From Polyangiaceae bacterium (GTDB lineage: Bacteria > Myxococcota_A > Polyangia > Polyangiales > Polyangiaceae), in contig JAKLKA010000006.1 in NCBI GenBank assembly GCA_023150915.1, positions 1-64,000 on the forward strand: a DNA stretch of 64,000 bases, written 5' to 3'. Both the position numbers and the translations under genes were made by a program. The notes below the pieces were generated by a model. It was not told where the DNA came from. It made no database searches and saw only the letters and a list, made by a program, of their open reading frames with translations. Positions within the stretch are counted from its first letter, which is position 1. The number at the start of each line of letters is the position of its first letter. This document shows positions 1 through 64,000 of the stretch, in pieces.

Positions 1-192
1 TTCGTGGTGCCCGCCGCGCGGCTCGTCATCGAAGTGGACGGCGCGGCTCATCGCGCCCGCGGTGCCGCGGACGCTCGGCGGGACCGCAAGCTTGCGAAGC
101 TCGGCTTCCGCATCCTCCGGTTGGACGCGGACCTTGTCGAGCGTGCGCTGCCGGAGGCGCTCGCGCGAGTGCGGGCGGCGCTAGGTCGGTGA
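1..192 (+). CDS. DUF559-type endonuclease-like domain, 5' end cut by window
   Basis: Only the C-terminal 63 residues are inside the window. The reading frame is open from base 1. The segment LVIEVDGAAHR, then a run of Arg/Asp/Lys, then LGFRILRLDADLV matches the core of the DUF559/Vsr-like nuclease fold, where the Glu and Asp of the first strand are the likely metal ligands. Many such proteins are small stand-alone ORFs of unknown role. The start and any N-terminal domain lie upstream, so the full function cannot be judged. Confidence 0.6.
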   Translation, partial: FVVPAARLVIEVDGAAHRARGAADARRDRKLAKLGFRILRLDADLVERALPEALARVRAALGR

Positions 193-358
193 GCGCCGAT
201 TATCCGGTTCTGCGGCGGCGGGGGCGCGATTGCCGCGAGCAGACCAAGGGATCCCGGGAGGTAGGCGCGCGCCGCACGTCTTCATGCGATTCCGGATAGC
301 GAGGCGCGGGCGGCGGGACTTCGGTAGAATGCTGGTTAGGCGGACCGAGGCGACCTCC

Positions 359-1648
359 GTGAAGACCCTCCGAACCGTTGCCTCCGCGAGCAAACTGTCG
401 CTACTCACTCCAGGTGAGCGCAGCGTCGCAGACGACACGCGCGTGGACCTGCTCGACGTCGCTTCGATTGTCCATGACTACTCCATCCCGGAGGTACGGC
501 CGGCGGACATCCGCCCAATACACGCTTGGACATGCCTCGCAGTCGCAACCATCAAGCGCAACACCAACCTGCGAGACTGGGGCGCCTATGCGTCGTTACA
601 CATGGCGCTGGAGCAGAAGCTCAGCTTCGTTGAGCATCGGCTCCGCGTCCTGAAGTCCAGCCTCGCGCAGGTAACCCCACCAAGTGAGGATTTCGGCGAC
701 TACGACCAAGTCTTCGCGATCATTTCTGACCTGGAATCCTACCTTGCCGCCATCTACAGCACGCTCGAGGTCGTGGCTGCGCTCGTCCGAGAGAAGACTC
801 GGCGTACCCCGAAGTCGTTCAGCAAGCTCGCTACCCAGCATGTGCTCCTCCGGTTCGACCGCTGGCACTGGCTGCAACACTTCTGGGATCTTCGCACCCA
901 GCTCACGCACTACGGCACGCTCTTTCTGTCGCCCGGAGACGGGACGCTCGTTGTTCGATTCTCGCAGTCTGGGACACTTCGCTACTTTCCCAATCAGAGG
1001 GTGGAGATTCCCGTCGCGGACATTCTGGACTACCGCGACCATCTGCTCGATATGCTCGACGAGTGGGCGTTGTCCGAGCTCGACGCCATCGATCCAGACT
1101 GGCCGCATGGCATCTATGTTCGCGACGGACGGTACGCGCGAATGGAATTCGAACCATCGGGAGTGGTCCTCAATGCCGCACGAGCACGGCCACGGAGACC
1201 GCCCCTACTGGTCGGACCAGGACTGAGAGCGTTCGTCGAGTCCGACGAGCTCGTCCAGCGGCTCGACGACTTGTTCGCGATCGCTGGCAGGGGCAAGGTT
1301 GCGCTGCCATCCGCAACTTTCGATTGGCCCGCACGCGCGCTGCGCTCGATCGGCGTCGCCGATGTCGAACAACTGAGGTCACTCCTCACGCGGTACTACC
1401 CGCAGCTAGCCGACCTCGCCGTCATCCACACGCGGGGAGAGGATCTTTCGCCAGTTTGGCCGGGAATTTCTGTTCTTTTCGCCGCGTGCACTGCGGTACA
1501 GCGAGTCGGGACTCCCGAGCACGGTCGTGACTTCGCGCGGCTCTTTGGTGCGCCGCCACCACCGAAGCCAGCAGGCATGCTTGACGTTTTCGATGTCATC
1601 GCGCGACTGTGGCGAACCAAGTGGGCGACTGCCCTCCGCATCGGGTGA
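359..1648 (+). CDS. Hypothetical protein with a HEPN-like R-x4-H motif
   Basis: A protein of about 429 residues that I cannot assign to a named family. I chose the GTG at 359 because a GAGG lies 8 bases upstream and the translation before it looks non-coding. ATG 329 and ATG 230 are alternatives. The first half is helical (LHMALEQKLSFVEHRLRVL and a following long helix), then comes WDLRTQLTHYGTLF, an R-x4-H-Y-G element like the catalytic motif of HEPN RNases and of abortive-infection or toxin proteins. The C-terminal third has no motif I recognise. The attC-like element at 1669 begins 20 bases after the stop, so this may be the first cassette of the array. The HEPN reading is an inference from one motif. 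Confidence 0.6.
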   Translation: MKTLRTVASASKLSLLTPGERSVADDTRVDLLDVASIVHDYSIPEVRPADIRPIHAWTCLAVATIKRNTNLRDWGAYASLHMALEQKLSFVEHRLRVLKSSLAQVTPPSEDFGDYDQVFAIISDLESYLAAIYSTLEVVAALVREKTRRTPKSFSKLATQHVLLRFDRWHWLQHFWDLRTQLTHYGTLFLSPGDGTLVVRFSQSGTLRYFPNQRVEIPVADILDYRDHLLDMLDEWALSELDAIDPDWPHGIYVRDGRYARMEFEPSGVVLNAARARPRRPPLLVGPGLRAFVESDELVQRLDDLFAIAGRGKVALPSATFDWPARALRSIGVADVEQLRSLLTRYYPQLADLAVIHTRGEDLSPVWPGISVLFAACTAVQRVGTPEHGRDFARLFGAPPPPKPAGMLDVFDVIARLWRTKWATALRIG

Positions 1649-1668
1649 TCGGGGAGGTCATGGCTGCC

Positions 1669-1833
1669 GCCTAACTCACGTTCCACCCGCCGAACGCCGG
1701 TCTTGCCGACTTCACCGTCCGTTCCGCGCCCGCGGGCGACCAAATTGATGCGGCACTCGCCCGCGTCTGTCGCGTCTCGCCGACTGACGACTTGACGCTC
1801 GGCGTTCGCGGGTGAACGTGTGTCTCGTTATGC
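1669..1833 (+). repeat. attC-like element 1 (integron cassette recombination site)
   Basis: Outer simple sites GCCTAAC (1669-1675) and GTTATGC (1827-1833) fit the RYYYAAC / GTT-type R boxes, the right one with a single deviation. Inside them the left arm at 1678-1698 pairs with the right arm at 1801-1819. The pairing is perfect except for two extra C residues in the left arm (near 1683 and 1690), which match the extrahelical bases that orient attC sites. The central 100 bases are nearly the same in the copy at 2578-2747. The length of 165 bp is at the long end for attC. Confidence 0.65.
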
Positions 1834-2013
1834 AGCCGGACATTCGGGCTCTCCTTCGTCCGATGAGCACGACGCGCACGCCTGACCCTCCCGTTGCCGA
1901 GCAACTCGCGGCCGCTCAGGTCCACACGCGCGCTCGACCGATCGGCGCCCGAGGTGTAGATCGGGAACTGGTGGCAATTGACGCGCGCCCTTCGCGACCC
2001 AGCCGCCGTGCCC

Positions 2014-2517
2014 ATGTACGACCACACCATGCAGGTGCTCGCAATCATGGCTTTGCCGGCGGCAGCTCTGCTCGGGCCCTCGGCCTGCAAGAGCAAGAAC
2101 GAGCGACATTACTGGGCGGATGTGCCTTACTGCGACTCAGGATCGGGCTTCGCGCAGCCCATTCGCGTCATCCGCGCCTACGGTAACCAGGGAGAGGTGG
2201 TGGCGCTGACGGGGTCGCGACCCGATCAGAGCAGCGTCTACGCGCCCGATGTGACCGTCGCGGTGGTGGCGTGTGCCGATTGGACGTCGCTTGTCGGGCA
2301 GAAGGACCTTGACCGGGTGCGCTCCGCCCTGCTCGCAGGCACCGTGCCTACAGTCTGCCCGGGTGAGCGAGTGATCCTGCCTCCCACGCAGGTGCGTGCC
2401 AGAACCACCAGTCGACGGGGCTACGTTGGTGCGCTGACGTTCCCGAAGGTCGACCCCACCGAGCTTGCGTGCACGCGCGGAGCGCTGGCGTACGGCGAGG
2501 TTGCTGACCAGAAGTGA
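2014..2517 (+). CDS. Small lipoprotein carried between two attC-like elements
   Basis: Predicted export signal MQVLAIMALPAAALLG followed by a lipobox ending PSAC, so a lipoprotein of about 168 residues if ATG 2014 is used. ATG 2029, GTG 2008 and TTG 1978 are also in frame, and no clear ribosome binding site decides between them. The mature part contains two widely spaced Cys residues and no domain I recognise. It lies wholly between the attC-like elements at 1669 and 2578 and in the same orientation, as expected of a cassette gene. The 180 bases between element 1 and this start hold nothing I can identify. Confidence 0.6.
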   Translation: MYDHTMQVLAIMALPAAALLGPSACKSKNERHYWADVPYCDSGSGFAQPIRVIRAYGNQGEVVALTGSRPDQSSVYAPDVTVAVVACADWTSLVGQKDLDRVRSALLAGTVPTVCPGERVILPPTQVRARTTSRRGYVGALTFPKVDPTELACTRGALAYGEVADQK

Positions 2518-2577
2518 CGCGCGCCACCCGAGAATCATTAGAGAGAGTCTCAAGTCCGCCGCGTAGTATCGACCGCT

Positions 2578-2747
2578 GTCTAATTAACTGGACGTTGCAC
2601 CCGCCGAACGCCGGTCTTGCCGACTTCACCGTCCGTCCCGCGTCCGCGGGCGACCAAACTGATGCGGCACTCGCCCGCGTCTGCAGCGCCTTGCCGCCTG
2701 ACGACTTGACGCTCGGCGCTCGCGGGTGAACGTGTGTCTCGTTATAC
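2578..2747 (+). repeat. attC-like element 2
   Basis: Second full copy. Outer sites are GTCTAAT (2578-2584) and GTTATAC (2741-2747). The left arm at 2592-2612 pairs with the right arm at 2715-2733, with two extrahelical bases in the left arm (a G near 2597 and a C near 2604) at the same places as in element 1, and one mismatch. The central part is nearly the same as element 1. The sequence from GTT 1828 to G 2741 would be a 914 bp cassette. Confidence 0.65.
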
Positions 2748-2814
2748 AGCCGCATGGGCGTCGGTTCCGAACTGCTGTGCCGCTGACGAGCTCGCAGACG
2801 ACCCAAGGCGAATC

Positions 2815-4083
2815 TCATAGCGCCGACGGATCGAACAACTCGGCACTATCGCTGGGTGCCCATGCGCCGACCCAGCCGCCGGTCACGAGCACTTTGCCAG
2901 ACGGCAGAAGCGTCGCGGCGTGCGCCGCGCGTTTGACGACCATGTTGCCCGCGGATGACCACGTACCTTGGATGGGATCGTATATCTCCGCTGAAGCCTC
3001 AGGCCCGACGGGACCGTTACCCCCCGCGACCAGCACTCGACCCGACCCGAGTAGCGTGGCGGAAAAGGCGGTTCGGGCGAGGAACATGCTGGCGGTGGTG
3101 GTCCACACACCTTTCGAGGGGTCATACAGTTCGGCGCCGCTCGAGGGAGCGGTCTCGGCGGTGCCGCCCATGATCAGTACTTGACCGTCCTGCAGCAACA
3201 CCGCGCGGTGCCCAGCCCGAGCCGCAGCCAGCGAGCCGGTCGAAACGAATGCTCCCTTCGCAGGATCAAACAGCAAGGCGCTGGCCATCGCCGCGCCACC
3301 CTCGCCCGCGCCGCCCGCGATGAGCACGGAACCGTCACCCAGGGGCGTTGCAGTGAATCCAATGCGTCCGACCGGCAACGGCGAAGTGGTCACCCATCCC
3401 GCGGCAGGCAGAAGGAGTTCGGCGCTCGCTGTCGGCGGCCCCGGCGGAATGGCTGCAATGCCTCCCAACGCGAGCACCGCACCACCCTGGAGCAGCGCGC
3501 ACTCGTGCGACGCGCGTGAGACGTGCATCACCGTCTTCGTTGCAGTCCAGGCGCCTGCTGCAGGATCGAAGACTTCCGCGGACGCTGTGAGTTGTGCCGT
3601 CCACTTGCCAAGCACGGAGAGTCCACCTGCGACCAAGAAGCGCCCGTCCGCCAGCAATGTCGAGCAAGCGTTGCCGTGCGCGCTCGACATGCTCGGCATG
3701 GACGACCAAGCACCGCTCGCTGGGTCGTACGCCGCTGCGGTCACAGATGCGTTGTGCAGACTGTCGATACCTCCCGCCACGACTACTTGGCCTGCAACGA
3801 GTGCCGACGAGTGGTCGGCTTTTCCCTGCGGCATGGTCGCGGCTGCCGACCACGCCGGAGCTGGCACGTCCGCGGCGTCGGCCATCGCGTCGCTCTGCGC
3901 GCCGCCGGCACCGGCGTCCGCCACGTCGACATCCCCGTCGATGGCATTCGCGTCAGTCCCTACTTCTGCAACCGGCGAATCCTTAGCTGCATCGAGAGCA
4001 GGATCCGTCTCCAGTGCCATCTGTCCGCATGCCGTGCCGGCGACTGCGACGACGGCCCCCATGCGGCGTAGCGCGGGCGCCAT
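2815..4083 (-). CDS. Kelch-repeat lipoprotein
   Basis: About 422 residues from ATG 4083. The start MAPALRRMGAVVAVAG with a TACG lipobox predicts a lipoprotein, followed by an Asp/Ala-rich spacer and then tandem Kelch/beta-propeller units. Each unit has a pattern like LLxDGRVLVAGG ... SAEVFDPxxGxW, at least six times, so the protein is probably a surface beta-propeller. It is on the minus strand, opposite to the orientation of the attC-like elements that flank it (2578-2747 on one side and the partial arm at 4138 on the other). Reverse-oriented genes do occur in integron cassettes. Ligand and role are unknown. Confidence 0.8.
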   Translation of the reverse strand: MAPALRRMGAVVAVAGTACGQMALETDPALDAAKDSPVAEVGTDANAIDGDVDVADAGAGGAQSDAMADAADVPAPAWSAAATMPQGKADHSSALVAGQVVVAGGIDSLHNASVTAAAYDPASGAWSSMPSMSSAHGNACSTLLADGRFLVAGGLSVLGKWTAQLTASAEVFDPAAGAWTATKTVMHVSRASHECALLQGGAVLALGGIAAIPPGPPTASAELLLPAAGWVTTSPLPVGRIGFTATPLGDGSVLIAGGAGEGGAAMASALLFDPAKGAFVSTGSLAAARAGHRAVLLQDGQVLIMGGTAETAPSSGAELYDPSKGVWTTTASMFLARTAFSATLLGSGRVLVAGGNGPVGPEASAEIYDPIQGTWSSAGNMVVKRAAHAATLLPSGKVLVTGGWVGAWAPSDSAELFDPSAL

Positions 4084-4137
4084 CTGATAATCATACCGAT
4101 GTGCCGCCCCGTGATCGAGGACGCGCGAGTCCGCGCT

Positions 4138-4168
4138 GTCTAACTCGCCGTCCCACCCGCCGAACGCT
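4138..4168 (+). repeat. attC-like element 3, left arm only
   Basis: GTCTAAC (4138-4144) followed by an arm at 4147-4168 with the core CCACCCGCCGAACGC, the same as in elements 1 and 2. No matching right arm or GTT box is seen before purC ends at 4232, so the element appears truncated. It may mark the broken end of the cassette array against the conserved purC gene. Confidence 0.5.
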
Positions 4169-4231
4169 GCCCACGCCCTCGCCGCCGTCACTGGCTGCCC
4201 GGCTCACCCGTGATCGCGCTCGCCCCCAGCG

Positions 4232-5203
4232 CTACCCCCCAATCCCCAGATTCCTCCGCATCCTCCCGATCGGTTCCTCCAAATTCGGAACGAACGCCTC
4301 ACCGGTCAGCGTCTCCACCGCCTCGATGTAGCGCAGCGTCGCCTCGACCCGGATCTCATCCGGGATCGGCGGGATCGGGCCGTCGCCGGTGAAGCCGCGT
4401 TCGGCTAGCCAGCGGCGTAGGTATTCCTTGTCGAAGCTCTCGGGGTCTTCGCCGGCGGCGAAGCGGGCGGCGTAGGTCGCGCTCTTCCAGTAGCGGGACG
4501 AGTCGGGGGTGTGGATCTCGTCGATCACTACGATGCGGCCGTCGCGCGTCTTGCCGAATTCGTACTTGGTGTCGACCAGGATCAGGCCGCGCTCGGCTGC
4601 GATGCGCTGCCCAGCGGCGAACAGGGCAAGCGCCATGCTCGCGGCGGCGTCGAAGTCGACGGCGGGCATGCCCGAGAGCGCCAGGATCTCGTCGCGGCTG
4701 GCCGAGACGTCGTGGCCGCCCTTGGCGGCCTTGGTGCTGGGCGTGAGGATGGGCTGGGGCAGGCGCTGGTGCTTCTTCAGACCGTCGGGGAGGGCGTGAC
4801 CGCAGAAGGTGCGGGCCCCTTTGTCGTAGTGCACCCAGATGCTGGTCGAGGTCGTGCCAGTCAGGTACGCGCGCACCACCATCTCGACCGGGAGCGGCGT
4901 GCACTCGTGCGCGATGAGCACGTTGGGGTCGGGCACCGCGATCACGTGGTTCTGAGCGACCTCGCGCGTCTTGTCGAACCACCAGGCAGCCACGTGGTTC
5001 AAGAGCTGACCCTTGAGCGGCAGCGTGCCCAGGATGCGGTCGAAGGCGCTGATGCGATCGGTGACCACGATGGTGCGCTTGCCGTCGCGTGTGTAGTTGT
5101 CGCGGACCTTGCCCTCGTACTTCGTCCCGAGCTCGGGGAAGTCGCACTTGTCCAGGGTGTGGCTCAGGGCCCGTTCGATGATCGCTCGGTCGACGCTCGG
5201 CAC
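4232..5203 (-). CDS. purC: Phosphoribosylaminoimidazole-succinocarboxamide synthase
   Basis: Joins aspartate to CAIR with ATP to give SAICAR in de novo purine synthesis. The 323 residues match the long-form enzyme. [10 protein letters not shown] near residue 28 is the nucleotide-binding loop, [12 protein letters not shown] follows, and [13 protein letters not shown] near 105, ILTPSTKA near 150, [11 protein letters not shown] near 206 and [14 protein letters not shown] near 222 are family signatures. The start is GTG 5203. A tandem 12 bp repeat lies only 25 bases upstream of this start, which may affect its 5' untranslated region. The attC-like remnant sits about 60 bases past the stop. Confidence 0.97.
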
Positions 5204-5228
5204 GGCGCGGAAGCTAACACGAACTCGC

Positions 5229-5312
5229 GCCGAGATTCACCGCGAGACTCACGGCGAGATTCACCGCGAGGCTCACGGCGAGATTCGTCGCGACGCTCAC
5301 CGCGAGATTCAT
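5229..5312. repeat. Seven tandem 12 bp units upstream of purC
   Basis: Seven consecutive 12-base units of the type CGCGAGATTCAC, each with one to three changes, at 5229-5240, 5241-5252, 5253-5264 and so on to 5301-5312. The changes fall mainly at base 1 (C or G), at base 7 (A or G) and at the unit ends. The array continues into a weaker run to about 5370. It lies between the purC start and the stop of the next gene. I see no gene on either strand here. Confidence 0.8.
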
Positions 5313-5378
5313 CGCGCGGGACCTACGGCGGGCGCACGGCGAGAGTCGCACGCACGCTCACGCGGCTGTCGACCTGGC

Positions 5379-6464
5379 TCACGGCGAGACGCCCAGGCTG
5401 GACGCTTTGACCCAGAACTGGCCGTCGCCGTGGGGTGCCACGTTCAGCACCTTGGGCAGCACGCTGGCCCAGCCCGCGACGATGTCGAGCACGTACACCT
5501 CGGCGCCGGACTCGAGCGTGCCGATGACCTTGCCCTTGTCGCTGGCGCTCGATCGGATCTCGAGGTCCTTGGGCGCGGTGGCCGAGTTGGCGTTGCCGCC
5601 AAGCTTCAGCGTCGGGGGCACGCGCCGGGTGGTGGCCGCCGGCTGCGAATCCTGCGTTTCGCCCTTGGGCAGCGCCTTCAGGTCCTTGGCCCGCGCCCAG
5701 GCGTCGATCACCACGTCCGAGTGATGCAGCAGGTGCACCCAGCCGCCCTTGCTCTCGGTGCTCCACAGCACGATGCCGTCGCTCGCGGAGTCCGGGCTCA
5801 ACATGGTGATCAGGCTCCGGCCGTCGTCGCCGCTGTCGTAGAGCTCGACGTCCTTCTTGGCGACGTAGGCCCGAGCGTTGCCCGCCGGCGACCAGCCGCT
5901 CGGCGTGGACGCCGAGAGCGCCAGCGCGTCGCACTCGGCCCAGCCCGTGAAGGCCTGGCTGAAGGGCGACCCCACCTGGCGCTTCACGCGCAGCTTGCCG
6001 CTGCCCGCTTCGATCACGCTCACCTCGCGCTGGGCGGCGATCATCACGTGGCTCTTGACCACCGACACGCTCTTGGTGGTGAACACCGGCAGGCGCTTGG
6101 CGTCGATGAAGCCCTCGATGCGGAAGCCGCCGGTGCCGGTGCCGCCGCCCGCGCCAGTGCTGGCGCTGGTCTTGATGCGAACCCGATCGCCGCCGCCCGC
6201 GTAGAACTCAGACGCCGTCAGGCCGACCTTGGCGCCGGTGAGCCGCGCGATGGCGCTGCCGCCGTCGGCCTTGTCGTAGATCAGTGTGTCGATGGCGGGC
6301 AGCGTGCTGCCGCTCAGCGTGCAGCCAGCCGGTTTGGCGTCGGCCGGTTTGGCGTCGGCCGGTTTGGCGTCGGCCGGTTTGGCGTCGCCCGCGTCAGCAG
6401 GGGCGGGCAGAGCCACGAGAACGGCCAAGAGCGCGACGGCGGCGGTCGCCCGGACGGAAAGCAT
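5379..6464 (-). CDS. Secreted SH3-like domain protein
   Basis: About 361 residues from ATG 6464. A signal peptide (MLSVRATAAVALLAVLVALP, cut near the ADAG) is followed by four AKPAD-type repeats and then a region with no family I recognise. Near the C-terminus LEIRSSASDKGKVIGTLESG, then VYVLDIVAGWASV and a Phe-Trp-Val-Lys element resemble a bacterial SH3 (SH3b) domain, as used in cell-wall binding proteins. It is transcribed away from the DHH-like gene at 6537, with 72 bases between the two starts, so the promoters are shared in that gap. Confidence 0.7.
   Translation of the reverse strand: MLSVRATAAVALLAVLVALPAPADAGDAKPADAKPADAKPADAKPAGCTLSGSTLPAIDTLIYDKADGGSAIARLTGAKVGLTASEFYAGGGDRVRIKTSASTGAGGGTGTGGFRIEGFIDAKRLPVFTTKSVSVVKSHVMIAAQREVSVIEAGSGKLRVKRQVGSPFSQAFTGWAECDALALSASTPSGWSPAGNARAYVAKKDVELYDSGDDGRSLITMLSPDSASDGIVLWSTESKGGWVHLLHHSDVVIDAWARAKDLKALPKGETQDSQPAATTRRVPPTLKLGGNANSATAPKDLEIRSSASDKGKVIGTLESGAEVYVLDIVAGWASVLPKVLNVAPHGDGQFWVKASSLGVSP
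6328..6387. repeat. Four tandem 15 bp coding repeats
   Basis: Four near-identical copies of GCCGGTTTGGCGTCG, which on the minus strand encode the AKPAD-type linker just after the signal peptide of the SH3-like protein. In-frame 15 bp units can expand or shrink without breaking the gene, so linker length is likely to vary between strains. Confidence 0.85.
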
Positions 6465-6536
6465 GCTACCCAGTGTTCTGCTCCAGCTCCGCGCCTCTGT
6501 CATGTCGGCAGTTGGACGGTCCTTGGGCCCAGTCCG

Positions 6537-7436
6537 ATGCTCTCCCCCGCGCTCGCTTTCACAACGCCACGCAAGCTGCCGAAAGCCCAACAGCTTTCTG
6601 GCCGGGTCGTGGTCGTGGACGTGGCCTTTGCCGGGCTCGGATCGGGCTTCGAGAAGGTGACCCTGCCGTTCATCGAGGCGCTGGGCGAGCGGCTCAGGGC
6701 CTGGGTGGATCACCACGACCACGACGAGCACGCGCGCTTCGCCGCCGACCCGCGCTTCGTGCTGGCGAAGAAATCCGAGCATGGCGCGTGCCCCGAGATG
6801 ATCGACCCCGCGCTGGTCGCGCGCGTGGGGCCGGTAGAGACCATCGTGTGCCACACCGACTTCGACGGCCTGGCCAGCGCTGCCAAGTGGATGCGTGAGG
6901 GCGTCGAGCCCTATCCCGGCTGCGACGCCGACGCGCGCGCCGTCGATACGCGCATCGGTGAGCCCAGTGCCATTGCCCAGCGCTTCGACCGCGCGCTGCG
7001 TGCACGCCACAACGACGCGGGGCTCTTCGGGCTGATCGTGCGCCACCTGTCGACGGGCTTGGCAGACGCCAGCCTGTGGGAGCCGATCGATCGCGCCGCG
7101 GCCGAGCTGATCCCGGTCGAGCAAGAGACCCGGCGCGCTGCGCAGCGCTACGAGCGCCTGCCGCCCGGCATCGCGGTGGTCGACGTGCGTGAAGGCTACG
7201 GCAAGCTCGACAAGACCTTGCTCTTGCTCATGGGCCAAGAGCGCGAGCCCGTGTCGGTGGTGATCGACAAGAACAACGTGGCCGTGGCCGCGAGCTTCGA
7301 CAGCGGCCTCAACTTCCTCACGCTCTTCGGGCTGGCGGGCGGCATGCCCACCCGGGTGTCGCTGCCGCTGAAGCGCCTGTCCGACGTGCTTGGCGCCCTG
7401 GGCGCGGATCCGGCGTCGGCAGCGCGGTTCGTCTGA
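6537..7436 (+). CDS. DHH-family phosphoesterase-like protein
   Basis: 299 residues from ATG 6537. The segment AWVDHHDHDEH near residue 63 and VCHTDFDGLASA near residue 105 resemble the metal-binding motifs of DHH/RecJ-like phosphoesterases, with Asp/His pairs in the expected places, though their order differs from canonical RecJ. A C-terminal DHHA1-like Gly-rich motif is not evident, although FDSGLNFLTLFGLAGGMP may take its place. The substrate (oligonucleotide, pAp or polyphosphate) cannot be told from the sequence. The 223 bases after the stop hold only a low-complexity region and the leader of the next gene. Confidence 0.6.
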   Translation: MLSPALAFTTPRKLPKAQQLSGRVVVVDVAFAGLGSGFEKVTLPFIEALGERLRAWVDHHDHDEHARFAADPRFVLAKKSEHGACPEMIDPALVARVGPVETIVCHTDFDGLASAAKWMREGVEPYPGCDADARAVDTRIGEPSAIAQRFDRALRARHNDAGLFGLIVRHLSTGLADASLWEPIDRAAAELIPVEQETRRAAQRYERLPPGIAVVDVREGYGKLDKTLLLLMGQEREPVSVVIDKNNVAVAASFDSGLNFLTLFGLAGGMPTRVSLPLKRLSDVLGALGADPASAARFV

Positions 7437-7659
7437 CCCCGCGCGGGCCGGGCGGGGGCTTCCACGCGCGCTGGTCGCTGGCTTTTGCGGGCTTTCGCGC
7501 GCGAGCGTGGGTTGGCGCGTTGCGTCACGGGGCGCGTTGCTCAGGCTCAGGGCCCATGGTAGGGCAGCGTTTCAATTCTGAAAGCGTGCTCGTGGTTCGG
7601 GCACTCAACACCGCGAAGCCTGGTCCGACCCACCGGTTTCGCAGCCTCAAGGGGGGTCG

Positions 7660-8568
7660 ATGTCCGCTCGTTCCAACACTGCTCCGCGCGTCTCTGAAGA
7701 GCTCTTCATCTACAAGCCCGGCGTGTCGCTCTGCCTGCTCGCCAATCGGCGGGCCCGCACACTTCGGATCATCGACTTCCGCAGCGGGCCCAGCCCCGTG
7801 AAGCGCGCGCTGGTGCTCGACGCCGCCCGGCGCGAGGGCGCCGAGCGCGTCTACACGCTGGTCGAGCGGGACGAGTGCTCGGCCTGGGTGCGCATGGGCT
7901 TTGCCCGCGAGGGCAACATCCCCGGCTTCTACAAGCGCAGCGATGCGTTCGTGCTCGGCGCGCTGGTGGTGGGTGACGACGACTACGAAGAGAACGAGCA
8001 CTCGGGCACGCGCCCAGCCCTCACCGACAGCGGCGACGACGTGGAGACCGATCGGGTGTACCAGGCGGTGCGCCGCGCCATCAAAGACGTCGAGGCGGTG
8101 CCGCCGGTCGCCGTGAAGCTCTCGCAGCCGAAGCAGGCAGAGGTGGACAAGGCCGTGGCCGCCGCCGTTCGCGCCGGGCGGGCGCTCAGCGGGTTCGAGC
8201 CCTTTGGCCGCGACGTGGTGCGCAGCTACTTCCAGTGCACGGCCCGAGGCGGCCTCTCGCTGTGGGCGTCGGTCGAGACGCAGGCATGCTTCAACAACGC
8301 CTTCCTCGAGCTGCTCACCGCGCCCAAGACCGAGAAAGAGCTTGCGCTCACCTCGGGCGCGGTGAAGCAGATCTGCGACGAGCTGTTGCGCCGCGAGGTG
8401 GTCAGCTGCTTCGCGCTCAGCCCCGCCGACGACACGCGCCTGTCGGCAGTCTTCCCGTTGCACGGCTTCCGGCGCACCGGCTTGCTCAGGGGTCACATCG
8501 CCCTGGGCTCGCGGCGCGTCGATGCGTTCTTGTGGTCGCGCAAGCTGGCGCAACCGGCAGACGGCTGA
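7660..8568 (+). CDS. GNAT-like protein resembling beta-lysine N-acetyltransferase
   Basis: 302 residues from ATG 7660, with a good GGGGGG ribosome site just upstream. The N-terminal half contains ERVYTLVERDECSAW and then REGNIPGFYKRSDAFVLG. The last segment resembles the IPGF-x-DA signature of AblB-type acetyltransferases. The C-terminal half ends in VFPLHGFRRTGLLRGH and a Trp-rich strand, which may be a second GNAT-like half. No lysine 2,3-aminomutase gene is next to it, so a role in making N-acetyl-beta-lysine is not supported by context. Confidence 0.5.
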   Translation: MSARSNTAPRVSEELFIYKPGVSLCLLANRRARTLRIIDFRSGPSPVKRALVLDAARREGAERVYTLVERDECSAWVRMGFAREGNIPGFYKRSDAFVLGALVVGDDDYEENEHSGTRPALTDSGDDVETDRVYQAVRRAIKDVEAVPPVAVKLSQPKQAEVDKAVAAAVRAGRALSGFEPFGRDVVRSYFQCTARGGLSLWASVETQACFNNAFLELLTAPKTEKELALTSGAVKQICDELLRREVVSCFALSPADDTRLSAVFPLHGFRRTGLLRGHIALGSRRVDAFLWSRKLAQPADG

Positions 8569-8650
8569 CGATCAGGCTCTCAGCACTCGAGCGTAATCCT
8601 ACCGCGCCTCACCGCTGGCGCCCTCGCCCGACTCCTGGTTCAATCCGCGC

Positions 8651-11104
8651 GTGCGTCTCCGGGCCCTCGCGCTGATTCTGGGTGTCACCGCCGGCGCACA
8701 CGCGCAGAAGCCGAAGCCCGTCGTGGCGCACGCGCCCGCGGGCGATCGCCAACCGGCGCTCAGCCTGGGCTTCGCTCCGGACCAGAGCTTGCGCGCGGCG
8801 GTCTGCGCGGCGAGCCCGTGCACGCTCGACGCCGCGCTCGATCTGGAGCTGCCCGCCGACGCCAGGGCGCTGGCCACCCGCGCGAAGCTGGCGGTGGTGC
8901 GTATCGCCCCGGCGCGGCGCCTGGTGACGGTGGAAATCCCCGATCCCACTCGCTCGCGGATCTGGCACGCGGTGGTGGCAGCGCCGCTCGACGGCAGCGG
9001 CAAACCCAAGCTCCTCTTCAGAGGATGGGCCGGGCTGATCGAAGGCGAGCCGGGGCTTCGGAGAGGGCCCATGGTGCAACGCGGGGATCCGAACGCCGAC
9101 GGAACGTGGAGCATCGTGCTCGGCGAGCAGCGCGAAGATCTGAGCCTGTGCGGCCGACCGGCGATTCTGTCGCCCAAGCTGGTGGCGCCGGACCTGTCGC
9201 TCAAACCCGCGAAGGTGCAGCGGCTGGGCTCGGCCGAACGCGAGAGCGCGGTGCGCGTCACCGCCCGCGCCCTGGCGGACGACGCGCCACGCGCCAGCTA
9301 TCGCTTGCTGCGCGCCACGGCGGCCACCAGCGCCGTGGGGGACCCGGCCGCGCTCACCGACGGCAAGCCCGAGACGACCTGGGCCGAGAACCGCGGTGGC
9401 GATGGTCGCGGCGAGTTCGTGCGGATGGACGCGCCCTCGCAGCTGCCGATCCACGGCTTCGAGCTGGTGCTGCGTCCGCCCGGGCCCGCGCCCGACAAAG
9501 GCGTGGCGCCCGCCGAGCTCTGGCTGGCGACCCACGATCGCGTGATCCACGTCACCCTGCCCGACGACGCCTGGAAGCAGCCCGGCGCGCGCTTCGAGAT
9601 CGCGCTCGACGCGCCCATCAAGGGTGACTGCCTGGCGCTGGTGACCGAGCGCGCAGCGGGGGGCGGCGCCGACGCCCGGGTGACGTTCGCCGAGCTGACC
9701 GCAAAGACCGAATTCGATCAGAACACGGTGGACAGCCTGGTCGGCGCGCTGGCCGGCGGTGGGCAGCGCGCCGAAGCAGCGGCCGACGCCTTGCGGGCGC
9801 TGGGTGCTGCTGCGGTCGAACCGATCCAGAAGGCCTTCGACACCCTGGACGAGGGCGGGCGGCGCGTTGCGCTGGCGGTGATCGATCAGTCGCCCTGCGC
9901 CGCCGGCGTTCCGCTCTATCTGCGAGCGCTGACCGGTCCGTTTCCTGCGCAGCGACGCCACGGGCGCGATCGGCTGCGGCGCTGCGGCAGCGACGCCGCC
10001 GACGCGCTGGAAAGCGCGCTCGGCAGGGCTCCCCCACGGCTGCGACCGCTGCTTGCTTCCGAGCTCTCGCTGGTGGCGCCCGACCGCGCGGTGCGGCTCG
10101 TGGTGCCGATGCTGCCTGCCGCCGACGCGCCGGGTCGCCGGCTGCTGCGCAAGGCGCTGGGCTGGGCCACCCGTGATCCCAAAGCAGCGGGCGAGGTGAA
10201 GCGCCTGCTGGCCGATGGGTCGCTGCCTCAGCTCTCCACCCTCGATCTGCTGCGCGCGCTGGGCGACCGCGCCCCCGCGTTCGTCCCCGAGTCGTCGGCG
10301 GCGCTGCTGCGCGTCGCGGGGCCCGGTGCCGACTTCCGCACGCGTTACCTGGCGCTGGGCCCGGCGGCGGCGCTCTCGGAGCGTGACGCGGGCGCGCGCT
10401 CGCTGTTGGCGCGGGCCATCGTCTCGGACCCAAGCCCTCACGTGCGCGCCGAGGCGGCGCGTCGCGTGCCGCGCGTCGAGAAGTTCCAGCCCGAGCTGGT
10501 GAAGGCCCTCGCGGATCCCGAGGTGCGCGTGCGCGAGGCTGCCCTCGAGAACCTGACCAAGCCAGCGGGCACGTTCGCCGTGGGTGCCGCCACCGGCCTG
10601 CTGAGCTCGGATCGCTGGCCGATGATCCGCGCCGCCGCGGCCGTGGCCCTGGCCAAGTACGGCGCCAGCGCGGCGGCGGACGGCGCGCTGGCCAAGGCGC
10701 TGGGCGACGAATCCCCCAAGGTCCGCGGGCCCGCGGCCATCGCCCTGGGCGAACGTCGGGCCAGCGCCCACGCAGAGGCCATTCGCGACCGGCTCGAAGA
10801 CCGCGACGAGGTGGTCGACGTTCGCGTCTCGGCCGCGCTGGCGCTGGGGCTGATGTGCGACGGCGAATCGGTCGACGTGCTCACCCAGCTGGCGCTGGCC
10901 TTGGGCGACCCGGGGGCGAGCCCCGAGGCGCGTGCGCTGGGCCCCGTGGCGCTGGGCGCGCTGTCGCGGATCCGACCCGCCGATTTGCCCAAGCGGCTGC
11001 GTCGCCTGACCCAAGAGGGCTCCCCGCTGGCCGTGCGTCGCGCCGCCGAGGCAGCCCTGGCGAGCCCACCCACCTGCGGCGCGCGAACCCGCGGCCGGAA
11101 CTGA
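8651..11104 (+). CDS. Exported HEAT-repeat protein
   Basis: 817 residues from GTG 8651. The signal peptide LRALALILGVTAGAHA is cut near the AQK. A middle region (residues 220-330) has a jelly-roll-like segment with LTDGKPETTWAENRGGDGRG, typical of F5/8-type discoidin-like domains. From about residue 350 to the end there are helical repeats of HEAT/PBS-lyase type, such as LVKALADPEVRVREAALENL and ALGDESPKVRGPAAIALGE. These usually form a protein-binding scaffold. The gene ends 44 bases before the NAD-dependent epimerase. Function is unknown. Confidence 0.8.
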   Translation: MRLRALALILGVTAGAHAQKPKPVVAHAPAGDRQPALSLGFAPDQSLRAAVCAASPCTLDAALDLELPADARALATRAKLAVVRIAPARRLVTVEIPDPTRSRIWHAVVAAPLDGSGKPKLLFRGWAGLIEGEPGLRRGPMVQRGDPNADGTWSIVLGEQREDLSLCGRPAILSPKLVAPDLSLKPAKVQRLGSAERESAVRVTARALADDAPRASYRLLRATAATSAVGDPAALTDGKPETTWAENRGGDGRGEFVRMDAPSQLPIHGFELVLRPPGPAPDKGVAPAELWLATHDRVIHVTLPDDAWKQPGARFEIALDAPIKGDCLALVTERAAGGGADARVTFAELTAKTEFDQNTVDSLVGALAGGGQRAEAAADALRALGAAAVEPIQKAFDTLDEGGRRVALAVIDQSPCAAGVPLYLRALTGPFPAQRRHGRDRLRRCGSDAADALESALGRAPPRLRPLLASELSLVAPDRAVRLVVPMLPAADAPGRRLLRKALGWATRDPKAAGEVKRLLADGSLPQLSTLDLLRALGDRAPAFVPESSAALLRVAGPGADFRTRYLALGPAAALSERDAGARSLLARAIVSDPSPHVRAEAARRVPRVEKFQPELVKALADPEVRVREAALENLTKPAGTFAVGAATGLLSSDRWPMIRAAAAVALAKYGASAAADGALAKALGDESPKVRGPAAIALGERRASAHAEAIRDRLEDRDEVVDVRVSAALALGLMCDGESVDVLTQLALALGDPGASPEARALGPVALGALSRIRPADLPKRLRRLTQEGSPLAVRRAAEAALASPPTCGARTRGRN

Positions 11105-11148
11105 CGCGGGGCTGACAGCGCCGCGGGCCCGGTGGTACTTAGCCCGGC

Positions 11149-12204
11149 ATGACCCAGTCATGGACTCTGGTCACCGGCGCGTCGGGCTTCGTGGGCTCGC
11201 GCCTGGTTCGTGCCCTGGTCGAGCGCGGTGAGCACGTGAAAGCTCTGGTTCGGCCCGGCTCGAGCCTGCGCCACCTGGCCGATCTGCCCACCGACCGTTG
11301 CAAGCTGGCCTACGGCGACATCACCGTCGAGCACACCGTGTTCCGCGCGCTCGCGAGCTGCAATCGGCTGTACCACGTGGCCAGCAACTTCAAGATGTGG
11401 GACCCCGATCCCGAGACCATCTTGCGCCCGGCCATCGAGGGCACCCGTGCCACGCTGGAAGCGGCCCGGCGCCGCGGCATCGACAAGATCGTGGTGACCA
11501 GCAGCGTGGCGGCCATGGGCTCGACGCGTGCTGCCGAAGAGATGGACGAGAGCCACGCATTCAACCTGCAAGATCCCGAGGCCTACGTGCTGTCCAAGTA
11601 CGAAGCCGAGCGGGTCGCCCTCGAGGCTGCCGACGAGGGTCAGCCGGTGGTGGTCGTCCGACCGTCGGCCATCTACGGGCCCGGCGATTGGAAACCCACG
11701 CCCACGGGGCAGAGCCTCGTGAACTACCTCAAGACGCCGCCCTCGCTGAGCATCCCGGTGACGGACGGCGGGATCAGCGTGGTCGACGTGGACGACGTGG
11801 TCGAAGGCCACATCGGCGCCATGGAGAAGGGCATTGTCGGCGAGACGTACATCCTGGGCGGCGAGAACATCACTTACCACCAGCTGATCGACACCCTGGC
11901 CGACATCACCGGTCTCGCGCTGCCGGGGCGCGTGCTTTCCGAGGGCATGATCGGCCTGGTGGGCAGCTTGATGGAGATGAAAGCCAGCTGGTTCGGCGGC
12001 GATCCGCAGCTCACCCGGAAGCTTGCTCGCGACTACGCCTCCGCCTACGTCTGGGTCACCAGCGAGAAGGCCGAGAGCGCGCTGGGCTATCAGCACCGGC
12101 CGGCGCGGCAGACCCTGGCGCGCGCCGTGCGCTGGTACCTCGAGCGCGGATACGTGCCCGAGAAGGCAGCGCGCCGCGTGCGGTTGGAGCTGCGCACGAC
12201 GTGA
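11149..12204 (+). CDS. NAD-dependent epimerase/dehydratase, HpnA-like
   Basis: 351 residues, an extended short-chain dehydrogenase. The NAD-binding TGASGFVGSRL lies at residues 9-19, the serine element VTSSVAAMGS near 118 and the catalytic Tyr-x3-Lys as YVLSK near 145. VVRPSAIYGPGDW near 175 is a further family motif. The general pattern (reductase of a sugar or steroid-like substrate, KMWDPDPE after HVASNF) resembles the hopanoid-associated HpnA group. No hopanoid genes lie nearby, so the substrate is open. Its stop overlaps the GTG of the following membrane protein, so the two are likely cotranscribed. Confidence 0.85.
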   Translation: MTQSWTLVTGASGFVGSRLVRALVERGEHVKALVRPGSSLRHLADLPTDRCKLAYGDITVEHTVFRALASCNRLYHVASNFKMWDPDPETILRPAIEGTRATLEAARRRGIDKIVVTSSVAAMGSTRAAEEMDESHAFNLQDPEAYVLSKYEAERVALEAADEGQPVVVVRPSAIYGPGDWKPTPTGQSLVNYLKTPPSLSIPVTDGGISVVDVDDVVEGHIGAMEKGIVGETYILGGENITYHQLIDTLADITGLALPGRVLSEGMIGLVGSLMEMKASWFGGDPQLTRKLARDYASAYVWVTSEKAESALGYQHRPARQTLARAVRWYLERGYVPEKAARRVRLELRTT

Positions 12205-12902
12205 GCGCCGCCCGCTCGCCGGCCTCGGGCGGCTACGCGTTGGCGGTTGCCACGCTCGGCTCTGCCGTGATCGTGATCCCCGCCGCGCTGCGCGCGGCCA
12301 CCGGCGGCGCCGGCCTGGCCATGGCCTGGCTGGCCTTGTGGGGCTCCGCCGCGCTGATGATCGCGCCGGTGGCGGGCGCCTGTCGCGTGGCGCGTCCGCT
12401 CTCGCCGTTCGCCTTCAGCCTTCCGCTGGGCCTGGCGCTCGCGCTCGGGCCGTTGATGGTGTTCGCGCGCGTGCTGAAGACGGCCACGCACCATCGCCCG
12501 CTGGGTGGCGCGACTTTCGCACTCGTGGCTGCCATCCTGGTCCTGAGTGCCACGGCGTTCTCCGCCCGGGTGATCGCCTGGTCTCGGGGGCGCGGCGGCG
12601 CGCTGTGCAAGCTGCCTCACGGCCTTGCCGCGCTCGGCCTTGCCCTGGGCGCGGTGCTTGCGCTGCCGGCGCTGAGCAGCGCGCTTCGTAGCTCGCTCTT
12701 CGACGGCGTGCTGGGCGTGGCGGTGGTCGCGGCCGCCGCCTGGGCGCCCGAGAAGTGGGCGCTGGGCCGCGTGGGCTGGGTGCTCTGGTTGGTGGTGGTG
12801 GCTGCGGGCCTGGGTCTGGGTCTGTCGGCGCCCACCACGAAGAGCGCGCTTGCCGAGCATGCGCCGGTGCTGCTCGGACTGTCAGGGTGGCTGCGGCCCT
12901 GA
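12201..12902 (+). CDS. Multi-pass membrane protein of unknown function
   Basis: 233 residues from GTG 12201, overlapping the stop of the epimerase by four bases (GTGA). There are about seven hydrophobic segments, among them ALAVATLGSAVIVIPAAL, FALVAAILVLSATAFSARVI and GWVLWLVVVAAGLGLGLS. I see no catalytic motif and do not recognise the family. The coupling suggests a job linked to the epimerase, for example in envelope lipid or sugar metabolism. Confidence 0.75.
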   Translation: MSAARSPASGGYALAVATLGSAVIVIPAALRAATGGAGLAMAWLALWGSAALMIAPVAGACRVARPLSPFAFSLPLGLALALGPLMVFARVLKTATHHRPLGGATFALVAAILVLSATAFSARVIAWSRGRGGALCKLPHGLAALGLALGAVLALPALSSALRSSLFDGVLGVAVVAAAAWAPEKWALGRVGWVLWLVVVAAGLGLGLSAPTTKSALAEHAPVLLGLSGWLRP

Positions 12903-12947
12903 GCGTCCGTTGACGGAGTGGGGCCTGGCCCTTACCTTCAGCGGACC

Positions 12948-14198
12948 ATGGGCGCTTCGCGCGTCGGCTTCGTCCTCATCCGTCGGCTCGCGCTCTTCAT
13001 CGCGTTCTTGTTCGCGCTGAGCGGGGCCGCGCCTGCCGCTGCGCAGCCGCCGCCCGCGGGCACTCCGGTACGGATCGGCGTCACGGCCGCCACGCCCCCC
13101 GCGCCCGAGCCCGAGCGCGCGGGCCCCGACGCCGAGGCCCACGCGCCCCCGGCCGACGCGCCCCGCGTCGACGCCAAGCTCGCGATTCCGCCCCCGCCGG
13201 CCGGTTTCAACGTCCACGACGGCGGCTGGATCAAGTTCGCTTACGAGCCCGGCCTGCGCGAGCGGGTGCAACCGTTGATCACGCAAGCCGACGCCGCCCG
13301 CGCCGATCTGGTGCGGCGGTTCGGTCGGCCGGTGCTCAGCAAGGTCACGGTCTACGTTGCGCGCACCCCTGGCGAGATGGCGAGCCTGGCTCCCGAGGGC
13401 GCGCCCTTCCCGCGCTATGCCGCCGGCGTCGCCTATTCGGACATCGGCTACGTCCTCTTGACCATCCATCCGGTGGACGTCAACGCGCGGCACGATCTGG
13501 GTGAGGTCTTCCGGCACGAGCTGGCCCATGTGGCGCTCCACGACGCGGTCGATGGGCGCTCGGTTCCGCGCTGGTTCAACGAGGGCGTGGCGGTGTTCGT
13601 CTCGGGCGAGGGCTCGGTGACGCGCCTTCAGACGCTGTGGACTGCCACGGTCGCCGGCGAGCTCTTGCCGCTGGGCCGGCTCGAGAAGACGTTCCCCACC
13701 GACGCGCTCGGTGTCTCGGTGGCATACGCCCAGGCGGCCGACATCGTGCGGTTCTTGATCCGGCGTGAAGACCAGCAACGCTTCATCGGCCTGCTCGAGC
13801 GGGTCCGAAAGGGGCACGAGTTCGAGCGGGCCCTGAACGACGCCTATGGCGTGGACCTGGCGACCCTCGAGTTCGAGTGGCGGCAAGACGTGTCGAAGCG
13901 TTACACCTTCTGGCCCGCGCTGTTCAGCGGCTCGGTGATCTGGGCGGGCGCCATTGGCCTGTTCATCTGGGGCTGGCGGCGCCGGAAGAAGCGCGCAGAG
14001 CGCACGCTCGAACGCTGGGGTCGCGAAGAGGCGGCAGAAGACGAGCTGCGTCGCCGCCTGCGCGAGGCCGAGGCGGGCCGGGTGCGCATCGTGTTCGCGC
14101 GCGAGCCCCGGCAAGAGGTGGTCGAGATGAAGCCACCCATCGAAGACGCCGAGGTGCCGCGCGTGGAGCACGACGGCAGCTGGCACACGCTGCACTGA
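12948..14198 (+). CDS. Peptidase MA-like (HExxH) membrane-anchored protein
   Basis: 416 residues from ATG 12948. A hydrophobic N-terminal signal (LALFIAFLFALSG) ends near AAAQ, followed by a Pro/Ala-rich spacer. The zinc site FRHELAHVALHD near residue 190 and the downstream WFNEGVAVFVSGE, where the Glu is the third ligand, are the marks of the MA-like family (PF13485). A C-terminal transmembrane segment (VIWAGAIGLFIWGW) precedes a charged cytoplasmic tail. Likely a periplasmic zinc peptidase anchored to the membrane. It converges on the chorismate mutase gene with one base between them. Confidence 0.85.
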   Translation: MGASRVGFVLIRRLALFIAFLFALSGAAPAAAQPPPAGTPVRIGVTAATPPAPEPERAGPDAEAHAPPADAPRVDAKLAIPPPPAGFNVHDGGWIKFAYEPGLRERVQPLITQADAARADLVRRFGRPVLSKVTVYVARTPGEMASLAPEGAPFPRYAAGVAYSDIGYVLLTIHPVDVNARHDLGEVFRHELAHVALHDAVDGRSVPRWFNEGVAVFVSGEGSVTRLQTLWTATVAGELLPLGRLEKTFPTDALGVSVAYAQAADIVRFLIRREDQQRFIGLLERVRKGHEFERALNDAYGVDLATLEFEWRQDVSKRYTFWPALFSGSVIWAGAIGLFIWGWRRRKKRAERTLERWGREEAAEDELRRRLREAEAGRVRIVFAREPRQEVVEMKPPIEDAEVPRVEHDGSWHTLH

Positions 14199-14199
14199 G

Positions 14200-14478
14200 T
14201 CAGCGCTTTGCCCGCTGCTCGGCCCAGCGCGTCTCGTCCACCACGCGCTCGAAGACGCGGCGGACCACGTCGGGGGTCAGCGGTGCGCGCGCGCGCTGGC
14301 AGAGCCGCGCGAAGATGCCCCGCTCGCGCTCGGGGTCGTACACCGGCAACCCGCCGGCCCGCTTCACCTCGCCAATGCGCAACGCCACCGCGACCCGCTC
14401 GGCCAAGAGGTCCAGCATGCGGTCGTCGATGCGATCGATCTCCTCGCGCAGCTGCTGCAGGGTCGGCGGGTCATCCAC
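14200..14478 (-). CDS. Chorismate mutase, AroQ class
   Basis: 92 residues, the length of a stand-alone AroQ-type mutase that turns chorismate into prephenate for Phe and Tyr synthesis. LREEIDRIDDRMLDLLAERVAVA at the start, then IGEVKRAGG and YDPERERGIF are the conserved helices, including the first-helix Arg of the second motif and the Lys of GEVK. Chorismate synthase (aroC) is at the far end of this window, not in an operon with it. Confidence 0.9.
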   Translation of the reverse strand: MDDPPTLQQLREEIDRIDDRMLDLLAERVAVALRIGEVKRAGGLPVYDPERERGIFARLCQRARAPLTPDVVRRVFERVVDETRWAEQRAKR

Positions 14479-14511
14479 GCTGGCATGCTAACCCGAAAAC
14501 CCGGGTCGCCG

Positions 14512-15705
14512 TCACTTCACCGACGTGGGGCACCCGGCCACCACCTGCACCTGGTACACGTTGCCGCTCTTCAGCTGGTCGCAGGCCGCACCGTTCAGCT
14601 CCAGTGTCTTGTCCGACGTCCAGCCCCAGCCGTCGGTGGGGCTAGACTGCACCAGCTTGGTGTCGAAGTAGACGTTCACCAGGTTCTTGTCGGGGGGCGC
14701 CTGACCCAGATCCACGGTGCAGCTGATCGCGACCTTGATGCCGATCTCTTGCAGCGACGCGGTGAGCTGGGGCTCGTCTTGCACCGGGTAATAATACGGG
14801 AGAACCTGCTTGGCGGTCCCGCCGGCGGTGGCCACCTCGTTCAGGACGTTCGCATACACCTCGGCGCCTGGCATGCCGATCACGTACGTCTTGATGCCGG
14901 CGTCGAACAGCTTCTGGACCGCGTCGACCGTGGCCTGCCGGTCGACGCAATAGAGCGGACCGTCCACCACCAGCTTCGGATCGCAGCAGTTGATGGGCTC
15001 GGCGCACTTGGTGTTCGGATCGAGCATGGCGCCCTCGATGTTCGCCATGCACTCCGACGCCGGGCAGCTGGCGCTGGGGTTGCAGTTGGGGGCCCCATCG
15101 GTGGCCAGCACCACGAACGTCTTGCCCGGCAGCGCGGTCAAGGTCGGGACGAGCGCCTCGATGCTGCCCGAGGTCGGCGTGCCGCCTTCGGGCTGATAGG
15201 CCGCCAGGGTGGTGAGCAGCTTCTTGAGCACCGGCCCGTTCAGGCCCTGCTGCGCAAAGCTGGGCGGGTCGCCGTCTTGGGTCGGGAAGATCTCTTTGCC
15301 GGGGTTGCAGCCTGCGATCGTGCCGCCGGGCATCGGAAAGACCGCCGCGCCATAGCGCAGCCGATGCCCGACCGAACGCAACACCTTGCTGATCGCGATG
15401 CGCGCGCTGACGTATTTGTTGTACGTGCTCTTGGGCAGCGCTTCGATCATGCTGCCCGAGCGGTCGACCACGAAGAAGACGTTGGGCCGCTCGACCACGA
15501 CCGGAATGATGGTGTTGCCGCACAAACCGTCGGCGTCGGGCGAGGGCGGGCCGTCGGGGATGCCCACGTCGAGCCCCCCGGCGTTGCCGCCGCCGCCGCT
15601 GCCGCCGCCGGCGCCACCGAACGGATCGGGGCGGTCCCCCGAGCTGCAGGCGTGGCTGGCCGCCAAGAGCCCCGTCACCAGCGCCGCCAGAAGCTGTCGC
15701 CGCAC
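14512..15705 (-). CDS. von Willebrand factor A domain lipoprotein
   Basis: 397 residues from GTG 15705. The signal and lipobox LLAASHAC predict a lipoprotein, followed by a Gly-rich spacer. The VWA domain runs from about residue 68: VFFVVDRSGSM carries the DxSxS metal site, the later Thr lies in a TSGSIEALV element and ATDGAPN gives the Asp of the MIDAS. Many Cys residues in the second half (such as NPSASCPASEC and NCCDP) suggest disulfides. Cell-surface VWA lipoproteins of this form are common in myxobacteria; the ligand is unknown. Confidence 0.85.
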   Translation of the reverse strand: MRRQLLAALVTGLLAASHACSSGDRPDPFGGAGGGSGGGGNAGGLDVGIPDGPPSPDADGLCGNTIIPVVVERPNVFFVVDRSGSMIEALPKSTYNKYVSARIAISKVLRSVGHRLRYGAAVFPMPGGTIAGCNPGKEIFPTQDGDPPSFAQQGLNGPVLKKLLTTLAAYQPEGGTPTSGSIEALVPTLTALPGKTFVVLATDGAPNCNPSASCPASECMANIEGAMLDPNTKCAEPINCCDPKLVVDGPLYCVDRQATVDAVQKLFDAGIKTYVIGMPGAEVYANVLNEVATAGGTAKQVLPYYYPVQDEPQLTASLQEIGIKVAISCTVDLGQAPPDKNLVNVYFDTKLVQSSPTDGWGWTSDKTLELNGAACDQLKSGNVYQVQVVAGCPTSVK

Positions 15706-15767
15706 CCGGCCAGCATAGCAGGTCGAATGCCGGGTGCTGGAAGCGCTCGCCGCGGCGTCGCGTTATC

Positions 15768-18713
15768 GTGCGGCCGTTGCCGCGCGATCGACTCGTCCAG
15801 CGCCTGATCGGAGCCATCGCCGTGCTGGCGTGCCTGGCGCTCTTGGCGCGCGTGGTCGACGTGGGGCTCCGCCCCCATCCGTTCTTGCGGTTCGCGCCGC
15901 CGCCGCCGGCAGAGGTCGACGAGCGAGACGCCGAGATCTCGGTGACCGTCACCGGCCTGGGCGACGCGCCGGTGGCTGGCGCCGAAGCGCGCGTGTACTG
16001 GGAGCGCGACGGTCGCTTCTACTTGGCGGGCACTGGCCGAAGCGACCCGGCCGGTGGGGTGAAGATCGGTGGCCTGCCTCGCGGTGCCGCCTGGGTGTTG
16101 GTCGATGCCGACGGCTTCGCGCGGGCGTCGACGCGCCTGGTGCTCGAGGCCGGGGTGCGCGTCGCCGCGTTGCAGCTCGAGCGCGCCGCTCACCTGAGGG
16201 TGACGGTGAGCGACGAAGAGGGTGCGGCCCTTCCCCGCGCCACGGTGCTGGTCACCTCTGGCGATCCGCTGCCGTTCGGCGCCCTGACCAACGACGCCGG
16301 CGTCGCCAGCTTCGGCCGTTTGCCGCGATCGCCGTGGACGGTGAAGGGCTCGGCGCCGGGCTACGAGTCGGTCACCCAGTCGGGCGTGACCGCGGACGTC
16401 ACGCTCTCGCTCCGGCGGCTTGCCTCGCTCGAGGTGCACGTGCAAAACGCCGATGGGTCCCCGGCGGGTGGCGCCGAGGTCGCCATCACCGGCTCGACCC
16501 TCTGGCCTGCGCGCCGCGCCCAGACCAACGCCAGCGGGGTCACCAAGATCTCGGGCCTCGTGGCCGGGCACTTCGATCTTCGCGCCACCCTGGGCCAGCA
16601 GGTGAGCGAGACCCTGTTCGGCTACGAGCTGGCGCGTGGCGCCCACGCCACGGTGACGCTGAAGCTGGGCCCGGGTCGGATGGTCGCGGTGGTGGTCACC
16701 GACGACGATACGGATCACCCTGCGCCCGTCGGCAACGCCGACGTGGTGCTCTCGGAGGGCGGCCTGAGCTCGTTCCCGATCCAGGGGCGGACGGCCGGCG
16801 ACGGCAGCGTGCTGCTGGGTCCCATCTCGGGCGGCGCCGCCTCGGTCTCGGCCAGCGCCGACGGTTTCGTCACGCGCCCCGCGGTGGCGGTGCCCGAGAA
16901 GCTGGACGGTCCGGTTCAGATCCAGCTGATGCGCGGCGGCACGCTCGAGGGCGAGGTCGTCGACGCGAAGGGGCGGCCGGTCGACGGTGCGTCGGTCGAG
17001 ATCATCGGGATCGATCTGTTCGGGCTTCCGGTCGCCGACTCGCCGTCGAGCATGGCGTTTCGCCGCACGCACTTCGAGTGGGCGCTCGCCGGTCCTCGCC
17101 CGCTCATCCCCGCCGGTGAGCTGGGCGTGATGCCCGGACCCATCCCGCCCATCCCGCGGGGCGCGGGCACGCCCGAGCCGGTGGGCACGCCGCCGGCGGC
17201 CATCGACCCCTGGGTCACGCGGCTGGACGGCAAGTTCGCCGCGCATCCGGTCACGCCCGGTCGGGTCCGCGCGCTGGTGCGCCACCCGGCCTATGTCGAG
17301 GGGATCAGCGATCCGGTCACCATCGCGCCGGGCGGGCGCGCGCAGGTGAAGGTGGTGCTGCTCGCCGGCGGCGCCATCGAAGGGCGAGTGGTCGACGCTG
17401 CGGGTCGCGGGGTCTCGGGCGCGCGGGTCGATCTGACCGCGAGTCGCGGCACGCTCGAGCGCACCACCCTCACCGCCACCGACGGCAGCTTCGCCTTCGC
17501 CGCGGCGCCCGAAGAGGTGATTCTGTCCGTGGCGCGTCCCGACGATCCCTCGAAGCTGGTGGTGCGCAAGGCCATCGAGGTCCCCGAGGGCGGGCGCACC
17601 AACGTGACCCTCGAGCTGCCCGCGCCCCGCGACTCGCTGACCGTCACCGTGGTCGACGATGCCAGCCGGCCGGTGGACGCCGCCCAGGTCGCGGTGCTGT
17701 CCCTCGATCCCGGCTCTCCGCTGCGGCAGACGGCGTTCACTTCTGCCGAGGGCCGCGTGACCATCGCGGATGCGCGCGGTCTCGAGCTGCGGGTGGTGGT
17801 CGAGGCGCCGGGCTTCGGGGTGGCGGTGCGCCAGCTCGAGAAGGCCGGTGAAAAGCTCGAGGTGAAGCTGACCCGCGGGGTGGTGGTCGAGGGACGGGTC
17901 ACCGCGGTGCGCGGCCGCCGCAGCGTCGAGGGCGCCAGCGTCACGCTCGTCTCCGAGGGCAGGCGCTTCGTGGCGCTGACCAACAAAGACGGCGAGTACC
18001 GGGTGAAGGACGTGGCGGTGGCGCCGGTGCACATCGTGGTGTCGCACCCCGACTTTGCCACCGCCGAGGCGAGCGCGACCGTGACCGCGACCGGCCGTGC
18101 CGACCGGGCCTTCGAGCTGCCGACCATCGATCTGAGCGAGGGCGGCAGCGTGGAAGGCGTGGTGCTCGACGCGGTTGGCAAACCGGTGCAAGGCGCGCGG
18201 GTCGCGGCCGGCGTGGTGCCCGCGTACTTGCCCGCCGGCGCGTTGCCTTCGGGCATGGCCCTCTCGGACGCGAAGGGGAAGTTCAAGCTGAACGGCGTCG
18301 CGCCGGGCAAGGTCGACGTCGAGGCATACGCGCCGGACGTGGGGCGCGGCATCACGCCCAACGTGGTGGTGCACTCGGGGCGCGACACCACCGGCGTCAC
18401 GCTGCGCCTCACGCACGCGGCGGGCGACGACGACCCCACCGTGAGCGGAAGCGTGGCCATCACGCTGGGCGAGCGCGGCAGCGGCGACGAGCTGGACGTG
18501 GTGATCGTCCACGTGGCCGACGGCAGCGAGGCCGAGCGCGCCGGCCTGGCCGCAGGCGACGTGATCTTGGCGGTGGACGGCCGCGACGTGATCGACATGC
18601 GCGACGCCCGCGCGAGGCTCAGCGGCCCGATCAAGACCGACGTGGTGGTCGAGCTCGATCGCGGGGGTGGCAGCGTGAAGCTCAGGGTGTCGCGCGAGCC
18701 GGTGCGGCGATGA
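15768..18713 (+). CDS. Large repeated carboxypeptidase-regulatory/PDZ membrane protein
   Basis: 981 residues from GTG 15768. An N-terminal transmembrane anchor (LIGAIAVLACLALLARVV) is followed by about nine beta-sandwich units of the carboxypeptidase regulatory-like type, each with a core such as VEGRVTAVRGRRSVEGASVT or LEGEVVDAKGRPVDGASV. The C-terminus is a PDZ domain (ADGSEAERAGLAAGDVILAV, then IDMRDARARLSG). The protein is probably anchored in the inner membrane with a periplasmic rod. I do not know its partner. It converges on the YceI-like gene with three bases between. Confidence 0.8.
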   Translation: MRPLPRDRLVQRLIGAIAVLACLALLARVVDVGLRPHPFLRFAPPPPAEVDERDAEISVTVTGLGDAPVAGAEARVYWERDGRFYLAGTGRSDPAGGVKIGGLPRGAAWVLVDADGFARASTRLVLEAGVRVAALQLERAAHLRVTVSDEEGAALPRATVLVTSGDPLPFGALTNDAGVASFGRLPRSPWTVKGSAPGYESVTQSGVTADVTLSLRRLASLEVHVQNADGSPAGGAEVAITGSTLWPARRAQTNASGVTKISGLVAGHFDLRATLGQQVSETLFGYELARGAHATVTLKLGPGRMVAVVVTDDDTDHPAPVGNADVVLSEGGLSSFPIQGRTAGDGSVLLGPISGGAASVSASADGFVTRPAVAVPEKLDGPVQIQLMRGGTLEGEVVDAKGRPVDGASVEIIGIDLFGLPVADSPSSMAFRRTHFEWALAGPRPLIPAGELGVMPGPIPPIPRGAGTPEPVGTPPAAIDPWVTRLDGKFAAHPVTPGRVRALVRHPAYVEGISDPVTIAPGGRAQVKVVLLAGGAIEGRVVDAAGRGVSGARVDLTASRGTLERTTLTATDGSFAFAAAPEEVILSVARPDDPSKLVVRKAIEVPEGGRTNVTLELPAPRDSLTVTVVDDASRPVDAAQVAVLSLDPGSPLRQTAFTSAEGRVTIADARGLELRVVVEAPGFGVAVRQLEKAGEKLEVKLTRGVVVEGRVTAVRGRRSVEGASVTLVSEGRRFVALTNKDGEYRVKDVAVAPVHIVVSHPDFATAEASATVTATGRADRAFELPTIDLSEGGSVEGVVLDAVGKPVQGARVAAGVVPAYLPAGALPSGMALSDAKGKFKLNGVAPGKVDVEAYAPDVGRGITPNVVVHSGRDTTGVTLRLTHAAGDDDPTVSGSVAITLGERGSGDELDVVIVHVADGSEAERAGLAAGDVILAVDGRDVIDMRDARARLSGPIKTDVVVELDRGGGSVKLRVSREPVRR

Positions 18714-18716
18714 GCG

Positions 18717-19496
18717 TCACTTCGCCTTGGCGCTGATCACCAGATCGATGGGCGCTTCTTTGGCCACCTTCTGACCCATGTCGGAAAGTGTCTTCTGCGC
18801 CAGCTTGCCGAAAAGCTCCCGCGGGCGCACGTCGTGGGCCTCGAGGTCGACCACCACCGGCGCGGTGGTCTTGATGGTCACGCCCACCGGCTTGTCGCCC
18901 TCGTATTTGAACGTCGCCTCGACCTTGGCCTGCTTCTTCACCTTGCGCTGATGCACGCGCAGTTCGCCCTCTACGGTTGCGGTGATCGTGCGGCTGGCCC
19001 CGGTCAGCTTGCCCAGGTCGGTGGCCGACGTCTCGACGACCCTCTCGATGCGGAACTGGACCCAGCGGTTCAACTCGCGCTGGTCGGCGGGCGCATCGGG
19101 CGAGATCTCGAGCCAGGCCTTCGCGTGCTCGTTCTGCTTGTCGCTCTTCACGCGCTCGCCAAACTCGGACTTGTCGTCTTGCCGCTTTTGCTGGTGCAGC
19201 ACCAGCGTGTCCAGATCGATCTCGATGAGCCCGGTGGTCTTGCTGATGTCGGCCGGGTCGATGTAGAGCTCGCCCTTGGCGCCGTTCTCGGCCTTGCCGT
19301 AGATCTTCTCGACTGGTGCGTTCATCAAGAAGGTGACCGTGCTGCCCGCGGCGTCGATGCCGAATGGCCGCTGCGACTCGCTGCGACGCTCGGCGGGTGC
19401 CAGGGCGGAAGCGCTGGGGGCGAGCGGGGCGGCGGGCTTGTTTTCGCAGCCGCCGAGGGTGGAAGCGAGCAGGGCAAGAAGCAGGAGCGAGCGCAT
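18717..19496 (-). CDS. YceI-like lipoprotein
   Basis: 259 residues from ATG 19496. MRSLLLLALLASTLGGC is a lipobox signal. The mature part contains GSTVTFLMNAPVEKIYGKAE, IEIDLDTLVLHQQK and VEGELRVHQRKVKKQAKVEA, which match the YceI-type lipocalin fold used to bind isoprenoids such as ubiquinone precursors. The GTG start of the SPL-like gene lies 82 bases away, transcribed in the other direction. The role of lipid-anchored YceI proteins is not settled. Confidence 0.75.
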   Translation of the reverse strand: MRSLLLLALLASTLGGCENKPAAPLAPSASALAPAERRSESQRPFGIDAAGSTVTFLMNAPVEKIYGKAENGAKGELYIDPADISKTTGLIEIDLDTLVLHQQKRQDDKSEFGERVKSDKQNEHAKAWLEISPDAPADQRELNRWVQFRIERVVETSATDLGKLTGASRTITATVEGELRVHQRKVKKQAKVEATFKYEGDKPVGVTIKTTAPVVVDLEAHDVRPRELFGKLAQKTLSDMGQKVAKEAPIDLVISAKAK

Positions 19497-19578
19497 GCCG
19501 CAAGTACGTGGGGCGGCGGGCGGAGTTTCGGAAGGCCGCTTTCTGGCCGCTGCCCGTCCGGTGCGGCAAGATCTCAGC

Positions 19579-20784
19579 GTGGAACCCCTGCGCGCTGAAC
19601 GCGTGGTCATCGCCCGGAGCGTGCTCGCCGACCCGCCGAGCCGTGCGCGGCTCGACGCGATGCTGCCCCGGGTGGAATCGGGCCGGATCGAGGTGCTCGA
19701 CGACGACGAGGTCGAGGGCCTGCTGCTCGATCTCGGCCCGCGCGCCGGACGCCCCCGCGGTGGGCTCGACGGCCGGGGTCGGCAGAAAGAGCTGGTGGCC
19801 TTCGCACGCTTCGGCGCCGCCCGCGAGGTGTTCCCGGGCTACTCGTGGCGCGAGGTCCGAAACGGTCGCACCCAGGCCCAGGAGCACGGTGTGCTCTGTC
19901 AGACCGCCATCGAGGTGCAGTCGGTGGTCGGCTGTCCCTTCGACTGCGCGTACTGCCCGTACACGTCGTTCGTGTGCATTCGCCTCGACGTCGAGACCTT
20001 CGTCGATCGCGTGGAAGCGCTGGTGCGCTCGCGCCCCGGCCAGACGCTGTGGAAGTTGAACAACCGCAGCGACACGCTGGCGCTGGAGCCGGAATATGGT
20101 CTAGCGGCTGCGCTGGTGCAGCGCTTTGCGCGCATCGGCGGGCCCACGCTGCTGCTCTATTCGAAGGGCGACAGCGTCGAGCACCTGGTGGATCTCGATC
20201 ACGCGGGTCGCACCGCGGCGTCGTTCACCATCACGCCCGAGCCCATCGCCGACCTGCTGGAGCAGGGCGCGCCCTCGCCCGCGTCGCGCATCGATGCCCT
20301 GGGCGCGCTGCACCGCGCCGGTTACGCCACCCGCGTGCGCTTCTCGCCCATCGTGCCCATCGCGGGTTATCGCGACGCATACGCCGAGCTTGCGCGGCGT
20401 ATCGCCCGCGCCGGCAGCCCGGAGCTCTTCACCTTCTGGACGCTGAGCATGATCGAGCTCGCGGAGCTGCCGCGCATCATGCCGCTGGGCCTGCTCGACA
20501 GCCGCGCGCTGGCAGAGGCACGCGCGGCAGAAGACCAGCTGGCTGGCGACAAGGGCGCGCCCTTTCCCGAGCCCACGCGCGCGCGGATCTACGGCGAGGT
20601 CAGCGAGATCGTGCGAACGCACCTGCCGCGCAGCCGAGTCTCGCTCTGCCTCGAGTCTCCCGACGTGTGGGACGCGCTCGGCGCCGCCCTGCCGGCGCGC
20701 GAAGCCGGCGGCTTCGTCTGCAACTGCGGGCCGCGGGCCACGCCCCAGCTCATCCGGCTGGGCGGTCGCGCGGGTTGGCGGTGA
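19579..20784 (+). CDS. Radical SAM enzyme, spore photoproduct lyase-like
   Basis: 401 residues from GTG 19579. The iron-sulfur motif CPFDCAYC (C-x3-C-x2-C) lies near residue 120, followed by IRLDVETFVDRVEALV. The central part SFTITPEPIADLLEQGAP with RIDALGALHRAGY and RFSPIVPIAGYRDAY closely follows the order seen in spore photoproduct lyase. The C-terminus CNCGP recalls the SPL end. SPL repairs thymine dimers in Bacillus spores; SPL-like enzymes in myxobacteria may act in spore or UV repair but this is not shown here. The long upstream open frame is ignored because it is poorly coding. Confidence 0.75.
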   Translation: MEPLRAERVVIARSVLADPPSRARLDAMLPRVESGRIEVLDDDEVEGLLLDLGPRAGRPRGGLDGRGRQKELVAFARFGAAREVFPGYSWREVRNGRTQAQEHGVLCQTAIEVQSVVGCPFDCAYCPYTSFVCIRLDVETFVDRVEALVRSRPGQTLWKLNNRSDTLALEPEYGLAAALVQRFARIGGPTLLLYSKGDSVEHLVDLDHAGRTAASFTITPEPIADLLEQGAPSPASRIDALGALHRAGYATRVRFSPIVPIAGYRDAYAELARRIARAGSPELFTFWTLSMIELAELPRIMPLGLLDSRALAEARAAEDQLAGDKGAPFPEPTRARIYGEVSEIVRTHLPRSRVSLCLESPDVWDALGAALPAREAGGFVCNCGPRATPQLIRLGGRAGWR

Positions 20785-20808
20785 TTTCAGCCGACCAGGC
20801 GCCGGCGC

Positions 20809-22599
20809 TCAGTCTCTGCCCCTTGCGCTGAGGCGCGTGTTGGAATCGAACCACTCGAGGAGCTTCGGGGCGTCGTGAATCGCCCGGGCTTCCGCCATGA
20901 GCAGTCGGGATGCTCGACGGCCATCCCGGTGCACTGTGACCGTGAGGTACAGCGCTGCGAGCGCACGGTGATCGGAGCCTGTCGCGTGTCGTCTCCAGCG
21001 GCGCAAGACGGGCCGTGCTTCGTCGATGCGTCCGAGCTCGACGCCGATCGCCGCGTGAGTCACCCCGATCGCCGACCGAGCCGACCAGCGAGCGTCCGCG
21101 CTGGCCACGCGCCGGAGCCAGCCGTCCGCGCTGTCGAACAGAGCCGTGGAGCGCTCTACGAGCGCTGTGTAGGCCAGGCGTTCGATCGCCAGTGCGACCG
21201 CGGTCTCCGGTGCGCGCCAATCCAGGAGCCGCTCGGCGTCGGCGCGGACCACGTCGAGCTCGCCCAGCCGAGTCGAGACGCGCGCATGCTGCGCGAGCGC
21301 GAAGAACGCCAGAGAAGGGACTGGTGCGTCGCGCTCGAGCTCCCCCCACAGATCGCGGGTTTCGCGGAGCTTCTCGAGCTTCTCGAGCGTCATGGCTACG
21401 ACCAACTTCGTCCCGTAGTCCTCGGAGCGACCCGGAACACGAAGGCGATTCAATGCCTCCGCCGCGTCCAAACCCTCCACGTCGAGATACGCTCGTTGCG
21501 CGTGGGTGGCTGCCCACTGGAACTCTCGGGCGCTCTCCGGGAAGCGAAGCGCATTCCACATCGAAAATCCATCGGTGTGTTGAGCGCCCACACGGGAAGG
21601 CACCACGTTCGCGACGAACGACGCCGCTTGCAGCAACGTGCACGCGGCCCACGCAGCGTTCACGACCGGGCTCTTCGCTGTGTTCCACAGCGCCAACAGG
21701 ATCAGCAGCCCCGCCAGCTCAGCCGCCGGCCCGGCTGCTGCTAGCAGCATCTTGTGCAGACGCCACCTTGGAGTCCGTCGGACCAGGGGCGTCACCCCGC
21801 CGCGCGTGGGCCACGCCTGCCAGCGCAGCTTCGTCGCGCCGACGCGAAGGTCGAGCAGGCTGGGGCCGGTACCCACCGAGATGAGCAACACATCCATGCC
21901 CAACGCTTTGGCCACGAGCGCATGAGCGAGCTCGTGCTTCCAGATGCAGACGTGCATGAAGAGCACGAGCACGGCGCCGACCACGCCGACCTGCAGCGGT
22001 CCCAAGCCGGTCAGCTGCCACGCGAGGAGCCCATAAATACCGAGCGAGGCCAGCAGCGTCCCAGCGCGGGCTGGCCGTTCGTGGGCAAAGAACCCAGCGA
22101 CGGCCAGGTACTGAAGCCGCTCGACATACTCTTCCAGGCTCTCTGTCGGGGCGGCGCGAAAGCGGTGCGCGATGGTCAGGCTCACCAAGCTCAGGCCCAT
22201 CAACCCGACCCCGGCGGCCCACACGGCACCCGGTATCGCCGGCGCAACGCCCGGAAGCGATGCCATGACCGTCATCATCGCGACGCTGAGGAGCCCGGGC
22301 ACGCCAACGATCGTGGACATCACGCCGGCAATGGCCCCAATGCGGCTCCTACGGTCTGCGTGACTTGCGCCGCGCCAAGCGCCGAGCAGACAGAGCGCGA
22401 TACCAAGGACCGCGGCCGCGCAAAGCCAAGCGATCAGCGGGTCGGTCCCTCGCGGGCGCCCGACAGCCACGAAGAAGGTCGCAGGAATCGAGGCCCCGCC
22501 GATCAGCATTCCGCCCAGCGCGACCAGCATGAAGCCGCGCCGCGCAGGGCGATCCACGTCGTCACGCTGAGGACCCGCCACCGCCTCGATCCAATACAT
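20809..22599 (-). CDS. Site-2-type zinc metalloprotease (M50-like) with helical C-terminus
   Basis: 596 residues from ATG 22599. Transmembrane segments lie near residues 23-50, 66-90 and 110-150, and HELAHALVAKALG near 238 is the zinc HExxH motif. HTDGFSMW near 348, in the position of the second zinc site, may supply the third ligand. The C-terminal 220 residues are soluble helices with TPR-like character (MTLEKLEKLRETRDLWGE). M50 proteases cut within membranes and often release sigma or anti-sigma factors. No such partner is next to it. Confidence 0.8.
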   Translation of the reverse strand: MYWIEAVAGPQRDDVDRPARRGFMLVALGGMLIGGASIPATFFVAVGRPRGTDPLIAWLCAAAVLGIALCLLGAWRGASHADRRSRIGAIAGVMSTIVGVPGLLSVAMMTVMASLPGVAPAIPGAVWAAGVGLMGLSLVSLTIAHRFRAAPTESLEEYVERLQYLAVAGFFAHERPARAGTLLASLGIYGLLAWQLTGLGPLQVGVVGAVLVLFMHVCIWKHELAHALVAKALGMDVLLISVGTGPSLLDLRVGATKLRWQAWPTRGGVTPLVRRTPRWRLHKMLLAAAGPAAELAGLLILLALWNTAKSPVVNAAWAACTLLQAASFVANVVPSRVGAQHTDGFSMWNALRFPESAREFQWAATHAQRAYLDVEGLDAAEALNRLRVPGRSEDYGTKLVVAMTLEKLEKLRETRDLWGELERDAPVPSLAFFALAQHARVSTRLGELDVVRADAERLLDWRAPETAVALAIERLAYTALVERSTALFDSADGWLRRVASADARWSARSAIGVTHAAIGVELGRIDEARPVLRRWRRHATGSDHRALAALYLTVTVHRDGRRASRLLMAEARAIHDAPKLLEWFDSNTRLSARGRD

Positions 22600-22655
22600 G
22601 GCCGCGGCGGCGTTGGCGAGGCGCCCCTGGACGGCCAGACCGGGGCGGCGCTTGC

Positions 22656-22716
22656 GCGTCGACCGGCTTCGCGGAGGGCGCGTAGCGCACGAGGGCCGCG
22701 TTGATCGCGGCTTCCC
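22656..22716 (-). pseudogene. Glutathione S-transferase fragment
   Basis: About 60 bases on the minus strand encode INAALVRYAPSAKPVDA, close to INEALVRYERSAKVVDAHL inside the intact GST at 23976-24590. The nucleotide match around the shared GTAGCGCACGAG is about 80 percent by eye. There is no start and the frame runs into unrelated sequence, so I read it as the remains of a duplicated GST. Confidence 0.45.
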
Positions 22717-22722
22717 CCCGGA

Positions 22723-23910
22723 TCAGCGCTGTCGCCGACGCTCGCCGGGCAGATGATCGCCGATGCCCACGGCCCTCAGGGTAGCTCCGAGCTCGCGGAT
22801 GCCGACGGCGTCGATCTTCTCGTCGAGCGGGTAGCGAGCGCTGCCTGGGTGCACCACCCACAGGTGGGCGAGGTCCAGGTCCGCCAGGGCCACCCGCATC
22901 GACTTGGTGACCGCGGGAGCGTCCGAGTACTTGACCTCGATGCCCCAGCGACGGCCGCCTGCCAGGACCAGCAGGTCGAGCTCCGCGCCGGCTTGAGTCG
23001 CCCAGAAGTACACGTTGCGTTCGCCCGCGGCGCGGATCACTTCTTCGACCACGAAGCCCTCCCACGACGCGCCCAAACGAGGGCTTCCCTCCAGAGCCGA
23101 GAACGTCCCGAGCCCGAGCAGCGCGTGCAGGAGCCCAGAGTCTCGTATGTAGACCTTGGGGGACTTCACCTGTCGCTTCCCGAGGTTCTCGAACCACGGC
23201 TGCAGCTGCCGGACGACCAGCGCTCCCGTGAGCACGTCCAAGTGGCGCTTCACCGTGGTGTGCGCCTCGCCGAGCGATCGACCCACCTCCGAGGCGTTCC
23301 ATTGCTGGCCATGATAGTGCGCGACCATCGACCACAAGCGGCGCAATGCCTGCGGCGACAGCAGGACACCGAAGCGTCGCAGGTCGCGCTCCAAGAAGGT
23401 GGTCACGAAGTCCTCGCGCCAGCGAAAGCTGTCGGCCTCGCTGCGCGCCAGATACGACCGCGGAAGCCCGCCGCGCAGCCACAAGCGACGCAGCGAAGCG
23501 GCCCCGACCTCGGACAGGTCGAACCCCGCCATCGGGACGAAGGCCACGCGGCCGGCGAGTGACTCGGAGGCGCCTCGCACGAGATCCGGCGAAGCGCTGC
23601 CGGTGAGCAGGAAGCGAGCGGGCGCGGGACGGCGATCGACCAGGACGCGGATCACCGGCATCAGCTCGGGTGCGAGCTGCGCCTCGTCGATCACGACCAA
23701 GCCGCGCAGCGTCTCGAGCGCCGTCATCGGGCTCTCGAGCCGCCGGCGCGAGACCGGATCCTCGAGGTCGAAGAGCTCTGCGCGGCGGCCCCGTGCGACC
23801 GCCCGCGCCAGCGTCGTTTTCCCGCACTGCCGCGGACCCAAGAGCGAGACGACCGGGCTTTGCCGCAGCAGGTGCTCCACCCGCGCGCGCAACTCGGGGC
23901 GCTCGACCAT
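22723..23910 (-). CDS. AAA+ ATPase with DUF4143 domain
   Basis: 395 residues. Walker A GPRQCGKTT near residue 25 and Walker B VVIDEAQ near residue 71, then a sensor-like FLLTGSAS. In the second half KVYIRDSGLLHALLGL and WEGFVVEEVIR with a later GIEVKYSD are the PD-(D/E)xK-like DUF4143 elements. This architecture is common in bacteria, often horizontally moved and of uncertain role (regulatory or defence-linked). The start codon ATG 23910 lies just after a short AT-rich stretch. It sits between the GST fragment and the intact GST. Confidence 0.9.
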   Translation of the reverse strand: MVERPELRARVEHLLRQSPVVSLLGPRQCGKTTLARAVARGRRAELFDLEDPVSRRRLESPMTALETLRGLVVIDEAQLAPELMPVIRVLVDRRPAPARFLLTGSASPDLVRGASESLAGRVAFVPMAGFDLSEVGAASLRRLWLRGGLPRSYLARSEADSFRWREDFVTTFLERDLRRFGVLLSPQALRRLWSMVAHYHGQQWNASEVGRSLGEAHTTVKRHLDVLTGALVVRQLQPWFENLGKRQVKSPKVYIRDSGLLHALLGLGTFSALEGSPRLGASWEGFVVEEVIRAAGERNVYFWATQAGAELDLLVLAGGRRWGIEVKYSDAPAVTKSMRVALADLDLAHLWVVHPGSARYPLDEKIDAVGIRELGATLRAVGIGDHLPGERRRQR

Positions 23911-23975
23911 CCTTGCATTATGAGCAACAGGTGCTCAAAATGCAAGGAGCGCACCCCGCCGCGCGGGCGGGAGGC

Positions 23976-24590
23976 TCACCCGCCCGGCTTCGGCTCGGTG
24001 GCCTTCCACGCCGGTAGCTCGCGCACGCGACCGAACCACGCCTTCAAGTGCGCGTAGGGATCGAGCGGGGCGCCGCTTGGCCCGGCGTAGGTGAGCGAAG
24101 CGGCCACGCTCAGGTCGGCGATGGTCATGCTCCGGTCGACCAGCCACTCGCTCTTGCCCAGGTGTGCGTCGACGACCTTGGCCGATCGCTCGTAGCGCAC
24201 GAGAGCCTCGTTGATCGCCGACTCCGACGGTTCGCCCATGCCCATCATCGGCTTGAGCAGCTTCTCGAAGGCCAGCGTGCTGAGCGGCGACGAGAAGTGC
24301 TCGGCGTCCCAGAACTGCCAGCGGGCCACGTCGGCGCGCGCGCGCTCGCTGGTGGGCAGGAGCCCCGGCTTCTGGCTGGCCAGATATTGCATGATGGCGC
24401 GCGATTCGGTCAGCACGAAGTCGCCGTCGACCAGCACCGGGATGCGGCCGGCGGGGTTGATCTTCAGGAACTCGGGACCGCGTAGCTCGCGGAAGTCGAC
24501 CGCCACCGTCTCGAGGGCGATGCCCAGGTGCTGCGCGACGAGCGCGGGCCGGCGGGCGTTGGGCGAGAGCGGGTTGTGATAGAGCTTCAT
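23976..24590 (-). CDS. Glutathione S-transferase family protein
   Basis: 204 residues. MKLYHNPLSPNARRPALVAQ is the thioredoxin-like N-terminus with the Ser of LSPN as the likely catalytic residue, and INPAGRIPVLVDGDFVLTES is the glutathione-binding loop (cis-Pro). The helical C-terminal domain ends with SMTIADLSVAASLTYAG. Probably a detoxification enzyme or redox partner. A fragment of a second copy lies at 22656. Confidence 0.9.
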   Translation of the reverse strand: MKLYHNPLSPNARRPALVAQHLGIALETVAVDFRELRGPEFLKINPAGRIPVLVDGDFVLTESRAIMQYLASQKPGLLPTSERARADVARWQFWDAEHFSSPLSTLAFEKLLKPMMGMGEPSESAINEALVRYERSAKVVDAHLGKSEWLVDRSMTIADLSVAASLTYAGPSGAPLDPYAHLKAWFGRVRELPAWKATEPKPGG

Positions 24591-24717
24591 GCTTCCTCCT
24601 CCTCTTTTCGAGAGGCCAAGAGGTGGTGTCGCGGGCTCTCCGCCGCCAGGCCCCAGCGTCCGGCAAAAGCGCGCGAGCGTCTTGGACCGGTGCGAGGCCG
24701 CGGTGCGAGCCCCCCGC

Positions 24718-25797
24718 TCACTGGATGCAGGCCGCGCGCTCGGCGGCGTGGGTCGCGTCTTTGACCGTGGTGGCGTGGGGCTCGGCCGTCGCGGCCGTCA
24801 GCCGCTTCCAGTGCGTGCCCTCGACCAGACCCATGGCGTCGAAGTTGGCTTTGGCCTTGATGAAGCCCGGATCCTTCTCGTGGATGAGTGCACGACGCGC
24901 GGTGAGGTCAGTGGCCCAGGTGCCGCTCACCCACGGCACTGCCTTGCCGATGCCTCCCAGGTCGGTGCCGTCGATGGGCGAGCTGAGCATGCACACGCGC
25001 TCGACCTGGTTGTCCTTGGCGAACAGCGCGGCGTGGCCCCCGCCCTGCGAGTGGCCGCCCACGCGCAGCTTGGTGGTGTCGAGCTTGGGGCCCGCCAGAG
25101 CCGCAGGGGGGGTCGCGCCGAGCAGCTTCGCTTGCGTCAGCGCGCTCACCAGCGCGCTCAGCCGCGACACGATGTCGTTGGGCTGCGTCACGTTCTTCAG
25201 GTCCGCGTACGGCGCCGGCGCGGGCGTCGCCCAGATCACCTCGCGGCGCACGGGCTCGTAGCAGGCGAGGTCCAGCTTGCAGAGCGAGCCCACCGTCGGT
25301 TCGTTGTCGTAGGCGGGCATCAGCACCAGCACGCCGGCCTTCGTCAGCTCTTCCATCAAGAGTTGGTTCGGAAAGCTCTTGGTCGCAGGTTTGGCCGGAT
25401 CGCCCCCCGAGCCCACCAGGTGAACGTAGACCGGCGTGGTCGCCGCGATGGAGCTGGGCAAGCCGACGGCGTGGTAGCCAAATGTATCGGTGACGCCGGC
25501 GGCGCCCGACGGCTTCAGCGCGCACAGCTTGCCGCTCGGGGCGGCCTGCTCGAACGCGCACCCCGCCGTGCTGCCGCCGCTGCCCGCGGTGCCACCGGTT
25601 CCCGCGGTGCCGCCGCTGCCGCCACCGCCTGTGCCGCCTGCGCTGCCTGCGCTACCGCCCGTGCCTGCGCTACCGCCCGTGCCGGCTGCGCCACCGGTCG
25701 CGTTGGCATTGCCTCCGTCCGAGGGATCACTGCTGCACGCAAGCGTGACGAGCGCGCAGCCAAGGAAGGAAAGTCGAGGTCGCATCATGGTCGACAC
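24718..25797 (-). CDS. Alpha/beta-hydrolase lipoprotein
   Basis: 359 residues from ATG 25797 (ATG 25788 and 25785 are possible). The lipobox LVTLACSS is followed by a Gly/Thr/Ser/Ala-rich spacer of 60 residues. The fold has GGHSQGGGHAA near residue 246, a GxSxG nucleophile element, an oxyanion-like VHLVGSGGDPA and a possible base in the MLSSPIDGTDLG region. The last part HATTVKDATHAAE may hold the catalytic His. The substrate (ester or lipid) is unknown. Confidence 0.7.
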   Translation of the reverse strand: MSTMMRPRLSFLGCALVTLACSSDPSDGGNANATGGAAGTGGSAGTGGSAGSAGGTGGGGSGGTAGTGGTAGSGGSTAGCAFEQAAPSGKLCALKPSGAAGVTDTFGYHAVGLPSSIAATTPVYVHLVGSGGDPAKPATKSFPNQLLMEELTKAGVLVLMPAYDNEPTVGSLCKLDLACYEPVRREVIWATPAPAPYADLKNVTQPNDIVSRLSALVSALTQAKLLGATPPAALAGPKLDTTKLRVGGHSQGGGHAALFAKDNQVERVCMLSSPIDGTDLGGIGKAVPWVSGTWATDLTARRALIHEKDPGFIKAKANFDAMGLVEGTHWKRLTAATAEPHATTVKDATHAAERAACIQ

Positions 25798-25817
25798 TCA
25801 GAGTAGCATCCCGGCCC

Positions 25818-26303
25818 GTGAGTGTACGTCTGGCCTCTGTTGGCCTCTGTCTGTGGGTGCTCGTCGGGTGTGACTCGAACGGGCGCGCCGCCAACGCGCC
25901 GACTGAGCGCGCGCCGGCCGCCAGCGCGGTGGTCGTGCCGAGCGCGCCACCCGCCGACCCTGCGCCGGCCGTCGACGCAGCCGCAGCCGCGCCTGCGGCG
26001 CCCGCACCCTATCCTGCGGAGGCCATCGAGCGCGCGCGCCGTGCCCACTCGGGCAAGGCATGCCAAGAGCTGGTCTACAAGAAAGGCTGCGCCGAGACGC
26101 GCACGGGTCGGGTGAAGGTGCGCCTTGGGCTTGGCAGCGGCGGCAAGGTCGAGGGCGTCGAGATCGTCGAAAACGGCGTCAAGCGCGATCCCGACGTGGT
26201 CGAGAAGTGCCTGAAGACGAAGCTGCCCGAGTGGGCGTTCGACCCGCCGGACGGCGCCGTGCCCAGCGTCGAGCTCGACCTGGTGTTTGCCGACAAGTGC
26301 TGA
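25818..26303 (+). CDS. TonB-like C-terminal domain lipoprotein
   Basis: 161 residues from GTG 25818. LCLWVLVGCDSN predicts a lipoprotein, then a Pro/Ala-rich spacer, then RTGRVKVRLGLGSGGKVEGVEIVENG ... KCLKTKLPEWAFDPPDG, which resembles the TonB-type C-terminal fold (AgmX/PglI-like in myxobacteria, linked to gliding or envelope structures). Four Cys residues around the domain suggest a disulfide. It ends 53 bases before arsD and is probably unrelated to it in function. Confidence 0.65.
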   Translation: MSVRLASVGLCLWVLVGCDSNGRAANAPTERAPAASAVVVPSAPPADPAPAVDAAAAAPAAPAPYPAEAIERARRAHSGKACQELVYKKGCAETRTGRVKVRLGLGSGGKVEGVEIVENGVKRDPDVVEKCLKTKLPEWAFDPPDGAVPSVELDLVFADKC

Positions 26304-26356
26304 GGCGGGCTCGACCTGAAGTTGGAGCTACACTGCCGATAACCGAAAGGGAAACC

Positions 26357-26734
26357 ATGTCCGTCACCGTCCGTGTCTTCGACCCCGCCCTGTGCTGCTC
26401 CACCGGCGTCTGCGGGCCCAGCATCGACTCCGATCTGGCGCGCTTCGCGGCGGATCTGGACTGGCTGAAGCAGCAAGGCGTCGTGGTCGAGCGCTACAAC
26501 CTGGCGCAGCAGCCCGGCGCCTTCGTCGAGCACGCCGAGGTCAAAGCGGCGCTGTCGCGCGGCAACGAGGTGCTCCCGTTGATCCTGGTCGGCGATCGAA
26601 TCGCGGTCGAGGGCTCGTACCCGTCGCGTGAGACGCTTGCCGCTCTGGCCGGCGTCGTGGTCCGGAAGCTCCCGGTCGCCAGCGGGTGCTGCGGCCCGAG
26701 CAGCGACGGCAAGACCAAGACCAGCTGCTGCTGA
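26357..26734 (+). CDS. arsD: Arsenite metallochaperone ArsD
   Basis: 125 residues from ATG 26357 with AAAGGGA upstream. ArsD takes As(III) or Sb(III) and hands it to the ArsA ATPase. The N-terminal CCSTGVC (Cys 12, 13 and 18 in the usual numbering) is the binding site; SGCCGPSSDGKTKTSCC at the C-terminus holds two more vicinal Cys pairs. It is followed closely by arsA, arsC and an arsM remnant. Regulation: I saw no ArsR gene in the window. Confidence 0.95.
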   Translation: MSVTVRVFDPALCCSTGVCGPSIDSDLARFAADLDWLKQQGVVVERYNLAQQPGAFVEHAEVKAALSRGNEVLPLILVGDRIAVEGSYPSRETLAALAGVVVRKLPVASGCCGPSSDGKTKTSCC

Positions 26735-26745
26735 GGAGTCGTCGC

Positions 26746-28440
26746 GTGGAATTCCTGGAGCACGCCCCGCGGAACCTGCTCTTCACCGGCAAGGGCGGCG
26801 TGGGCAAGACCAGCGTCGCCTGCGCGACGGCCGTGGCCCTGGCCGAGCGCGGGCGGCGCGTGCTCCTGGTCAGCACTGACCCGGCCTCGAACCTGAGCGA
26901 GGTGCTCGAGACCGAGCTCGGCTCCGCGCCGCGTGTCATCCCTGGCGTCGCCGGGCTCTCGGCGATGGACGTCGATCCGGAAGCGCTGGCCCACGCCTAC
27001 CGCGAGCGGCGGGTCGGTCCGTACCGGGGCGTCCTGCCCGACTCGGCAGTGCGCAGCATCGAAGAGCAGCTCTCGGGCGCGTGCACGGTCGAAATTGCGG
27101 CCTTCGACGAGTTCGCGAAGCTCTTGGGCGGGCAGGCCGCGGAGTGGGACCACGTGGTCTTCGACACCGCACCCACGGGCCACACGCTGCGCTTGCTCGA
27201 GCTGCCCGCTGCCTGGGCGGACTTCCTCGAGGCCAGCGCGGGCGGCACGTCGTGTCTCGGGCCGCTGGCGGGGCTGGAAGCGCAGCAGAAGCTCTATCAA
27301 GCCACGCGCGCTGCGCTGCAAGACCCGACCGTGAGCGCGCTCTATCTGGTCACCCGCGCCGACGGCGCTGCGCTGCGCGAGGCGGCACGGACCCAGGGCG
27401 AGCTCGCGGAGCTCGGGGTCGGGTGCCGCGGGCTGATCGTGAACGGCGTGTTCACCGCCCAGGCACCGAGTGATCCGCTGGCGCAGGCGCTGCAGGCAGC
27501 GCAACGTCGCGCGCTGGCCGAGATGCCCATGGGCCTGCAAGGGCTGCCGCGCGCCGAGCTGCCGCTGGTCGCCGGCGCCTTGCTCGGCACCCAGGCCTTG
27601 CGCGGCTTCTTTGGCAGCGCCCCGGTGGCAGTCGCCCCGAGCCCGAGCGAGATCCCCGCGCTGCCCGGGCTCGCCGATCTGTTGCCCGCCCTGGAAGCCA
27701 GCGGCCGCGGTGTGGTCATGGTCATGGGCAAGGGCGGCGTGGGCAAGACCCGCCTGGCAGCGCGCATCGCTCGCGAGCTTGGGCGGCGCGGTCACCCGGT
27801 GCAGCTGACCACGACCGATCCGGCGGCGCACGTCGCCGAGGCGATGGGCGAGGCGGCTCTGAACGTCACGGTGAGCCGCATCGACCCCGCGGTCGAGACG
27901 CGGGGCTATGCCGAAGAGGTGATGCGCACGGCCGGCGCCGCGCTGGACGCCCCCGGCCGCGCGCTGCTCGAAGAAGAGCTGAAGAGCCCGTGCACCGAGG
28001 AAATTGCGGTGTTTCGCGCGTTCGCGCGCACCGTGGACGCGGGCGAGCGCGGCTTCGTGGTGATCGACACCGCACCCACCGGCCACACGCTGCTCTTGCT
28101 CGACGCGGCCGAGTCGTATCACCGGCAGGTCGCGCAGGTTGAGGGCAGCGCCCCCGAAGAAGTGCGGCGCCTCTTGCCGCGCCTGCGCGATCCGGCGTTC
28201 ACCAAGATCGTGCTGGTCACGCTGCCCGAGGCGACGCCGGTGCACGAGGCCGCGGCCCTCGACCGCGACCTCGGGCGCGCTGGCATCCGCCCGGTGGCGT
28301 GGGTGATCAACCAGAGCCTCGCGCCGCTGGCACTGACCGACCCGGTACTGCTGGCGCGCCGCGCCGCCGAAGGCCGGTTCCACGCCGAGGTGAAGGCGCT
28401 GGCCCCGCGCGTCGCGCTGGTGCCGTGGGAGCTGGCATGA
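26746..28440 (+). CDS. arsA: Arsenite-transporting ATPase ArsA, tandem form
   Basis: 564 residues from GTG 26746, 11 bases after arsD. Two GKGGVGKT P-loops (near residues 15 and 328), each with a DTAPTGHTL signature, show the duplicated two-domain ArsA form. Cys residues in SGACTVE and KSPCTEE lie where the metal-binding site is known. ArsA normally energises ArsB, an arsenite permease, yet no permease gene is visible here. The stop overlaps arsC by four bases. Confidence 0.95.
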
Positions 28441-28889
28441 GCGCGGCCGGGCTGCCGGGCAAGAGCGAGAGCATCCTGTTCTTGTGCGTCGCCAACTCTG
28501 CCCGCAGCCAGATGGCCGAGGGCCTGGCTCGCAGCATCTTTGGCGATCGCGCGGCCGTGCAGAGCGCCGGCAGCGAGCCTTCGGTGGTGAACCCCTGGGC
28601 CATCGAGGTGATGCGCGAGGTGGGTGTGGATCTGAGCAGCCATCGCTCGAAGTCCGTGCAGAGCATCGACCCCGAGACGGTGGACACGGTGATCACGCTC
28701 TGCGCGGAGGAGGTGTGCCCGGCGTTCCTGGGCAAAGCGCGGCGCCTGCACTGGCCCATCCCCGACCCGGCCAGCAAGGACGCGAGCGTGGGCCCGGCCG
28801 AGATGCTGGCGCGCTTTCGCACGGCCCGAGACACCCTTCGCGAGAAGCTCGAGCGCTTCGCGCGGGAAGAACTGGGAGACCAGCAATGA
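28437..28889 (+). CDS. arsC: Arsenate reductase, low-molecular-weight phosphatase type
   Basis: 150 residues from ATG 28437, overlapping arsA (ATGA). The [10 protein letters not shown] loop has the C-x5-R of the phosphatase fold and gives the first catalytic Cys. The pair in LCAEEVC supplies the second and third Cys of the thioredoxin-coupled cascade, as in the pI258-type enzyme. Reduces As(V) to As(III), the substrate for the ArsD/ArsA pair. LHWPIPDPA is the Asp-Pro element near the end. Confidence 0.95.
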
Positions 28890-29161
28890 CCAACCTATCG
28901 GACGATCGAGTGCGCTCCCAGGTGCGCGATCAGTACCGCAAGGTGGCGCGTGGTACCGAGCCGGGCTGCTCGCCGGGCTGCTGCCGTCCCGGGCCCAGTG
29001 CGAGGCGTTCCGCGTGCTCGGGCCTGGCGGCCGCCAGCGTCGAAACGCTGACAGCGCTCTTGCACGTCGCCGGCTTCACTCAGATCCGCGTACGGAGCGG
29101 AGCATCGGTCCGGGTCGAGCCGGGCGTGTCGGTGAGCGTGTCGCGGCTTGAATCGAGCTGA
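28886..29161 (+). pseudogene. arsM: Arsenite methyltransferase with internal deletion
   Basis: A 91-residue frame starts at ATG 28886, overlapping the arsC stop. Residues 1-35 (RVRSQVRDQYRKVARGTEPG, then CSPGCC) are the N-terminus of ArsM-type methyltransferases. The end, TLTALLHVAGFTQIRV, is their C-terminal strand-helix. The SAM-binding core that should lie between, more than 150 residues, is missing. The remnant cannot be a methylase. A small Cys-rich protein with some other arsenic-related role cannot be excluded. Confidence 0.6.
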
Positions 29162-29261
29162 TGGACCGCTGAGGGAGCGCTGATGCCCTGCTCCAGCACG
29201 GCGCCCGAGCGCGCCCTAGCTTGGGGCTGCGAGTCGCCCAATCGACCGCCTGGAGGAGTGA

Positions 29262-29687
29262 ATGAAACGAGTGATACTCATCTCGAGTGCCCTTGCTTTG
29301 ACGCTTGGCTGCGAGCGCGCGTCCGAGCAGACGAACACGCTGACCGAGCTCCCGGCCCAGGGACTGGCTGCGAAGAGTGAGAAGCCTCCCATCAAGCCCG
29401 ACAAGCTAGGCGCCGTCGACCTTGCGGCGAAGGGCGGGGTCACGATCCCCGTCGCGCCCGGCAACCTTGCCGGCAAGAGCGAGGACCCACCCAAGGAGAA
29501 GCCCGAGAAGCCGCCGGAGAAGCCCACCAAGCTCGTCGGTGGCCAGGCGCTCGCAAGCAAGCACGTCGAGAAGCCTCCCATCAAGCCCGACAAGCTGAAT
29601 TCAGTGAGCGTCAAGGGCGCAGCGACTGGGGTCAACTTGGCCGGATCCAAGACGCCCGGAGCCATGCCCCCCAAGCCGCAGATGTGA
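29262..29687 (+). CDS. KPP-repeat lipoprotein after the ars operon
   Basis: 141 residues with a strong ribosome site (GGAGG, five bases before ATG 29262). MKRVILISSALALTLGC is a lipobox signal. The mature part is low in hydrophobics and rich in Lys and Pro, with the unit SEKPPIKPDKLGAV repeated in altered form three times. It has no Cys outside the lipobox and no family I know. It is 100 bases past the arsM remnant and ends in a bidirectional hairpin. Confidence 0.7.
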   Translation: MKRVILISSALALTLGCERASEQTNTLTELPAQGLAAKSEKPPIKPDKLGAVDLAAKGGVTIPVAPGNLAGKSEDPPKEKPEKPPEKPTKLVGGQALASKHVEKPPIKPDKLNSVSVKGAATGVNLAGSKTPGAMPPKPQM

Positions 29688-29699
29688 GCCGGCGCTGGC

Positions 29700-29723
29700 G
29701 CGGCGACCGCTCGCGGTCGCCGC
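29700..29723. terminator. Hairpin between convergent genes
   Basis: A 10 bp stem (GCGGCGACCG with CGGTCGCCGC) and a four-base loop, lying between the stops of the convergent genes 29262-29687 and 29740-30768. No long U run follows on either side, so it may stop transcription by structure alone or with Rho. Confidence 0.5.
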
Positions 29724-29739
29724 CGCGTGGCGCGGGCTC

Positions 29740-30768
29740 TCAATCGCGACCGAGGCCTAGATCCCGCAAAAGCTTGCCCGTCCCCGCGTCGAGCACCAAC
29801 AAATATTCCCCGACCGTGACGTAGACTCGCGCCTTGGTCGCGCTGAGCTGCGCGACGACGCCCGCCGACGCGTCGAGGGGTGAACGCCACAGCTCGGCCC
29901 CGCGCTCGGCATCGAGCGCGATGACTTGGGAGGCTGACCCCTTTGGATCCGTGCCCAGGATAATCAACCGCCCGGCCGCAAGATCGGCCGAATTAACGCG
30001 AAGCGCGAGCGGCACCGTCCACTTCGGAGCGGAGGTGGGGTCCGCGTGGCCGCGCACCGTCGAGTCCGAGCCGAAGGCCACCACGTGGGCGCCGTCGGTG
30101 AGCGCCATGCGGACCTTGTCCCCGTGCACGGTCGCGGGATCGATGGCGCGTGCCGAGGTCATCGTGCGCTGACAAATCCTGCGCCCAGCCAAGGGTTGGA
30201 CCTTCCCCGTGGCGAGGTCGGCGGCGAGTGGGGCGTCGGCGCGCTGCGTCTCCACGACGAGCGGCGCGTCCGCAGAGTCGCCCGCACACACCTGGCGCGC
30301 TGCCGGCAATTGGAGCTTCGACTGTACCGCGCCATCGCGCAGGCCGAGCACGATCCCCCCGCGGTGCTCGTTGACGAGGAGCCGCTCGCCCTGAAGGCCA
30401 AATTGCACCAGGTTGCCCCCGATCGCGCGATGAATCACGATGGGGCCGTGGCGCCAAATCACTCGCCCGCTCTTGCCGTCGAAGGCGCCCAGGTACATCC
30501 CACCGGGGTCGCGTCCCGCGTAGACGCCGATGATGTCCTCGAGCCCGTCGCCGTTCACGTCGCGAGCGATGGGCGCCGTCCCGTCCCAAGCCTCGATCAC
30601 GTGCGCCGCGTCCGAGTGCCCACCTCTGAGCACGCGGATCCACTCGCCGCCCCTGTACGCCCCGAGCACCACTAGACCGACGCCTACGATCCCGAAGGTC
30701 AAGACCAGCGGCTGCAGCCCGGGGCCGATCCCGCGGCGGGTGAGCCATTTGATTCCGTCGTCGCTCAT
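29740..30768 (-). CDS. Membrane-anchored PQQ/BamB-like beta-propeller protein
   Basis: 342 residues. A transmembrane helix near residues 20-40 (LVLTFGIVGVGLVVLGA) anchors a periplasmic domain. The repeats MYLGAFDGKSGRVIWRHG, VIALDAERGAELWRS and LLVLDAGTGKLLRDLG are PQQ-type beta-propeller blades, and DVNGDGLEDIIGVY is FG-GAP-like. The blades suggest binding of a ligand or protein. Neighbouring regulator genes do not point to a function. Confidence 0.75.
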   Translation of the reverse strand: MSDDGIKWLTRRGIGPGLQPLVLTFGIVGVGLVVLGAYRGGEWIRVLRGGHSDAAHVIEAWDGTAPIARDVNGDGLEDIIGVYAGRDPGGMYLGAFDGKSGRVIWRHGPIVIHRAIGGNLVQFGLQGERLLVNEHRGGIVLGLRDGAVQSKLQLPAARQVCAGDSADAPLVVETQRADAPLAADLATGKVQPLAGRRICQRTMTSARAIDPATVHGDKVRMALTDGAHVVAFGSDSTVRGHADPTSAPKWTVPLALRVNSADLAAGRLIILGTDPKGSASQVIALDAERGAELWRSPLDASAGVVAQLSATKARVYVTVGEYLLVLDAGTGKLLRDLGLGRD

Positions 30769-30882
30769 GCCAGTAGTTCAGCAGCGGAGGGCCTCGACAG
30801 CCTCAGCGCTGGGGCAGCGTATCCTCAGCATCACCCGACGAGCTGGCGAACCGGCCGCGCGCGGCCATATGCTTGGCCGGCG

Positions 30883-32352
30883 ATGGGGCTTTGCTTGCGT
30901 TTCGGTGAGTTCGAGCTGGACGAAGCGCAGTTCGAGCTCAGAAGGGCCGGGAAGGCCGTCGAGCTGCAGCCCAAGGTGCTGGACCTGATCCTCTATCTGG
31001 CCAAGCACCGCGAGCGCGTGGTCCCGAAAGAGGAGCTCTTCGACACGGTGTGGAGGGGCGTCGTGGTGACGGACGCTTCGCTGACCCAAGCGCTGAGCCT
31101 GGCCCGCCGCGCTCTGGACGACACGCCCGAGACGCAGCACACCCTGCGCACCGTTCGCGGCAAGGGGGTGCGCTTCGTGGCCGAGCTGTCGGCCAGCGGC
31201 GCCCCCGCGGTCGAAGCTTCGGCATCGCGCCGCGTGGCGCGGCCGTCCACCTGGAGCGACACCGCGGCTCGTTCGAGCACCGCCGCCGAGACCCAGGACG
31301 ACCCTGCGGCCGTCGCCGGACCGGGGGATGCAGACGAAACCTTCCTGTTCGTAGTGCTGTCGTGCGACGCCCCGTTGAGCGGCGGCTCGCGTCACTCGCT
31401 GGCGGGGGTGAACGAGGTGGTGTTCACCCGCGGTTCGAGGCGCGCGGCTGAGCGCTCGCGAGCTGGCGAGCTGGTCTTGAGCCTTCCGGGCAACGCGCTC
31501 TCGCGCCGCCATGCGCGCCTGACCCGTGCTCGAGACGGCTGGCTGCTCGTGGACGAGGCCTCGAAGAATGGAACCTTCCTCGACGGTGAGCGGATCTCGC
31601 AGGCGGCGCTCGAGCTCGGAGCGTGGGTCGAGTGCGGTCGCACCTTCCTCTGCCTGGGCACGGGGCGCATGCCGGCGAACGGCGCACGCGACCTCGATTC
31701 GGAGCAAGCGCCCACCGGCTGTGTACCCTCCATCACCCCGAGCGGCGAGTCACTTTCACGAAGGCTGCAGGGCCTCGCCGCCAGCGATTTGCCCATGTTG
31801 CTGAGGGGAGAGGCGGGCGTAGGCAAGTCCCACACGGCGCGGGTCGTCCACCAGCACTCGGGTCGCGCAGGACGCCTGGTGTCGATCGACGCGCTGCTGG
31901 CGAGCGCATCCAGCGATCTGCTGGCCGCCCTCGAAGCGGCCCGGGGCGGCACGCTGCTGATCGAGAATCTGGAGCGGCTCTCCGATGTTGCCGCGTCGTC
32001 GCTGATGATCGCGGCGGCGGAAGAGCCGCAACGCGCCCGGCTGTTGGCCACGACCACGCTGGACGCCGAGGCCTTTGCGCGCGGTGTGTCGCGACCGCTC
32101 GCGACGCGTTTCGCTCTGCAGTGCGAGCTGCCAGCGCTGCGCGATCGCAGGGTGGACCTGGGAGCGCTGCTCGCCGCCGTGCTGCGCGAGCGAGCTGCGG
32201 CGGTTCAGCTGGACCCGAAGGTCGCGCGTGCGTTCCTGCGTCACGCATGGCCGGGAAACCTGACCGAACTGGCTCAAGGGGTGAGCGCGGCGCTCGCCGT
32301 GGCACGAGCGCCGACTATCCGGCTCGGTGACGTGCCGTTCTGCCTGGCGTGA
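30883..32352 (+). CDS. Winged-helix / FHA / AAA fusion regulator
   Basis: 489 residues from ATG 30883. Residues 1-100 are an OmpR/PhoB-type winged helix with the order seen in CadC-like activators (FGEFELDEAQFELRR, then VVPKEELFDTVWRG, then LRTVRGKGVRFV). An FHA domain follows near 190-270 (NALSRRHARLTRA, then DEASKNGTFLDGERI), a phosphothreonine-binding fold. A short P-loop AAA domain comes next (LRGEAGVGKSHTARVV near 310, then a Walker B-like LLIENLERL). GAFTGA is missing, so contact with sigma-54 is not expected. It converges on a Ser/Thr kinase operon with four bases between, so the FHA may read that kinase. Confidence 0.8.
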   Translation: MGLCLRFGEFELDEAQFELRRAGKAVELQPKVLDLILYLAKHRERVVPKEELFDTVWRGVVVTDASLTQALSLARRALDDTPETQHTLRTVRGKGVRFVAELSASGAPAVEASASRRVARPSTWSDTAARSSTAAETQDDPAAVAGPGDADETFLFVVLSCDAPLSGGSRHSLAGVNEVVFTRGSRRAAERSRAGELVLSLPGNALSRRHARLTRARDGWLLVDEASKNGTFLDGERISQAALELGAWVECGRTFLCLGTGRMPANGARDLDSEQAPTGCVPSITPSGESLSRRLQGLAASDLPMLLRGEAGVGKSHTARVVHQHSGRAGRLVSIDALLASASSDLLAALEAARGGTLLIENLERLSDVAASSLMIAAAEEPQRARLLATTTLDAEAFARGVSRPLATRFALQCELPALRDRRVDLGALLAAVLRERAAAVQLDPKVARAFLRHAWPGNLTELAQGVSAALAVARAPTIRLGDVPFCLA

Positions 32353-32355
32353 GGA

Positions 32356-33318
32356 TCAGAAGCTGAGCTCGGCAGACGCCCGCGCCCCGTCAGCGGCGAG
32401 CCCAAGCCCCGGCTTCACGCCGCCCGCTCGGGGTGCTGCGGGCCGAGTGAGGTAGAGCGCGCCGGCGCCGATCAAGCCGGCAGCGCCCACGCCGAAGCCG
32501 ACGCTGGACCAGGTCGCGGCGCGGCGCGCGTCTTGATCCAGCTCCACCCCGCGCGCGGTGGGGCAGCGCGCGTCGGGACAGACGGCGTCGCGGTCCTTCG
32601 CCAGCGACATCGCCCGCAAGCCGAAGTAGCTGCCCGCCGCGACCCCGACCACGCCGACACCGGCGGACAGCCAGAAGAGCGGCGTCCGCGCGTCCGCGCG
32701 CTCGTCGGCGGCGGGCGGCGTAGGACGCGGCGCCACCGGTGGCGCTGCCAGCGGCTCTTGCCGCGGCTGAGCGACGGGCTCGGCGTCCAGCTCCACTCTG
32801 CCGCCACCCGTCAGCACATGATCGCGGCGCCAGGGGACGTGACCGGGCGCACTGAGCTCGACGCGGACCGAGCCGGCGAGCACGCGCAGCGGCTTGCCGA
32901 GCGGCAACGGCTCTCCGTTCACCTGCAGGCTGGCGCCGGGGGTCGCACAGCGCACCTCCAGCGTCGCGAGTTGCTTGGCCACGATGCTCAGCGCCAAGCT
33001 GAGCGCCCCTCGGTTCTGTTCGACCCAAGGGTCCCCGTCGCTGGCAAGCGCCCGCTTCAAGTGATCCTCGGCCTCGACGAAGAGACGCAGCGACTTGGCA
33101 GCGAGACCCATCTGACCCACGGCCCGCGGCGAGGGTGCGACGGAGTTGGCTTGACGGAATCGCTCCAGCGCGTCGCTCTCGCGCCCTGCCAGGCGCAGCG
33201 CCACGCCTTCTTCGATCAGCGCCTCGGCACGTGCTGCGGCGTCGACAGGAGGCGGCGCTTCTGCCACGGCTCGAGCGGCAACCAAGAAGAGAGCGCAGGC
33301 CAGGGTGAGTGCTTTCAT
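32356..33318 (-). CDS. TPR and PEGA-like protein in a kinase operon
   Basis: 320 residues with signal MKALTLACALFLVAARA. ALIEEGVALRLAGRESDALERF is TPR-like; the segment ATPGASLQVNGEPLPLGKPLRVLAGSV resembles a PEGA domain. A transmembrane pair near the end (SAGVGVVGVAAGSYFGLRAM and a later segment) suggests envelope location. It overlaps the stop of the kinase gene by four bases (ATGA), a pairing common in myxobacteria. Confidence 0.75.
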   Translation of the reverse strand: MKALTLACALFLVAARAVAEAPPPVDAAARAEALIEEGVALRLAGRESDALERFRQANSVAPSPRAVGQMGLAAKSLRLFVEAEDHLKRALASDGDPWVEQNRGALSLALSIVAKQLATLEVRCATPGASLQVNGEPLPLGKPLRVLAGSVRVELSAPGHVPWRRDHVLTGGGRVELDAEPVAQPRQEPLAAPPVAPRPTPPAADERADARTPLFWLSAGVGVVGVAAGSYFGLRAMSLAKDRDAVCPDARCPTARGVELDQDARRAATWSSVGFGVGAAGLIGAGALYLTRPAAPRAGGVKPGLGLAADGARASAELSF

Positions 33319-34697
33319 CGGATGATGGGTACCCCGTCGGCATCGAGTCGCGGCGGAGGTGGCAAAGGCGGAGGCGCCGCGGATGCGACCGCATGCGGGC
33401 GGACGGGGTGATGCCGCTGTCGTGGCGCGTCAGCCCGGCTCGGGCTCGGTGCGCTCGGCGCACTGGGCGCGGGCAGCGCCTCGACGGGTATGCGGGCGGC
33501 GGCGGAGGGCGGGACGCGTGCCGGCGGGGTGAAGCGCGCCAGCCCGTGCCCGAGTCGAGCGACCTCGCCGGCACGGGCCCAGAGAATCGCCGATGCCACG
33601 GCGATCAGCCCAGCAACAGCCGGCAGAACACCCCGCCGCCAAGCAATGCGTCGAGTCGACGTGCCGACCGTGGTCGACAAACCCGCATCGGTTTCCGTCG
33701 CCGCCGCGGCGTCCGGCACGGGTCGCTTCGGGCCGGTGGCGCCGCGCGCGACGGGCGACTCGAAGGCCTCCGCGCGCTCTGCTGCCAGGCGCCCGCGTTT
33801 GCCCGAGAAGGGCGCCAGGCGCCGCGCGAGCTCCGCGACGCTGGGGATGCGGTCCTCGAGTCGTTTGGCGAGCGCGGCCTCGAGCACCAGGTCGAGCTCG
33901 CTCGGGATGCCGCGCCCGCGCAGAGACGCAGGCGGCGGATCGGCCGCGAAGACCGCGCGGGTCACGTCCGCGACGCTGTCGCCGGCGAACGGCTGCTCAC
34001 CCGTCAGCAGCACATACCCCGTGACGCCCAGCGCCCACACATCGGTGCGCACGTCGACGCTGCTCGGATCACGCAGCTGCTCGGGCGACATGAAGTGCGG
34101 CGAGCCCAGAAGCGCGCCGGTCGCGGTCGCAGACGTGCCGGTGTGGGTTTCCGCAGCCGGCACCGGTTCATCGGCGACCGTGGCCAGCTTCGAGATGCCG
34201 AAGTCGAGCACCTTCACAGAGCGCTGCTGCGCCGCCGTGTGTGCGTAGAACAGGTTGGCCGGCTTGAGGTCACGATGGACGATGCCGAGCGCGTGGGCCT
34301 CGGCCACGCCGACGCACGCCTCCAGCAGGCAGTCCACGGCCTCTTCGACGGGCAGTGGGCCCTCATCGGTCAGCGTGGCGAGATCGCTGCCGTCCAGGTG
34401 TTCCATCACGATGAAGGGAACGTCGTCGTGGAAGCCGATGTCGAAGACGCGCACCACGTGATCGCTGCTGAGAGATTGCGCCGCCTGGGCCTCACGGATG
34501 AAACGCCGATGCGAGCTCGCCGAGCAGCGGCGCATGAACTTGATGGCGACCTGCTTGTGGAGCAAGAGGTGCTCCGCTTGCACCAACGTTCCCATGCCGC
34601 CCGCGCCGAGCCGCTCGCCCACGCGATACTTGCCGGCGACGATCGTGCCCTCCGGCGGCGGGTCCGCCAAGACCGCGCCATCGCCCACGACGGTCAT
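33315..34697 (-). CDS. Ser/Thr protein kinase with C-terminal transmembrane helix
   Basis: 460 residues from ATG 34697, with a closer start chosen over 34742 because MTVVGDG opens the catalytic lead. The N-terminal Gly-rich loop (GERLGAGGMG), Lys in VAIKFM, catalytic HRDLKPANL, DFG as LDFGISK, and SPEQLRD in place of APE are all present. A transmembrane helix near 360 (LPAVAGLIAVASAILWA) separates it from a Pro-rich tail. It is an active-type eukaryotic-like kinase. Targets are unknown; the FHA regulator next door is a candidate. Confidence 0.92.
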   Translation of the reverse strand: MTVVGDGAVLADPPPEGTIVAGKYRVGERLGAGGMGTLVQAEHLLLHKQVAIKFMRRCSASSHRRFIREAQAAQSLSSDHVVRVFDIGFHDDVPFIVMEHLDGSDLATLTDEGPLPVEEAVDCLLEACVGVAEAHALGIVHRDLKPANLFYAHTAAQQRSVKVLDFGISKLATVADEPVPAAETHTGTSATATGALLGSPHFMSPEQLRDPSSVDVRTDVWALGVTGYVLLTGEQPFAGDSVADVTRAVFAADPPPASLRGRGIPSELDLVLEAALAKRLEDRIPSVAELARRLAPFSGKRGRLAAERAEAFESPVARGATGPKRPVPDAAAATETDAGLSTTVGTSTRRIAWRRGVLPAVAGLIAVASAILWARAGEVARLGHGLARFTPPARVPPSAAARIPVEALPAPSAPSAPSPSRADAPRQRHHPVRPHAVASAAPPPLPPPPRLDADGVPIIR

Positions 34698-34775
34698 GCG
34701 CGCAGCGTAACCCCACCCACCGCCGGTGGCGAGCCCCCACACTGCCGGCCCTGCCGTCTGCTATGCTGCGGCGCC

Positions 34776-35879
34776 GTGAAGGGTAGGCCCCTGGCGCTGC
34801 TGTGGGTTATGGCGGTCGCCTGCGGCGAGCTCTTGGAGCTTGGGCCCGAGCGCTCGCTCGCCCCCGGCAGCGGGGGCAGCGGCGGGGCGACCACCGACGC
34901 GAGCGACAGCGGGGGCTTCGGCGGTGAGACTTCGGCGGGCGATGCCGGTGCCGACAGCCAGGACGCCGATGGCGACAGCCCCGATGACATCGACGCCGAT
35001 GTCACCGACGCCGATGTCACCGACGCCGATGTCACCGACGCCGATGTCACCGACGGAGCCGACGGAGCCGACGGAGCCGACGCTGGCTGCCCCCAGCAAG
35101 CGGGCGTGGTCTTTTCGACGTGTACGGTGGTGGAGCTCACGACCCCCATCTGCACGCCGAGCGGCACGTTCACCCTGGATCCGGATGGCACCGGCCCGCT
35201 CGCTCCGTTTCCGGCGCATTGCGACCTCGAGACCGACGGCGGCGGCTGGACGCTGGTGTTGAATTACCTGCACTACCACCACACCAACCCGCCGGTCGCG
35301 GTCCGGCCCTCGAGCCTTCCGCTGTACGACCCGAGTCGCAAGCTGGGGACGCACGACGACAGTGGCACTCAATACTGGGGACACGCCTCCCCCAAGCTGC
35401 TGGATCAGCTCGCGCCCACCGAACTTTGGTTCGAAGGGCTGAGCACGCTGACACCACGCAAGATCTCGTTCAAGACCAGCCATGCCGGGTGCCTGAGCTA
35501 TCTGCGGACGGGCACAGGTTCCTGCGCGGGGCTCGAGAGCTCGTTCACGGCCTTTGCCGACCACACCGCGTACTTGCCAGCGCAAGCGACGAGCTTCATC
35601 CCAAACAAGCAAGACCTTGCGTTGATCGAGGCGCCTTTCTACGTGCTCGGCAAGTACCACTGGAACATCATGTCGTGGGGCGAGCGCTGGGAGGTCGACG
35701 ACTGGACCAACCACCACCACAACACTCACCACCGCGTCCTGGCGCGGTCAGCGCTGGCGCGACCGACCAGCTGCGGCGCGGTGAGCGCGCTGAACCCCAG
35801 CGCCAAGTCCGGCGTGTACGCCATCGACGCCGACGGGCCTGGGCCGGTCGCGGCGCTGCCCACAGCGTGCACCTTCTGA
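34776..35879 (+). CDS. Fibrinogen-like domain lipoprotein with a second, cut domain
   Basis: 367 residues from GTG 34776. LLWVMAVACGE gives a lipobox; then Ser/Asp/Gly-rich spacer with four DADVT-type units and three GAD units. The main domain has CDLETDGGGWTLVLNYLHY near residue 150 and ends after a His-rich DDWTNHHHNTHH, resembling the fibrinogen-related fold of animals and some bacteria. The last 38 residues (TSCGAVSALNPSAKSGVYAI and DADGPGPVAALPTACTF) begin a second copy that ends before its CDL-GGGW core. Probably a surface binding protein. Confidence 0.75.
   Translation: MKGRPLALLWVMAVACGELLELGPERSLAPGSGGSGGATTDASDSGGFGGETSAGDAGADSQDADGDSPDDIDADVTDADVTDADVTDADVTDGADGADGADAGCPQQAGVVFSTCTVVELTTPICTPSGTFTLDPDGTGPLAPFPAHCDLETDGGGWTLVLNYLHYHHTNPPVAVRPSSLPLYDPSRKLGTHDDSGTQYWGHASPKLLDQLAPTELWFEGLSTLTPRKISFKTSHAGCLSYLRTGTGSCAGLESSFTAFADHTAYLPAQATSFIPNKQDLALIEAPFYVLGKYHWNIMSWGERWEVDDWTNHHHNTHHRVLARSALARPTSCGAVSALNPSAKSGVYAIDADGPGPVAALPTACTF
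34995..35081. repeat. Coding tandem repeats DADVT and GAD
   Basis: Four perfect 15 bp copies of GCCGATGTCACCGAC (34995-35054), then three 9 bp copies of GGAGCCGAC (35055-35081), in frame in the fibrinogen-like lipoprotein. The 15 bp copies are near identical, so they may be recent or slip-prone. Confidence 0.9.
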
Positions 35880-36020
35880 GTTGGATGCCCAGCGCTACGG
35901 GCCAGGACTGGCTGCCGGGCTCCGGGGTCGAAGACGATGTCGCGTCGGCGAGCATCGAAGCGGCGAAGCCGGGGTAGGGCGCGGCAAGCGATTGATGGCC
36001 CGCGCTCGCTCTTTCAGTCC

Positions 36021-36037
36021 CCGCCGGCGTCCGGCGG
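36021..36037. terminator. Short inverted repeat, possible terminator
   Basis: CCGCCGG then CGT then CCGGCGG, a 7 bp stem with a three-base loop followed by TCTTG. It lies 142 bases after the fibrinogen-like gene and upstream, on the other strand, of the small ORF at 36095. The gap 35880-36094 otherwise holds nothing I recognise. Confidence 0.3.
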
Positions 36038-36094
36038 TCTTGCTAGTGTTCCCGCGGCGGACAGCGACGCGGGAGGTGCGGCGGGCGCCGTGTT

Positions 36095-36217
36095 TCAGTT
36101 CGTGCCAACGAACCACCAGGCGTACGGCGACGGGGCGTCGTAGCCATAGAGCTCGAACGAGCGCACGACCGAGGCGCTCCAATTCGCGCCGGCCAGCGTC
36201 ACCCACAAACGTCCCAT
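36095..36217 (-). CDS. Possible 40-residue protein or gene remnant
   Basis: A short minus-strand frame (MGRLWVTLAGANWSASVVRS, then FELYGYDAPSPYAWWFVGTN and a stop). The composition is protein-like, with aromatic residues that make it look more like a C-terminal fragment than noise. It begins just after the stop of the gene at 36226-36873 in another frame. It may be the tail of a pseudogene or a tiny gene. I do not recognise it. Confidence 0.3.
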   Translation of the reverse strand: MGRLWVTLAGANWSASVVRSFELYGYDAPSPYAWWFVGTN

Positions 36218-36225
36218 CCAGCCGA

Positions 36226-36873
36226 TCAGAAACGCCCGATCGCTCCAAGGGCGAAGCCCCCGCGCAGCGGCGCGAGCGTCAGGCTGACCGCTGGGGCCGG
36301 ATCGGGAAGGCGGGGCCGGTCGTCCGCGTCGATCAGCGAGTCGACCACGGCGGCTCCGTACATCATCAAGAGGAGGCCGGTGGCCGCATCGCCGCAGGTG
36401 GCAATTTCTTCGTCCGTGTCAGGGTCGCGGTAGTCGTGACAGCGGATGATTGCAAACGCCATGACGCCGGCAGCCGTGCCCGCCACGCGCATGCCAAAGC
36501 TCCCGAGCGCCCGCCAGCCCCGGCCGTGGGCCGCGTGAACCACCGGCCCGCCGAGCGCGTAGACGCCGAGCCACACCCAGGTCTGCAATGGCCGCTCGTC
36601 GCTGGTGGTGACCAAGATGGGCAGGCTGGCGGCATCGACCACGTTCACCTGCCAGCCGTACCAGTAGGGCGGGCCAAAGCGTGGCGGCGGTTCCTCAACC
36701 GTCGGCGCGGTCGGCACGGTCTCGCTATCGACACTCCGCTCGAACGCCCGCTCGCGCGGCTCGGCCCGCGCTCTCGCGGGTGCCGACAACGCGACCAGCG
36801 CTGCAACCGCACCGACCGCTCGCAGTCGGCGCGCGCGGGTCGACGGCTCCCGATCACCCCCCGATCGAATCAC
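36226..36873 (-). CDS. Exported or membrane hypothetical protein
   Basis: 215 residues from GTG 36873, with a hydrophobic N-terminal signal (AVGAVAALVALSAPARA, cut near ARA-E). Two hydrophobic stretches follow (VWLGVYALGGPVVHAAHG and FGMRVAGTAAGVMAFAII), then GDAATGLLLMMYGAAVVDSL. No domain I recognise. Its GTG overlaps the stop of the zinc-ribbon gene (GTGA), so the two are likely cotranscribed. Confidence 0.6.
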   Translation of the reverse strand: MIRSGGDREPSTRARRLRAVGAVAALVALSAPARARAEPRERAFERSVDSETVPTAPTVEEPPPRFGPPYWYGWQVNVVDAASLPILVTTSDERPLQTWVWLGVYALGGPVVHAAHGRGWRALGSFGMRVAGTAAGVMAFAIIRCHDYRDPDTDEEIATCGDAATGLLLMMYGAAVVDSLIDADDRPRLPDPAPAVSLTLAPLRGGFALGAIGRF

Positions 36874-37175
36874 CGGTAGCCCCGCGCCGGACCTTCCGAG
36901 CCGTCCACCAACCGGATCCCAGCCTCGGGATCGGGCTTCAGCTGCTCGAGCTCGCTGGCCCAGAGCTCCGAGAAGCCGCACGCCGCGCAGATCCAGGCGG
37001 CCAGGCGACCCACACGCTCGGTCTTCGAGGCGAGCCAGCCGGTGTCGCCGGTCTTCTGCTTGTAGGCCAGGTGAAGCGGGAGCGTGCCCGGAGCGTACTC
37101 GTGGACCGTCTGAAGCGGATCGACGACCCAGAGCTTCTTGCCCGCGCACTTGGGGCACGTCTTGGTGGTCTTCAT
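36870..37175 (-). CDS. Small zinc-ribbon protein
   Basis: 101 residues from ATG 37175. MKTTKTCPKCAGKKLWVV gives the first C-x2-C, and AAWICAACGFSE, further on, gives the second, a zinc-ribbon pattern. The rest is short. Partners are unknown. Overlap with the following gene suggests one transcript. Confidence 0.75.
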   Translation of the reverse strand: MKTTKTCPKCAGKKLWVVDPLQTVHEYAPGTLPLHLAYKQKTGDTGWLASKTERVGRLAAWICAACGFSELWASELEQLKPDPEAGIRLVDGSEGPARGYR

Positions 37176-37219
37176 CTGAGCGCGAGCATAGCGGCACCCG
37201 CGGGCCGCCGCCATGGCGC

Positions 37220-37792
37220 CTACTGATCAGCTTTGGCTCGCGCCACGTCGAGTTGGCGCTCGAGGCCCAGGGCTTGGACCCACTTTCCCACGTACGTGTC
37301 ATCGAGGGCGTCGCCCTGAACACGAAGGATCCCGGCTGCATCTTCGAGCTGCCGCTCCGACTCGGTCAGCTTCGCCCACTCGAGCTTGGCGATCAGAACG
37401 TCCTCCGCTGTGGCCACGGTGATCTCAGCGTCTCCGAGCGTGGCGGTGGTCCTTCGCTCGAACTCCTCCCTGCTGAACGGCCGCGACTTCCTGATGATGA
37501 AGTCAATCTTCCAGGCACTGGCGAAGTCCACCACGTTGAAGAGCGACTCGCTGGAATACGCCTGAAGAGCGGCATCGCGACTGACGTAGTACTCCTCCTC
37601 CGGCAGGAGCTTCAGGAATCGCTGGAGTGTCCCGAGCACCGGGGCAATGACGAAATCCACGTCCTGGCTCGCGCGGGGGGCCCCGTGAAACCCGCTCGCA
37701 AATGAGCCGGTCAACATGTAGGGAATGCCGGCCGTCTCGAGCAGCTCCGCCACCCTCGCGATGACCTGCTCAGGGCCTTCGGTCGAAGCCAT
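37220..37792 (-). CDS. Nucleotidyltransferase-like protein (AbiEii/MNT-like fold)
   Basis: 190 residues from ATG 37792. The segment YMLTGSFASGFHGAPRASQDVDFVI is the GS-x-D-x-D-type head of minimal nucleotidyltransferases, with Asp residues in QDVDF as metal ligands. VATAEDVLIAKLEWAKLTES further on is also typical. Such proteins are often toxins or antitoxin-like AMPylating enzymes. It overlaps the small gene upstream, so they form a likely pair. Confidence 0.75.
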   Translation of the reverse strand: MASTEGPEQVIARVAELLETAGIPYMLTGSFASGFHGAPRASQDVDFVIAPVLGTLQRFLKLLPEEEYYVSRDAALQAYSSESLFNVVDFASAWKIDFIIRKSRPFSREEFERRTTATLGDAEITVATAEDVLIAKLEWAKLTESERQLEDAAGILRVQGDALDDTYVGKWVQALGLERQLDVARAKADQ

Positions 37793-37988
37793 AGAGCTCC
37801 CGGAGCAGCTCGGCGGACAACCCAGACTCGTCGAGGTTGGTGTGCTTCGAGGCGATGCGCCTTCGGGCCAGGTCACGGAGAGACTGGCTCATGCGACACG
37901 CAAGGCGAAAACGCTCGGCGCCGCCGAGCCTCCGCTGAGCGAGCGTCTGAACGCGAAGCGCTTCGGGTGACGTGTCGCGCACTGCCAC
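37770..37988 (-). CDS. Small partner of the nucleotidyltransferase
   Basis: 72 residues. SPEALRVQTLAQRRLGGAER then MSQSLRDLARRRIASKHTNL with a final ELLRELYGFDRR is a pattern I know from small proteins encoded directly upstream of nucleotidyltransferases. It overlaps the next gene by 23 bases. A toxin-antitoxin or partner role is inferred from context only. Confidence 0.6.
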   Translation of the reverse strand: MAVRDTSPEALRVQTLAQRRLGGAERFRLACRMSQSLRDLARRRIASKHTNLDESGLSAELLRELYGFDRRP

Positions 37989-38068
37989 CGAATCTAGCCC
38001 CGAACCGGCTGCGGTCCAAGGGAGTCGTCGATGCCCTGCTCGCTACCGTGCGCCTTCGCCAGCGCCCC

Positions 38069-38416
38069 TCAGACCGCAGTCCACACGCCGAGCTCGTTGC
38101 CCGACGGGTCGAGGAACTGGAAGCGCTTGCCGCCCGGGAACTCGTGGTGCTCGGTGATGGTGGCGCCGGCGGCCTTCACCGCGACCTCGCTCGCCGCGAG
38201 ATCGTTCGAGTAGAGCACGACCAGCGTGCCGCCTCGGGGTGGAGCCTGGTCGGTCTTGCGCAGCCCGCCCGACACCCCAGCACCCTGGATGTCGGCGTAG
38301 TCGGGGCCGTAGTCGACGAAGGACCAACCGAAGGCCGCGGCGTAGAAAGCCTTGGCCCGCGCGATGTCGGTGACGGGCAGCTCGATGAAGTCGAATCGGT
38401 GGTGACGCTCGGACAT
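38069..38416 (-). CDS. VOC (glyoxalase-like) family protein
   Basis: 115 residues. FIELPVTDIARAKAFYAAAFGW, the first beta-alpha unit, and a later FPGGKRFQFLDPSGNELGVW with the Glu/Asp pattern of a single VOC domain. Metal ligands seem incomplete. Substrate unknown. Confidence 0.85.
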   Translation of the reverse strand: MSERHHRFDFIELPVTDIARAKAFYAAAFGWSFVDYGPDYADIQGAGVSGGLRKTDQAPPRGGTLVVLYSNDLAASEVAVKAAGATITEHHEFPGGKRFQFLDPSGNELGVWTAV

Positions 38417-38452
38417 GCCGCGACGCTACGCCGAGGGTGATGCGGGGGCCAG

Positions 38453-40777
38453 TCAGGGCGCGTAGATCGCTGCGCCGCGCCCGGGCAGCGCGATGCTCAG
38501 CTTGCCGCCGGTGACGGTGACGGCCGGGCCGCCGAGACGGTCGCTGAGCTGCGTGCCGTTGGAGAGTGGCAGCGTGACCGGCAGCGTGACCTCGGTGCTG
38601 GTTGGCCCGCCGTCGCGCGAGAGCGCAACGACGGCGACCTTGCCGTCCTTGGTTTCGCGGGCAAAGGCCAGGAAGGTCTCGGTGGCGTGCAGGCTGCGAT
38701 ATGCCCCGCGACGCAGCGCCACCAGCTCTCTGCGGGCCGCGCCGAGCTTCTGCGTGCGCGCGAGCACGCCCTGCTCGTTCGCGCTCAGCGTGCCGTCGCC
38801 ACGCCAGAAGGCGCGGTTGCCCGGATCGGCGCCGCCCCACTCGCCGTACTCGTCGCCGTAGTACAGCAGCGGGGCGCCGGGCAGCCCGAAGAGCCACGAG
38901 AGCGCCAGGGCGTGACGCGCGTAGGGCTCGGCGTCGGGCGGGGCCAGCGCCACGTTGCTCCACTGATTGCCGGGCACGCCCTTGTCCCAGCCGGGTTGGC
39001 CGCGGTAGGTGGCAAGCGTCACGAAGCGCGACGAGTCGTGGCTGCCGATGAACGGCGTCATGACCGAGCCCGCGGGGTATTGCGCCTGGCTCTGCTGCGC
39101 CCAGTAGTCGGCGTGGATCATCCCCTTCTCGTCGTACGCGAACACGCGATACGGCACGCCGTGATAGAGCACGAAGTCGAACTGCCCATCCAGCGCGAAG
39201 GGGCCGATGTACTGGCTGATGGTGCCGTACTGGCTCTTGTTGCACTCGAGCCCGCAGTCGCTCCAGCCCATGGCCGTCTCGCCCATCTGGAAGTAGGTGG
39301 TGCCGGCCACCTCCAGCTCTTCTTTGAGCCGGGTCGAGATGTTGCGAATGGCGATGTCCTCGACGTGCTTCACCGCGTCCACGCGTAGCCCGTCCAGATC
39401 GAACTCTTGCATCCACCAGAGCGCGTCGGCCACGAACTGCTCCGCGGCGGCGGTGACCGTCCAGTTCACGTCGGGCAAGTACGGGGTGAACAAGCACTCG
39501 AGGCGCTTCTCGGTCCAGTCGCAGCCGGAGGTGCCGCACACGCAGCCGGTGCGAAACCAGCCGGGGTTCTGCTTGTAGTACTCGTGGTCCTGGTGGACGT
39601 GGTTCACCACGTAGTCCATCAAGATGCGGATGCCGTGGGCGTGCGCCTCTTTCACCAGCGCGTGCAGCGCCGCGTTGCCGCCGATGCGCGCGTCCACCTC
39701 TCGCGCCTTGACCGGCCAGTAGCCGTGATAGCCGGTGACCAGGTGGTAGTTGTCCGAGGCCAGGAACGGGCCGGCGGGGTTCTCTTGGAAGGGCGTCATC
39801 CAGATGGCGCGCACGCCCAGCTTGTCCAGGGTGCCGTCGGCGATCTTCTGGCGCACGCCCTCGAGATCGCCGCCCTGGAAGTCGCCCCGCGCGTCTTGCA
39901 CGCCGCTGGTCTTGGGCGCGTCGTTGCCCTTGTCCCCGTTCTTGAAGCGGTCGGTCATGATCATGTAGACCAGCGCGTCCGACCACTCGAACTTCTCGGC
40001 TTCGACCCAGAACACCAGCTGCAGCGGCTCGGACGCCTTGCCCTTGGCGTCGGCCGCGATCACGGTCAGCGTGTACTTGCCATCGGCCAGGCCGCCGAGC
40101 GAGACCGCGAGCTCGCTGCCGCTGACCGAAACGCTCTTCGCCGCATCGCTCTCGCTGCCGTGGTGGTGCAGCTTGGCCGTGATCGACTTCGCGTCGAGCG
40201 CGTCGCCTTCGTTCGAGGGTGTGAACACGACCTTCGCCTCCAGCTTGCCGGCGCCCGCGCTCGGGCGGGTGACCGCCGTCGAGGTGGCGGCGAGCCGCGG
40301 AAAGCCGCAGTCGCGTACGCGCAGCCCCGAGTTCTCGGTGCCGTCGACGTACTTGCGATAGCCCTGACCGGGGTCGAGCACCCAGTTGTTGCCGTCGAGG
40401 ATCAGCTTGTAGCCCCAGAGGCCGGGCTTGGTTTGCACGCTGCCGGTATAGAAGCCGCTCGCGTCCGGCCCCTTCAGCTGGGTGGTCTGCTTGGCGTCGA
40501 AGCCGTTCCATTCGCCGGCGACCTCGACCGTGCTCACGTTCTGCCCTGCCTCGGGCTTGAAGCGGATCTCGGTGGTGCAGATGGCATTGCTGGTGGTGCC
40601 ACCGCTGCCGCCGCTGCCCCCGCTCGCACCGCCCGAGCCGCCGCCGCCGCTCGAGCCACCCGAGCCGCCGCTGCCGCCGAACGAGGGCTTCGCCTCTTCC
40701 GCGTCGTCCGCGCAGCTCAGCGTCGCGAGAGCGCTGAGCACCATCAAAGCCAAGATCGAAGAGGTGAAGCGCCGCAT
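38453..40777 (-). CDS. GH13 alpha-amylase-like lipoprotein
   Basis: 774 residues from ATG 40777. ILALMVLSALATLSC is a lipobox, then a Gly/Ser spacer and a carbohydrate-binding CBM48-like region (RFKPEAGQNVSTVEVAGEWN). The catalytic barrel has DYVVNHVHQDH near 450, DGLRVDAVKH (nucleophile Asp) near 535, QMGETAMG (acid Glu), and FIGSHDSSRF (second Asp). It probably degrades starch or maltodextrin at the cell surface, and fits with the LamB-like porin and the other GH13 gene here. Confidence 0.92.
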   Translation of the reverse strand: MRRFTSSILALMVLSALATLSCADDAEEAKPSFGGSGGSGGSSGGGGSGGASGGSGGSGGTTSNAICTTEIRFKPEAGQNVSTVEVAGEWNGFDAKQTTQLKGPDASGFYTGSVQTKPGLWGYKLILDGNNWVLDPGQGYRKYVDGTENSGLRVRDCGFPRLAATSTAVTRPSAGAGKLEAKVVFTPSNEGDALDAKSITAKLHHHGSESDAAKSVSVSGSELAVSLGGLADGKYTLTVIAADAKGKASEPLQLVFWVEAEKFEWSDALVYMIMTDRFKNGDKGNDAPKTSGVQDARGDFQGGDLEGVRQKIADGTLDKLGVRAIWMTPFQENPAGPFLASDNYHLVTGYHGYWPVKAREVDARIGGNAALHALVKEAHAHGIRILMDYVVNHVHQDHEYYKQNPGWFRTGCVCGTSGCDWTEKRLECLFTPYLPDVNWTVTAAAEQFVADALWWMQEFDLDGLRVDAVKHVEDIAIRNISTRLKEELEVAGTTYFQMGETAMGWSDCGLECNKSQYGTISQYIGPFALDGQFDFVLYHGVPYRVFAYDEKGMIHADYWAQQSQAQYPAGSVMTPFIGSHDSSRFVTLATYRGQPGWDKGVPGNQWSNVALAPPDAEPYARHALALSWLFGLPGAPLLYYGDEYGEWGGADPGNRAFWRGDGTLSANEQGVLARTQKLGAARRELVALRRGAYRSLHATETFLAFARETKDGKVAVVALSRDGGPTSTEVTLPVTLPLSNGTQLSDRLGGPAVTVTGGKLSIALPGRGAAIYAP

Positions 40778-40818
40778 GACTCGGCGACCAGCGTAGCTCG
40801 AAACCTGGTGGGCGTCGC

Positions 40819-41429
40819 TCACTCGAGGTCGCAGTGGATCGCGACGCGCTTGGCTCCGCCGATGGCGCCTCCAATCCAGCGAAAGGGTCGCGGGATCGTT
40901 CCGGCTGAGCACCCTTCGTCGAGCAACTCCGGAACCTTGGTCGCGCACCATCCTGCCTGGCATCCCTTGCAGCCGAGGTCGCTTTGGCATGAGGTGAGCG
41001 CGGGCCCCGCGAGCTGCACCAGCTCGCAGCGGCGGAGGGTCTCGCCGTCGAAATCGACCCAGGTAGCAACGCCCTCGGGGTCGCGGCGGCCACGTACGGG
41101 ATCACACCCGGTCGGGTCGAGTTGGTCGACCCAGATGCGACAGGCCAGCGCTCCGGATTCGAGCTCGGTGATTGATTCGGGCAGGCACCACGGGGCGCAG
41201 AGATCGGGGGACCGCGGCTCGAACCAAGGTGTAGCGCACGGCCATGGCCGCGTCTGCCCATGGCCGTGCTCGCCCCACTCCAAGAGCCGCGCGCCGTGCC
41301 CGTGCTCGCTGGCGGCGCACTCACCAAACGGACCGACCTGTAGTCGATCTGAAGCTGCCCCCCCGATCTCGAGGGAACGTCCACCGGGCTAGCGGAGCAG
41401 CCCAGGACCAAGAGCGCGAGCCATCGCAT
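40819..41429 (-). pseudogene. Cys-rich lipoprotein with a frameshift at a run of seven C
   Basis: From ATG 41429 MRWLALLVLGCSASPVDVPS is a lipobox signal. The frame then goes wrong at 41358-41364 (seven C on the plus strand, G on the coding strand). After the tract a second frame reads GAASDRLQVGPFGECAASEH and on to the stop at 40819, with ten or more Cys and no stops. Adding one G would join them into a protein of about 200 residues. It may be phase-variable, a sequencing error or a pseudogene. No domain recognised. Confidence 0.65.
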
Positions 41430-41586
41430 GCCCAGCGGTAAGGCACACGACATGCCGGTCGTAATGCCAGGCCAAAGCCGCCGGAGTCGTCAACGGCGTT
41501 GCCGGTGCTGCTCTGGTGGTGCAACCCGGGTTGCGGTCCACCGTGGGCTTCACTACGCCTACGGCTCGTTCAACCCAGGAGCGGCA

Positions 41587-41946
41587 ATGACCGAATCGAA
41601 GGAACACCACGGCGGGTGCCACTGCGGCAAGGTCCGTTACCGCGTCACGATGGCGCTCGACACGGCGATGAGCTGCAACTGCTCAATCTGTTCCAAGAAG
41701 GGGCATCTGCTCTCGTTCGTGCCGGAAACGGCCTTCGTGCTCGAGAGCGGGGAAGACGCGCTCACGGACTACCAGTTCAACAAGCACGTGGTCCACCACA
41801 CCTTCTGCAAGACCTGCGGCATTCAATCGTTCGCGCGCGGCACGGCTCCGGACGGCTCGAAGATGGTGGCCATCAACGTGCGTTGCCTGGACGGCGTGGA
41901 CTTGGCCAAGGTCAAGGTCGCCGAGGTCGACGGCCGAAGCCTCTGA
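41587..41946 (+). CDS. GFA family zinc-binding protein
   Basis: 119 residues from ATG 41587. HHGGCHCGKVRYRV, then SCNCSICSKKGHL and FCKTCGIQSFAR hold the Cys pairs that bind the two zincs of the glutathione-dependent formaldehyde-activating (Gfa/CENP-V) fold. Many members have other roles. Its last 35 bases overlap the tail of the opposite glucoamylase gene. Confidence 0.9.
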   Translation: MTESKEHHGGCHCGKVRYRVTMALDTAMSCNCSICSKKGHLLSFVPETAFVLESGEDALTDYQFNKHVVHHTFCKTCGIQSFARGTAPDGSKMVAINVRCLDGVDLAKVKVAEVDGRSL

Positions 41947-44209
41947 CGCGGCCAAGGGCTGCGAGCACCAGCAGCGCGCCCAGCGCCGATGCGTTCGATC
42001 GCCCCGGCGCGCGGCAGCCGCAGCCGCCGTCGTCGTCGCTCGACGCCTTGCCGCCACCGGTGCCCGAGCCGCCGCTGCTCGCGCCGCCGCTGCTTGCCCC
42101 GCCGCCGCCCGCGCTTCCCGCGGTGCCACCGCTGCCTCCGGCGCCGCCGGTGTTCGAGCCGCCGCCGCCCTCGCTCGCATACTCGCCGCAGGGCATGGGG
42201 GTCGCGCCGGTGGCGCGGTCGATCAGCGCCAGCGCGTAGGCGCCCGCGCCGAAGCCGACCATGGGCATCTCGCCCTTGTAGTCGGCGGTTGTCGCGTCGT
42301 GCAGCTCCGAGATCAGGCCGAAGTTCTCGGTGCCCTGCGCCGTGATCCATCCCAGAAGGTCCGCTGCCGCGGGGCTCGCGCCCAGGCGCATCACGTTGGC
42401 GGTGCGCAGATCGACGAACACCCACTCTTGGCTGTCGTACCAGCCGCCGTCATCGTTGCGCATGAAGCCGCGGCCGCTGGCGGGAACCAGCTTGGCTTGC
42501 ATCGACGAAAGCGTGCTCTTCGCGGCCTTCCCCTTGGGATCGACCAGACCGAAGCCCACGGCTTCGATGGCGGCGGCATCGAGGAAGCCCTTGCCCGCTG
42601 CGAGATCTTCGCTGCTCTGTGCCAGCGTGCCGTCCGCGGCCGAGAGCTTGGCGATCAGCGCATCCCGCGCCTTCTTGCCGGCGGCGCGATAAGTGGTGGC
42701 GCGGGCCGTGTCGCCCACCTTCTCGGCCAGGGTCGCGGCCCAGCACAGGCCGTTCGCGGCGGTCAGGGTGGTGTAGGCGAAGTGCTTCTGCTGGCCGTTC
42801 CAGTGCACCTCCCAGATGGACGAATCGGCGGCGGTGAGCCCGCTCGGCTCTTGCAGCTTCACCAGCGGGTCGCCCACCTTCTCGCTCACCACGGGCCACC
42901 AGGCCTTCAGGCTGGCGTCGTCTTTGCTGGCGGTGACGTACTCACCCAGCTCCCACAGGAACAGGCCGAAGCCGTCGAACTCGATGTTGGGGCCGTTCTC
43001 GTTACTGTCGGTCTCTTCCACACCATCGCCGAAGTAGCGCGTGATCGAGATCTGATAGGGCGCGCCGACGTGCGACTGGTACTTGCCCGAGTCGGCGCCC
43101 AGTTGAAACTCGATGGCGCGCTTGGCCTCGGCGCCATGACCGCTCTTGGCTAGCGCGGCGGTGGCGTAGGCCATGTCGCGCACCCACGCGATGTTCCAGT
43201 TCCCCGGCGGCAGGCTAGCCAGGATCTGCCCGTCGCCCTTGCCCGGCTCGCGCACCTGCCCCATGCGCAAGATGGCCATCTGCTGGCGGTAGAGCGGATC
43301 TTCGAAGGCGCCCAGGCCGCTGGGCACCGGCGTGTGCCAGCTCGACCACGCGGCCTTCTCGGCGGCGAGCAGCTGCTCTGGCGTCTTCGCGCCGATCCAC
43401 GCCCTCACCGCGTCGATGCGCGGCGCGACGTTGCTCTTGTCGTCGAGCACCACGTAGCTGCCGGCCCACTTCGTCTCGCCCGGGGCGAGATCGCCCAGCG
43501 ACCACTCGAGGCCCCCCACCGCGTCGTCGGCGCTGCCGCCCGTGCCGGCGTTGTCGGCCAGGCTCTGGCCGGCGTTCAGCGCGGGATACGGGTTCTGCGG
43601 GCTCGAGCCGTGGTGCGCTGATGCGCCGATGCTGCCGTAGCCCACGGTGAGCCCGCTGGGGCCCCACTCCATGAACGCGTCGCGAGCGCCGTCCCACGCG
43701 ATCGTCTCTTGTGACGCGCTGGGCTTCGGCGAGCCCGAGCCCAGGTGGAAGTTGAACAGGCCGTACACGCTGACCGGCCCCGAACCGCTGGTGCGCTTGA
43801 CCCGAACCACACTGACGAACGCGTGCTCGGGCAAGTCGATGGGCGCAAAGATGTGCTCGTCGATCTCGAGGCCGGCGTGGCTGCGCGTCACCACGATGAT
43901 GCCGGTGCCGGTCTCGTACGCGACCTTGCCGGGCGCGACCTCGCTCAGCCACTTGCCGGCGCTGCCCACGCGCACGCCGGGGTACACGTCGAACGCCACG
44001 TTACGCGTCTCGGCCCCGGTGCTCTTCTGACGATACGGGTGCTCGAGGAAGCTGGTGATGCGCTGCTCTGCGAGATCGAAGCCGACCACCGCCCGACCGT
44101 TGGAGCTGACGAGCTCGCTCGCCGAACGGTGCGGCTGAGCTTCCGCCCCGGCGCGCGGCGAGACCGCGCATGCGGCTGCCAGTGCTGCGATTTTGACCGT
44201 GTATCTCAC
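41912..44209 (-). CDS. GH15-like glucoamylase with MYXO-CTERM-type tail
   Basis: About 765 residues from GTG near 44209. A signal region precedes a glucodextranase-like N-terminal domain. The catalytic helical barrel begins near GNWNIAWVRDMAYATAAL and continues through VEETDSNENGPNIEFDGFGLF and SSIWEVHWNGQQKHFAY, in the order seen in GH15. The C-terminus has a Gly/Ser spacer, then GCGCRAPGRSNASALGALLV and Arg-rich end, a MYXO-CTERM sorting motif. Likely a cell-surface enzyme that releases glucose from maltodextrins. The start is approximate by a few bases. Confidence 0.85.
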   Translation of the reverse strand: MRYTVKIAALAAACAVSPRAGAEAQPHRSASELVSSNGRAVVGFDLAEQRITSFLEHPYRQKSTGAETRNVAFDVYPGVRVGSAGKWLSEVAPGKVAYETGTGIIVVTRSHAGLEIDEHIFAPIDLPEHAFVSVVRVKRTSGSGPVSVYGLFNFHLGSGSPKPSASQETIAWDGARDAFMEWGPSGLTVGYGSIGASAHHGSSPQNPYPALNAGQSLADNAGTGGSADDAVGGLEWSLGDLAPGETKWAGSYVVLDDKSNVAPRIDAVRAWIGAKTPEQLLAAEKAAWSSWHTPVPSGLGAFEDPLYRQQMAILRMGQVREPGKGDGQILASLPPGNWNIAWVRDMAYATAALAKSGHGAEAKRAIEFQLGADSGKYQSHVGAPYQISITRYFGDGVEETDSNENGPNIEFDGFGLFLWELGEYVTASKDDASLKAWWPVVSEKVGDPLVKLQEPSGLTAADSSIWEVHWNGQQKHFAYTTLTAANGLCWAATLAEKVGDTARATTYRAAGKKARDALIAKLSAADGTLAQSSEDLAAGKGFLDAAAIEAVGFGLVDPKGKAAKSTLSSMQAKLVPASGRGFMRNDDGGWYDSQEWVFVDLRTANVMRLGASPAAADLLGWITAQGTENFGLISELHDATTADYKGEMPMVGFGAGAYALALIDRATGATPMPCGEYASEGGGGSNTGGAGGSGGTAGSAGGGGASSGGASSGGSGTGGGKASSDDDGGCGCRAPGRSNASALGALLVLAALGRVRGFGRRPRRP

Positions 44210-44298
44210 CGGCGCCGACCCTAGCGCACATCGCGCGCTCGCGCAGATGGGGGGGCAGAGTCCGCGGCAGCGTTCCGTAAGACTGCTCAGAGACCCCG

Positions 44299-45429
44299 TT
44301 GAAGCCCGCACCTGCCGTTGCCTTGGTCGTTTTCGCCTTTGGGCTCGGGGGTTGCGCTTCCGCCGCGCGCCCCGCTGCGCAGGCTCCCCGGTTCCGGGCG
44401 CCGTCCGCCGAGACGGCGGCCCGTGGCGGACCCGTTTCCAGCCAATGGCTCACGCTTCCGGGCTCGGACCGCCCCGAGCTGGTTCGGTACCAGGTGGTCG
44501 GCGGCACGGCGATGATGGAGGGCGACATCCAGCTCGGGCCCGTGGCGACGCTGGGCCAGCGCTACGCCTCGCCGACCTACACCCACGAGCAGGGCGCCAT
44601 CGCCACCACCCACGCCTCGCACCTCTGGCCCGGCGGCGTGATCCCGTACGAGATCGACGCGTCGGTTCCGCCCGAGCAGGTGGCGAACGTCCACAAGGCC
44701 ATCGCGATGGTCAACCCGACCGAGCTCGAGGTGCGCCCGCGCGTTTCGACGGACCCCGACTACGTGGTGTTCAGCACGCTGAAGGGCGGCTGTTCTTCAG
44801 CCATGGGTCGCGTGGGCGGCATGCAAGACATCCAGATCGGCATCTGCGGCCCGGGCAGCATTGCCCACGAGATCTTGCACGCCGCCGGCTTCTATCACGA
44901 GCAGACGCGCAGCGACCGCGACGCGTTCGTCACCATCTTCTGGGACGAGATCGAGCCCGAGTTTCGCTATGCCTTCGAACAGCGCGGCGGCAAGGACATC
45001 GGCACCTACGATTACGCGAGCGTGATGCACTATGGCGCCCACGCCTTCAGCCGGACAGGCAAGCCGACCATCGTTGCCCGCATGGCAAACGCGCCCATCG
45101 GTCAGCGCGAGGCGCTCTCGGCGGGAGACCGCGCAGCGATCAGCGCCCAGTACGGCGGCGCCGGCGGCTTGCCCGGCGGCTGGTCGCTGCCGCTGCCGAA
45201 GTTGCCTGGGGTGCCGGCGCCTGCCCCGTCCGGAACGTGCCCGGCAGGTCAGGTGAACGATCAGCTCTTCCAGACCTGCGCGCCGGCGTGCGCCAACGGC
45301 GCGCCGCCTCTGGCGGGCGTGTGCGCGCTGGCCGGCTCCAGCGCACCCATGCCCAGCGCGGCGGTGCCGAGCGGCTGTGCAACGCCCGCGGATCTGCTCA
45401 GCGGCAAGTGCCTGCCGCAGGCGCTCTGA
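44299..45429 (+). CDS. Astacin-family (M12A) zinc metalloprotease lipoprotein
   Basis: 376 residues from TTG 44299 (the only start that keeps the signal and lipobox GLGGCAS). HEILHAAGFYHEQTRSDRD near residue 195 is the astacin zinc motif with three His and the catalytic Glu, and SVMHYG near 245 is the Met-turn. After the protease a Pro/Ala region with six Cys forms a C-terminal tail. Probably a secreted or surface protease, of a type used by myxobacteria in predation or maturation; this role is inferred. Confidence 0.93.
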   Translation: MKPAPAVALVVFAFGLGGCASAARPAAQAPRFRAPSAETAARGGPVSSQWLTLPGSDRPELVRYQVVGGTAMMEGDIQLGPVATLGQRYASPTYTHEQGAIATTHASHLWPGGVIPYEIDASVPPEQVANVHKAIAMVNPTELEVRPRVSTDPDYVVFSTLKGGCSSAMGRVGGMQDIQIGICGPGSIAHEILHAAGFYHEQTRSDRDAFVTIFWDEIEPEFRYAFEQRGGKDIGTYDYASVMHYGAHAFSRTGKPTIVARMANAPIGQREALSAGDRAAISAQYGGAGGLPGGWSLPLPKLPGVPAPAPSGTCPAGQVNDQLFQTCAPACANGAPPLAGVCALAGSSAPMPSAAVPSGCATPADLLSGKCLPQAL

Positions 45430-45564
45430 TCACTCGAGCCCGGCGAGGTTGTCCGTCGGCTCGTCACGACGGCCCGGCGAGAAGACGAACACCAGCGGGA
45501 TCAGGCTGATGCAGGTCCCGAGCAGGCCGACGATCTTCGCGAGGGTGACGATTCCGGGCTCCAT
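45430..45564 (-). CDS. Small single-pass membrane protein
   Basis: 44 residues from ATG 45564: MEPGIVTLAKIVGLLGTCIS then LIPLVFVFSPGR and a charged tail DEPTDN. One transmembrane helix. It is convergent with the astacin gene, with adjoining ends, and faces away from the porin. No family recognised. The protein-like composition is the evidence. Confidence 0.5.
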   Translation of the reverse strand: MEPGIVTLAKIVGLLGTCISLIPLVFVFSPGRRDEPTDNLAGLE

Positions 45565-45650
45565 GGCGGCGCTATCCATACCCAGCTCTTGCCCGAGCGC
45601 AAGAGAGACGCGTCACGCCCGCCCCCGGATGTGTTATCGGCCGCCCCAAC

Positions 45651-47189
45651 ATGAACCGTGGGGCATGGATCATCGGGCTGGCGGCCTTCGCGCTGTCGCG
45701 GCCCGGGTTGGCTCAAGACGAGCCCGCGCCGCCGCCGCCCGCCGAGCCGGCCCCGGCCGAGCCCGCGGAGGCGCCCAAGGAACCCGCCGAGCCGCCCCCG
45801 GCTCACCCGCCCATGGTCCGCGGCAAGGTCCCCGCATTCATGGGACCCGTCCGGGTGCCAGGGAAGAAACGCGAGCTCGACTATCCCCGATCGTCGTTCT
45901 CGTTCGGATCGTACGGGCGCGTGGTCGTGGCCAGCGACGGCCGCGGGGGCGAGGGGCGCGACGCCGACGTGGTGGCGCGCGGCACCCGCATCGACGAGGG
46001 CCCGTATGCCGAGCTCGAGCTCAGGCGGGACGACGAGTGGAAGAAGGACCTTTCGTCGCGCATCGTGACCACGCTGGCGATTGGCGGGCCGCTCTTTCAC
46101 TACGACGGCAAGTTCGACGCCAAGCTCGCGGTGCGCAACCTGTACCTGGAAGAGCGCGGGATCGGTGACAAGGGCCTGAGCGTGTGGGCGGGCTCGCGCA
46201 TGTATCGGGGTGACGACATCTATCTGCTGGACTTCTGGCCGCTGGACAACCTGAACACCGTGGGTGGCGGCGTGCGCTTCGAGCTCGAAGGCGGCAAGAG
46301 CTTCGCCGCGTGGCACGTGGGTTTGAACCGCGCCGACGATCCGTTCCAGTACCAGGTGCGGCCGCGCCCCGCGCCGCAGAACCAGCCCGGCACCACCGAC
46401 GTCGAGATCCTGAACCGGCCACGCCTGGTGAGCAGCCTGAAGCTGAGCCACATAGTGCCCATGTTCGGGGACAAGGGCGGCATCAAGGGCGTGGTCTACG
46501 GCGAGGTGCACCGGCTGCCGAGCGGCGAGCGCGAGACCCAGCCGGGCCGGTACGAAGACGTGCCCGGTGACAGCGGCATGCTGCTGGGCGGGCAGGTGGG
46601 CCTGTTCACTGGCGAGCACGACACCTTCGTCAACCTGTTCTTCCGGCACGGCCGGGGGCTGGCGGCCTATGGCGAGCTGGCAACGCCCCAGGGCACCAGC
46701 CCCGAGCGCACGGTCGAGGGCGCCACCGAGACCCGCATCGGCATCGCGGGCAACTTCGAGCACAACCCCTTCGCGGTGGTGGTGGGGGGGTATTTCCGCT
46801 CGTTCCGCGAGCCCACGCCGGAAGAGTACAACTTCAACAACGTGGACGAGGGCATCTTCGTGGTGCGGCCTCACGTCTTTCTGGGTGACCACGCCGGCGT
46901 GGCGGTGGAAGGCTCGTATCAAGCGCAGCAGCGCGGCATCTTGAACATTGCCACCAACCAGCCCGTGCACGCCAAGCTGTGGCGCTTCGGCCTGATGCCC
47001 TATCTGTCGCCGGCCGGCGCCGGCGTGTTCAAGCGGCCGGTGTTGCGGCTGATCATGGCGTTTACCCAGCGCAACGAGGACGCGCGCTCGCTCTACGCCC
47101 ACGACGACGTGTTCGCCCGGCGCAAAGTCGAGCAGTTCTACGGCATCGGCGCCGAGTGGTGGTTCAACTCGTCGAGCTACGGAGAGTGA
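45651..47189 (+). CDS. LamB-like maltoporin
   Basis: 512 residues with signal MNRGAWIIGLAAFALSRPGLAQ, then a long Pro/Ala/Glu-rich region. The barrel shows alternating strands ending with EQFYGIGAEWWFNSSSY, a C-terminus typical of outer membrane porins of the LamB/ScrY group. It probably takes up maltodextrins. The stop is two bases before the amylase gene, so they form one operon. Confidence 0.85.
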   Translation: MNRGAWIIGLAAFALSRPGLAQDEPAPPPPAEPAPAEPAEAPKEPAEPPPAHPPMVRGKVPAFMGPVRVPGKKRELDYPRSSFSFGSYGRVVVASDGRGGEGRDADVVARGTRIDEGPYAELELRRDDEWKKDLSSRIVTTLAIGGPLFHYDGKFDAKLAVRNLYLEERGIGDKGLSVWAGSRMYRGDDIYLLDFWPLDNLNTVGGGVRFELEGGKSFAAWHVGLNRADDPFQYQVRPRPAPQNQPGTTDVEILNRPRLVSSLKLSHIVPMFGDKGGIKGVVYGEVHRLPSGERETQPGRYEDVPGDSGMLLGGQVGLFTGEHDTFVNLFFRHGRGLAAYGELATPQGTSPERTVEGATETRIGIAGNFEHNPFAVVVGGYFRSFREPTPEEYNFNNVDEGIFVVRPHVFLGDHAGVAVEGSYQAQQRGILNIATNQPVHAKLWRFGLMPYLSPAGAGVFKRPVLRLIMAFTQRNEDARSLYAHDDVFARRKVEQFYGIGAEWWFNSSSYGE

Positions 47190-47191
47190 GC

Positions 47192-49012
47192 ATGAAGACA
47201 AAGCGTTTCACTCTGGCCGCTGCGCTGGCGGCCGCGAGCACCGCCGGCTGCATGGATTTCCAGGGCCTCGAGGGCGAGCGCCCCATCGAGACGCACGTGC
47301 AGGACTGGCGCAGCGAGGTGGTCTATCAGCTGATGACCGATCGCTTCGCCAACGGCGATTATGCCAACGACTATCGCGTGGTCGAGAATGCGCCGGCGCG
47401 CTATCACGGCGGCGACTATCGCGGCGTCGAAGAGAAGCTCGACTATCTCGAGAACCTGGGTGTCACGGCGCTGTGGATCTCGCCGATCGTGAAGAACGTC
47501 GAGACCGATGCGGGGGTGGACGGCTACCACGGCTACTGGACGCAGGACTTCACCCAGCTGAACCCCCACTTCGGCGACCTGCTCAGCCTGCGTCGCATGA
47601 TCGACAAGGCGCACGCCCGGGGCATCAAGGTGATCCTCGACATCGTCGTGAATCACGTGGGTCAGGTCTTCTATTACGACATCAACCTGAACGGGCAGGC
47701 CGACGAGCGGGTGGGCGGCACTGGCCCGCTGATCGCGCCGAAGAAGCCCGACGGCACCCCCACCAGCCCGGTCAGCCACGTCAACGAGTACGACCCGGAC
47801 TACGATCCGCGGGGCGTGCAGGCCTGGACCAGCCTGGGTGAGGCGGGGCCTGCGCCCATCGTGTTCGCCTACGACCCCGAGTCGAACCACATGCCGCCCG
47901 AGCCACCCATCTTCCAAGAGGCGCGGGCGTACAACCGGCGCGGCCGGGTCTGGGAGTGGAACGCCGAGCAGACGCTGTACGGCGACTTTCCCGGTGGGCT
48001 GAAGGATCTGAACACCGAGAACCCCGAGGTGCGCCAGGCGCTGATCGACGTGTTCGTGCGCTGGGTCGAGCTCACCGATCTCGACGGCTTCCGCATCGAC
48101 ACCTTGAAGCATGTGGAGCACGACTTCTGGAAGACCTTCGCCCCCGCCGTGCGCCAGCGTCTGGCGCAGAAGGGCAAGAACAACTTCTTCATGTTCGGCG
48201 AGTCGTTCGACGGGGACGACAAGCTCGTGGGGTCGTTCACCTTCGGCGACGAGGTCGACAGCGTGTTCTACTTCCCCCAGTACTATTCGGTGATCCGCGA
48301 CGTGTTCCAAGAGGGCAAGGCGACCAAGCAGATCGAGGACCTCTGGAACCAGCGCCTGGGCCCGAACGGGAACTACGGCACCACGCCCCAGCCCGGCGGC
48401 ATTGGCGTGCCGCCCAACAAGGCGCTGGTGAACTTCCTGGACAACCACGACGTGGGTCGCTTCTTGTTCTTCAAGAACGACAAGGCGGCGCTGAACAACG
48501 CGCTCTTGTTCCTGTTCACCGAAGACGGCATCCCCTGCGTGTACTACGGCACCGAGCAGGGCTTCGCCGGGGGCAACGATCCGGCGAACCGTGAAGATCT
48601 CTGGTGGAGCGGGTACAGCCAGGCGAGCCCCGACTATCAGTGGGTGCGTCGCCTTGCGAACATCCGCCGGTCGTACAAGGCCCTGACCCACGGCGAAGTG
48701 AAGGTCACCTGGGCCAGCGACCGCACCGGCAGCGAAAGCGACGCCGGCATCTTTGCCTTCGAGCGCAGCGGCGGCGACGCCGGCGACGCTTACGCGCTGA
48801 TCGTGCTCAACACCAAGGGCGACAAAGAGAGCTCGACCCAGTTCAACGCCGCGGGCATGAAGGTGAGCGTTCCGGGCGGCACGGCGTTCGTGAACGTGCT
48901 CGACCCGAACGAGACGGTGAGCGTGGCCGGCGACGGCACGCTGATCGTGAACGTGCCGGCTTCCAGCGGAAAGCTGTTCGTGCGCTCGTCGGACGTGATC
49001 GCCGGGCTCTAG
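47192..49012 (+). CDS. GH13 alpha-amylase-family lipoprotein in the porin operon
   Basis: 606 residues from ATG 47192. RFTLAAALAAASTAGC is a lipobox. The barrel has DIVVNHVGQV near 155, DGFRIDTLKH near 295 with the nucleophile Asp, FGESFDGDD near 335 with the acid Glu, and FLDNHDVGRF near 430 with the second Asp. It likely makes maltodextrins for the adjacent LamB-like porin. The C-terminal beta domain follows. Confidence 0.95.
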   Translation: MKTKRFTLAAALAAASTAGCMDFQGLEGERPIETHVQDWRSEVVYQLMTDRFANGDYANDYRVVENAPARYHGGDYRGVEEKLDYLENLGVTALWISPIVKNVETDAGVDGYHGYWTQDFTQLNPHFGDLLSLRRMIDKAHARGIKVILDIVVNHVGQVFYYDINLNGQADERVGGTGPLIAPKKPDGTPTSPVSHVNEYDPDYDPRGVQAWTSLGEAGPAPIVFAYDPESNHMPPEPPIFQEARAYNRRGRVWEWNAEQTLYGDFPGGLKDLNTENPEVRQALIDVFVRWVELTDLDGFRIDTLKHVEHDFWKTFAPAVRQRLAQKGKNNFFMFGESFDGDDKLVGSFTFGDEVDSVFYFPQYYSVIRDVFQEGKATKQIEDLWNQRLGPNGNYGTTPQPGGIGVPPNKALVNFLDNHDVGRFLFFKNDKAALNNALLFLFTEDGIPCVYYGTEQGFAGGNDPANREDLWWSGYSQASPDYQWVRRLANIRRSYKALTHGEVKVTWASDRTGSESDAGIFAFERSGGDAGDAYALIVLNTKGDKESSTQFNAAGMKVSVPGGTAFVNVLDPNETVSVAGDGTLIVNVPASSGKLFVRSSDVIAGL

Positions 49013-49024
49013 CGCGGCGCGCTA
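49010..49024. terminator. 15-base inverted repeat spanning two convergent stop codons
   Basis: TAGCGCG G CGCGCTA: the TAG of the amylase gene and the TAG of the phospholipase D gene on the other strand are the two ends of one perfect 7 bp stem. There is no U run. It may be a compact terminator or chance. Confidence 0.35.
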
Positions 49025-51214
49025 CTGCACGGTCATGTCGGGGCCCACGCTCTCGATCAGGCAGTCGCTCTCGGGTCCGAAGTCCATGGAATGGACGAAG
49101 CCCTTCGGCGTGTACTTGGCCGGCAACGGCGCGCCGTTCAAGTTGAGGTCACCGCCCTCGGCCGTCCACGCCGCCGCCACGGCGTCGTTCGCCGCTGCCG
49201 CCTGCTCGAGCTGGCCCCACCACGCCGCCACGTCGTCGGTCGGCGCCGTGCCCGCCGGCAAGAAGTTGGCAAAGATCTTGCGCCGCGCGTCCCGCACCCA
49301 GGCCGGATCGAGCACGGCAACGTTCATCTCGCCCTCGTAGATCATGCCGCGATTGTTCTTGTTGGCGCTGCCCACGCTCAAGAACTTGTCGTCCACGATC
49401 AGCATCTTCGAGTGAACGTCGAAGTCGGCCCAGCGCACCTCGGTCTCGTCCACGCCCCAGGTGACCACCGTGTCGAACCCGCGCAGCTGCAGCAGGCGGT
49501 AGCGAGCTGCAAACTTGCTCTTCATCAGCGCGTGGCTCTTGTACGTCCAGGCGCAGCCCGGGTCGGTCCACTCGTTGACGGGCTTGGTGATCACCACCAG
49601 CTTGAGGTTCGGGACCTTCTCCATGCGTGCCACGATGGCGTCGTTCAGCATGGGAGCGCGGAAGTACTGGTCCTCGATGTAGATGTAGTCGTTGGCTTGC
49701 CCCACCGCGTTCAACCAGGTCTCGGCGATGGCGTGCTCCCAGAACGGCTGCGGTAAGGTGGGCGTGACCTGGATCTGCTTGCCGTTCGGGCGCTCGGCGA
49801 TGTCGCGCTTCACGCTGAAGTTGGTGCTGTTCAACGCATAGTCCGCGCCGTTCTTCAGCTGGTGCTCCCAGCGCTTCTGGAAGATGTCGGCGGCGTCCTG
49901 AGCGGCCGGGCCGTCGATCCGCACCATGTAGTCCTTGCGCGGCCCCTGGTCTGGCAGCTTCTCTTTGTTCTTCACCGCCTGGCGGTCCGCGGTGGTCGCC
50001 TTGTACAGCATGCGACGCGGCTCGAAGACCAGATGGGCGCTGGTGTCCCAGTCCACCTCTTTCAAGTTCATGCCACCGATGAAGGCCAGCTCGTCGTCGA
50101 TGACCATGAACTTCTGATGATAGGAAGCGATCTGCGTGTTGACCCCCACGGGCCACTGCGTGAGATCGACGTCCTTCTCGGGCAGCGCAGACGCGATGGC
50201 CCCTTCGGTGTCGAAGGCCTGCGACGCCGTCTCCGAGAAGCTGGCCCGCACGCGATCGCCGAAGGTGAAGGGCGCGGCGACGAAGTGGAACTTGCCCTTG
50301 GTCGGGTTCGCCATGCCCATGAACTCGAACTTGTCGCCGGGCGCTTCGGCCAGCGCCTTCAGCTTCGCGTCGGTGGTCATGAAGCTCAAGATGCTGTCCT
50401 GGCCCCAGAACTGGCCGACCAGCACGCGGCGCTCGGCCGGCAGCGTCTCCAGGATCCCCAAGATGGTGTTCTTCCAGCGATCGGTGGGGGTGAGCGTGAT
50501 GTGAGTCGTTGCGTCGCGGACCAGCTCGAAGTCGGACTGCCACCACCAGGTGGCGATCACCACCGACTTCTTCGCGCCCTTCAGGCCCTGGGCCACGCTG
50601 GCCCAGGCCTGCTCGCCGTCCATCAAGAAGCTGATGTCGTTGCCGCGGCGAGCCGGGCGCCCACCCGCCGAGAACCACTTGTGCCGAAGCCCCAGGAACA
50701 GCGAGTGCACCGGCAGCGTGAGCCCGTCCACGTTCTTGATCTCGTGGCCCAGGGCCAGCCCCTGGCGCCCCGCCTCGGAGTTGGCGGCCAGCTGGGCGCT
50801 GCCCTTCTGATCGCTCCCGTCGTAGATGATCTTCGCGCTGAGCGACTCGTGCTCGGGCGCGCTGAGCTCGACCTCGAGCGTGCCGGCTTTGACCAACGGC
50901 ACCCGCACCACCGGCGACCCGGTGGTGAACGCCGGCTGCCCGTCCAGGGTGACCGTGAGCTTCGCCTCGGCCTTGGGCAACAGCTGCGACCAGATGTCGA
51001 GCGGGTAGATCTCGACCCAGGCCGTGGGCGGCTCGCTGGGTGCGTCGGGCCCGGCGTCGCTCCCGCCGGAGTTGCCGCTGCCGCCGGACCCGCCCGTTCC
51101 ACCGCCATTGCCGTCGCCGCCCCCCGAATCGCCACACCCTGCGGCCCAGAGCGCGGGCCAGGCCAGAGCAAGCACGGTGAGCGGAAAGAAGCGGCGGCGG
51201 AAAGACGAGCGCAT
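49022..51214 (-). CDS. Phospholipase D-superfamily lipoprotein
   Basis: 730 residues from ATG 51214. A signal region with AAGC lipobox then a Gly-rich spacer. Two HKD motifs are seen: YHQKFMVIDDELAFIGGMN near 380 and VHSKMLIVDDKFLSVGSANK near 630. These are the paired catalytic elements of phospholipase D-type transphosphatidylases. Likely acts on membrane lipids outside the cell. Confidence 0.93.
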   Translation of the reverse strand: MRSSFRRRFFPLTVLALAWPALWAAGCGDSGGGDGNGGGTGGSGGSGNSGGSDAGPDAPSEPPTAWVEIYPLDIWSQLLPKAEAKLTVTLDGQPAFTTGSPVVRVPLVKAGTLEVELSAPEHESLSAKIIYDGSDQKGSAQLAANSEAGRQGLALGHEIKNVDGLTLPVHSLFLGLRHKWFSAGGRPARRGNDISFLMDGEQAWASVAQGLKGAKKSVVIATWWWQSDFELVRDATTHITLTPTDRWKNTILGILETLPAERRVLVGQFWGQDSILSFMTTDAKLKALAEAPGDKFEFMGMANPTKGKFHFVAAPFTFGDRVRASFSETASQAFDTEGAIASALPEKDVDLTQWPVGVNTQIASYHQKFMVIDDELAFIGGMNLKEVDWDTSAHLVFEPRRMLYKATTADRQAVKNKEKLPDQGPRKDYMVRIDGPAAQDAADIFQKRWEHQLKNGADYALNSTNFSVKRDIAERPNGKQIQVTPTLPQPFWEHAIAETWLNAVGQANDYIYIEDQYFRAPMLNDAIVARMEKVPNLKLVVITKPVNEWTDPGCAWTYKSHALMKSKFAARYRLLQLRGFDTVVTWGVDETEVRWADFDVHSKMLIVDDKFLSVGSANKNNRGMIYEGEMNVAVLDPAWVRDARRKIFANFLPAGTAPTDDVAAWWGQLEQAAAANDAVAAAWTAEGGDLNLNGAPLPAKYTPKGFVHSMDFGPESDCLIESVGPDMTVQ

Positions 51215-51298
51215 GGCGCTGATTATCGCCCGAAGTCGGCGCGCTGCACAGCTGCAGCCGCGCTTTCGCAAGGACCCATCCGCGATAAGCTTGCGCCC

Positions 51299-53314
51299 AT
51301 GCTTCTCTCCAGGTCCTTGGCAATCGGCGGAGCTCTCGTGATCGCGGCGTGCACGCCCGCCGAACCCCCGCCACGAGCCCCCTCGCCGAAGGCGGTCGCT
51401 TCCGCGTCAGCCGCCGCGGCTCCGCCGCCGACCACGAGCGCTTCGGCACCCGCTGCGCCCGCGCGGCCCAGTCGACCGGCAACGCAGGTGGCGCTGGCGG
51501 GCTCGACGGGTTGCGCGCTCTTGGAAGGCGGCGAGGTCGATTGCTGGGGCGGTGAACAGGGTGCGGCTCCGGCGACGTTGGCCGGCGTGCGCGACGCGGT
51601 CGAAGTGGTGGCGGGCGCGGGCATGGGCGTCGCCGCGGTGCTTCGCAGCGGTCGCGTTCGCCACCATTCGGGTCGCACCGAGGCACGCGAGCTCGAGAAG
51701 CTTCGCGACGTTGCTCACGTCTCGATGTACTACTCCGTGTTCTGCGCTGCCCTTCAGTCCGGCAAGGTCGCCTGCTACCGCGGCGAGCCCTGGGACGACG
51801 AGCGCAAGGTCGAGCGCGCCCCGGAGGGTGTCGCCAACCTCTCGGACGTCACGGGCATCGACGTGGGTGCGCACTTCGGCTGCGTGGTTCACGGCACCGG
51901 GAAGGTCTCGTGCTTTCGCCACTCGCTGCCGGTGGGGCAGGCGCTCCGCGCTGCAGCGGTGCCGGGCGTGACCGACGCCGTCCGCGTGGAAGTGGGAGCT
52001 TCGATGGCCTGCGCCTTGCGGAAAGATCGCGGGACCTTCTGCTTCTCGCTGGGCACGCCGACCCCCAAGAAGGCGGAGCTGGGTAGCGCGGACGCGATGG
52101 CGGTCGACCAAGACGACGGATACTCCGCGCCTTTGGTGTGTCTGGCTGACGGCCTCACCGTGCGCTGCCAACGGCCGGAGGTCTTCGGCAGCGGTCACGC
52201 GCTGCCCTCGGTCTCCACCGATCCGGTGACCTTCCCGGGCGCTGGGCCGCTGCGCGCCGTGGCCGCGGTCGGTCACGCCGTCTGCGCGCTCGATGCGCGC
52301 GGCGCCGTAGCGTGCTTCGGGCACAACCGATCGGGCGTCCTCGGACAGCCCGATCCGCGCAACCTGACCACGCCTGCGGTGGTCGACGGGCTCTCATCCG
52401 TTCGCAGCGTCGCCACCGGGATCGGGTTCTCTTGCGCGCTCTCCAAGGGCGGCGAGGTCTTCTGCTGGGGCAAGTCACCCCACGCGCGGGGCGCGCGCGC
52501 CGGCGAAGAGCCCGATCCGACCGTGAAGAAGGTGAGCGGCCTGCCGAAGGTGGACCGGCTGGTGGCGAGCAAAGGCTACGCCTGCGGCTTCACCCCCGAC
52601 GGGCAGGCCCATTGCTTCTTCGGCACGGAGTGGGAAGGCAAGCCGACCCGCGCCAGCTATCGCGTGCCGGTGCTCGACTCGGCACGCGCGCTGATCTTGC
52701 CCGAGATGGGCTTCACCAACTTCGCCGCGGTGGTCGACCGGGCGGGGCAGCTTCTGCTGGGGCCCAGCTCGGGTTTCGACACCATCGAGAAGATCGCGCT
52801 GACGCCCGTGCCCGGCTTCGCGAAGGTCCGGCACATTGCCAGCTCGTACTGGCGGCTGTACGTCCAAGACGACGCCGGCGCGGTGTTTCGCTTGAACGTG
52901 CGGGAGGGCAAGGTGGTCGGCGAGCCGGCTCGCCTCGCAGAGCTCGATGGTGCGAAGTCGCTCAGCGGCGATGGCTTCGCGCTGTTCGGCGACGGTTCCG
53001 TGAGCCAGGAGAGCGAGGGCAAGACCACCAAGATTCGCCAGAACAGCCCTTGGGTCGCGCTCCACGATGGTCCGGGCCTGTGCGGCAGCACGAAAGCCGG
53101 AGAGCTGTCGTGCATGGACCTCGACTCCAAGCAAGAGCAAGTGCTCGCGCGCGACGCGAAGCAGGTCAGCCGCTCTGGCGCGCACCGCGGGCACACCTGC
53201 CTGGTGGACTCGACCGCGCGCGTGCGCTGTGTGGGCGATTGCGGCTTCGGGCAGTGTGGCGCGAAGGTGGGCCTGTTTCACTCCAGCACGCCGGTCGGCG
53301 TTCACCTGCCATGA
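51299..53314 (+). CDS. RCC1-like beta-propeller lipoprotein
   Basis: 671 residues from ATG 51299. LAIGGALVIAAC is the lipobox, followed by a Pro/Ala/Ser linker. The rest is made of RCC1-type blades with the pattern G-x-x-x-C-A-L-x-G-G-E-V-x-C-W-G, as in STGCALLEGGEVDCWGGE and GFSCALSKGGEVFCWGK, where Cys pairs recur. Common in myxobacteria as surface proteins of unknown role. Its end overlaps the VapC remnant on the other strand. Confidence 0.85.
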   Translation: MLLSRSLAIGGALVIAACTPAEPPPRAPSPKAVASASAAAAPPPTTSASAPAAPARPSRPATQVALAGSTGCALLEGGEVDCWGGEQGAAPATLAGVRDAVEVVAGAGMGVAAVLRSGRVRHHSGRTEARELEKLRDVAHVSMYYSVFCAALQSGKVACYRGEPWDDERKVERAPEGVANLSDVTGIDVGAHFGCVVHGTGKVSCFRHSLPVGQALRAAAVPGVTDAVRVEVGASMACALRKDRGTFCFSLGTPTPKKAELGSADAMAVDQDDGYSAPLVCLADGLTVRCQRPEVFGSGHALPSVSTDPVTFPGAGPLRAVAAVGHAVCALDARGAVACFGHNRSGVLGQPDPRNLTTPAVVDGLSSVRSVATGIGFSCALSKGGEVFCWGKSPHARGARAGEEPDPTVKKVSGLPKVDRLVASKGYACGFTPDGQAHCFFGTEWEGKPTRASYRVPVLDSARALILPEMGFTNFAAVVDRAGQLLLGPSSGFDTIEKIALTPVPGFAKVRHIASSYWRLYVQDDAGAVFRLNVREGKVVGEPARLAELDGAKSLSGDGFALFGDGSVSQESEGKTTKIRQNSPWVALHDGPGLCGSTKAGELSCMDLDSKQEQVLARDAKQVSRSGAHRGHTCLVDSTARVRCVGDCGFGQCGAKVGLFHSSTPVGVHLP

Positions 53315-53622
53315 CCCCGGGTCGGCGCGGGCCTCACACACCCAGGACCCGAACGGCGGGGAACGACGGGAGTCGCCATCGGAACCTTTGCCAGCGCCTC
53401 CCCCGCCAGCCGCACGAGTGCGTCGTTCGTGTGCACCACCACCACGCACTTCAGAATCGCTTCTCGAACGTCGGTCCGACTCCGCCACCATTCGACGACG
53501 CAGGCGCCCGGCACCAAGATGGGAAGACCGTCCGCGCGTGCGGTGGCGACGATGGCTCGCATTCGCTGACGATTGCGCTCGAGCGCGATCAGCGCCCCCG
53601 TGTCGAAAGTCAGCGGAGTCAC
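53302..53622 (-). pseudogene. VapC-like PIN toxin with internal deletion
   Basis: 106-residue frame. Start TFDTGALIALERNRQRMRA, with the first Asp of the PIN fold, and PGACVVEWWRS with a Glu, look normal. After AGEALAKVPMAT the normal third Asp region is absent; the end in a second frame, at 53334-53363, reads FPAVRVLGV, the usual C-terminus of this PIN group. A deletion with frameshift would explain both. Likely inactive. It is paired with a RHH-type antitoxin (overlap ATGA). Confidence 0.6.
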
Positions 53623-53894
53623 GCCACCCGGCGCCGTTTGGAGCTGCGCCCCGCGAGCTCGGAGCGGACGGCATCCATCTCGGCGTCCGTGACGGCGTCG
53701 CCGCCCAGCAAGTCCAGCAGGCGATCGGTGGCCTCCTGTCGGCGCAGCGTGGCTGCCAACTCGTGGATGACCGCCGAGACGTTTCCCCCGTACGCGCGCT
53801 CGGCGCGAGCCGAGAGCAGGCGCAGGTCGGCCTCGCTGACCGAAATGCTGATCTTCCGCGAATTCGTGCCGCGGGGTCGACGCGAGCGTTGCAT
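53619..53894 (-). CDS. RHH-type antitoxin-like protein
   Basis: 91 residues. KISISVSEADLRLLSARAER near residue 14 forms the strand and first helix of a ribbon-helix-helix fold. YGGNVSAVIHELAATL follows. Its stop overlaps the start of the broken VapC-like gene, the usual antitoxin-toxin order. The antitoxin may persist after loss of the toxin. Confidence 0.75.
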   Translation of the reverse strand: MQRSRRPRGTNSRKISISVSEADLRLLSARAERAYGGNVSAVIHELAATLRRQEATDRLLDLLGGDAVTDAEMDAVRSELAGRSSKRRRVA

Positions 53895-53980
53895 GCTACC
53901 AGGGTAGCAATCAGCTCTGGGCCGGTCCAGGGGGCGCGAGTGGGGCTGGGGGAACGAACCGCGCTAACCTGCACCTCGTC

Positions 53981-54571
53981 ATGGGCAAGAAGAACCCCGA
54001 GGTCGATGCGTTCGTCGGTCGCGCGAAGGCGTGGCAGGCCGAGACGAAGAAGCTTCGCGCGATCTTGCTCGACTGCGGCCTGTGCGAAGAGCTGAAGTGG
54101 GGCAAGCCCTGCTACACCCATCAAGGGAACAACCTGGCGATCATCCAGGGCTTCAAGCAGCACTGCGCCGTGATGTTCTTCAAGGGTTCGCTGTTGAAGG
54201 ATCCGGCGGGGCAGCTCGTCCGGCCGGGCGAGCACTCGCAGGCGGGCATGCGCCTGGAATTCACCAGCGTGAAACGAGTCAACGAGCTCGAGCCCGCGCT
54301 CCGGCGCTTCGTCGCACAGGCGATCCGTCTCGAGCAAGCCGGGGCGAAGGTGGACTTCAAGGCAAAGCACGAGCTCACGCTCCCCGACGAGCTCAGCTCG
54401 CGCCTGAAGGGTGATCCCGCCCTGGCCGCGGCCTTCCGGGCCCTGACCCCGGGGCGCCGTCGCGCCTACGTGATGCACTTCTCGGGCGCGAAGCAGCCCG
54501 CGACTCGCGCCGCCCGCATCGAGAAGTGCGTGGGCCGGATCCTCGCCGGCAAAGGGCTGAACGATCGGTGA
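53981..54571 (+). CDS. DUF1801/YdeI-like protein
   Basis: 196 residues. LRAILLDCGLCEELKWGKPCYTHQGNNLAII near 25 is the DUF1801 core. The C-terminal part with LPDELSSRLKGDPALAAAFRAL and YVMHFSGAKQPATRAARIEK is the YdeI/OmpD-associated domain. Function is not established. Confidence 0.88.
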   Translation: MGKKNPEVDAFVGRAKAWQAETKKLRAILLDCGLCEELKWGKPCYTHQGNNLAIIQGFKQHCAVMFFKGSLLKDPAGQLVRPGEHSQAGMRLEFTSVKRVNELEPALRRFVAQAIRLEQAGAKVDFKAKHELTLPDELSSRLKGDPALAAAFRALTPGRRRAYVMHFSGAKQPATRAARIEKCVGRILAGKGLNDR

Positions 54572-54581
54572 GCCGGCGTCG

Positions 54582-56042
54582 ATGAGCGCGTCGTACCAGT
54601 CTGCCGTGTCGCTGGTGAGGGTCCTGGTGCGGGCGTTCTTCCGGCGCGTCGAGGTCAGCGGGCTCGAGAACGTGCCCGAGACGGGCGGTGGCCTGATCGT
54701 CGCCTCGCATCCGAACGGGTTGATCGATCCGGGTCTGATCTTGGCGCACTGTCCACGCCGTGTGGCCTTCGGCGCGCGGCACGGGCTGTTTCGCGTTCCG
54801 CTGCTCGGCTGGCTGATGCGCGGGGTGGGGGCGGTGCCCATCTACCGCGCCGTGGACGCCGGGACGGGCGGGGACCGCCGCGCGCGAAACGAGCAGAGCC
54901 TGGGCGCGCTGGCGGGCGCCATCGCGGCAGGGCGCTTCGCCGCGCTCTTCCCCGAAGGCGTCAGTCACGACGCCCCCCGCATGCTGGAGCTCAAGACCGG
55001 CGCCGCGCGGCTCTACTACCAGGCGCGCGCCCTCGATCCGGCACGCGCTCCGGCCATCATCCCGGTCGGGCTCCACTACGACGACAAGCGCGCCTTCCGC
55101 TCGTACGCGCTGGTCGAGTTCCACCCCGCGATCGAGCCGCCACCGGAGCTGGACGTGGTGCCCAGAGGGGGCGAGAGCCCCGAGTTGGCCCGCGAGCGCG
55201 CGGCCCGCCTGACCGACCAGATCGAGGCCCACCTCTCGGCCGCCGTTCACCCCACCGAGAGCTGGGAGCTGCACCACCTGATGCACCGTGCGCGCAAGCT
55301 GGTGCGCGCCGAGCGCGCCCGGCGCGCAGCGGCGGCGCCGGGGCGCCCCGACATGCAAGAGCGAGTGCTCGGGTTCGGGCGCATCTGGGCCGGGTACAAC
55401 CAGCGCCTCACGTCGCACCCGGACGACGTCGAGCGGGTGCGCACGCGGCTGGCGCGCTACGACGAGACGCTGCGTGCGCTCGCGCTGGAGGACCACGAGC
55501 TGGACCTGGACCCCCGGCTGGCCTCGCCATGGCTGGGCTTCCTGTTGTTCCTGCAGCTGGCGACGGTGTACCTGGTGCTCCCTCCGATCTTGGTGGTCGG
55601 CTCGGTGGTGAACGTGCCGGTCGCGGTGCTGCTGATGGCGATCTCGAAGCTGGCCTCGCGGGCTTACAAGGACGAAGCCACGGTGAAGCTCCTGGCCGGT
55701 GCCGTGCTCTTCCCCGCCACCTGGATCGGTGCGGGCGTGCTGGCCGCGCGCGGCAACGTCTGGCTGCGCGCCGCCCTGCCGGGCGTGCCCGACGTCCCCG
55801 TGCTCGCCGGCGTGGTGATGGGGCTGCTCTGCCTGATCGGCGGCGCGGCAGGGCTTCGCTATCTGCGCGTCGCGCGTGAGACGGCGCGGGCCGTGCGCGT
55901 CCGCTTGCTGCGCCGCTGGCGGCGCCGCGAGATCGAGCGACTGCGCACCGAACGCAGCGAGCTGTTCGAGGTCATCATGGCGTTCGCCGCGGGCCTCGAG
56001 CTTCCAGGGCGCGTGGCGGCGGACGGGCGGATCGTTCGCTGA
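54582..56042 (+). CDS. PlsC-type acyltransferase with C-terminal membrane helices
   Basis: 486 residues from ATG 54582, 10 bases after the previous gene. SHPNGLIDP near 43 is the H-x5-D catalytic motif and LFPEGVSHDA near 122 the second block, as in glycerol-3-phosphate and lysophospholipid acyltransferases (Gpt2/Sct1-like form with HPN and FPEG-SHD). Transmembrane pairs near 330-355, 380-400 and 405-430 follow. It may act in glycerolipid synthesis. Confidence 0.88.
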   Translation: MSASYQSAVSLVRVLVRAFFRRVEVSGLENVPETGGGLIVASHPNGLIDPGLILAHCPRRVAFGARHGLFRVPLLGWLMRGVGAVPIYRAVDAGTGGDRRARNEQSLGALAGAIAAGRFAALFPEGVSHDAPRMLELKTGAARLYYQARALDPARAPAIIPVGLHYDDKRAFRSYALVEFHPAIEPPPELDVVPRGGESPELARERAARLTDQIEAHLSAAVHPTESWELHHLMHRARKLVRAERARRAAAAPGRPDMQERVLGFGRIWAGYNQRLTSHPDDVERVRTRLARYDETLRALALEDHELDLDPRLASPWLGFLLFLQLATVYLVLPPILVVGSVVNVPVAVLLMAISKLASRAYKDEATVKLLAGAVLFPATWIGAGVLAARGNVWLRAALPGVPDVPVLAGVVMGLLCLIGGAAGLRYLRVARETARAVRVRLLRRWRRREIERLRTERSELFEVIMAFAAGLELPGRVAADGRIVR

Positions 56043-56134
56043 ATGCCACCGCCTCTCCTCGACCCTGCCTGAAAGCAAATGAAACAAGGCCCCGGCCCAG
56101 GGAAGCTTCGCGCAGCGTGCCGTAGGATGCGGTC

Positions 56135-57934
56135 ATGAAGACCGTCGTGTTCTGCGCTGCCATCGCCCTCGGGACGTCGATAGGCTGCTCGGACGGAGGT
56201 TCCGGCGAGCCCAACGGGTCCGACACCGGCGGCGCGGCGGGTGCGGGGGGCGGCGTTGGTGGCGCAGGCGCCTCGGGCGGTGGTGGAGCCGCGGGCGCGC
56301 CGGATGGCGGCGGGGCCGCGGGCGCTGCGGGTGGCGGCGGCGCTACCGGCGGCTCGGGTGGGGCCGGCGGGTCGGTGTGCAGCGACTGCGCGGCCCCCTC
56401 CGGGTGGCGCGACATGGCGCCGTCGTCCAGCGCTGGCATTCCGGGGCGCAAGAATGCGTTCGCGGCCTGGACTGGATCGGTGATGCTGATGTGGGGCGGG
56501 AACACCAGCGACCTCGCGCCGGGCAGCTACGATCCGGCGACCAATCTGTGGAAGAAGCTCGCGGCCGGGCCGGTCACCGGGCTGCCCGTCTGGACCGGGA
56601 GCGAGCTGGTGGTCGTCTCGCCGAACCCGGCAACTCCGGTCGCCCGTTTCGAGCTCGCGAAGAACACCTGGACCACGCTGCCCGGCACGCTGCCGATCCC
56701 CAAGCGAGACACGTTTGCGTTTGCCGCCTATCTGCCTGCGACCCAAGAGGTCATGGTCTGGGGCGGCCGGAAGACGAGCTGCCCTTGCGATCTCAGCGAT
56801 GGCGCGGCGTATAGCCTCGCGAAGCAATCGTGGCGCGTCGTCGCGACCGGACCGCTCGAGCCACGGGACGACACTCGTGCGCCGGGCGTGGTCTGGAACG
56901 GGTCGTCGCTCGTGGTCTTCGGCGGCGGCAACCACTCGGGCGGGCGCTACCACACGGGCGCTGCCTACGACCCGGTCGCCGACACCTGGAGCGCGATCCC
57001 CGAGTCTCCGCAGGCGGGGTACGCCAACATGCTTTCGTTTCCCCTCGGCCCGGGCGGCACCCTGGCTGCGTTCTGGAGCGGAGAGCGCTTCGGCGGAACC
57101 AACTACAACTACCCAGCGAACGACGGCGCCGTCTGGGATGCGGCAAGCCAGAAGTGGAGCCTCCTTCCCGGCGTGCCGAAGGGCGGCGCCTACAACGGCC
57201 ACCTCCACGGGATGGCGTTCGCGGCGTCCTCGGCTTTCGGCCTCTACGGAGGCTCGCATTACCAAAACGGCTTCAGCTTGGACGGAACGGGCGCAGTGTT
57301 CGACGTCGCGACCGGCACATTCACCGAGCTTCCCCCCGGCGGGCCGAGCCCGCGCAAGTGGGGGGTCGCGGTCTGGACCGGAACCGAGGCCATCGTCTGG
57401 GGTGGCGAAGGCAGCGGCGTGCTCGACGACGGCAAGATCTGGCGCGCGTGCGGTGCGAGCGCCGCCACCAGCGCAGCCTGCGCCCCCGCGTGCGGGGTGG
57501 GCACGTTCGCGTGTGGTCAGGGCGCTCTGGCCTGCAGCGCGAAGCCCGGGCCCGAGCAGTGCAACGGTCACGACGACGACTGCAACGGCAAGGTCGACGA
57601 CGCCATTCCGAGTGGCGGCGCGTGCAGCGTGGCGGGCGCGCAGGGCGTGTGCGCGGCGGGCCAGCTGAAGTGCGCGTCCGGCGCCGTGAGCTGCGTGCCC
57701 GGGGCCACTGCCAGCGCAGAGGTCTGCAATGGTCTCGACGACGACTGCGACGGTCAGGCCGACGAGGATCTGGACGGCCAGCCCTGCACCACGGGCAAGA
57801 GCGGCGTCTGCTCGTTCGGGACCGAGAAGTGCGTCAACGGCGTCTCGAGCTGCCCACAGGTGGTTCAGCCGAACACCGAGGTGTGCAACGGCATCGACGA
57901 CGACTGCGACGGTAGCGTCGACGAGGGGTGTTGA
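56135..57934 (+). CDS. Kelch/MopE-like repeat lipoprotein
   Basis: 599 residues from ATG 56135. TSIGCSD is the lipobox, then a Gly/Ala-rich spacer. Residues 90-440 are Kelch units such as MLMWGGNTSDLAPGSYDPAT and AIVWGGEG. The C-terminal 130 residues hold three Cys-rich MopE-like units (CNGHDDDCNGKVDD, CNGLDDDCDGQADE, CNGIDDDCDGSVDEGC), which bind metal in some proteins. A surface protein of unknown role. Confidence 0.88.
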   Translation: MKTVVFCAAIALGTSIGCSDGGSGEPNGSDTGGAAGAGGGVGGAGASGGGGAAGAPDGGGAAGAAGGGGATGGSGGAGGSVCSDCAAPSGWRDMAPSSSAGIPGRKNAFAAWTGSVMLMWGGNTSDLAPGSYDPATNLWKKLAAGPVTGLPVWTGSELVVVSPNPATPVARFELAKNTWTTLPGTLPIPKRDTFAFAAYLPATQEVMVWGGRKTSCPCDLSDGAAYSLAKQSWRVVATGPLEPRDDTRAPGVVWNGSSLVVFGGGNHSGGRYHTGAAYDPVADTWSAIPESPQAGYANMLSFPLGPGGTLAAFWSGERFGGTNYNYPANDGAVWDAASQKWSLLPGVPKGGAYNGHLHGMAFAASSAFGLYGGSHYQNGFSLDGTGAVFDVATGTFTELPPGGPSPRKWGVAVWTGTEAIVWGGEGSGVLDDGKIWRACGASAATSAACAPACGVGTFACGQGALACSAKPGPEQCNGHDDDCNGKVDDAIPSGGACSVAGAQGVCAAGQLKCASGAVSCVPGATASAEVCNGLDDDCDGQADEDLDGQPCTTGKSGVCSFGTEKCVNGVSSCPQVVQPNTEVCNGIDDDCDGSVDEGC

Positions 57935-57959
57935 GAAGGGTGCGCCCGCGCAGGCGGCG

Positions 57960-58110
57960 GCGCAGAGCACCCCGGCGCCGGCGCATGGCGCCAGGTGGAG
58001 CGGCTGGCGATCGAGGCGCGTGGGCGTCGGCGGCGGCGATGTGCTGGTCGGTGCGCCGCTCGAGAACAATCGCGCGGGCGGGGTCTACCTGTTCACACGC
58101 AGAGCTAGAG
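57960..58110 (+). pseudogene. FG-GAP repeat fragment
   Basis: After the Kelch gene, bases 58036-58100 on the plus strand read DVLVGAPLENNRAGGVYLF, a FG-GAP-type repeat unit. The frame has no start and no second unit, and the sequence turns to noise beyond it. I read it as the remains of an integrin-like repeat gene. Confidence 0.4.
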
Positions 58111-58662
58111 CTTGTCCAAACTGCAGCAGCCGGCCTCGCAGACCGCGCGGTGGCGCATTGCGCACTGGCCCGCGCGCGGGTTTCCGCAGGCGTACACCTC
58201 GTCGTAAGCCGCTGCACGCGCCTTCGAGACCGCATGGGGCACGCACGCGGTCCCGACCAGCACGCACTCGCTGTCTTGGGTGCACGGCTTGTGCGACGCG
58301 GGCACGATGCGATTGGCGCGCGCTCGGCACTCGGCGGTGCCGGTCCAGCCGCCCCAGCGTTCGGGCTCGCATTTGCCTGGCTTCATTCGCGGGCGGGCGG
58401 CCGCTGCGTTGCCGGCCTCCGCCGCCGCGTCGCCGGCCTCGGCGATAGCGACGCTCGCGTCGCTGCTCTCCGGGGCGCCCGCGTCGTCGGGCGTCACATC
58501 GACCTCCGCAGCACCGGCATCCTCGACGGGCGCCGGGGGTTCGGCGGTCGTGCCGGCCTGGGTGGGCTCTGCCGCGGGCGGCGCCGAGCCGCCGGTCGCG
58601 CAGGCCGAATAGAGCAGCGCCAGAGTCGCCCAGGCGCGCCGCGGCACAGGCACCCTGATCAC
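58105..58662 (-). CDS. Cys-rich lipoprotein
   Basis: 185 residues from GTG 58662, overlapping the stop of the acyl-CoA dehydrogenase (GTGA). LALLYSACAT is the lipobox, then Asp/Ala/Pro-rich spacer. The final 90 residues have ten or more Cys (CTQDSECVLVGTACVPHAVS, then GQCAMRHRAVCEAGCCSL). The type is common in myxobacteria; function unknown. Confidence 0.7.
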   Translation of the reverse strand: MIRVPVPRRAWATLALLYSACATGGSAPPAAEPTQAGTTAEPPAPVEDAGAAEVDVTPDDAGAPESSDASVAIAEAGDAAAEAGNAAAARPRMKPGKCEPERWGGWTGTAECRARANRIVPASHKPCTQDSECVLVGTACVPHAVSKARAAAYDEVYACGNPRAGQCAMRHRAVCEAGCCSLDKL

Positions 58663-59822
58663 CCCGCCGCGTACGCCGAGCGCACGATCTTGGCGATGGT
58701 GGCGAGCTGCATGTTGCTGGTGCCCTCGTAGATCTTGCCGATCTTCGAGTCGCGGAACAGCTTCTCGACCGGGTACTCTTTGGTGAACCCGACGCCGCCC
58801 ATCAGCTCGACCGCCAGGCTGGCGCTGCGCTCGGCCACCTGGGACGACAGCAGCTTGGCCATGGCGGCCTCTTTCACGAAGGGCTGGCCCGCGTCCTTCA
58901 AGCGCGCCGCGTTGTAGACCATCAGCTTGGCCGCCTCGATCTCGGTCGCCATCTGCGCGTACTGGAACTCCATGCCCTGGAACTCGGCGATGGATTTCCC
59001 GAACTGCTTGCGCTCCACCATGTACTTCATGGCGTGGTCCAGGGCGCCTTCCGCCAGGCCCAGCATCTGCGCACCGATGCCGATGCGCCCCTCGTTCAGG
59101 GTCTCGATGGCGATCTTGTAGCCGACCCCCACGTCGCCCAGGACGTTCTCCGCGGAGACCTGGCAGTCTTCCAAGATCAACTCGGTGGTGCTCGACGCGC
59201 GAATTCCCAGCTTGTCTTCCTTCTTGCCGACCGAGAACCCCTTCTGGCCCTTCTCGACCAGGAAGGCGGTGATGCCCTTGTAGCCCTTGCTGAAGTCGGT
59301 GTTGGCGAAGACGATGAACAGCGAGCTCTCGGCGCCGTTGGTGATCCACAGCTTGCGACCGTTCAACACCCACGTGTCGCCGCGCTTCTCGGCGCGAGTC
59401 TTGAGCGCGAAGGCGTCGGAGCCCGAGCCGGCCTCGCTGAGCGCGTAGGACCCCACCCACTCGCTGGACATCTTGGGCAGATAGCGCTGCTTCTGCTCGG
59501 CATTCGCCCAGCGCAAGATGCAGTTGTTCACCAACGTGTTCTGCACGTCCACGAAGACCGAAATGCTGGGGTCGACCACGGCCAGGCCCTCGACCGCCAG
59601 GATGGCGTTGAAGAACGAGCTCTCGGCGCCGCCGTACTCGCTGGGCACCTCGACCGCCATCACGCCCAGCTCGAACAGCCCGCCGATCAGCGACTTGTCG
59701 ACGGCACCGGCGCGGTCCATCTCGTGGACCTTGGGGGCGACCTGCTCGCGCGCGAACGCCAGCACGGCGTCCTTGAACATGCGCTCTTCTTCGGACAGCT
59801 GAGTGAGGGCCGGGTGGGTCAT
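58659..59822 (-). CDS. Acyl-CoA dehydrogenase, short/branched-chain-like
   Basis: 387 residues. LSEAGSGSDAFALKTRAEKR near 127 and TWVLNGRKLWITNGAESSLF near 149 are the FAD and substrate blocks. MVERKQFGKSIAEFQGMEFQ near 265 and KIYEGTSNMQLATIAK near the end carry the catalytic Glu (YEGTS) as in short-chain and branched-chain enzymes. It oxidises acyl-CoA in fatty-acid or branched-chain amino-acid breakdown. No ETF gene is near. Confidence 0.95.
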   Translation of the reverse strand: MTHPALTQLSEEERMFKDAVLAFAREQVAPKVHEMDRAGAVDKSLIGGLFELGVMAVEVPSEYGGAESSFFNAILAVEGLAVVDPSISVFVDVQNTLVNNCILRWANAEQKQRYLPKMSSEWVGSYALSEAGSGSDAFALKTRAEKRGDTWVLNGRKLWITNGAESSLFIVFANTDFSKGYKGITAFLVEKGQKGFSVGKKEDKLGIRASSTTELILEDCQVSAENVLGDVGVGYKIAIETLNEGRIGIGAQMLGLAEGALDHAMKYMVERKQFGKSIAEFQGMEFQYAQMATEIEAAKLMVYNAARLKDAGQPFVKEAAMAKLLSSQVAERSASLAVELMGGVGFTKEYPVEKLFRDSKIGKIYEGTSNMQLATIAKIVRSAYAAG

Positions 59823-59849
59823 GACCGGGACCGTCTAGCACGATCCACG

Positions 59850-60075
59850 CTAGGCGATCACCTCGACCCGAGCCCGGCAGCCCGGGACGCTGGCCAGGGC
59901 CTCGTCGCGCGTCAGTGAGGGGCGCGCCCAACGCCTCGGCGAGCGCCAAGTACAGGCCATCGTGGATCGTCACGTTGTCGCGGAGGTGGAAGGCCCGCCG
60001 TAGGAGCGAGACGTGGTCGTAGCGCGTGAGGCGAAGCGCTTCGAGGTCGTCGAGGGCGACCTGCGCGACTGCGGC
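59850..60075 (-). pseudogene. VapC-like PIN toxin remnant with frameshift
   Basis: Reads LDDLEALRLTRYDHVSLLRR then AFHLRDNVTIHDGLYLALAE, the second half of a PIN domain with its Asp residues, then the frame shifts by one base near 59920. The other frame gives SLTRDEALASVPGCRARVEV and stops at 59850. The N-terminal half with the first Asp is missing. No antitoxin is next to it. The rest of the 350-base gap to aroC shows nothing else. Confidence 0.6.
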
Positions 60076-60176
60076 GCGGTCCGAGCATGGCGGTTTGGCG
60101 CTCGACCTCGGGGGGAATCCACAGACCCGTTCAAAAGGACCACAACGGGTCGGCAATCGACCTATTCTTCGGCCGC

Positions 60177-61256
60177 GTGTCAGGCAATTCCTTCGGCGAG
60201 CGCTTCGTGGTCACCACCGCCGGCGAGTCCCACGGGCCCGCCAACCTGGTGATCGTGGACGGCTGCCCGCCGGGGCTGCCGCTCGACGAGGAAGATCTGC
60301 GGGGCGATCTGGCGCGGCGGCGGCCGGGTCAGAGCCGCATCGTCTCGCAACGGCTCGAGGCCGACGAGCCCGAGATCCTGTCTGGCGTGTTCGAGGGCGT
60401 GACCACGGGCACGCCCATCGCCGTCTTGATTCGGAATCAAGACCAGAAGAGCCAGGACTACGACGCGATCCGCGACAAGTACCGGCCGGGGCACGCAGAC
60501 TTCACCTACGACGCGAAATACGGCCGGCGTGATCACCGCGGCGGCGGAAGGGCCAGCGCGCGCGAGACGGTGGCGCGGGTGGCGGCCGGGGCCATCGCCA
60601 AGAAGCTGATCGCCACGGCCTTCGGCGGCAGCGTGGTCGGCTACGTGGTTCGGGTCGGTGACGTGGTTGCGAGCATCACCGAGCCCGTGACGCTCCAGGC
60701 GGTGGAGCAGAGCCCGGTCCGGTGCCCCGATCCCGAAGCTGCCGCGCGCATGCAGGCGTTGATCGAGGCCGTCCGCAAAGACCAGGACTCGATCGGGGGC
60801 GTGGCCGAGGTCGTGGCCACGGGTGTCCCCGCGGGGCTGGGTGAGCCCGTGTTCGACAAGCTCAAGGCCGATCTGGCCAAGGCGCTGTGCTCGATCCCGG
60901 CGGTGGTCGGCGTGGAGTTCGGGGCGGGCTTCGCCGCGGCGGCGATGCGCGGCAGCCAGCACAACGACCTATTCGTGCCCGAGGGCGGGGGCGTGGTCAC
61001 TGCCGACAACCGCCATGGCGGAACGCTCGGCGGCATCTCCAGCGGCATGCCCATCGTCCTGCGCGCCGCGGTCAAGCCCACCTCCAGCTTGCCGCGCGCG
61101 CAGGCCACCGTCGATCGCGACGGTGCACCGACCACCATCGTCACCACCGGCCGCCACGACCCGTGTCTGCTGCCGCGCTTCGTGCCCGTGGCCGAAGCCA
61201 TGGTCGCGATCGTGCTGGCCGATCACTGGCTCAGGCAGCGGGCCATCCGGGGCTGA
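60177..61256 (+). CDS. aroC: Chorismate synthase
   Basis: 359 residues from GTG 60177, chosen because the family begins SGNSFGERFVVTTAGESHGP. The ending part of the shikimate path, it makes chorismate from EPSP with reduced FMN. DGCPPGLPL, the DQKSQDYD block, RPGHADFTYDAKYGRRDHRG, ARETVARVAAGAIAKKL, SQHNDLF and GGISSGMPI are all present. Upstream open frame is spurious. Confidence 0.97.
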   Translation: MSGNSFGERFVVTTAGESHGPANLVIVDGCPPGLPLDEEDLRGDLARRRPGQSRIVSQRLEADEPEILSGVFEGVTTGTPIAVLIRNQDQKSQDYDAIRDKYRPGHADFTYDAKYGRRDHRGGGRASARETVARVAAGAIAKKLIATAFGGSVVGYVVRVGDVVASITEPVTLQAVEQSPVRCPDPEAAARMQALIEAVRKDQDSIGGVAEVVATGVPAGLGEPVFDKLKADLAKALCSIPAVVGVEFGAGFAAAAMRGSQHNDLFVPEGGGVVTADNRHGGTLGGISSGMPIVLRAAVKPTSSLPRAQATVDRDGAPTTIVTTGRHDPCLLPRFVPVAEAMVAIVLADHWLRQRAIRG

Positions 61257-61268
61257 CGAGCGGCCGGT

Positions 61269-62600
61269 TCAGCCCTTCCCCAAGCGCCGCCGCAGGGTCG
61301 TCCGATCCACTCCCAGCGCGCGAGCGGTGCGCGCGGCGTTGCGGCCCTGGGTTTCGAACACCCGCTGGACGTACCACTCGACGACCTCGCGGAGCGGTGC
61401 GCGAAGATCGCGAATTGCCTCGGGCAGGCCGTTGCCCGCGGGCTGGTCACCCCTCGAGCGGGCGGGCTCGATCTGCGGGTCCAGGCCCAGCATCAGATCG
61501 CGGAGAACGTTCTCGAGCTCGCGCACGTTTCCTTTCCAGTGATGTGAGCGAGCCGTGCTTCCCCGTAGCCAGCGCTCGATCGGTGGACGCTCGACCAGGG
61601 TCTGCTCACCCAGCGCGGCGTCCAAGATGCCGCGCCCGATCTCCAGCAGGTCTTCGGGGCGCTCACGCAGCGGGGGAAGGCGGATCACGTGGCCGGCGAA
61701 GCGCTCGTAGAGGTCTCGCCGGAAGAGGCCGCGGTCGGCCAGTTCGTCCAGCGGCTTGTGCGTGGCGCCGATGTAGCGCGCGTTGGCCACGTGCTCCACG
61801 TCGGAGCCGATGGGCGCCACCAGGTCGTTCTCCATCACGCGCAGCAGCTTGACCTGGGTGGTGAGCGGAAGGTCGCCCACTTCGTCCAGAAAGAGGCAGC
61901 CGCCCGCAGCCGAACGGATGCGGCCCTTGCGATCGCGCGTGGCCCCGGTGAACGCGCCGCGGACGTGGCCGAACAGCTCGCTCTCGACCAGCGTCTCGGG
62001 AATGGCGGCGACGTTCAGCATTGCCCGCGGCGCACGCGAGCCGTCGGCCGGCCCCGGCGCGCCTTCGAGCAGCGCGGTGGCGACCGCCTCTTTGCCGGTC
62101 CCGGTCTCGCCCAGCAAGAGCACGTCATGGTCGTGGATCAGCTGCTCGAGCTCGAGAGCGTGGCGCAGCGACTGGCCGAAGCAGGCGGCCCAAGCTTCGC
62201 GCCGCACCGCTTGCATCGCGCTGGAGCTTCCGCGCAGTTGCTGCAAGGCGCGGCCGCAGCGCGCGGCCGCCATCACGATCCGAAGATAGGCGGCGCGCTC
62301 GCGCGGGAGTTTGCGCTCCACTGCGCGGGGGAGATGGCGCTCACCCAGCGCGCTGGCCGGGTCGCCTGGCTCTTCGCACGCCCGTGCCTGACCGACGGCC
62401 AGGACGAGCTGCTCGGCGCGAACGGGGTTCCCAGCGTGGAGGGCCGCTCCGACGGCCTCGGCGAGATCCAAGCGCCGCAGTCGAGCCGACGCCTGTTCCC
62501 ACTCCGAGCCGCGCGCGAACGGGTTCGCGAGGGCGGCGTGCAGCACAGCCGGGTCGGGCATCGAGTTGGCGAGTATCGCATCAGTTGACGAGAAACACAT
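61269..62600 (-). CDS. Sigma-54-dependent activator with Fis-type HTH
   Basis: 443 residues from ATG 62600 (62606 or 62561 also possible). The N-terminal 150 residues have no receiver or FHA domain that I recognise. The AAA domain has LLGETGTGKEA (Walker A) near 165, GAFTGATRDR near 225 (sigma-54 contact), FLDEVGDLP and a Walker B. The C-terminus AARTARALGVDRTTLRRRLG is a Fis helix-turn-helix. An orphan enhancer-binding protein; the signal is unknown. Confidence 0.92.
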   Translation of the reverse strand: MCFSSTDAILANSMPDPAVLHAALANPFARGSEWEQASARLRRLDLAEAVGAALHAGNPVRAEQLVLAVGQARACEEPGDPASALGERHLPRAVERKLPRERAAYLRIVMAAARCGRALQQLRGSSSAMQAVRREAWAACFGQSLRHALELEQLIHDHDVLLLGETGTGKEAVATALLEGAPGPADGSRAPRAMLNVAAIPETLVESELFGHVRGAFTGATRDRKGRIRSAAGGCLFLDEVGDLPLTTQVKLLRVMENDLVAPIGSDVEHVANARYIGATHKPLDELADRGLFRRDLYERFAGHVIRLPPLRERPEDLLEIGRGILDAALGEQTLVERPPIERWLRGSTARSHHWKGNVRELENVLRDLMLGLDPQIEPARSRGDQPAGNGLPEAIRDLRAPLREVVEWYVQRVFETQGRNAARTARALGVDRTTLRRRLGKG

Positions 62601-62705
62601 GGGCATTTCGCACCCAGAACGGCGCTGGGGGCGAGCGCTCCCCACGATCTTCACCGCTTCGCCCCTCGGCACGCGCTTCGCACTGCGCGATCCCAGAGCC
62701 CGTCC

Positions 62706-63362
62706 ATGGCGCGAATTCTCGAGTGGCAAAACCTGGTGTTCGTGCTCGCGCTGCTGCTCGCGGGCGTGCTGGTGCTGGGCGCGGCGCTCGGGCTGGTGGG
62801 CGCAGACGCCGAAGCCGAGCTCGACGTCGACGCCGACGTGGACGCCGACGCGGACGCCGACGTGGAGGTGGATGGGGATCACGACCTGCCCGCAGCCGCG
62901 TTGGCGCTGCTGGGCGTGGGACGCGCGCCGCTGTCGTTGCTGCTGATCACGCTGCTCGTGGCTTTCGGGGCCACGGGCCTCTGCCTGAACTTGCTGCTCG
63001 AGCCCTGGCTGGGATCACCTCTGGCGCGAGGGGTGCTGGCCGTGCTCGGCGCTGGGTCGGCCTCGATGCTCGCGGGCGGCGCACTGTCGCGCCTGTTCGC
63101 CCGCTTCGTCCCCGGCCTGGAAAGCTATGCCACCGAGGCACACGACGTGATCGGGGTCACCGGCGTGGCCGAGATGCGGATCACCGGGCGCTTCGGCGTG
63201 GCGCGGGTCTCTGACCGTACTGGCACCCCGCTCCAGCTTCGGTGCCGGGCCCACGCGGCGGACATCCCCAAGGGGAGCGAGATCGTGGTCGTCGATTTCG
63301 ACGACGAGCGACGGATCTACACGGTCGACTCGACCGCAGAAAAGGACGGAGAAGAGCCATGA
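62706..63362 (+). CDS. NfeD/YqiJ-like membrane protein
   Basis: 218 residues from ATG 62706. Transmembrane segments near 12-33 and 78-130, split by an Asp-rich AELDVDADVDADADADVEVD tract. The C-terminal OB-like fold (IGVTGVAEMRITGRFGVARV, then KGSEIVVVDFDDERRIY) is that of NfeD proteins, which pair with flotillins. Its stop overlaps the flotillin start (ATGA). Confidence 0.85.
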   Translation: MARILEWQNLVFVLALLLAGVLVLGAALGLVGADAEAELDVDADVDADADADVEVDGDHDLPAAALALLGVGRAPLSLLLITLLVAFGATGLCLNLLLEPWLGSPLARGVLAVLGAGSASMLAGGALSRLFARFVPGLESYATEAHDVIGVTGVAEMRITGRFGVARVSDRTGTPLQLRCRAHAADIPKGSEIVVVDFDDERRIYTVDSTAEKDGEEP

Positions 63363-64000
63363 TGTTGTTGGTACTGACGATCTTGGGACTCACGCTGCTT
63401 TCGGTGCCGATCGCCGGGCCCGCTCTGGGGCTGCACCTGCCGGCGTCATCCAGCATTCTGCTCACCGCGTTCGGAGCCGGCCTGCTCACCCTCGCCGCCA
63501 CGCTCTTGGTGCTGACCCGCCTGTATCAGAAGACCAAGGCGTCGGAGGCGTTCGTTCGGACCGGCGCCGGCGGCGTGCAGGTGATCCGCGACGGCGGCTG
63601 CATCGTCATTCCGTTCTTGCACGAGCTGGTGCCCGTGAGCCTGCAGACCATCAAGCTGCAGGTGGTGCGCGAGAACGAAGACGCGCTGATCACCCTCGAC
63701 AAGCTCCGCGCCGACATTCGCGCCGAATTCTTCGTCCGCGTTCAGGCCGACCGCGACAGCATTCTGCAAGCGTCGCGCTCGCTGGGCGAGCGCATGTGCA
63801 GGGTGAGCGACGTTAAGGACCTGGTCGAAGACAAGCTGGTGAGCGCGCTGCGCACCGCAGCGGCCAGCAAGAGCCTGGAGCAATTGAACTCGGAGCGCGA
63901 CGAGTTCTTGGCCGAGGTGATGAAGCTGGTGGCGGGGGACCTGTCGTCGAACGGGTTGGTGCTCGAGACAGCGACCATCTCCAAGCTCGACCAGACCGAC
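63359..64000 (+). CDS. Flotillin-like (YqiK) protein, cut by window end
   Basis: 214 residues are seen; the stop lies beyond 64000. An N-terminal hydrophobic region (LLVLTILGLTLLSVPIAGPALG and a second helix) then VRTGAGGVQVIRDGGCIVIPFLHELVPV, then LDKLRADIRAEFFVRVQADR, the SPFH/band-7 domain of flotillins. It likely works in membrane microdomains with the NfeD-like partner upstream. Confidence 0.9.
   Translation, partial: MMLLVLTILGLTLLSVPIAGPALGLHLPASSSILLTAFGAGLLTLAATLLVLTRLYQKTKASEAFVRTGAGGVQVIRDGGCIVIPFLHELVPVSLQTIKLQVVRENEDALITLDKLRADIRAEFFVRVQADRDSILQASRSLGERMCRVSDVKDLVEDKLVSALRTAAASKSLEQLNSERDEFLAEVMKLVAGDLSSNGLVLETATISKLDQTD

Follow-up and report, generated by a model that had tools for sequence, protein, structure and literature searches.

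Attachment sites beside purC in a myxobacterium: evidence for a satellite array of a chromosomal integron

Background

The left end of a 64,000-nucleotide stretch of DNA from a bacterium of the family Polyangiaceae (the whole of which is here called the window) contains long, mutually similar elements that lie between unrelated genes. In a first-pass annotation, made from the letters of the sequence, these elements were read as attC sites, and the region as a small gene cassette array without an integrase in a myxobacterium. The locus thus raises two questions: 1) whether the elements are genuine attC sites or some other kind of repeat; and 2) if they are attC sites, whether the array is an orphan or belongs to an integron whose integrase is encoded elsewhere in the genome.

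The host assembly comprises 8.0 Mb in 295 contigs and is 98.8% complete; the window contig is termed C116. The myxobacterial nature of the host is borne out by 66 MYXO-CTERM protein matches, against none in any of 14 control genomes. The window contig is not a mis-binned stray, since its purC gene is single copy and has orthologs with 89-93% identity in both available genomes of the same genus (G001 and G002); with both purC and its flank orthologous to these genomes, contamination of the bin was ruled out for this contig.

Results and discussion

Elements and cassettes of the window

When the sequence was re-read, the two full elements and the additional left arm were found where they had first been described. 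The region comprises the following features, with cassette bounds placed at the G/TT points of the sites:

1-192, plus strand: 3' part of a DUF559 (endonuclease-like) gene, cut at the contig end (PF04480, C116:1-177; 94% identity with C148:6534-6702)
324-341, plus strand: attI-like site, GTAGAATGCTG/GTTAGGC, read as GTAGAATGCTGG/TTAGGC, from alignment with the attI of three species
336-1827, plus strand: gene cassette 1, 1492 bp, bounds from G/TT points
359-1648, plus strand: cassette-1 gene, GTG start, 429 aa, no Pfam or NCBIfam family
1669-1833, plus strand: attC 1, R'' GCCTAAC at 1669-1675, R' GTTATGC at 1827-1833; 184 bits with covariance model R1 (site in the training set), fold and alignment
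1828-2741, plus strand: gene cassette 2, 914 bp, between the G/TT boundaries of attC 1 and attC 2
2029-2517, plus strand: cassette-2 gene, small putative lipoprotein with a lipobox-like LGPSAC read from the sequence, no Pfam family
2582-2747, plus strand: attC 2, R'' AATTAAC (altered) at 2582-2588, R' GTTATAC at 2741-2747; 178.5 bits with R1 (site in the training set), fold
2742-4167, plus strand: gene cassette 3, starting at the G/TT of attC 2; of its own attC only the left arm remains
2815-4083, minus strand: cassette-3 gene, Kelch-repeat protein, antisense to the array (PF01344, E 1.1e-32)
4138-4167, plus strand: truncated attC 3, R'' GTCTAAC and left arm; repeat search, BLAST 89% over 28 bp
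4232-5203, minus strand: purC, SAICAR synthase, named by reading the protein; chromosomal right flank of the array

Identity between the two full copies is 93% across 161 bp, and in both R'' ends in AAC and R' begins with GTT. GTCTAAT at 2578 had initially been taken as the R'' box of the second copy; alignment with ten other copies rules this out and assigns the role to AATTAAC at 2582-2588, so that the second element runs from 2582 to 2747. Folding of the bottom strand, which the first-pass annotation had proposed as a check, gave a clear result for copy 1, which folds better than all 200 dinucleotide shuffles on the bottom strand (z -4.0) and likewise on the top strand (z -4.3), and a less striking one for copy 2 (bottom strand z -2.3, with 5 of 200 shuffles equally good).

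An attC family confined to arrays

The 8-Mb genome holds about 19 copies of the element, all within four contigs (C116, C148, C217 and C114). In searches of the whole assembly these contigs carry all strong BLAST matches, which lie on one strand and mostly at spacings of 0.4-2 kb, as well as all 19 sites recovered at E < 0.001 by a covariance model, R1, which was built from 11 copies and used in place of the attC model of IntegronFinder. By both searches each array has a single orientation in every case, and neither search found copies outside the arrays. A genome-wide scatter of copies, of the kind that would have spoken against a cassette array, is thus not seen: as all BLAST and R1 sites lie on these four contigs, the element is not an interspersed repeat. 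This alternative and that of an Rfam RNA were ruled out by the lack of copies elsewhere in the 8 Mb and of any Rfam match.

The arms of the element fold into a 29-pair structure, in which 92.7% of the cells of an 11-site alignment are standard pairs, as against 33-43% with one arm slid by 1-3 columns; 6 pairs show changes on both sides. Across 150 sites (142 distinct) from three species of the genus, in an alignment that was fitted to the covariance model and hence leans toward the structure, 98.1% are paired, a share that drops to 31-45% on sliding, and 141 cells are changed on both sides. The R'' arm bears two unpaired bases at a distance of seven pairs, which are conserved on this arm only: one is G in 149 of the 150 sites and the other is always a single base, namely C, G or A. 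The two extra left-arm bases first noticed in the window copies are, therefore, real and conserved. In attC sites such extrahelical bases of one arm direct the choice of strand (PMC2727003); the asymmetry found here is the same, with G and C/G as the extra bases in place of the G and T that are usual.

Among the 150 sites R'' ends in AAC in 137 and R' begins with GTT in 145. The strict 7-base consensus RYYYAAC/GTTRRRY is matched by R'' in 42 and by R' in 30 sites, a systematic deviation (GTTATNC) that is shared by the attI of the genus; the relaxed R' box GTTATNC is the commonest type, and nearly all sites are 155-170 bp long. The relaxed right box and the length of 165-170 bp had been held to be the weak points of the attC reading, and both turn out to be ordinary for this system.

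Cassette boundaries retain a recombination signature

In a circular cassette the R'' box faces TTRRRY, and after insertion TTRRRY constitutes the cassette start, behind the G of the previous site. As R'' faces the start of the inserted cassette, the R'' of site n is expected to agree more closely with the R' of site n-1 than with its own. In 116 cassettes R'' matches the R' at its own cassette start in 3.41 of 4 variable positions on average (54 exact matches), as against 2.96 of 4 (21 exact) for the R' of its own attC. Permutation of the R''/start matching gave a mean of 2.82 and a maximum of 3.02, with none of 10,000 permutations reaching the observed value. The 116 cassettes include some near-duplicates, and among 63 unique triplets the two means are 3.30 and 2.84. 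As judged from sequence, this complementarity points decisively to G/TT cassette recombination, of which it would be the fingerprint. In the window, R'' of attC 1 (GCCTAAC) and the start of cassette 1 (GTTAGGC, 335-341) are exact reverse complements, and the R''/start match is imperfect in cassettes 2 and 3. Hence the original proposal gains support on both counts: the attC identity from a structure with covariation together with the R''/start complementarity, and the cassette array from G/TT boundaries together with the same complementarity.

An integrase gene and its attI on another contig

The proposal of an array without integrase stands for the window, whose contig has no match to intI, but fails for the genome, in which intI lies on contig C12 (151-1344, minus strand), with an attI core common to the array head. 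This gene scores 441 bits with TIGR02249 (cut-off 265) and is the only one in the genome over the cut-off. Its product aligns end to end with Vibrio cholerae IntI4 (2a3v), through the integron-specific insertion and the catalytic motifs, and a 40-residue stretch of it falls between the two separate pieces that align with the Xer protein XerA. Further intI-like matches on C24, C130, C20 and other contigs were dismissed; they score under the cut-off and those on C24 and C20 skip the integron-insertion stretch, for which reasons they were taken to be of Xer or phage type. In the integrase phylogeny the three sequences of the genus form one supported clade, with weak forks deeper in the tree.

The core GGTAGAATGnnAGTTATnCAG is conserved 3' of intI in three species and is partly common to the window site; it would by its sequence serve as attI. 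Genes reading as pntAB lie upstream of intI on C12, and the contig ends 150 bp 3' of intI. Between intI and the pntB-like gene there are about a dozen near-perfect tandem 23-bp GC-rich units (1374-1655; L051), which presumably sit in the intI promoter region.

The integron in related genomes

Of 38 relatives searched, only G001 and G002, the two of the same genus, contain this attC type. Integrase homologs with E < 1e-40, some with stop codons, occur in both of them and in five further genomes of the family. In the near-complete G001 (5 contigs), intI (C1:667750-668886) is followed by attI and then by a main array that spans 60 kb and holds at least 76 attC, its cassettes having a median length of 561 bp; from this order, intI is transcribed toward the array. 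The array is thus contiguous with intI in G001, whereas in the host genome intI and the arrays are on separate contigs. Additional arrays are present at four places in G001 (C3:468-493 kb, C1:3.42-3.44 Mb and two on C2), and its purC, 41 kb from intI, has no adjoining array. At C3:465-485 kb (L168) several near-identical attC follow each other at steps of about 523 bp, which suggests a tandemly duplicated cassette.

An attI-like site at the head of the window array

The first-pass annotation overlooked the head of the array, which lies at 324-341 in the form of an attI-like site; the attI core is copied there and already carries a cassette. The left half of the site matches the intI-adjacent attI, and the right half, GTTAGGC, is contributed by the first cassette as its R' half-site. 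Recombination of attI x attC should leave just this arrangement, and the site would have acquired the cassette in that way. The crossover is predicted to fall between G335 and T336, and TAGAAT within the site may be a -10 box. The sequence GTAGAATGCTNGTTA occurs four times in the 8 Mb, always in an integron context: next to intI, at window 324-338, at C148:6782 and, with one mismatch to the three exact copies, at C114:109419; its reversed pattern does not occur in the genome.

The array copies of this site come after a DUF559 gene or fragment thereof. Remnants of attI of at least about 14 nt that end at G/TT within arrays number three in the host genome (one with a mismatch), and G002 has three clear ones besides further degenerate ones. 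In G002 the unit tail CTCCGAGGGATAATG occurs seven times with at most one mismatch, on array contigs only, followed by an intact AGTTA core in three cases and by degenerate versions in others. Successive units of DUF559 and attI-like site are separated by what is left of a purC 3' end and by a common piece of about 340 bp; these are what precedes DUF559, with no clean cassette boundary. The recurrent unit of purC 3' remnant, 340-bp piece, DUF559 and attI-like site was observed at window 1-341, C148:5925-6796 and C114:109043-109433, and in the G002 arrays on C61, C66, C110, C123 and C215. At the purC locus of G001 the purC remnant, the 340-bp piece and DUF559 are present and there are no cassettes.

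The DUF559 and attI-like unit, present in arrays of two species, has apparently been repeated in tandem at the purC locus. We infer that the array arose beside purC in the host species and in G002 and that the unit was repeated in tandem afterwards, a spread along the locus that could have proceeded by duplication via the repeated purC 3' ends. More tentatively, and with doubt prevailing over conviction, the unit might be a secondary capture platform with its own promoter, where IntI acting in trans would load cassettes at scattered and purC-tandem attI copies, making this a multi-headed integron.

Satellite array, severed array or orphan

Taken together, the window elements are very probably genuine attC sites that belong to a sedentary chromosomal integron of this myxobacterial genus, with the window containing a satellite array at purC. 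Such a satellite would consist of a DUF559 gene, an attI-like site, two intact cassettes and a third whose attC was cut at the purC junction. The C12 integrase, if active as its sequence implies, would take the bottom strand of attC in its folded form and recombine it, by an exchange between G and TT, with attI or a further attC, such that cassettes circularize and reinsert, and would act on the window array in trans. That the array recombines and is expressed is what these features would lead one to expect. Weighing against this reading are the location of intI and the window array on different contigs, the small share of sites that follow the 7-base consensus strictly, the uncommon pair of extra bases and the altered R'' of attC 2.

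An unlikely competitor holds that there is no satellite, and that the window array is the distal end of one long C12 array broken by the assembler at near-identical attC. C12, C116 and C217 all break off within integron sequence, the division of integrons into In0 and CALIN parts is a known effect of draft assembly (PMC9024848), and G001 does have a single 60-kb array beside intI. Against this, the right flanks of the arrays differ and are of two kinds at least (purC on C116, mglAB-like genes on C217); the C114 and C148 arrays have apparently non-cassette DNA at both sides; the near-complete G001 has arrays at the four further places and an arrayless purC 41 kb from intI; and the window array starts at its own attI-like site after DUF559 rather than in mid-array. 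Either way, the window array is a satellite of the chromosomal integron or a part of it severed by draft assembly, rather than an orphan, given that the genome encodes intI with an attI core common to the array head. The reading as a dead remnant of a lost integron, an orphan CALIN served by no integrase, would explain the truncation of attC 3, the altered R'' of attC 2 and the IS66-type insertion in an attC on C148, but it has to contend with a full-length intI, with several host attC that are intact and near-identical (up to 98.8%), and with the exact R''/start complementarity retained by cassette 1, and we consider it very improbable. Least credible by far, to the point of being negligible, is an ordinary interspersed repeat or RNA hairpin (REP-like or a terminator) with no relation to integrons: the sequence is indeed repeated and forms a strong hairpin on both strands, yet its restriction to arrays and lack of an Rfam counterpart, the conserved unpaired bases on a single arm, the R''/start complementarity and the presence of intI and the attI core in the same genome all contradict it.

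Relationship to known integrons

The system identified as a chromosomal integron shares with the VCR-type superintegrons of Vibrio an intI, an attI, toxin-antitoxin cassettes, a majority of unknown cassette genes, and an array that is long and made up of small cassettes whose attC are nearly uniform. It differs from them in that intI points toward the array, several satellite arrays exist per genome, the attC has a stem of about 20 bp and a central part of about 100 bp, and R' is mostly GTTATNC. In the chromosomal integrons of Treponema intI is transcribed toward attI and the array (PMC3607928), and in archaeal integrons attI is downstream of intI (PMC9668308); the orientation of intI seen in Treponema, and an attI just downstream of intI, recur here, though in a different phylum and with attI-like copies heading other arrays too. 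The window attI-like site resembles in sequence the delta-attI sites of mobile integrons. Short attI remnants in arrays of class 1 and class 2 integrons have been shown to recombine (PMC12901181); as in these, the remnant ends at G/TT within an array, whereas here it is chromosomal, follows a DUF559 gene in two species and belongs to a unit apparently tandem at purC. Thus, the integron itself is of a known type, and the repeated DUF559 and attI-like heads set it apart as a variant.

With two full attC 0.9 kb apart, the window contig falls under the definition of a CALIN (two or more attC within 4 kb, with intI absent from the vicinity); in contrast to that definition, the cluster begins at a copy of the attI core and the genome has an intI. 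The origins proposed for CALINs include insertion in trans by an IntI encoded elsewhere (IntegronFinder; PMC9024848, PMC8618304), and as the window array bears an attI core at its head, it provides a sequence-level case for seeding of this kind. The copy at the head site hints that arrays for gene capture can start at a distance from the integrase. Should the attI copies be functional, cassettes could be expressed at more places than the front of a single array, a point relevant to how extensive and largely silent pools of cassettes find expression and are maintained; and if the multi-headed reading is true, one integron would have many expressed "first positions" instead of one.

Our literature search found only scattered reports of integrons in Myxococcota and no report under the term "inverted integron". 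Integron integrases from this phylum were noted in a study of sul4 (PMC12772301); those lie beside a sul4 module, whereas the present case, also from Myxococcota, is a chromosomal superintegron with satellite arrays. A myxobacterial genus thereby gains a superintegron with uniform and structurally clear attC.

Cassette content and neighboring repeats

For most of the cassette-array genes tested, the assignment to a family was weak or lacking; among the products encoded in the arrays of the host genome are toxins of the PemK and PIN-domain types, as well as an Unstab_antitox protein. On C148 (L047) an attC is split at 11285-13894 by an insertion that holds an IS66 family transposase gene, the halves of the site lying at 11285-11393 and about 13804-13894, and a 478-bp direct repeat with 97% identity (130-607 and 4086-4553) is located to the left of the C148 array. 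In the window, 12-bp repeats (CTCACGGCGAGA and variants) occupy positions 5224-5320, upstream of purC.

Follow-up and report, generated by a model that had tools for sequence, protein, structure and literature searches.

FHA-domain enhancer-binding proteins (FHA-EBPs) of M. xanthus are said to have been described by Jelsbak et al. in 2005. In Myxococcota such proteins carry an FHA domain followed by an AAA+ domain of sigma-54-activator type, and in Polyangia they are kinase-linked. In the canonical members GAFTGA, the sensor II Arg and a Walker B with DE are nearly always kept, and the chain continues beyond the lid into the region of the C-terminal HTH. FHA-AAA regulators are numerous in the genomes studied here, and Ser/Thr kinase matches number well over a hundred in each; no assigned kinase-regulator pair was found in the literature searched. 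A second group is formed by NtrC of Rhodobacter and Caulobacter and by VpsR, which keep a receiver-type input and the C-terminal HTH. Passages of PMC10274813 report that EBPs lacking GAFTGA act at sigma-70 promoters, these proteins among them; their L1 loop is deleted or altered. According to excerpts of PMC4601284, EmbR of Mycobacterium, which combines a winged helix with an FHA domain, owes its activation to PknH, and a title cited there reports its ATPase activity. EmbR belongs to the SARPs; a BTA domain stands between its head and the C-terminal FHA domain.

We analyzed a window of 64,000 nucleotides from a Polyangiaceae bacterium (GCA_023150915.1, contig JAKLKA010000006.1, positions 1 to 64,000), in which a regulator gene faces a Ser/Thr kinase gene. 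A sequence-only reading had proposed for the regulator an N-terminal winged helix, FHA in the middle and AAA at the C-terminus without GAFTGA, and had set it against the usual FHA-AAA activators with their C-terminal Fis HTH and sigma-54 motif. This architecture was borne out by Pfam, a PDB sequence search, an AF2 model and Foldseek. Pfam detected, in this order, Trans_reg_C (residues 23-98; 49.2 bits, cut-off 26.2, 5.6e-13), FHA (residues 200-243; 39.2 bits, cut-off 20.7, 9.5e-10), Sigma54_activ_2 (residues 290-399; 48.3 bits, cut-off 25) and AAA_lid_14 (residues 420-486; 31.0 bits, cut-off 27). The nearest solved relative of the head was CadC (5ju7, 9.9e-12), and the head belongs to the same domain family as that of CadC/OmpR-type one-component regulators; the nearest solved relatives of the tail were AAA domains of FlrA/ZraR/NtrX type. 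The AF2 model was built from 3 sequences and had a mean pLDDT of 66. Its best Foldseek matches were the AAA domains of FlrC, NtrC1 and VpsR, in agreement with the sigma-54-activator AAA+ fold assigned by Pfam. Third-position GC of the ORF was 0.83, a coding-like composition.

Table 1. Features of the locus, with positions in the window.
Feature	Position	Strand	Description or evidence
Regulator gene, 489 aa	30883..32352	+	N-terminal winged helix followed by linker, FHA and a degenerate AAA+ of sigma-54-activator type with its lid
OmpR/CadC-type winged-helix domain, residues 1-104	30883..31194	+	Trans_reg_C, CadC 5ju7
Disordered Thr/Ser-rich linker before FHA	31195..31335	+	pLDDT <50 at residues 104-149
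FHA domain, residues 152-261	31336..31665	+	Pfam FHA, residue table, alignment
AAA+ domain and lid, residues 285-486	31735..32340	+	motif table, Pfam
Operator-like element, 11-bp direct repeats	30800..30838	+	three-way match with upstream regions of G022 and G111
Second, weaker array, four 11-bp units (tentative)	29153..29196	-	65 bp before lipoprotein-like gene
Partner gene, 320 aa, TPR-like	32356..33318	-	TPR_2 below threshold
Hanks-type Ser/Thr kinase gene	33315..34697	-	Pkinase 129 bits, 2.7e-37; kinase tree, tail comparison
Divergent gene, 342 aa, PQQ/BamB-like propeller	29740..30768	-	PQQ_2 3e-8
Small lipoprotein-like gene, 141 aa	29262..29687	+	ORF; lipoprotein-like start read from sequence

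The head is of the OmpR type, as in EmbR/SARP proteins. Neither a BTAD domain after it nor a C-terminal Fis HTH was present among the 10 families that Pfam gave for the protein at E values up to 0.1, and the protein stops at the lid. EmbR, for its part, has no AAA+ domain of this kind and is of separate descent. NtrC and VpsR differ from the regulator in input and in head, the regulator having an FHA input and an N-terminal winged helix. In the FHA domain, the alignment and the residue table revealed Arg183, Ser207, His210 and Asn229, which we take to be the phosphothreonine-pocket residues; the reader set (Arg, Ser, His, Asn) is complete. In the AAA+ domain Walker A is intact (GEAGVGKS) and Arg404/Arg409 are retained. 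The GAFTGA loop is deleted, Walker B reads TLLIEN (Asp replaced by Glu, catalytic Glu by Asn), and the sensor II Arg is replaced by Thr461 (NLTEL).

The stop codon of the convergent partner gene starts 4 positions after the end of the regulator ORF. The partner reached 20.1 bits with TPR_2, under the cut-off of 27; read by eye, it starts like a signal peptide and carries membrane-like segments at its C-terminus. The partner gene and the kinase stop share 4 bp (ATGA). The kinase has one C-terminal membrane-like segment, also read by eye, and a tail ending in DGVPIIR. Its first ATG lies at 34697, where the region of the sequence-only reading ended, and a longer GTG start at 34742.

The order winged helix-FHA-AAA (hereafter the triple) was found to be rare, as at least 5 of 317 genomes of the class contain it, with 4 or 8 candidates scored per genome, so that a divergent triple could be missed. 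The order proposed for the window therefore recurs in four further genomes (G022, G111, G119 and G028). One of the five triples lies split across two contig ends. For phyla beyond its own the search covered the winged helix alone, scanned with a peptide pattern; this gave 24 loci, two of them already known triples and the rest matching the head only. Other winged-helix ORFs that we met likewise match over the head and have other, often much larger, C-terminal parts. A full-text literature search for GAFTGA together with FHA returned no paper, and no description of the architecture was found in the literature searched, which included few subscription papers.

Further, we placed the triples in trees. 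Those of the window, G022, G111 and G119 form a clade (support 98/93), whose sister is formed by canonical FHA-EBPs of G132 and G139 (93/92); four of the five triples thus fall inside the canonical kinase-linked FHA-EBPs. The G028 triple has a separate origin (AU p = 0.0002), with which the winged-helix tree agrees, and a single origin for all five was rejected. GAFTGA was present in 0/5 triples and in 50/54 other FHA-AAA rows, the catalytic Walker B Glu in 0/5 and 51/54, and the sensor II Arg in 1/5 and 54/54, respectively. The G028 triple shows the same losses as the window clade and is a second independent case. FHA Ser/His/Asn were retained in 5/5 triples; Arg finger residues were kept in some triples, not in all. 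To call the protein a regulator of a new type, as had been done, is too strong, because it descends from known FHA-EBPs and its working is, on paper, like that of EmbR.

The repeat element upstream of the regulator lies 45-83 bp before its start, in the 114-bp intergenic region common to the regulator and the divergent gene. In a three-way ungapped match with the G022 and G111 upstream regions it scored 78 (shuffled mean 58.8, sd 2.3; 0/300 as high), and with a matrix made from G022 and G111 only it was the best site in the 64 kb. It is likely, judged from sequence, to be the operator of the regulator. Tandem direct repeats of about 11 bp are typical of the targets of OmpR/PhoB-type winged helices, and the repeats here have TCAGCG cores. 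In lag tests of the repeats, shuffles did as well in 0/500 cases for lag 11 in G111 and in 283/500 for lag 11 in G022; in the window the figures were 5/500 for lag 22 and 81/500 for lag 11. The second array was the second best matrix site in the window, yet within the range of shuffled maxima. The divergent gene, which has a membrane-anchor-like start, is a candidate target of the regulator, and the lipoprotein-like gene a second candidate. In G111 a Gly-rich lipoprotein gene is preceded by a five-unit array. For the G119 and G028 triples a search of the upstream sequence did not find the element; an operator common to four genomes was ruled out, as G119 fails to match. Genome-wide pattern counts gave no clear excess over reversed-pattern controls: in a first count G111 (30 vs 15) and G119 (31 vs 23) were higher, in a second not clearly so. 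With counts near the control in most genomes, a regulon derived from the genome pattern was dropped. Individual sites alone stood out, namely the five-unit array of G111 and the window's own site, which was the only match with 0 mismatches among 15 in its genome.

The kinase had been expected to be linked to the regulator in relatives, which held in part. A kinase was present in 16/20 fetched regions of canonical relatives and in 6/20 control regions, the canonical regions being best matches on long contigs, close relatives included, and not independent draws. Within 2 kb the difference was 14/20 to 4/20 (p = 0.004); within 300 bp it was not significant (7/20 to 2/20, p = 0.13). The G119 triple is adjoined by the same convergent kinase-TPR pair, which also adjoins canonical FHA-EBPs in G132 and G043. 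The G119 partner protein is 37% identical to that of the window, and the best match of the latter in G119 and in G132 was the copy adjoining an FHA regulator. In the kinase tree (34 of 40 collected rows used), the window, G119, G132 and G139 group together (95/86), matching the grouping of their regulators; one clade for all four module kinases was unsupported, since the G043 kinase falls outside. The sequence within 9 kb of the G022 triple was free of kinases, and so were the 9.7 kb that precede and the 0.7 kb that follow the G111 gene and the 13.8 kb contig that carries the G028 triple. Therefore the input of these three must come otherwise. The regions of canonical relatives indicate that the kinase link is old; it is not universal among the triples.

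It is conceivable, although we consider it unlikely, that the adjoining kinase is not the partner, that the FHA domain responds to phosphothreonine from other kinases or to a different signal, and that proximity is a relic. Kinases are common in the host, with at least 150 Pkinase matches in 8.0 Mb, so adjacency alone is weak, and the control regions and the three kinase-free triples point the same way. Against this, the pair recurs at the G119 triple and at its canonical sister in G132, and for four genomes the kinase tree matches the regulator tree. In canonical relatives the segment in front of the FHA domain is rich in Thr (10.8% vs 4.8%), with a modest phosphosite enrichment (21/39 against a shuffled mean of 14.8, a level reached in 17/1000 shuffles, with 19 of 58 rows left out). 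The linker of the regulator may be a phosphosite region.

On balance we favour, with slightly more confidence than doubt, a transcription regulator that is kinase-linked and FHA-gated, goes back to an FHA-EBP and has departed from sigma-54. Its FHA-AAA half is nested among canonical FHA-EBPs; the protein has lost GAFTGA, the catalytic Walker B Glu, the C-terminal HTH and the sensor II Arg and has gained the OmpR/CadC-type winged helix at the N-terminus, the phosphothreonine pocket is kept, and the conserved repeat element lies upstream. Together with the TPR-like partner, the membrane kinase would sense an envelope signal. The kinase might then phosphorylate itself and/or linker Thr residues, and the FHA domain would read this phosphothreonine. 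A change in dimerisation or spacing could follow and bring winged helices onto the 11-bp repeats; the bound regulator would act on housekeeping RNA polymerase at its own promoter and at the divergent envelope gene. Phosphorylation, DNA binding and sigma use are inferred in this reading of a sigma-54-independent protein that would control itself and envelope genes, EmbR-like in working and FHA-EBP in descent. More tentatively, and short of an even balance, we suggest that kinase-linked FHA-EBPs repeatedly became sigma-54-free, each time by capturing an N-terminal winged helix and losing the C-terminal HTH and the sigma-54 contact loop, their AAA+ motor turning into a pseudo-ATPase, and that phosphothreonine signalling thereby moved from sigma-54 promoters to 11-bp-repeat housekeeping promoters of envelope genes. 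The locus is a compact module, with agreeing kinase and regulator trees and a defined candidate operator. It also amounts to a natural experiment, made twice: the phosphothreonine input stays while the machinery for sigma-54 is taken away, which makes the roles of input and output parts separable. Such a domain swap, apparently made twice, shows how kinase-linked regulators can be rewired.

In the FHA-gated reading the AAA+ domain would at most bind nucleotide and serve as an oligomerisation module, not as a remodelling motor. Its intact Walker A also suits a switch by ATP binding, with the FHA domain merely a tether; NtrC of Rhodobacter capsulatus requires ATP binding, not hydrolysis, as stated in a passage of PMC10274813. 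We regard this as improbable, as Walker A of the G028 triple reads GRPGAGKA, with Ser/Thr replaced, and the FHA pocket residues are among the best-preserved features. It is a little more improbable still that the AAA+ domain joins canonical FHA-EBPs in mixed rings and inactivates them, as a sigma-54 antagonist with its own DNA tether. A dominant-negative subunit could look like this one, which keeps Walker A and Arg404/Arg409 and has lost motor residues, and the same genome has other FHA-AAA proteins; but the Arg finger residues are not preserved in all triples, and heteromers are conjectural. Finally, a functionless decaying gene is very improbable in spite of the lost catalytic residues and a long end branch (0.9, median 0.41), as the full-length frame is open in four genomes, identity is 41-44% to G022 and G111 and 35% to G028, the upstream element is conserved, and the losses are confined to the motor, with FHA and winged-helix residues kept.

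The regulator of the window is a fusion of winged helix, FHA and sigma-54-activator-type AAA+ domains. The closest solved structure to its head was CadC, those to its tail were the AAA+ domains of FlrA, ZraR, NtrX and FleQ, and the top Foldseek ranks went to AAA+ domains of FlrC, NtrC1 and VpsR. In an AlphaFold2 model (three sequences), the secondary structure agreed with a winged helix of the OmpR type, a sandwich-fold FHA domain and an AAA+ core plus lid. The arrangement of domains in this model is unreliable, given its mean pLDDT of 66 and pTM of 0.40, and residues 104-149 were of low confidence. The domain order itself is directly supported. We used an alignment of the first members found to search for further proteins of this order (triples), and observed it, among the matches listed, in five genomes out of 183 from the taxonomic order and in the same five of 317 genomes of the class (the window's genome, G022, G111, G028 and G119). 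The Myxococcota domain search proposed in the sequence-only reading yielded four more genomes, and the architecture is real and rare. The G119 triple is split between two contig ends, with one piece spanning model positions 2-194 and the other 194-492; that the two form one protein is therefore inferred. When another 377 genomes were drawn from the phylum (273 of them outside the class), the matches listed contained no new triple, and the order and class searches did not detect the full order in the two listed congeners of the window's genome, G001 and G002.

Features of the window and of the compared loci
Feature	Sequence	Position	Strand	Remark
Regulator ORF	window	30883-32352	+	489 aa
Trans_reg_C	regulator	residues 23-98		Pfam, above curated cut-off
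FHA	regulator	residues 200-243		Pfam, above curated cut-off
Sigma54_activ_2	regulator	residues 290-399		Pfam, above curated cut-off
AAA_lid_14	regulator	residues 420-486		Pfam, above curated cut-off
TPR-like partner	window	32356-33318	-	
Kinase	window	33315-34697	-	start ATG 34697
PQQ-like gene	window	29740-30768	-	divergent from regulator
Candidate operator	window	30800-30838		
Second matrix site	window	29153-29196		
ArsD-, ArsA-, ArsC-like row	window	about 26300-28890		presumed from translations
Regulator orthologue	L060 (G022)	11245-13746		
Regulator orthologue	L062 (G111)	6989-9469		
Repeat array	L238 (G111, C209)	3407-3461		five units
Other FHA-like regulator locus	L239 (G119, C570)	1842-7365		
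Repeat array	L239 (G119, C570)	5849-5891		

The names and roles of the motifs compared here (GAFTGA, Walker A and B, sensor II and others) are established. We compared the five triples with 54 other FHA-AAA rows, a non-random set chosen for similarity. The GAFTGA-type loop was present in none of the triples (others 50/54), which bears out its reported absence from the window regulator. The catalytic Glu was likewise found in 0/5 triples vs 51/54 others; the Walker B Asp and the sensor II Arg were each found in one triple, that of G119, vs 54/54. The Walker A Lys was kept throughout (5/5 and 54/54). These losses are seen directly, as is a conserved pThr pocket: FHA Ser, His and Asn were present in all five triples and the Arg in all four readable ones. 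In the G119 triple the loop is shortened and Walker B reads Asp-Gln, while both Arg fingers are present along with the sensor II Arg; this triple resembles an intermediate state. Since three defining features were tested and found lacking, the regulator should not be classed as a sigma-54 enhancer-binding protein. The loop is also lost on its own outside the triples: L017, L023 and L030 form a separate FHA-AAA lineage without the loop and without the Walker B Glu, and no N-terminal winged helix was seen in them.

Descent is directly supported by a tree of 59 FHA-AAA rows, in which the triples of the window, G022, G111 and G119 formed one clade (support 98/93), adjoined by the canonical FHA enhancer-binding proteins (FHA-EBPs) of G132 and G139 (93/92). 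The G028 triple grouped with other canonical proteins. A single clade of all five was ruled out (AU p = 0.0002), and it appeared in 0/200 bootstraps of a poorly resolved tree of 43 winged helices. Therefore the fusion appears to have arisen at least twice.

Since kinases are abundant in the window's genome (at least 150 matches), we tested the kinase link against control regions taken from other places in the same genomes or in similar ones. A kinase was present in 16 of 20 regions (12.4 kb each) centred on canonical FHA-EBPs vs 6 of 20 controls (Fisher p = 0.004). The window kinase and TPR-like genes overlap by 4 bp and are both oriented towards the regulator. We found this pair again beside the G119 triple, in identical convergent order (kinase 42%, TPR partner 37% identical), and in differing orders beside the canonical FHA-EBPs of G132 and G043. 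In both G119 and G132, the TPR partner found its top match in the copy belonging to this module of regulator, kinase and partner, and in G119 the same held for the kinase; the top kinase match in G139 shares a contig with the FHA-EBP, and in G132 the module kinase ranked only fourth. The kinase tree supported a group of window, G119, G132 and G139 (95/86), in agreement with the regulator tree, with the G043 kinase outside it. A G-x-P-I tail, first spotted in the module kinases of window, G119, G132 and G043 and then compared over 42 distinct C-termini, was present in these four only. It sits past the membrane segment (window kinase; L063, L101, L103). No kinase was detected near the regulators of G022 (20 kb), G111 (11.9 kb fetched) or G028 (its 13.8 kb contig). 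Taken with its presence in canonical relatives and G119, this suggests that the link is probably ancestral and retained in two of five triples; the linkage expected in relatives held for G119 and the canonical proteins, but not for G022, G111 and G028. The G022 and G111 orthologues have no adjoining kinase-TPR pair. In G119, another FHA-like regulator (judged by eye) is divergent from a kinase-TPR pair.

In the mechanism that we propose, the kinase would supply the signal, the linker ahead of the FHA domain would be phosphorylated, the FHA domain would dock and the regulator would act with the housekeeping RNA polymerase. The segment before FHA in canonical relatives is short and Thr-rich (Thr 10.8% vs 4.8% overall), an arrangement similar to the GarA/OdhI self-binding switch. 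A Thr-Thr-acidic pattern was observed there in 21/39 rows vs 14.8 expected (17/1000 shuffles as high; 19/58 rows dropped), and the window linker carries a similar stretch. Two sources report GAFTGA loss with a shift to sigma-70 promoters in other enhancer-binding proteins (PMC10274813) and a working switch of winged helix, FHA and kinase in EmbR (PMC4601284), which the regulator resembles in working, on paper. The proposed regulator of a new type is real and rare in architecture, but it is best described as a novel form of FHA enhancer-binding protein with putatively EmbR-like working.

A candidate operator, GCCTCAGCGCTGGGGCAGCGTATCCTCAGCATCACCCGA, lies in the 114-bp gap that separates the regulator from the divergent PQQ-like gene. 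This conserved element, which is directly supported, matched the regions upstream of the G022 and G111 regulators ungapped (three-way summed identity 78 vs 58.8 in 300 shuffles, sd 2.3, maximum 67). The best pairwise scores (window-G022 26/39, window-G111 25/39) exceeded all 60 shuffles each; as G022 and G111 are congeners, their mutual likeness may come partly from descent. The putative units of the element are spaced 11 bp apart. At lag 11, shuffles were as high in 0/500 cases for G111 (significant), and in 81/500 for the window and 283/500 for G022 (both not significant); at lag 22, in 5/500 for the window (significant) and, more weakly, 26/500 for G022 and 21/500 for G111. When a unit matrix built from G022 and G111 only was scanned over the 64 kb window, the element was the top site. 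Its three-unit score (19.2) exceeded the maximum of 60 shuffled windows (18.8), and its four-unit score (18.8) was lower than the highest shuffled value (20.5). At 16.9, the second site fell inside the range of shuffled maxima. In G111, an 11-bp direct-repeat array lies about 80-130 bp 5' of a Gly-rich lipoprotein gene. In both G022 and G111, the divergent neighbour of the regulator codes for a lipoprotein-like S8 peptidase (Peptidase_S8). Envelope genes are therefore our guess, with some support, for predicted targets. Near the window regulator lies a row of genes for what we take to be Ars-like proteins. In G119, an 11-bp repeat array at the 3' end of the other FHA-like regulator precedes a gene for a Cys-rich, secreted-looking protein.
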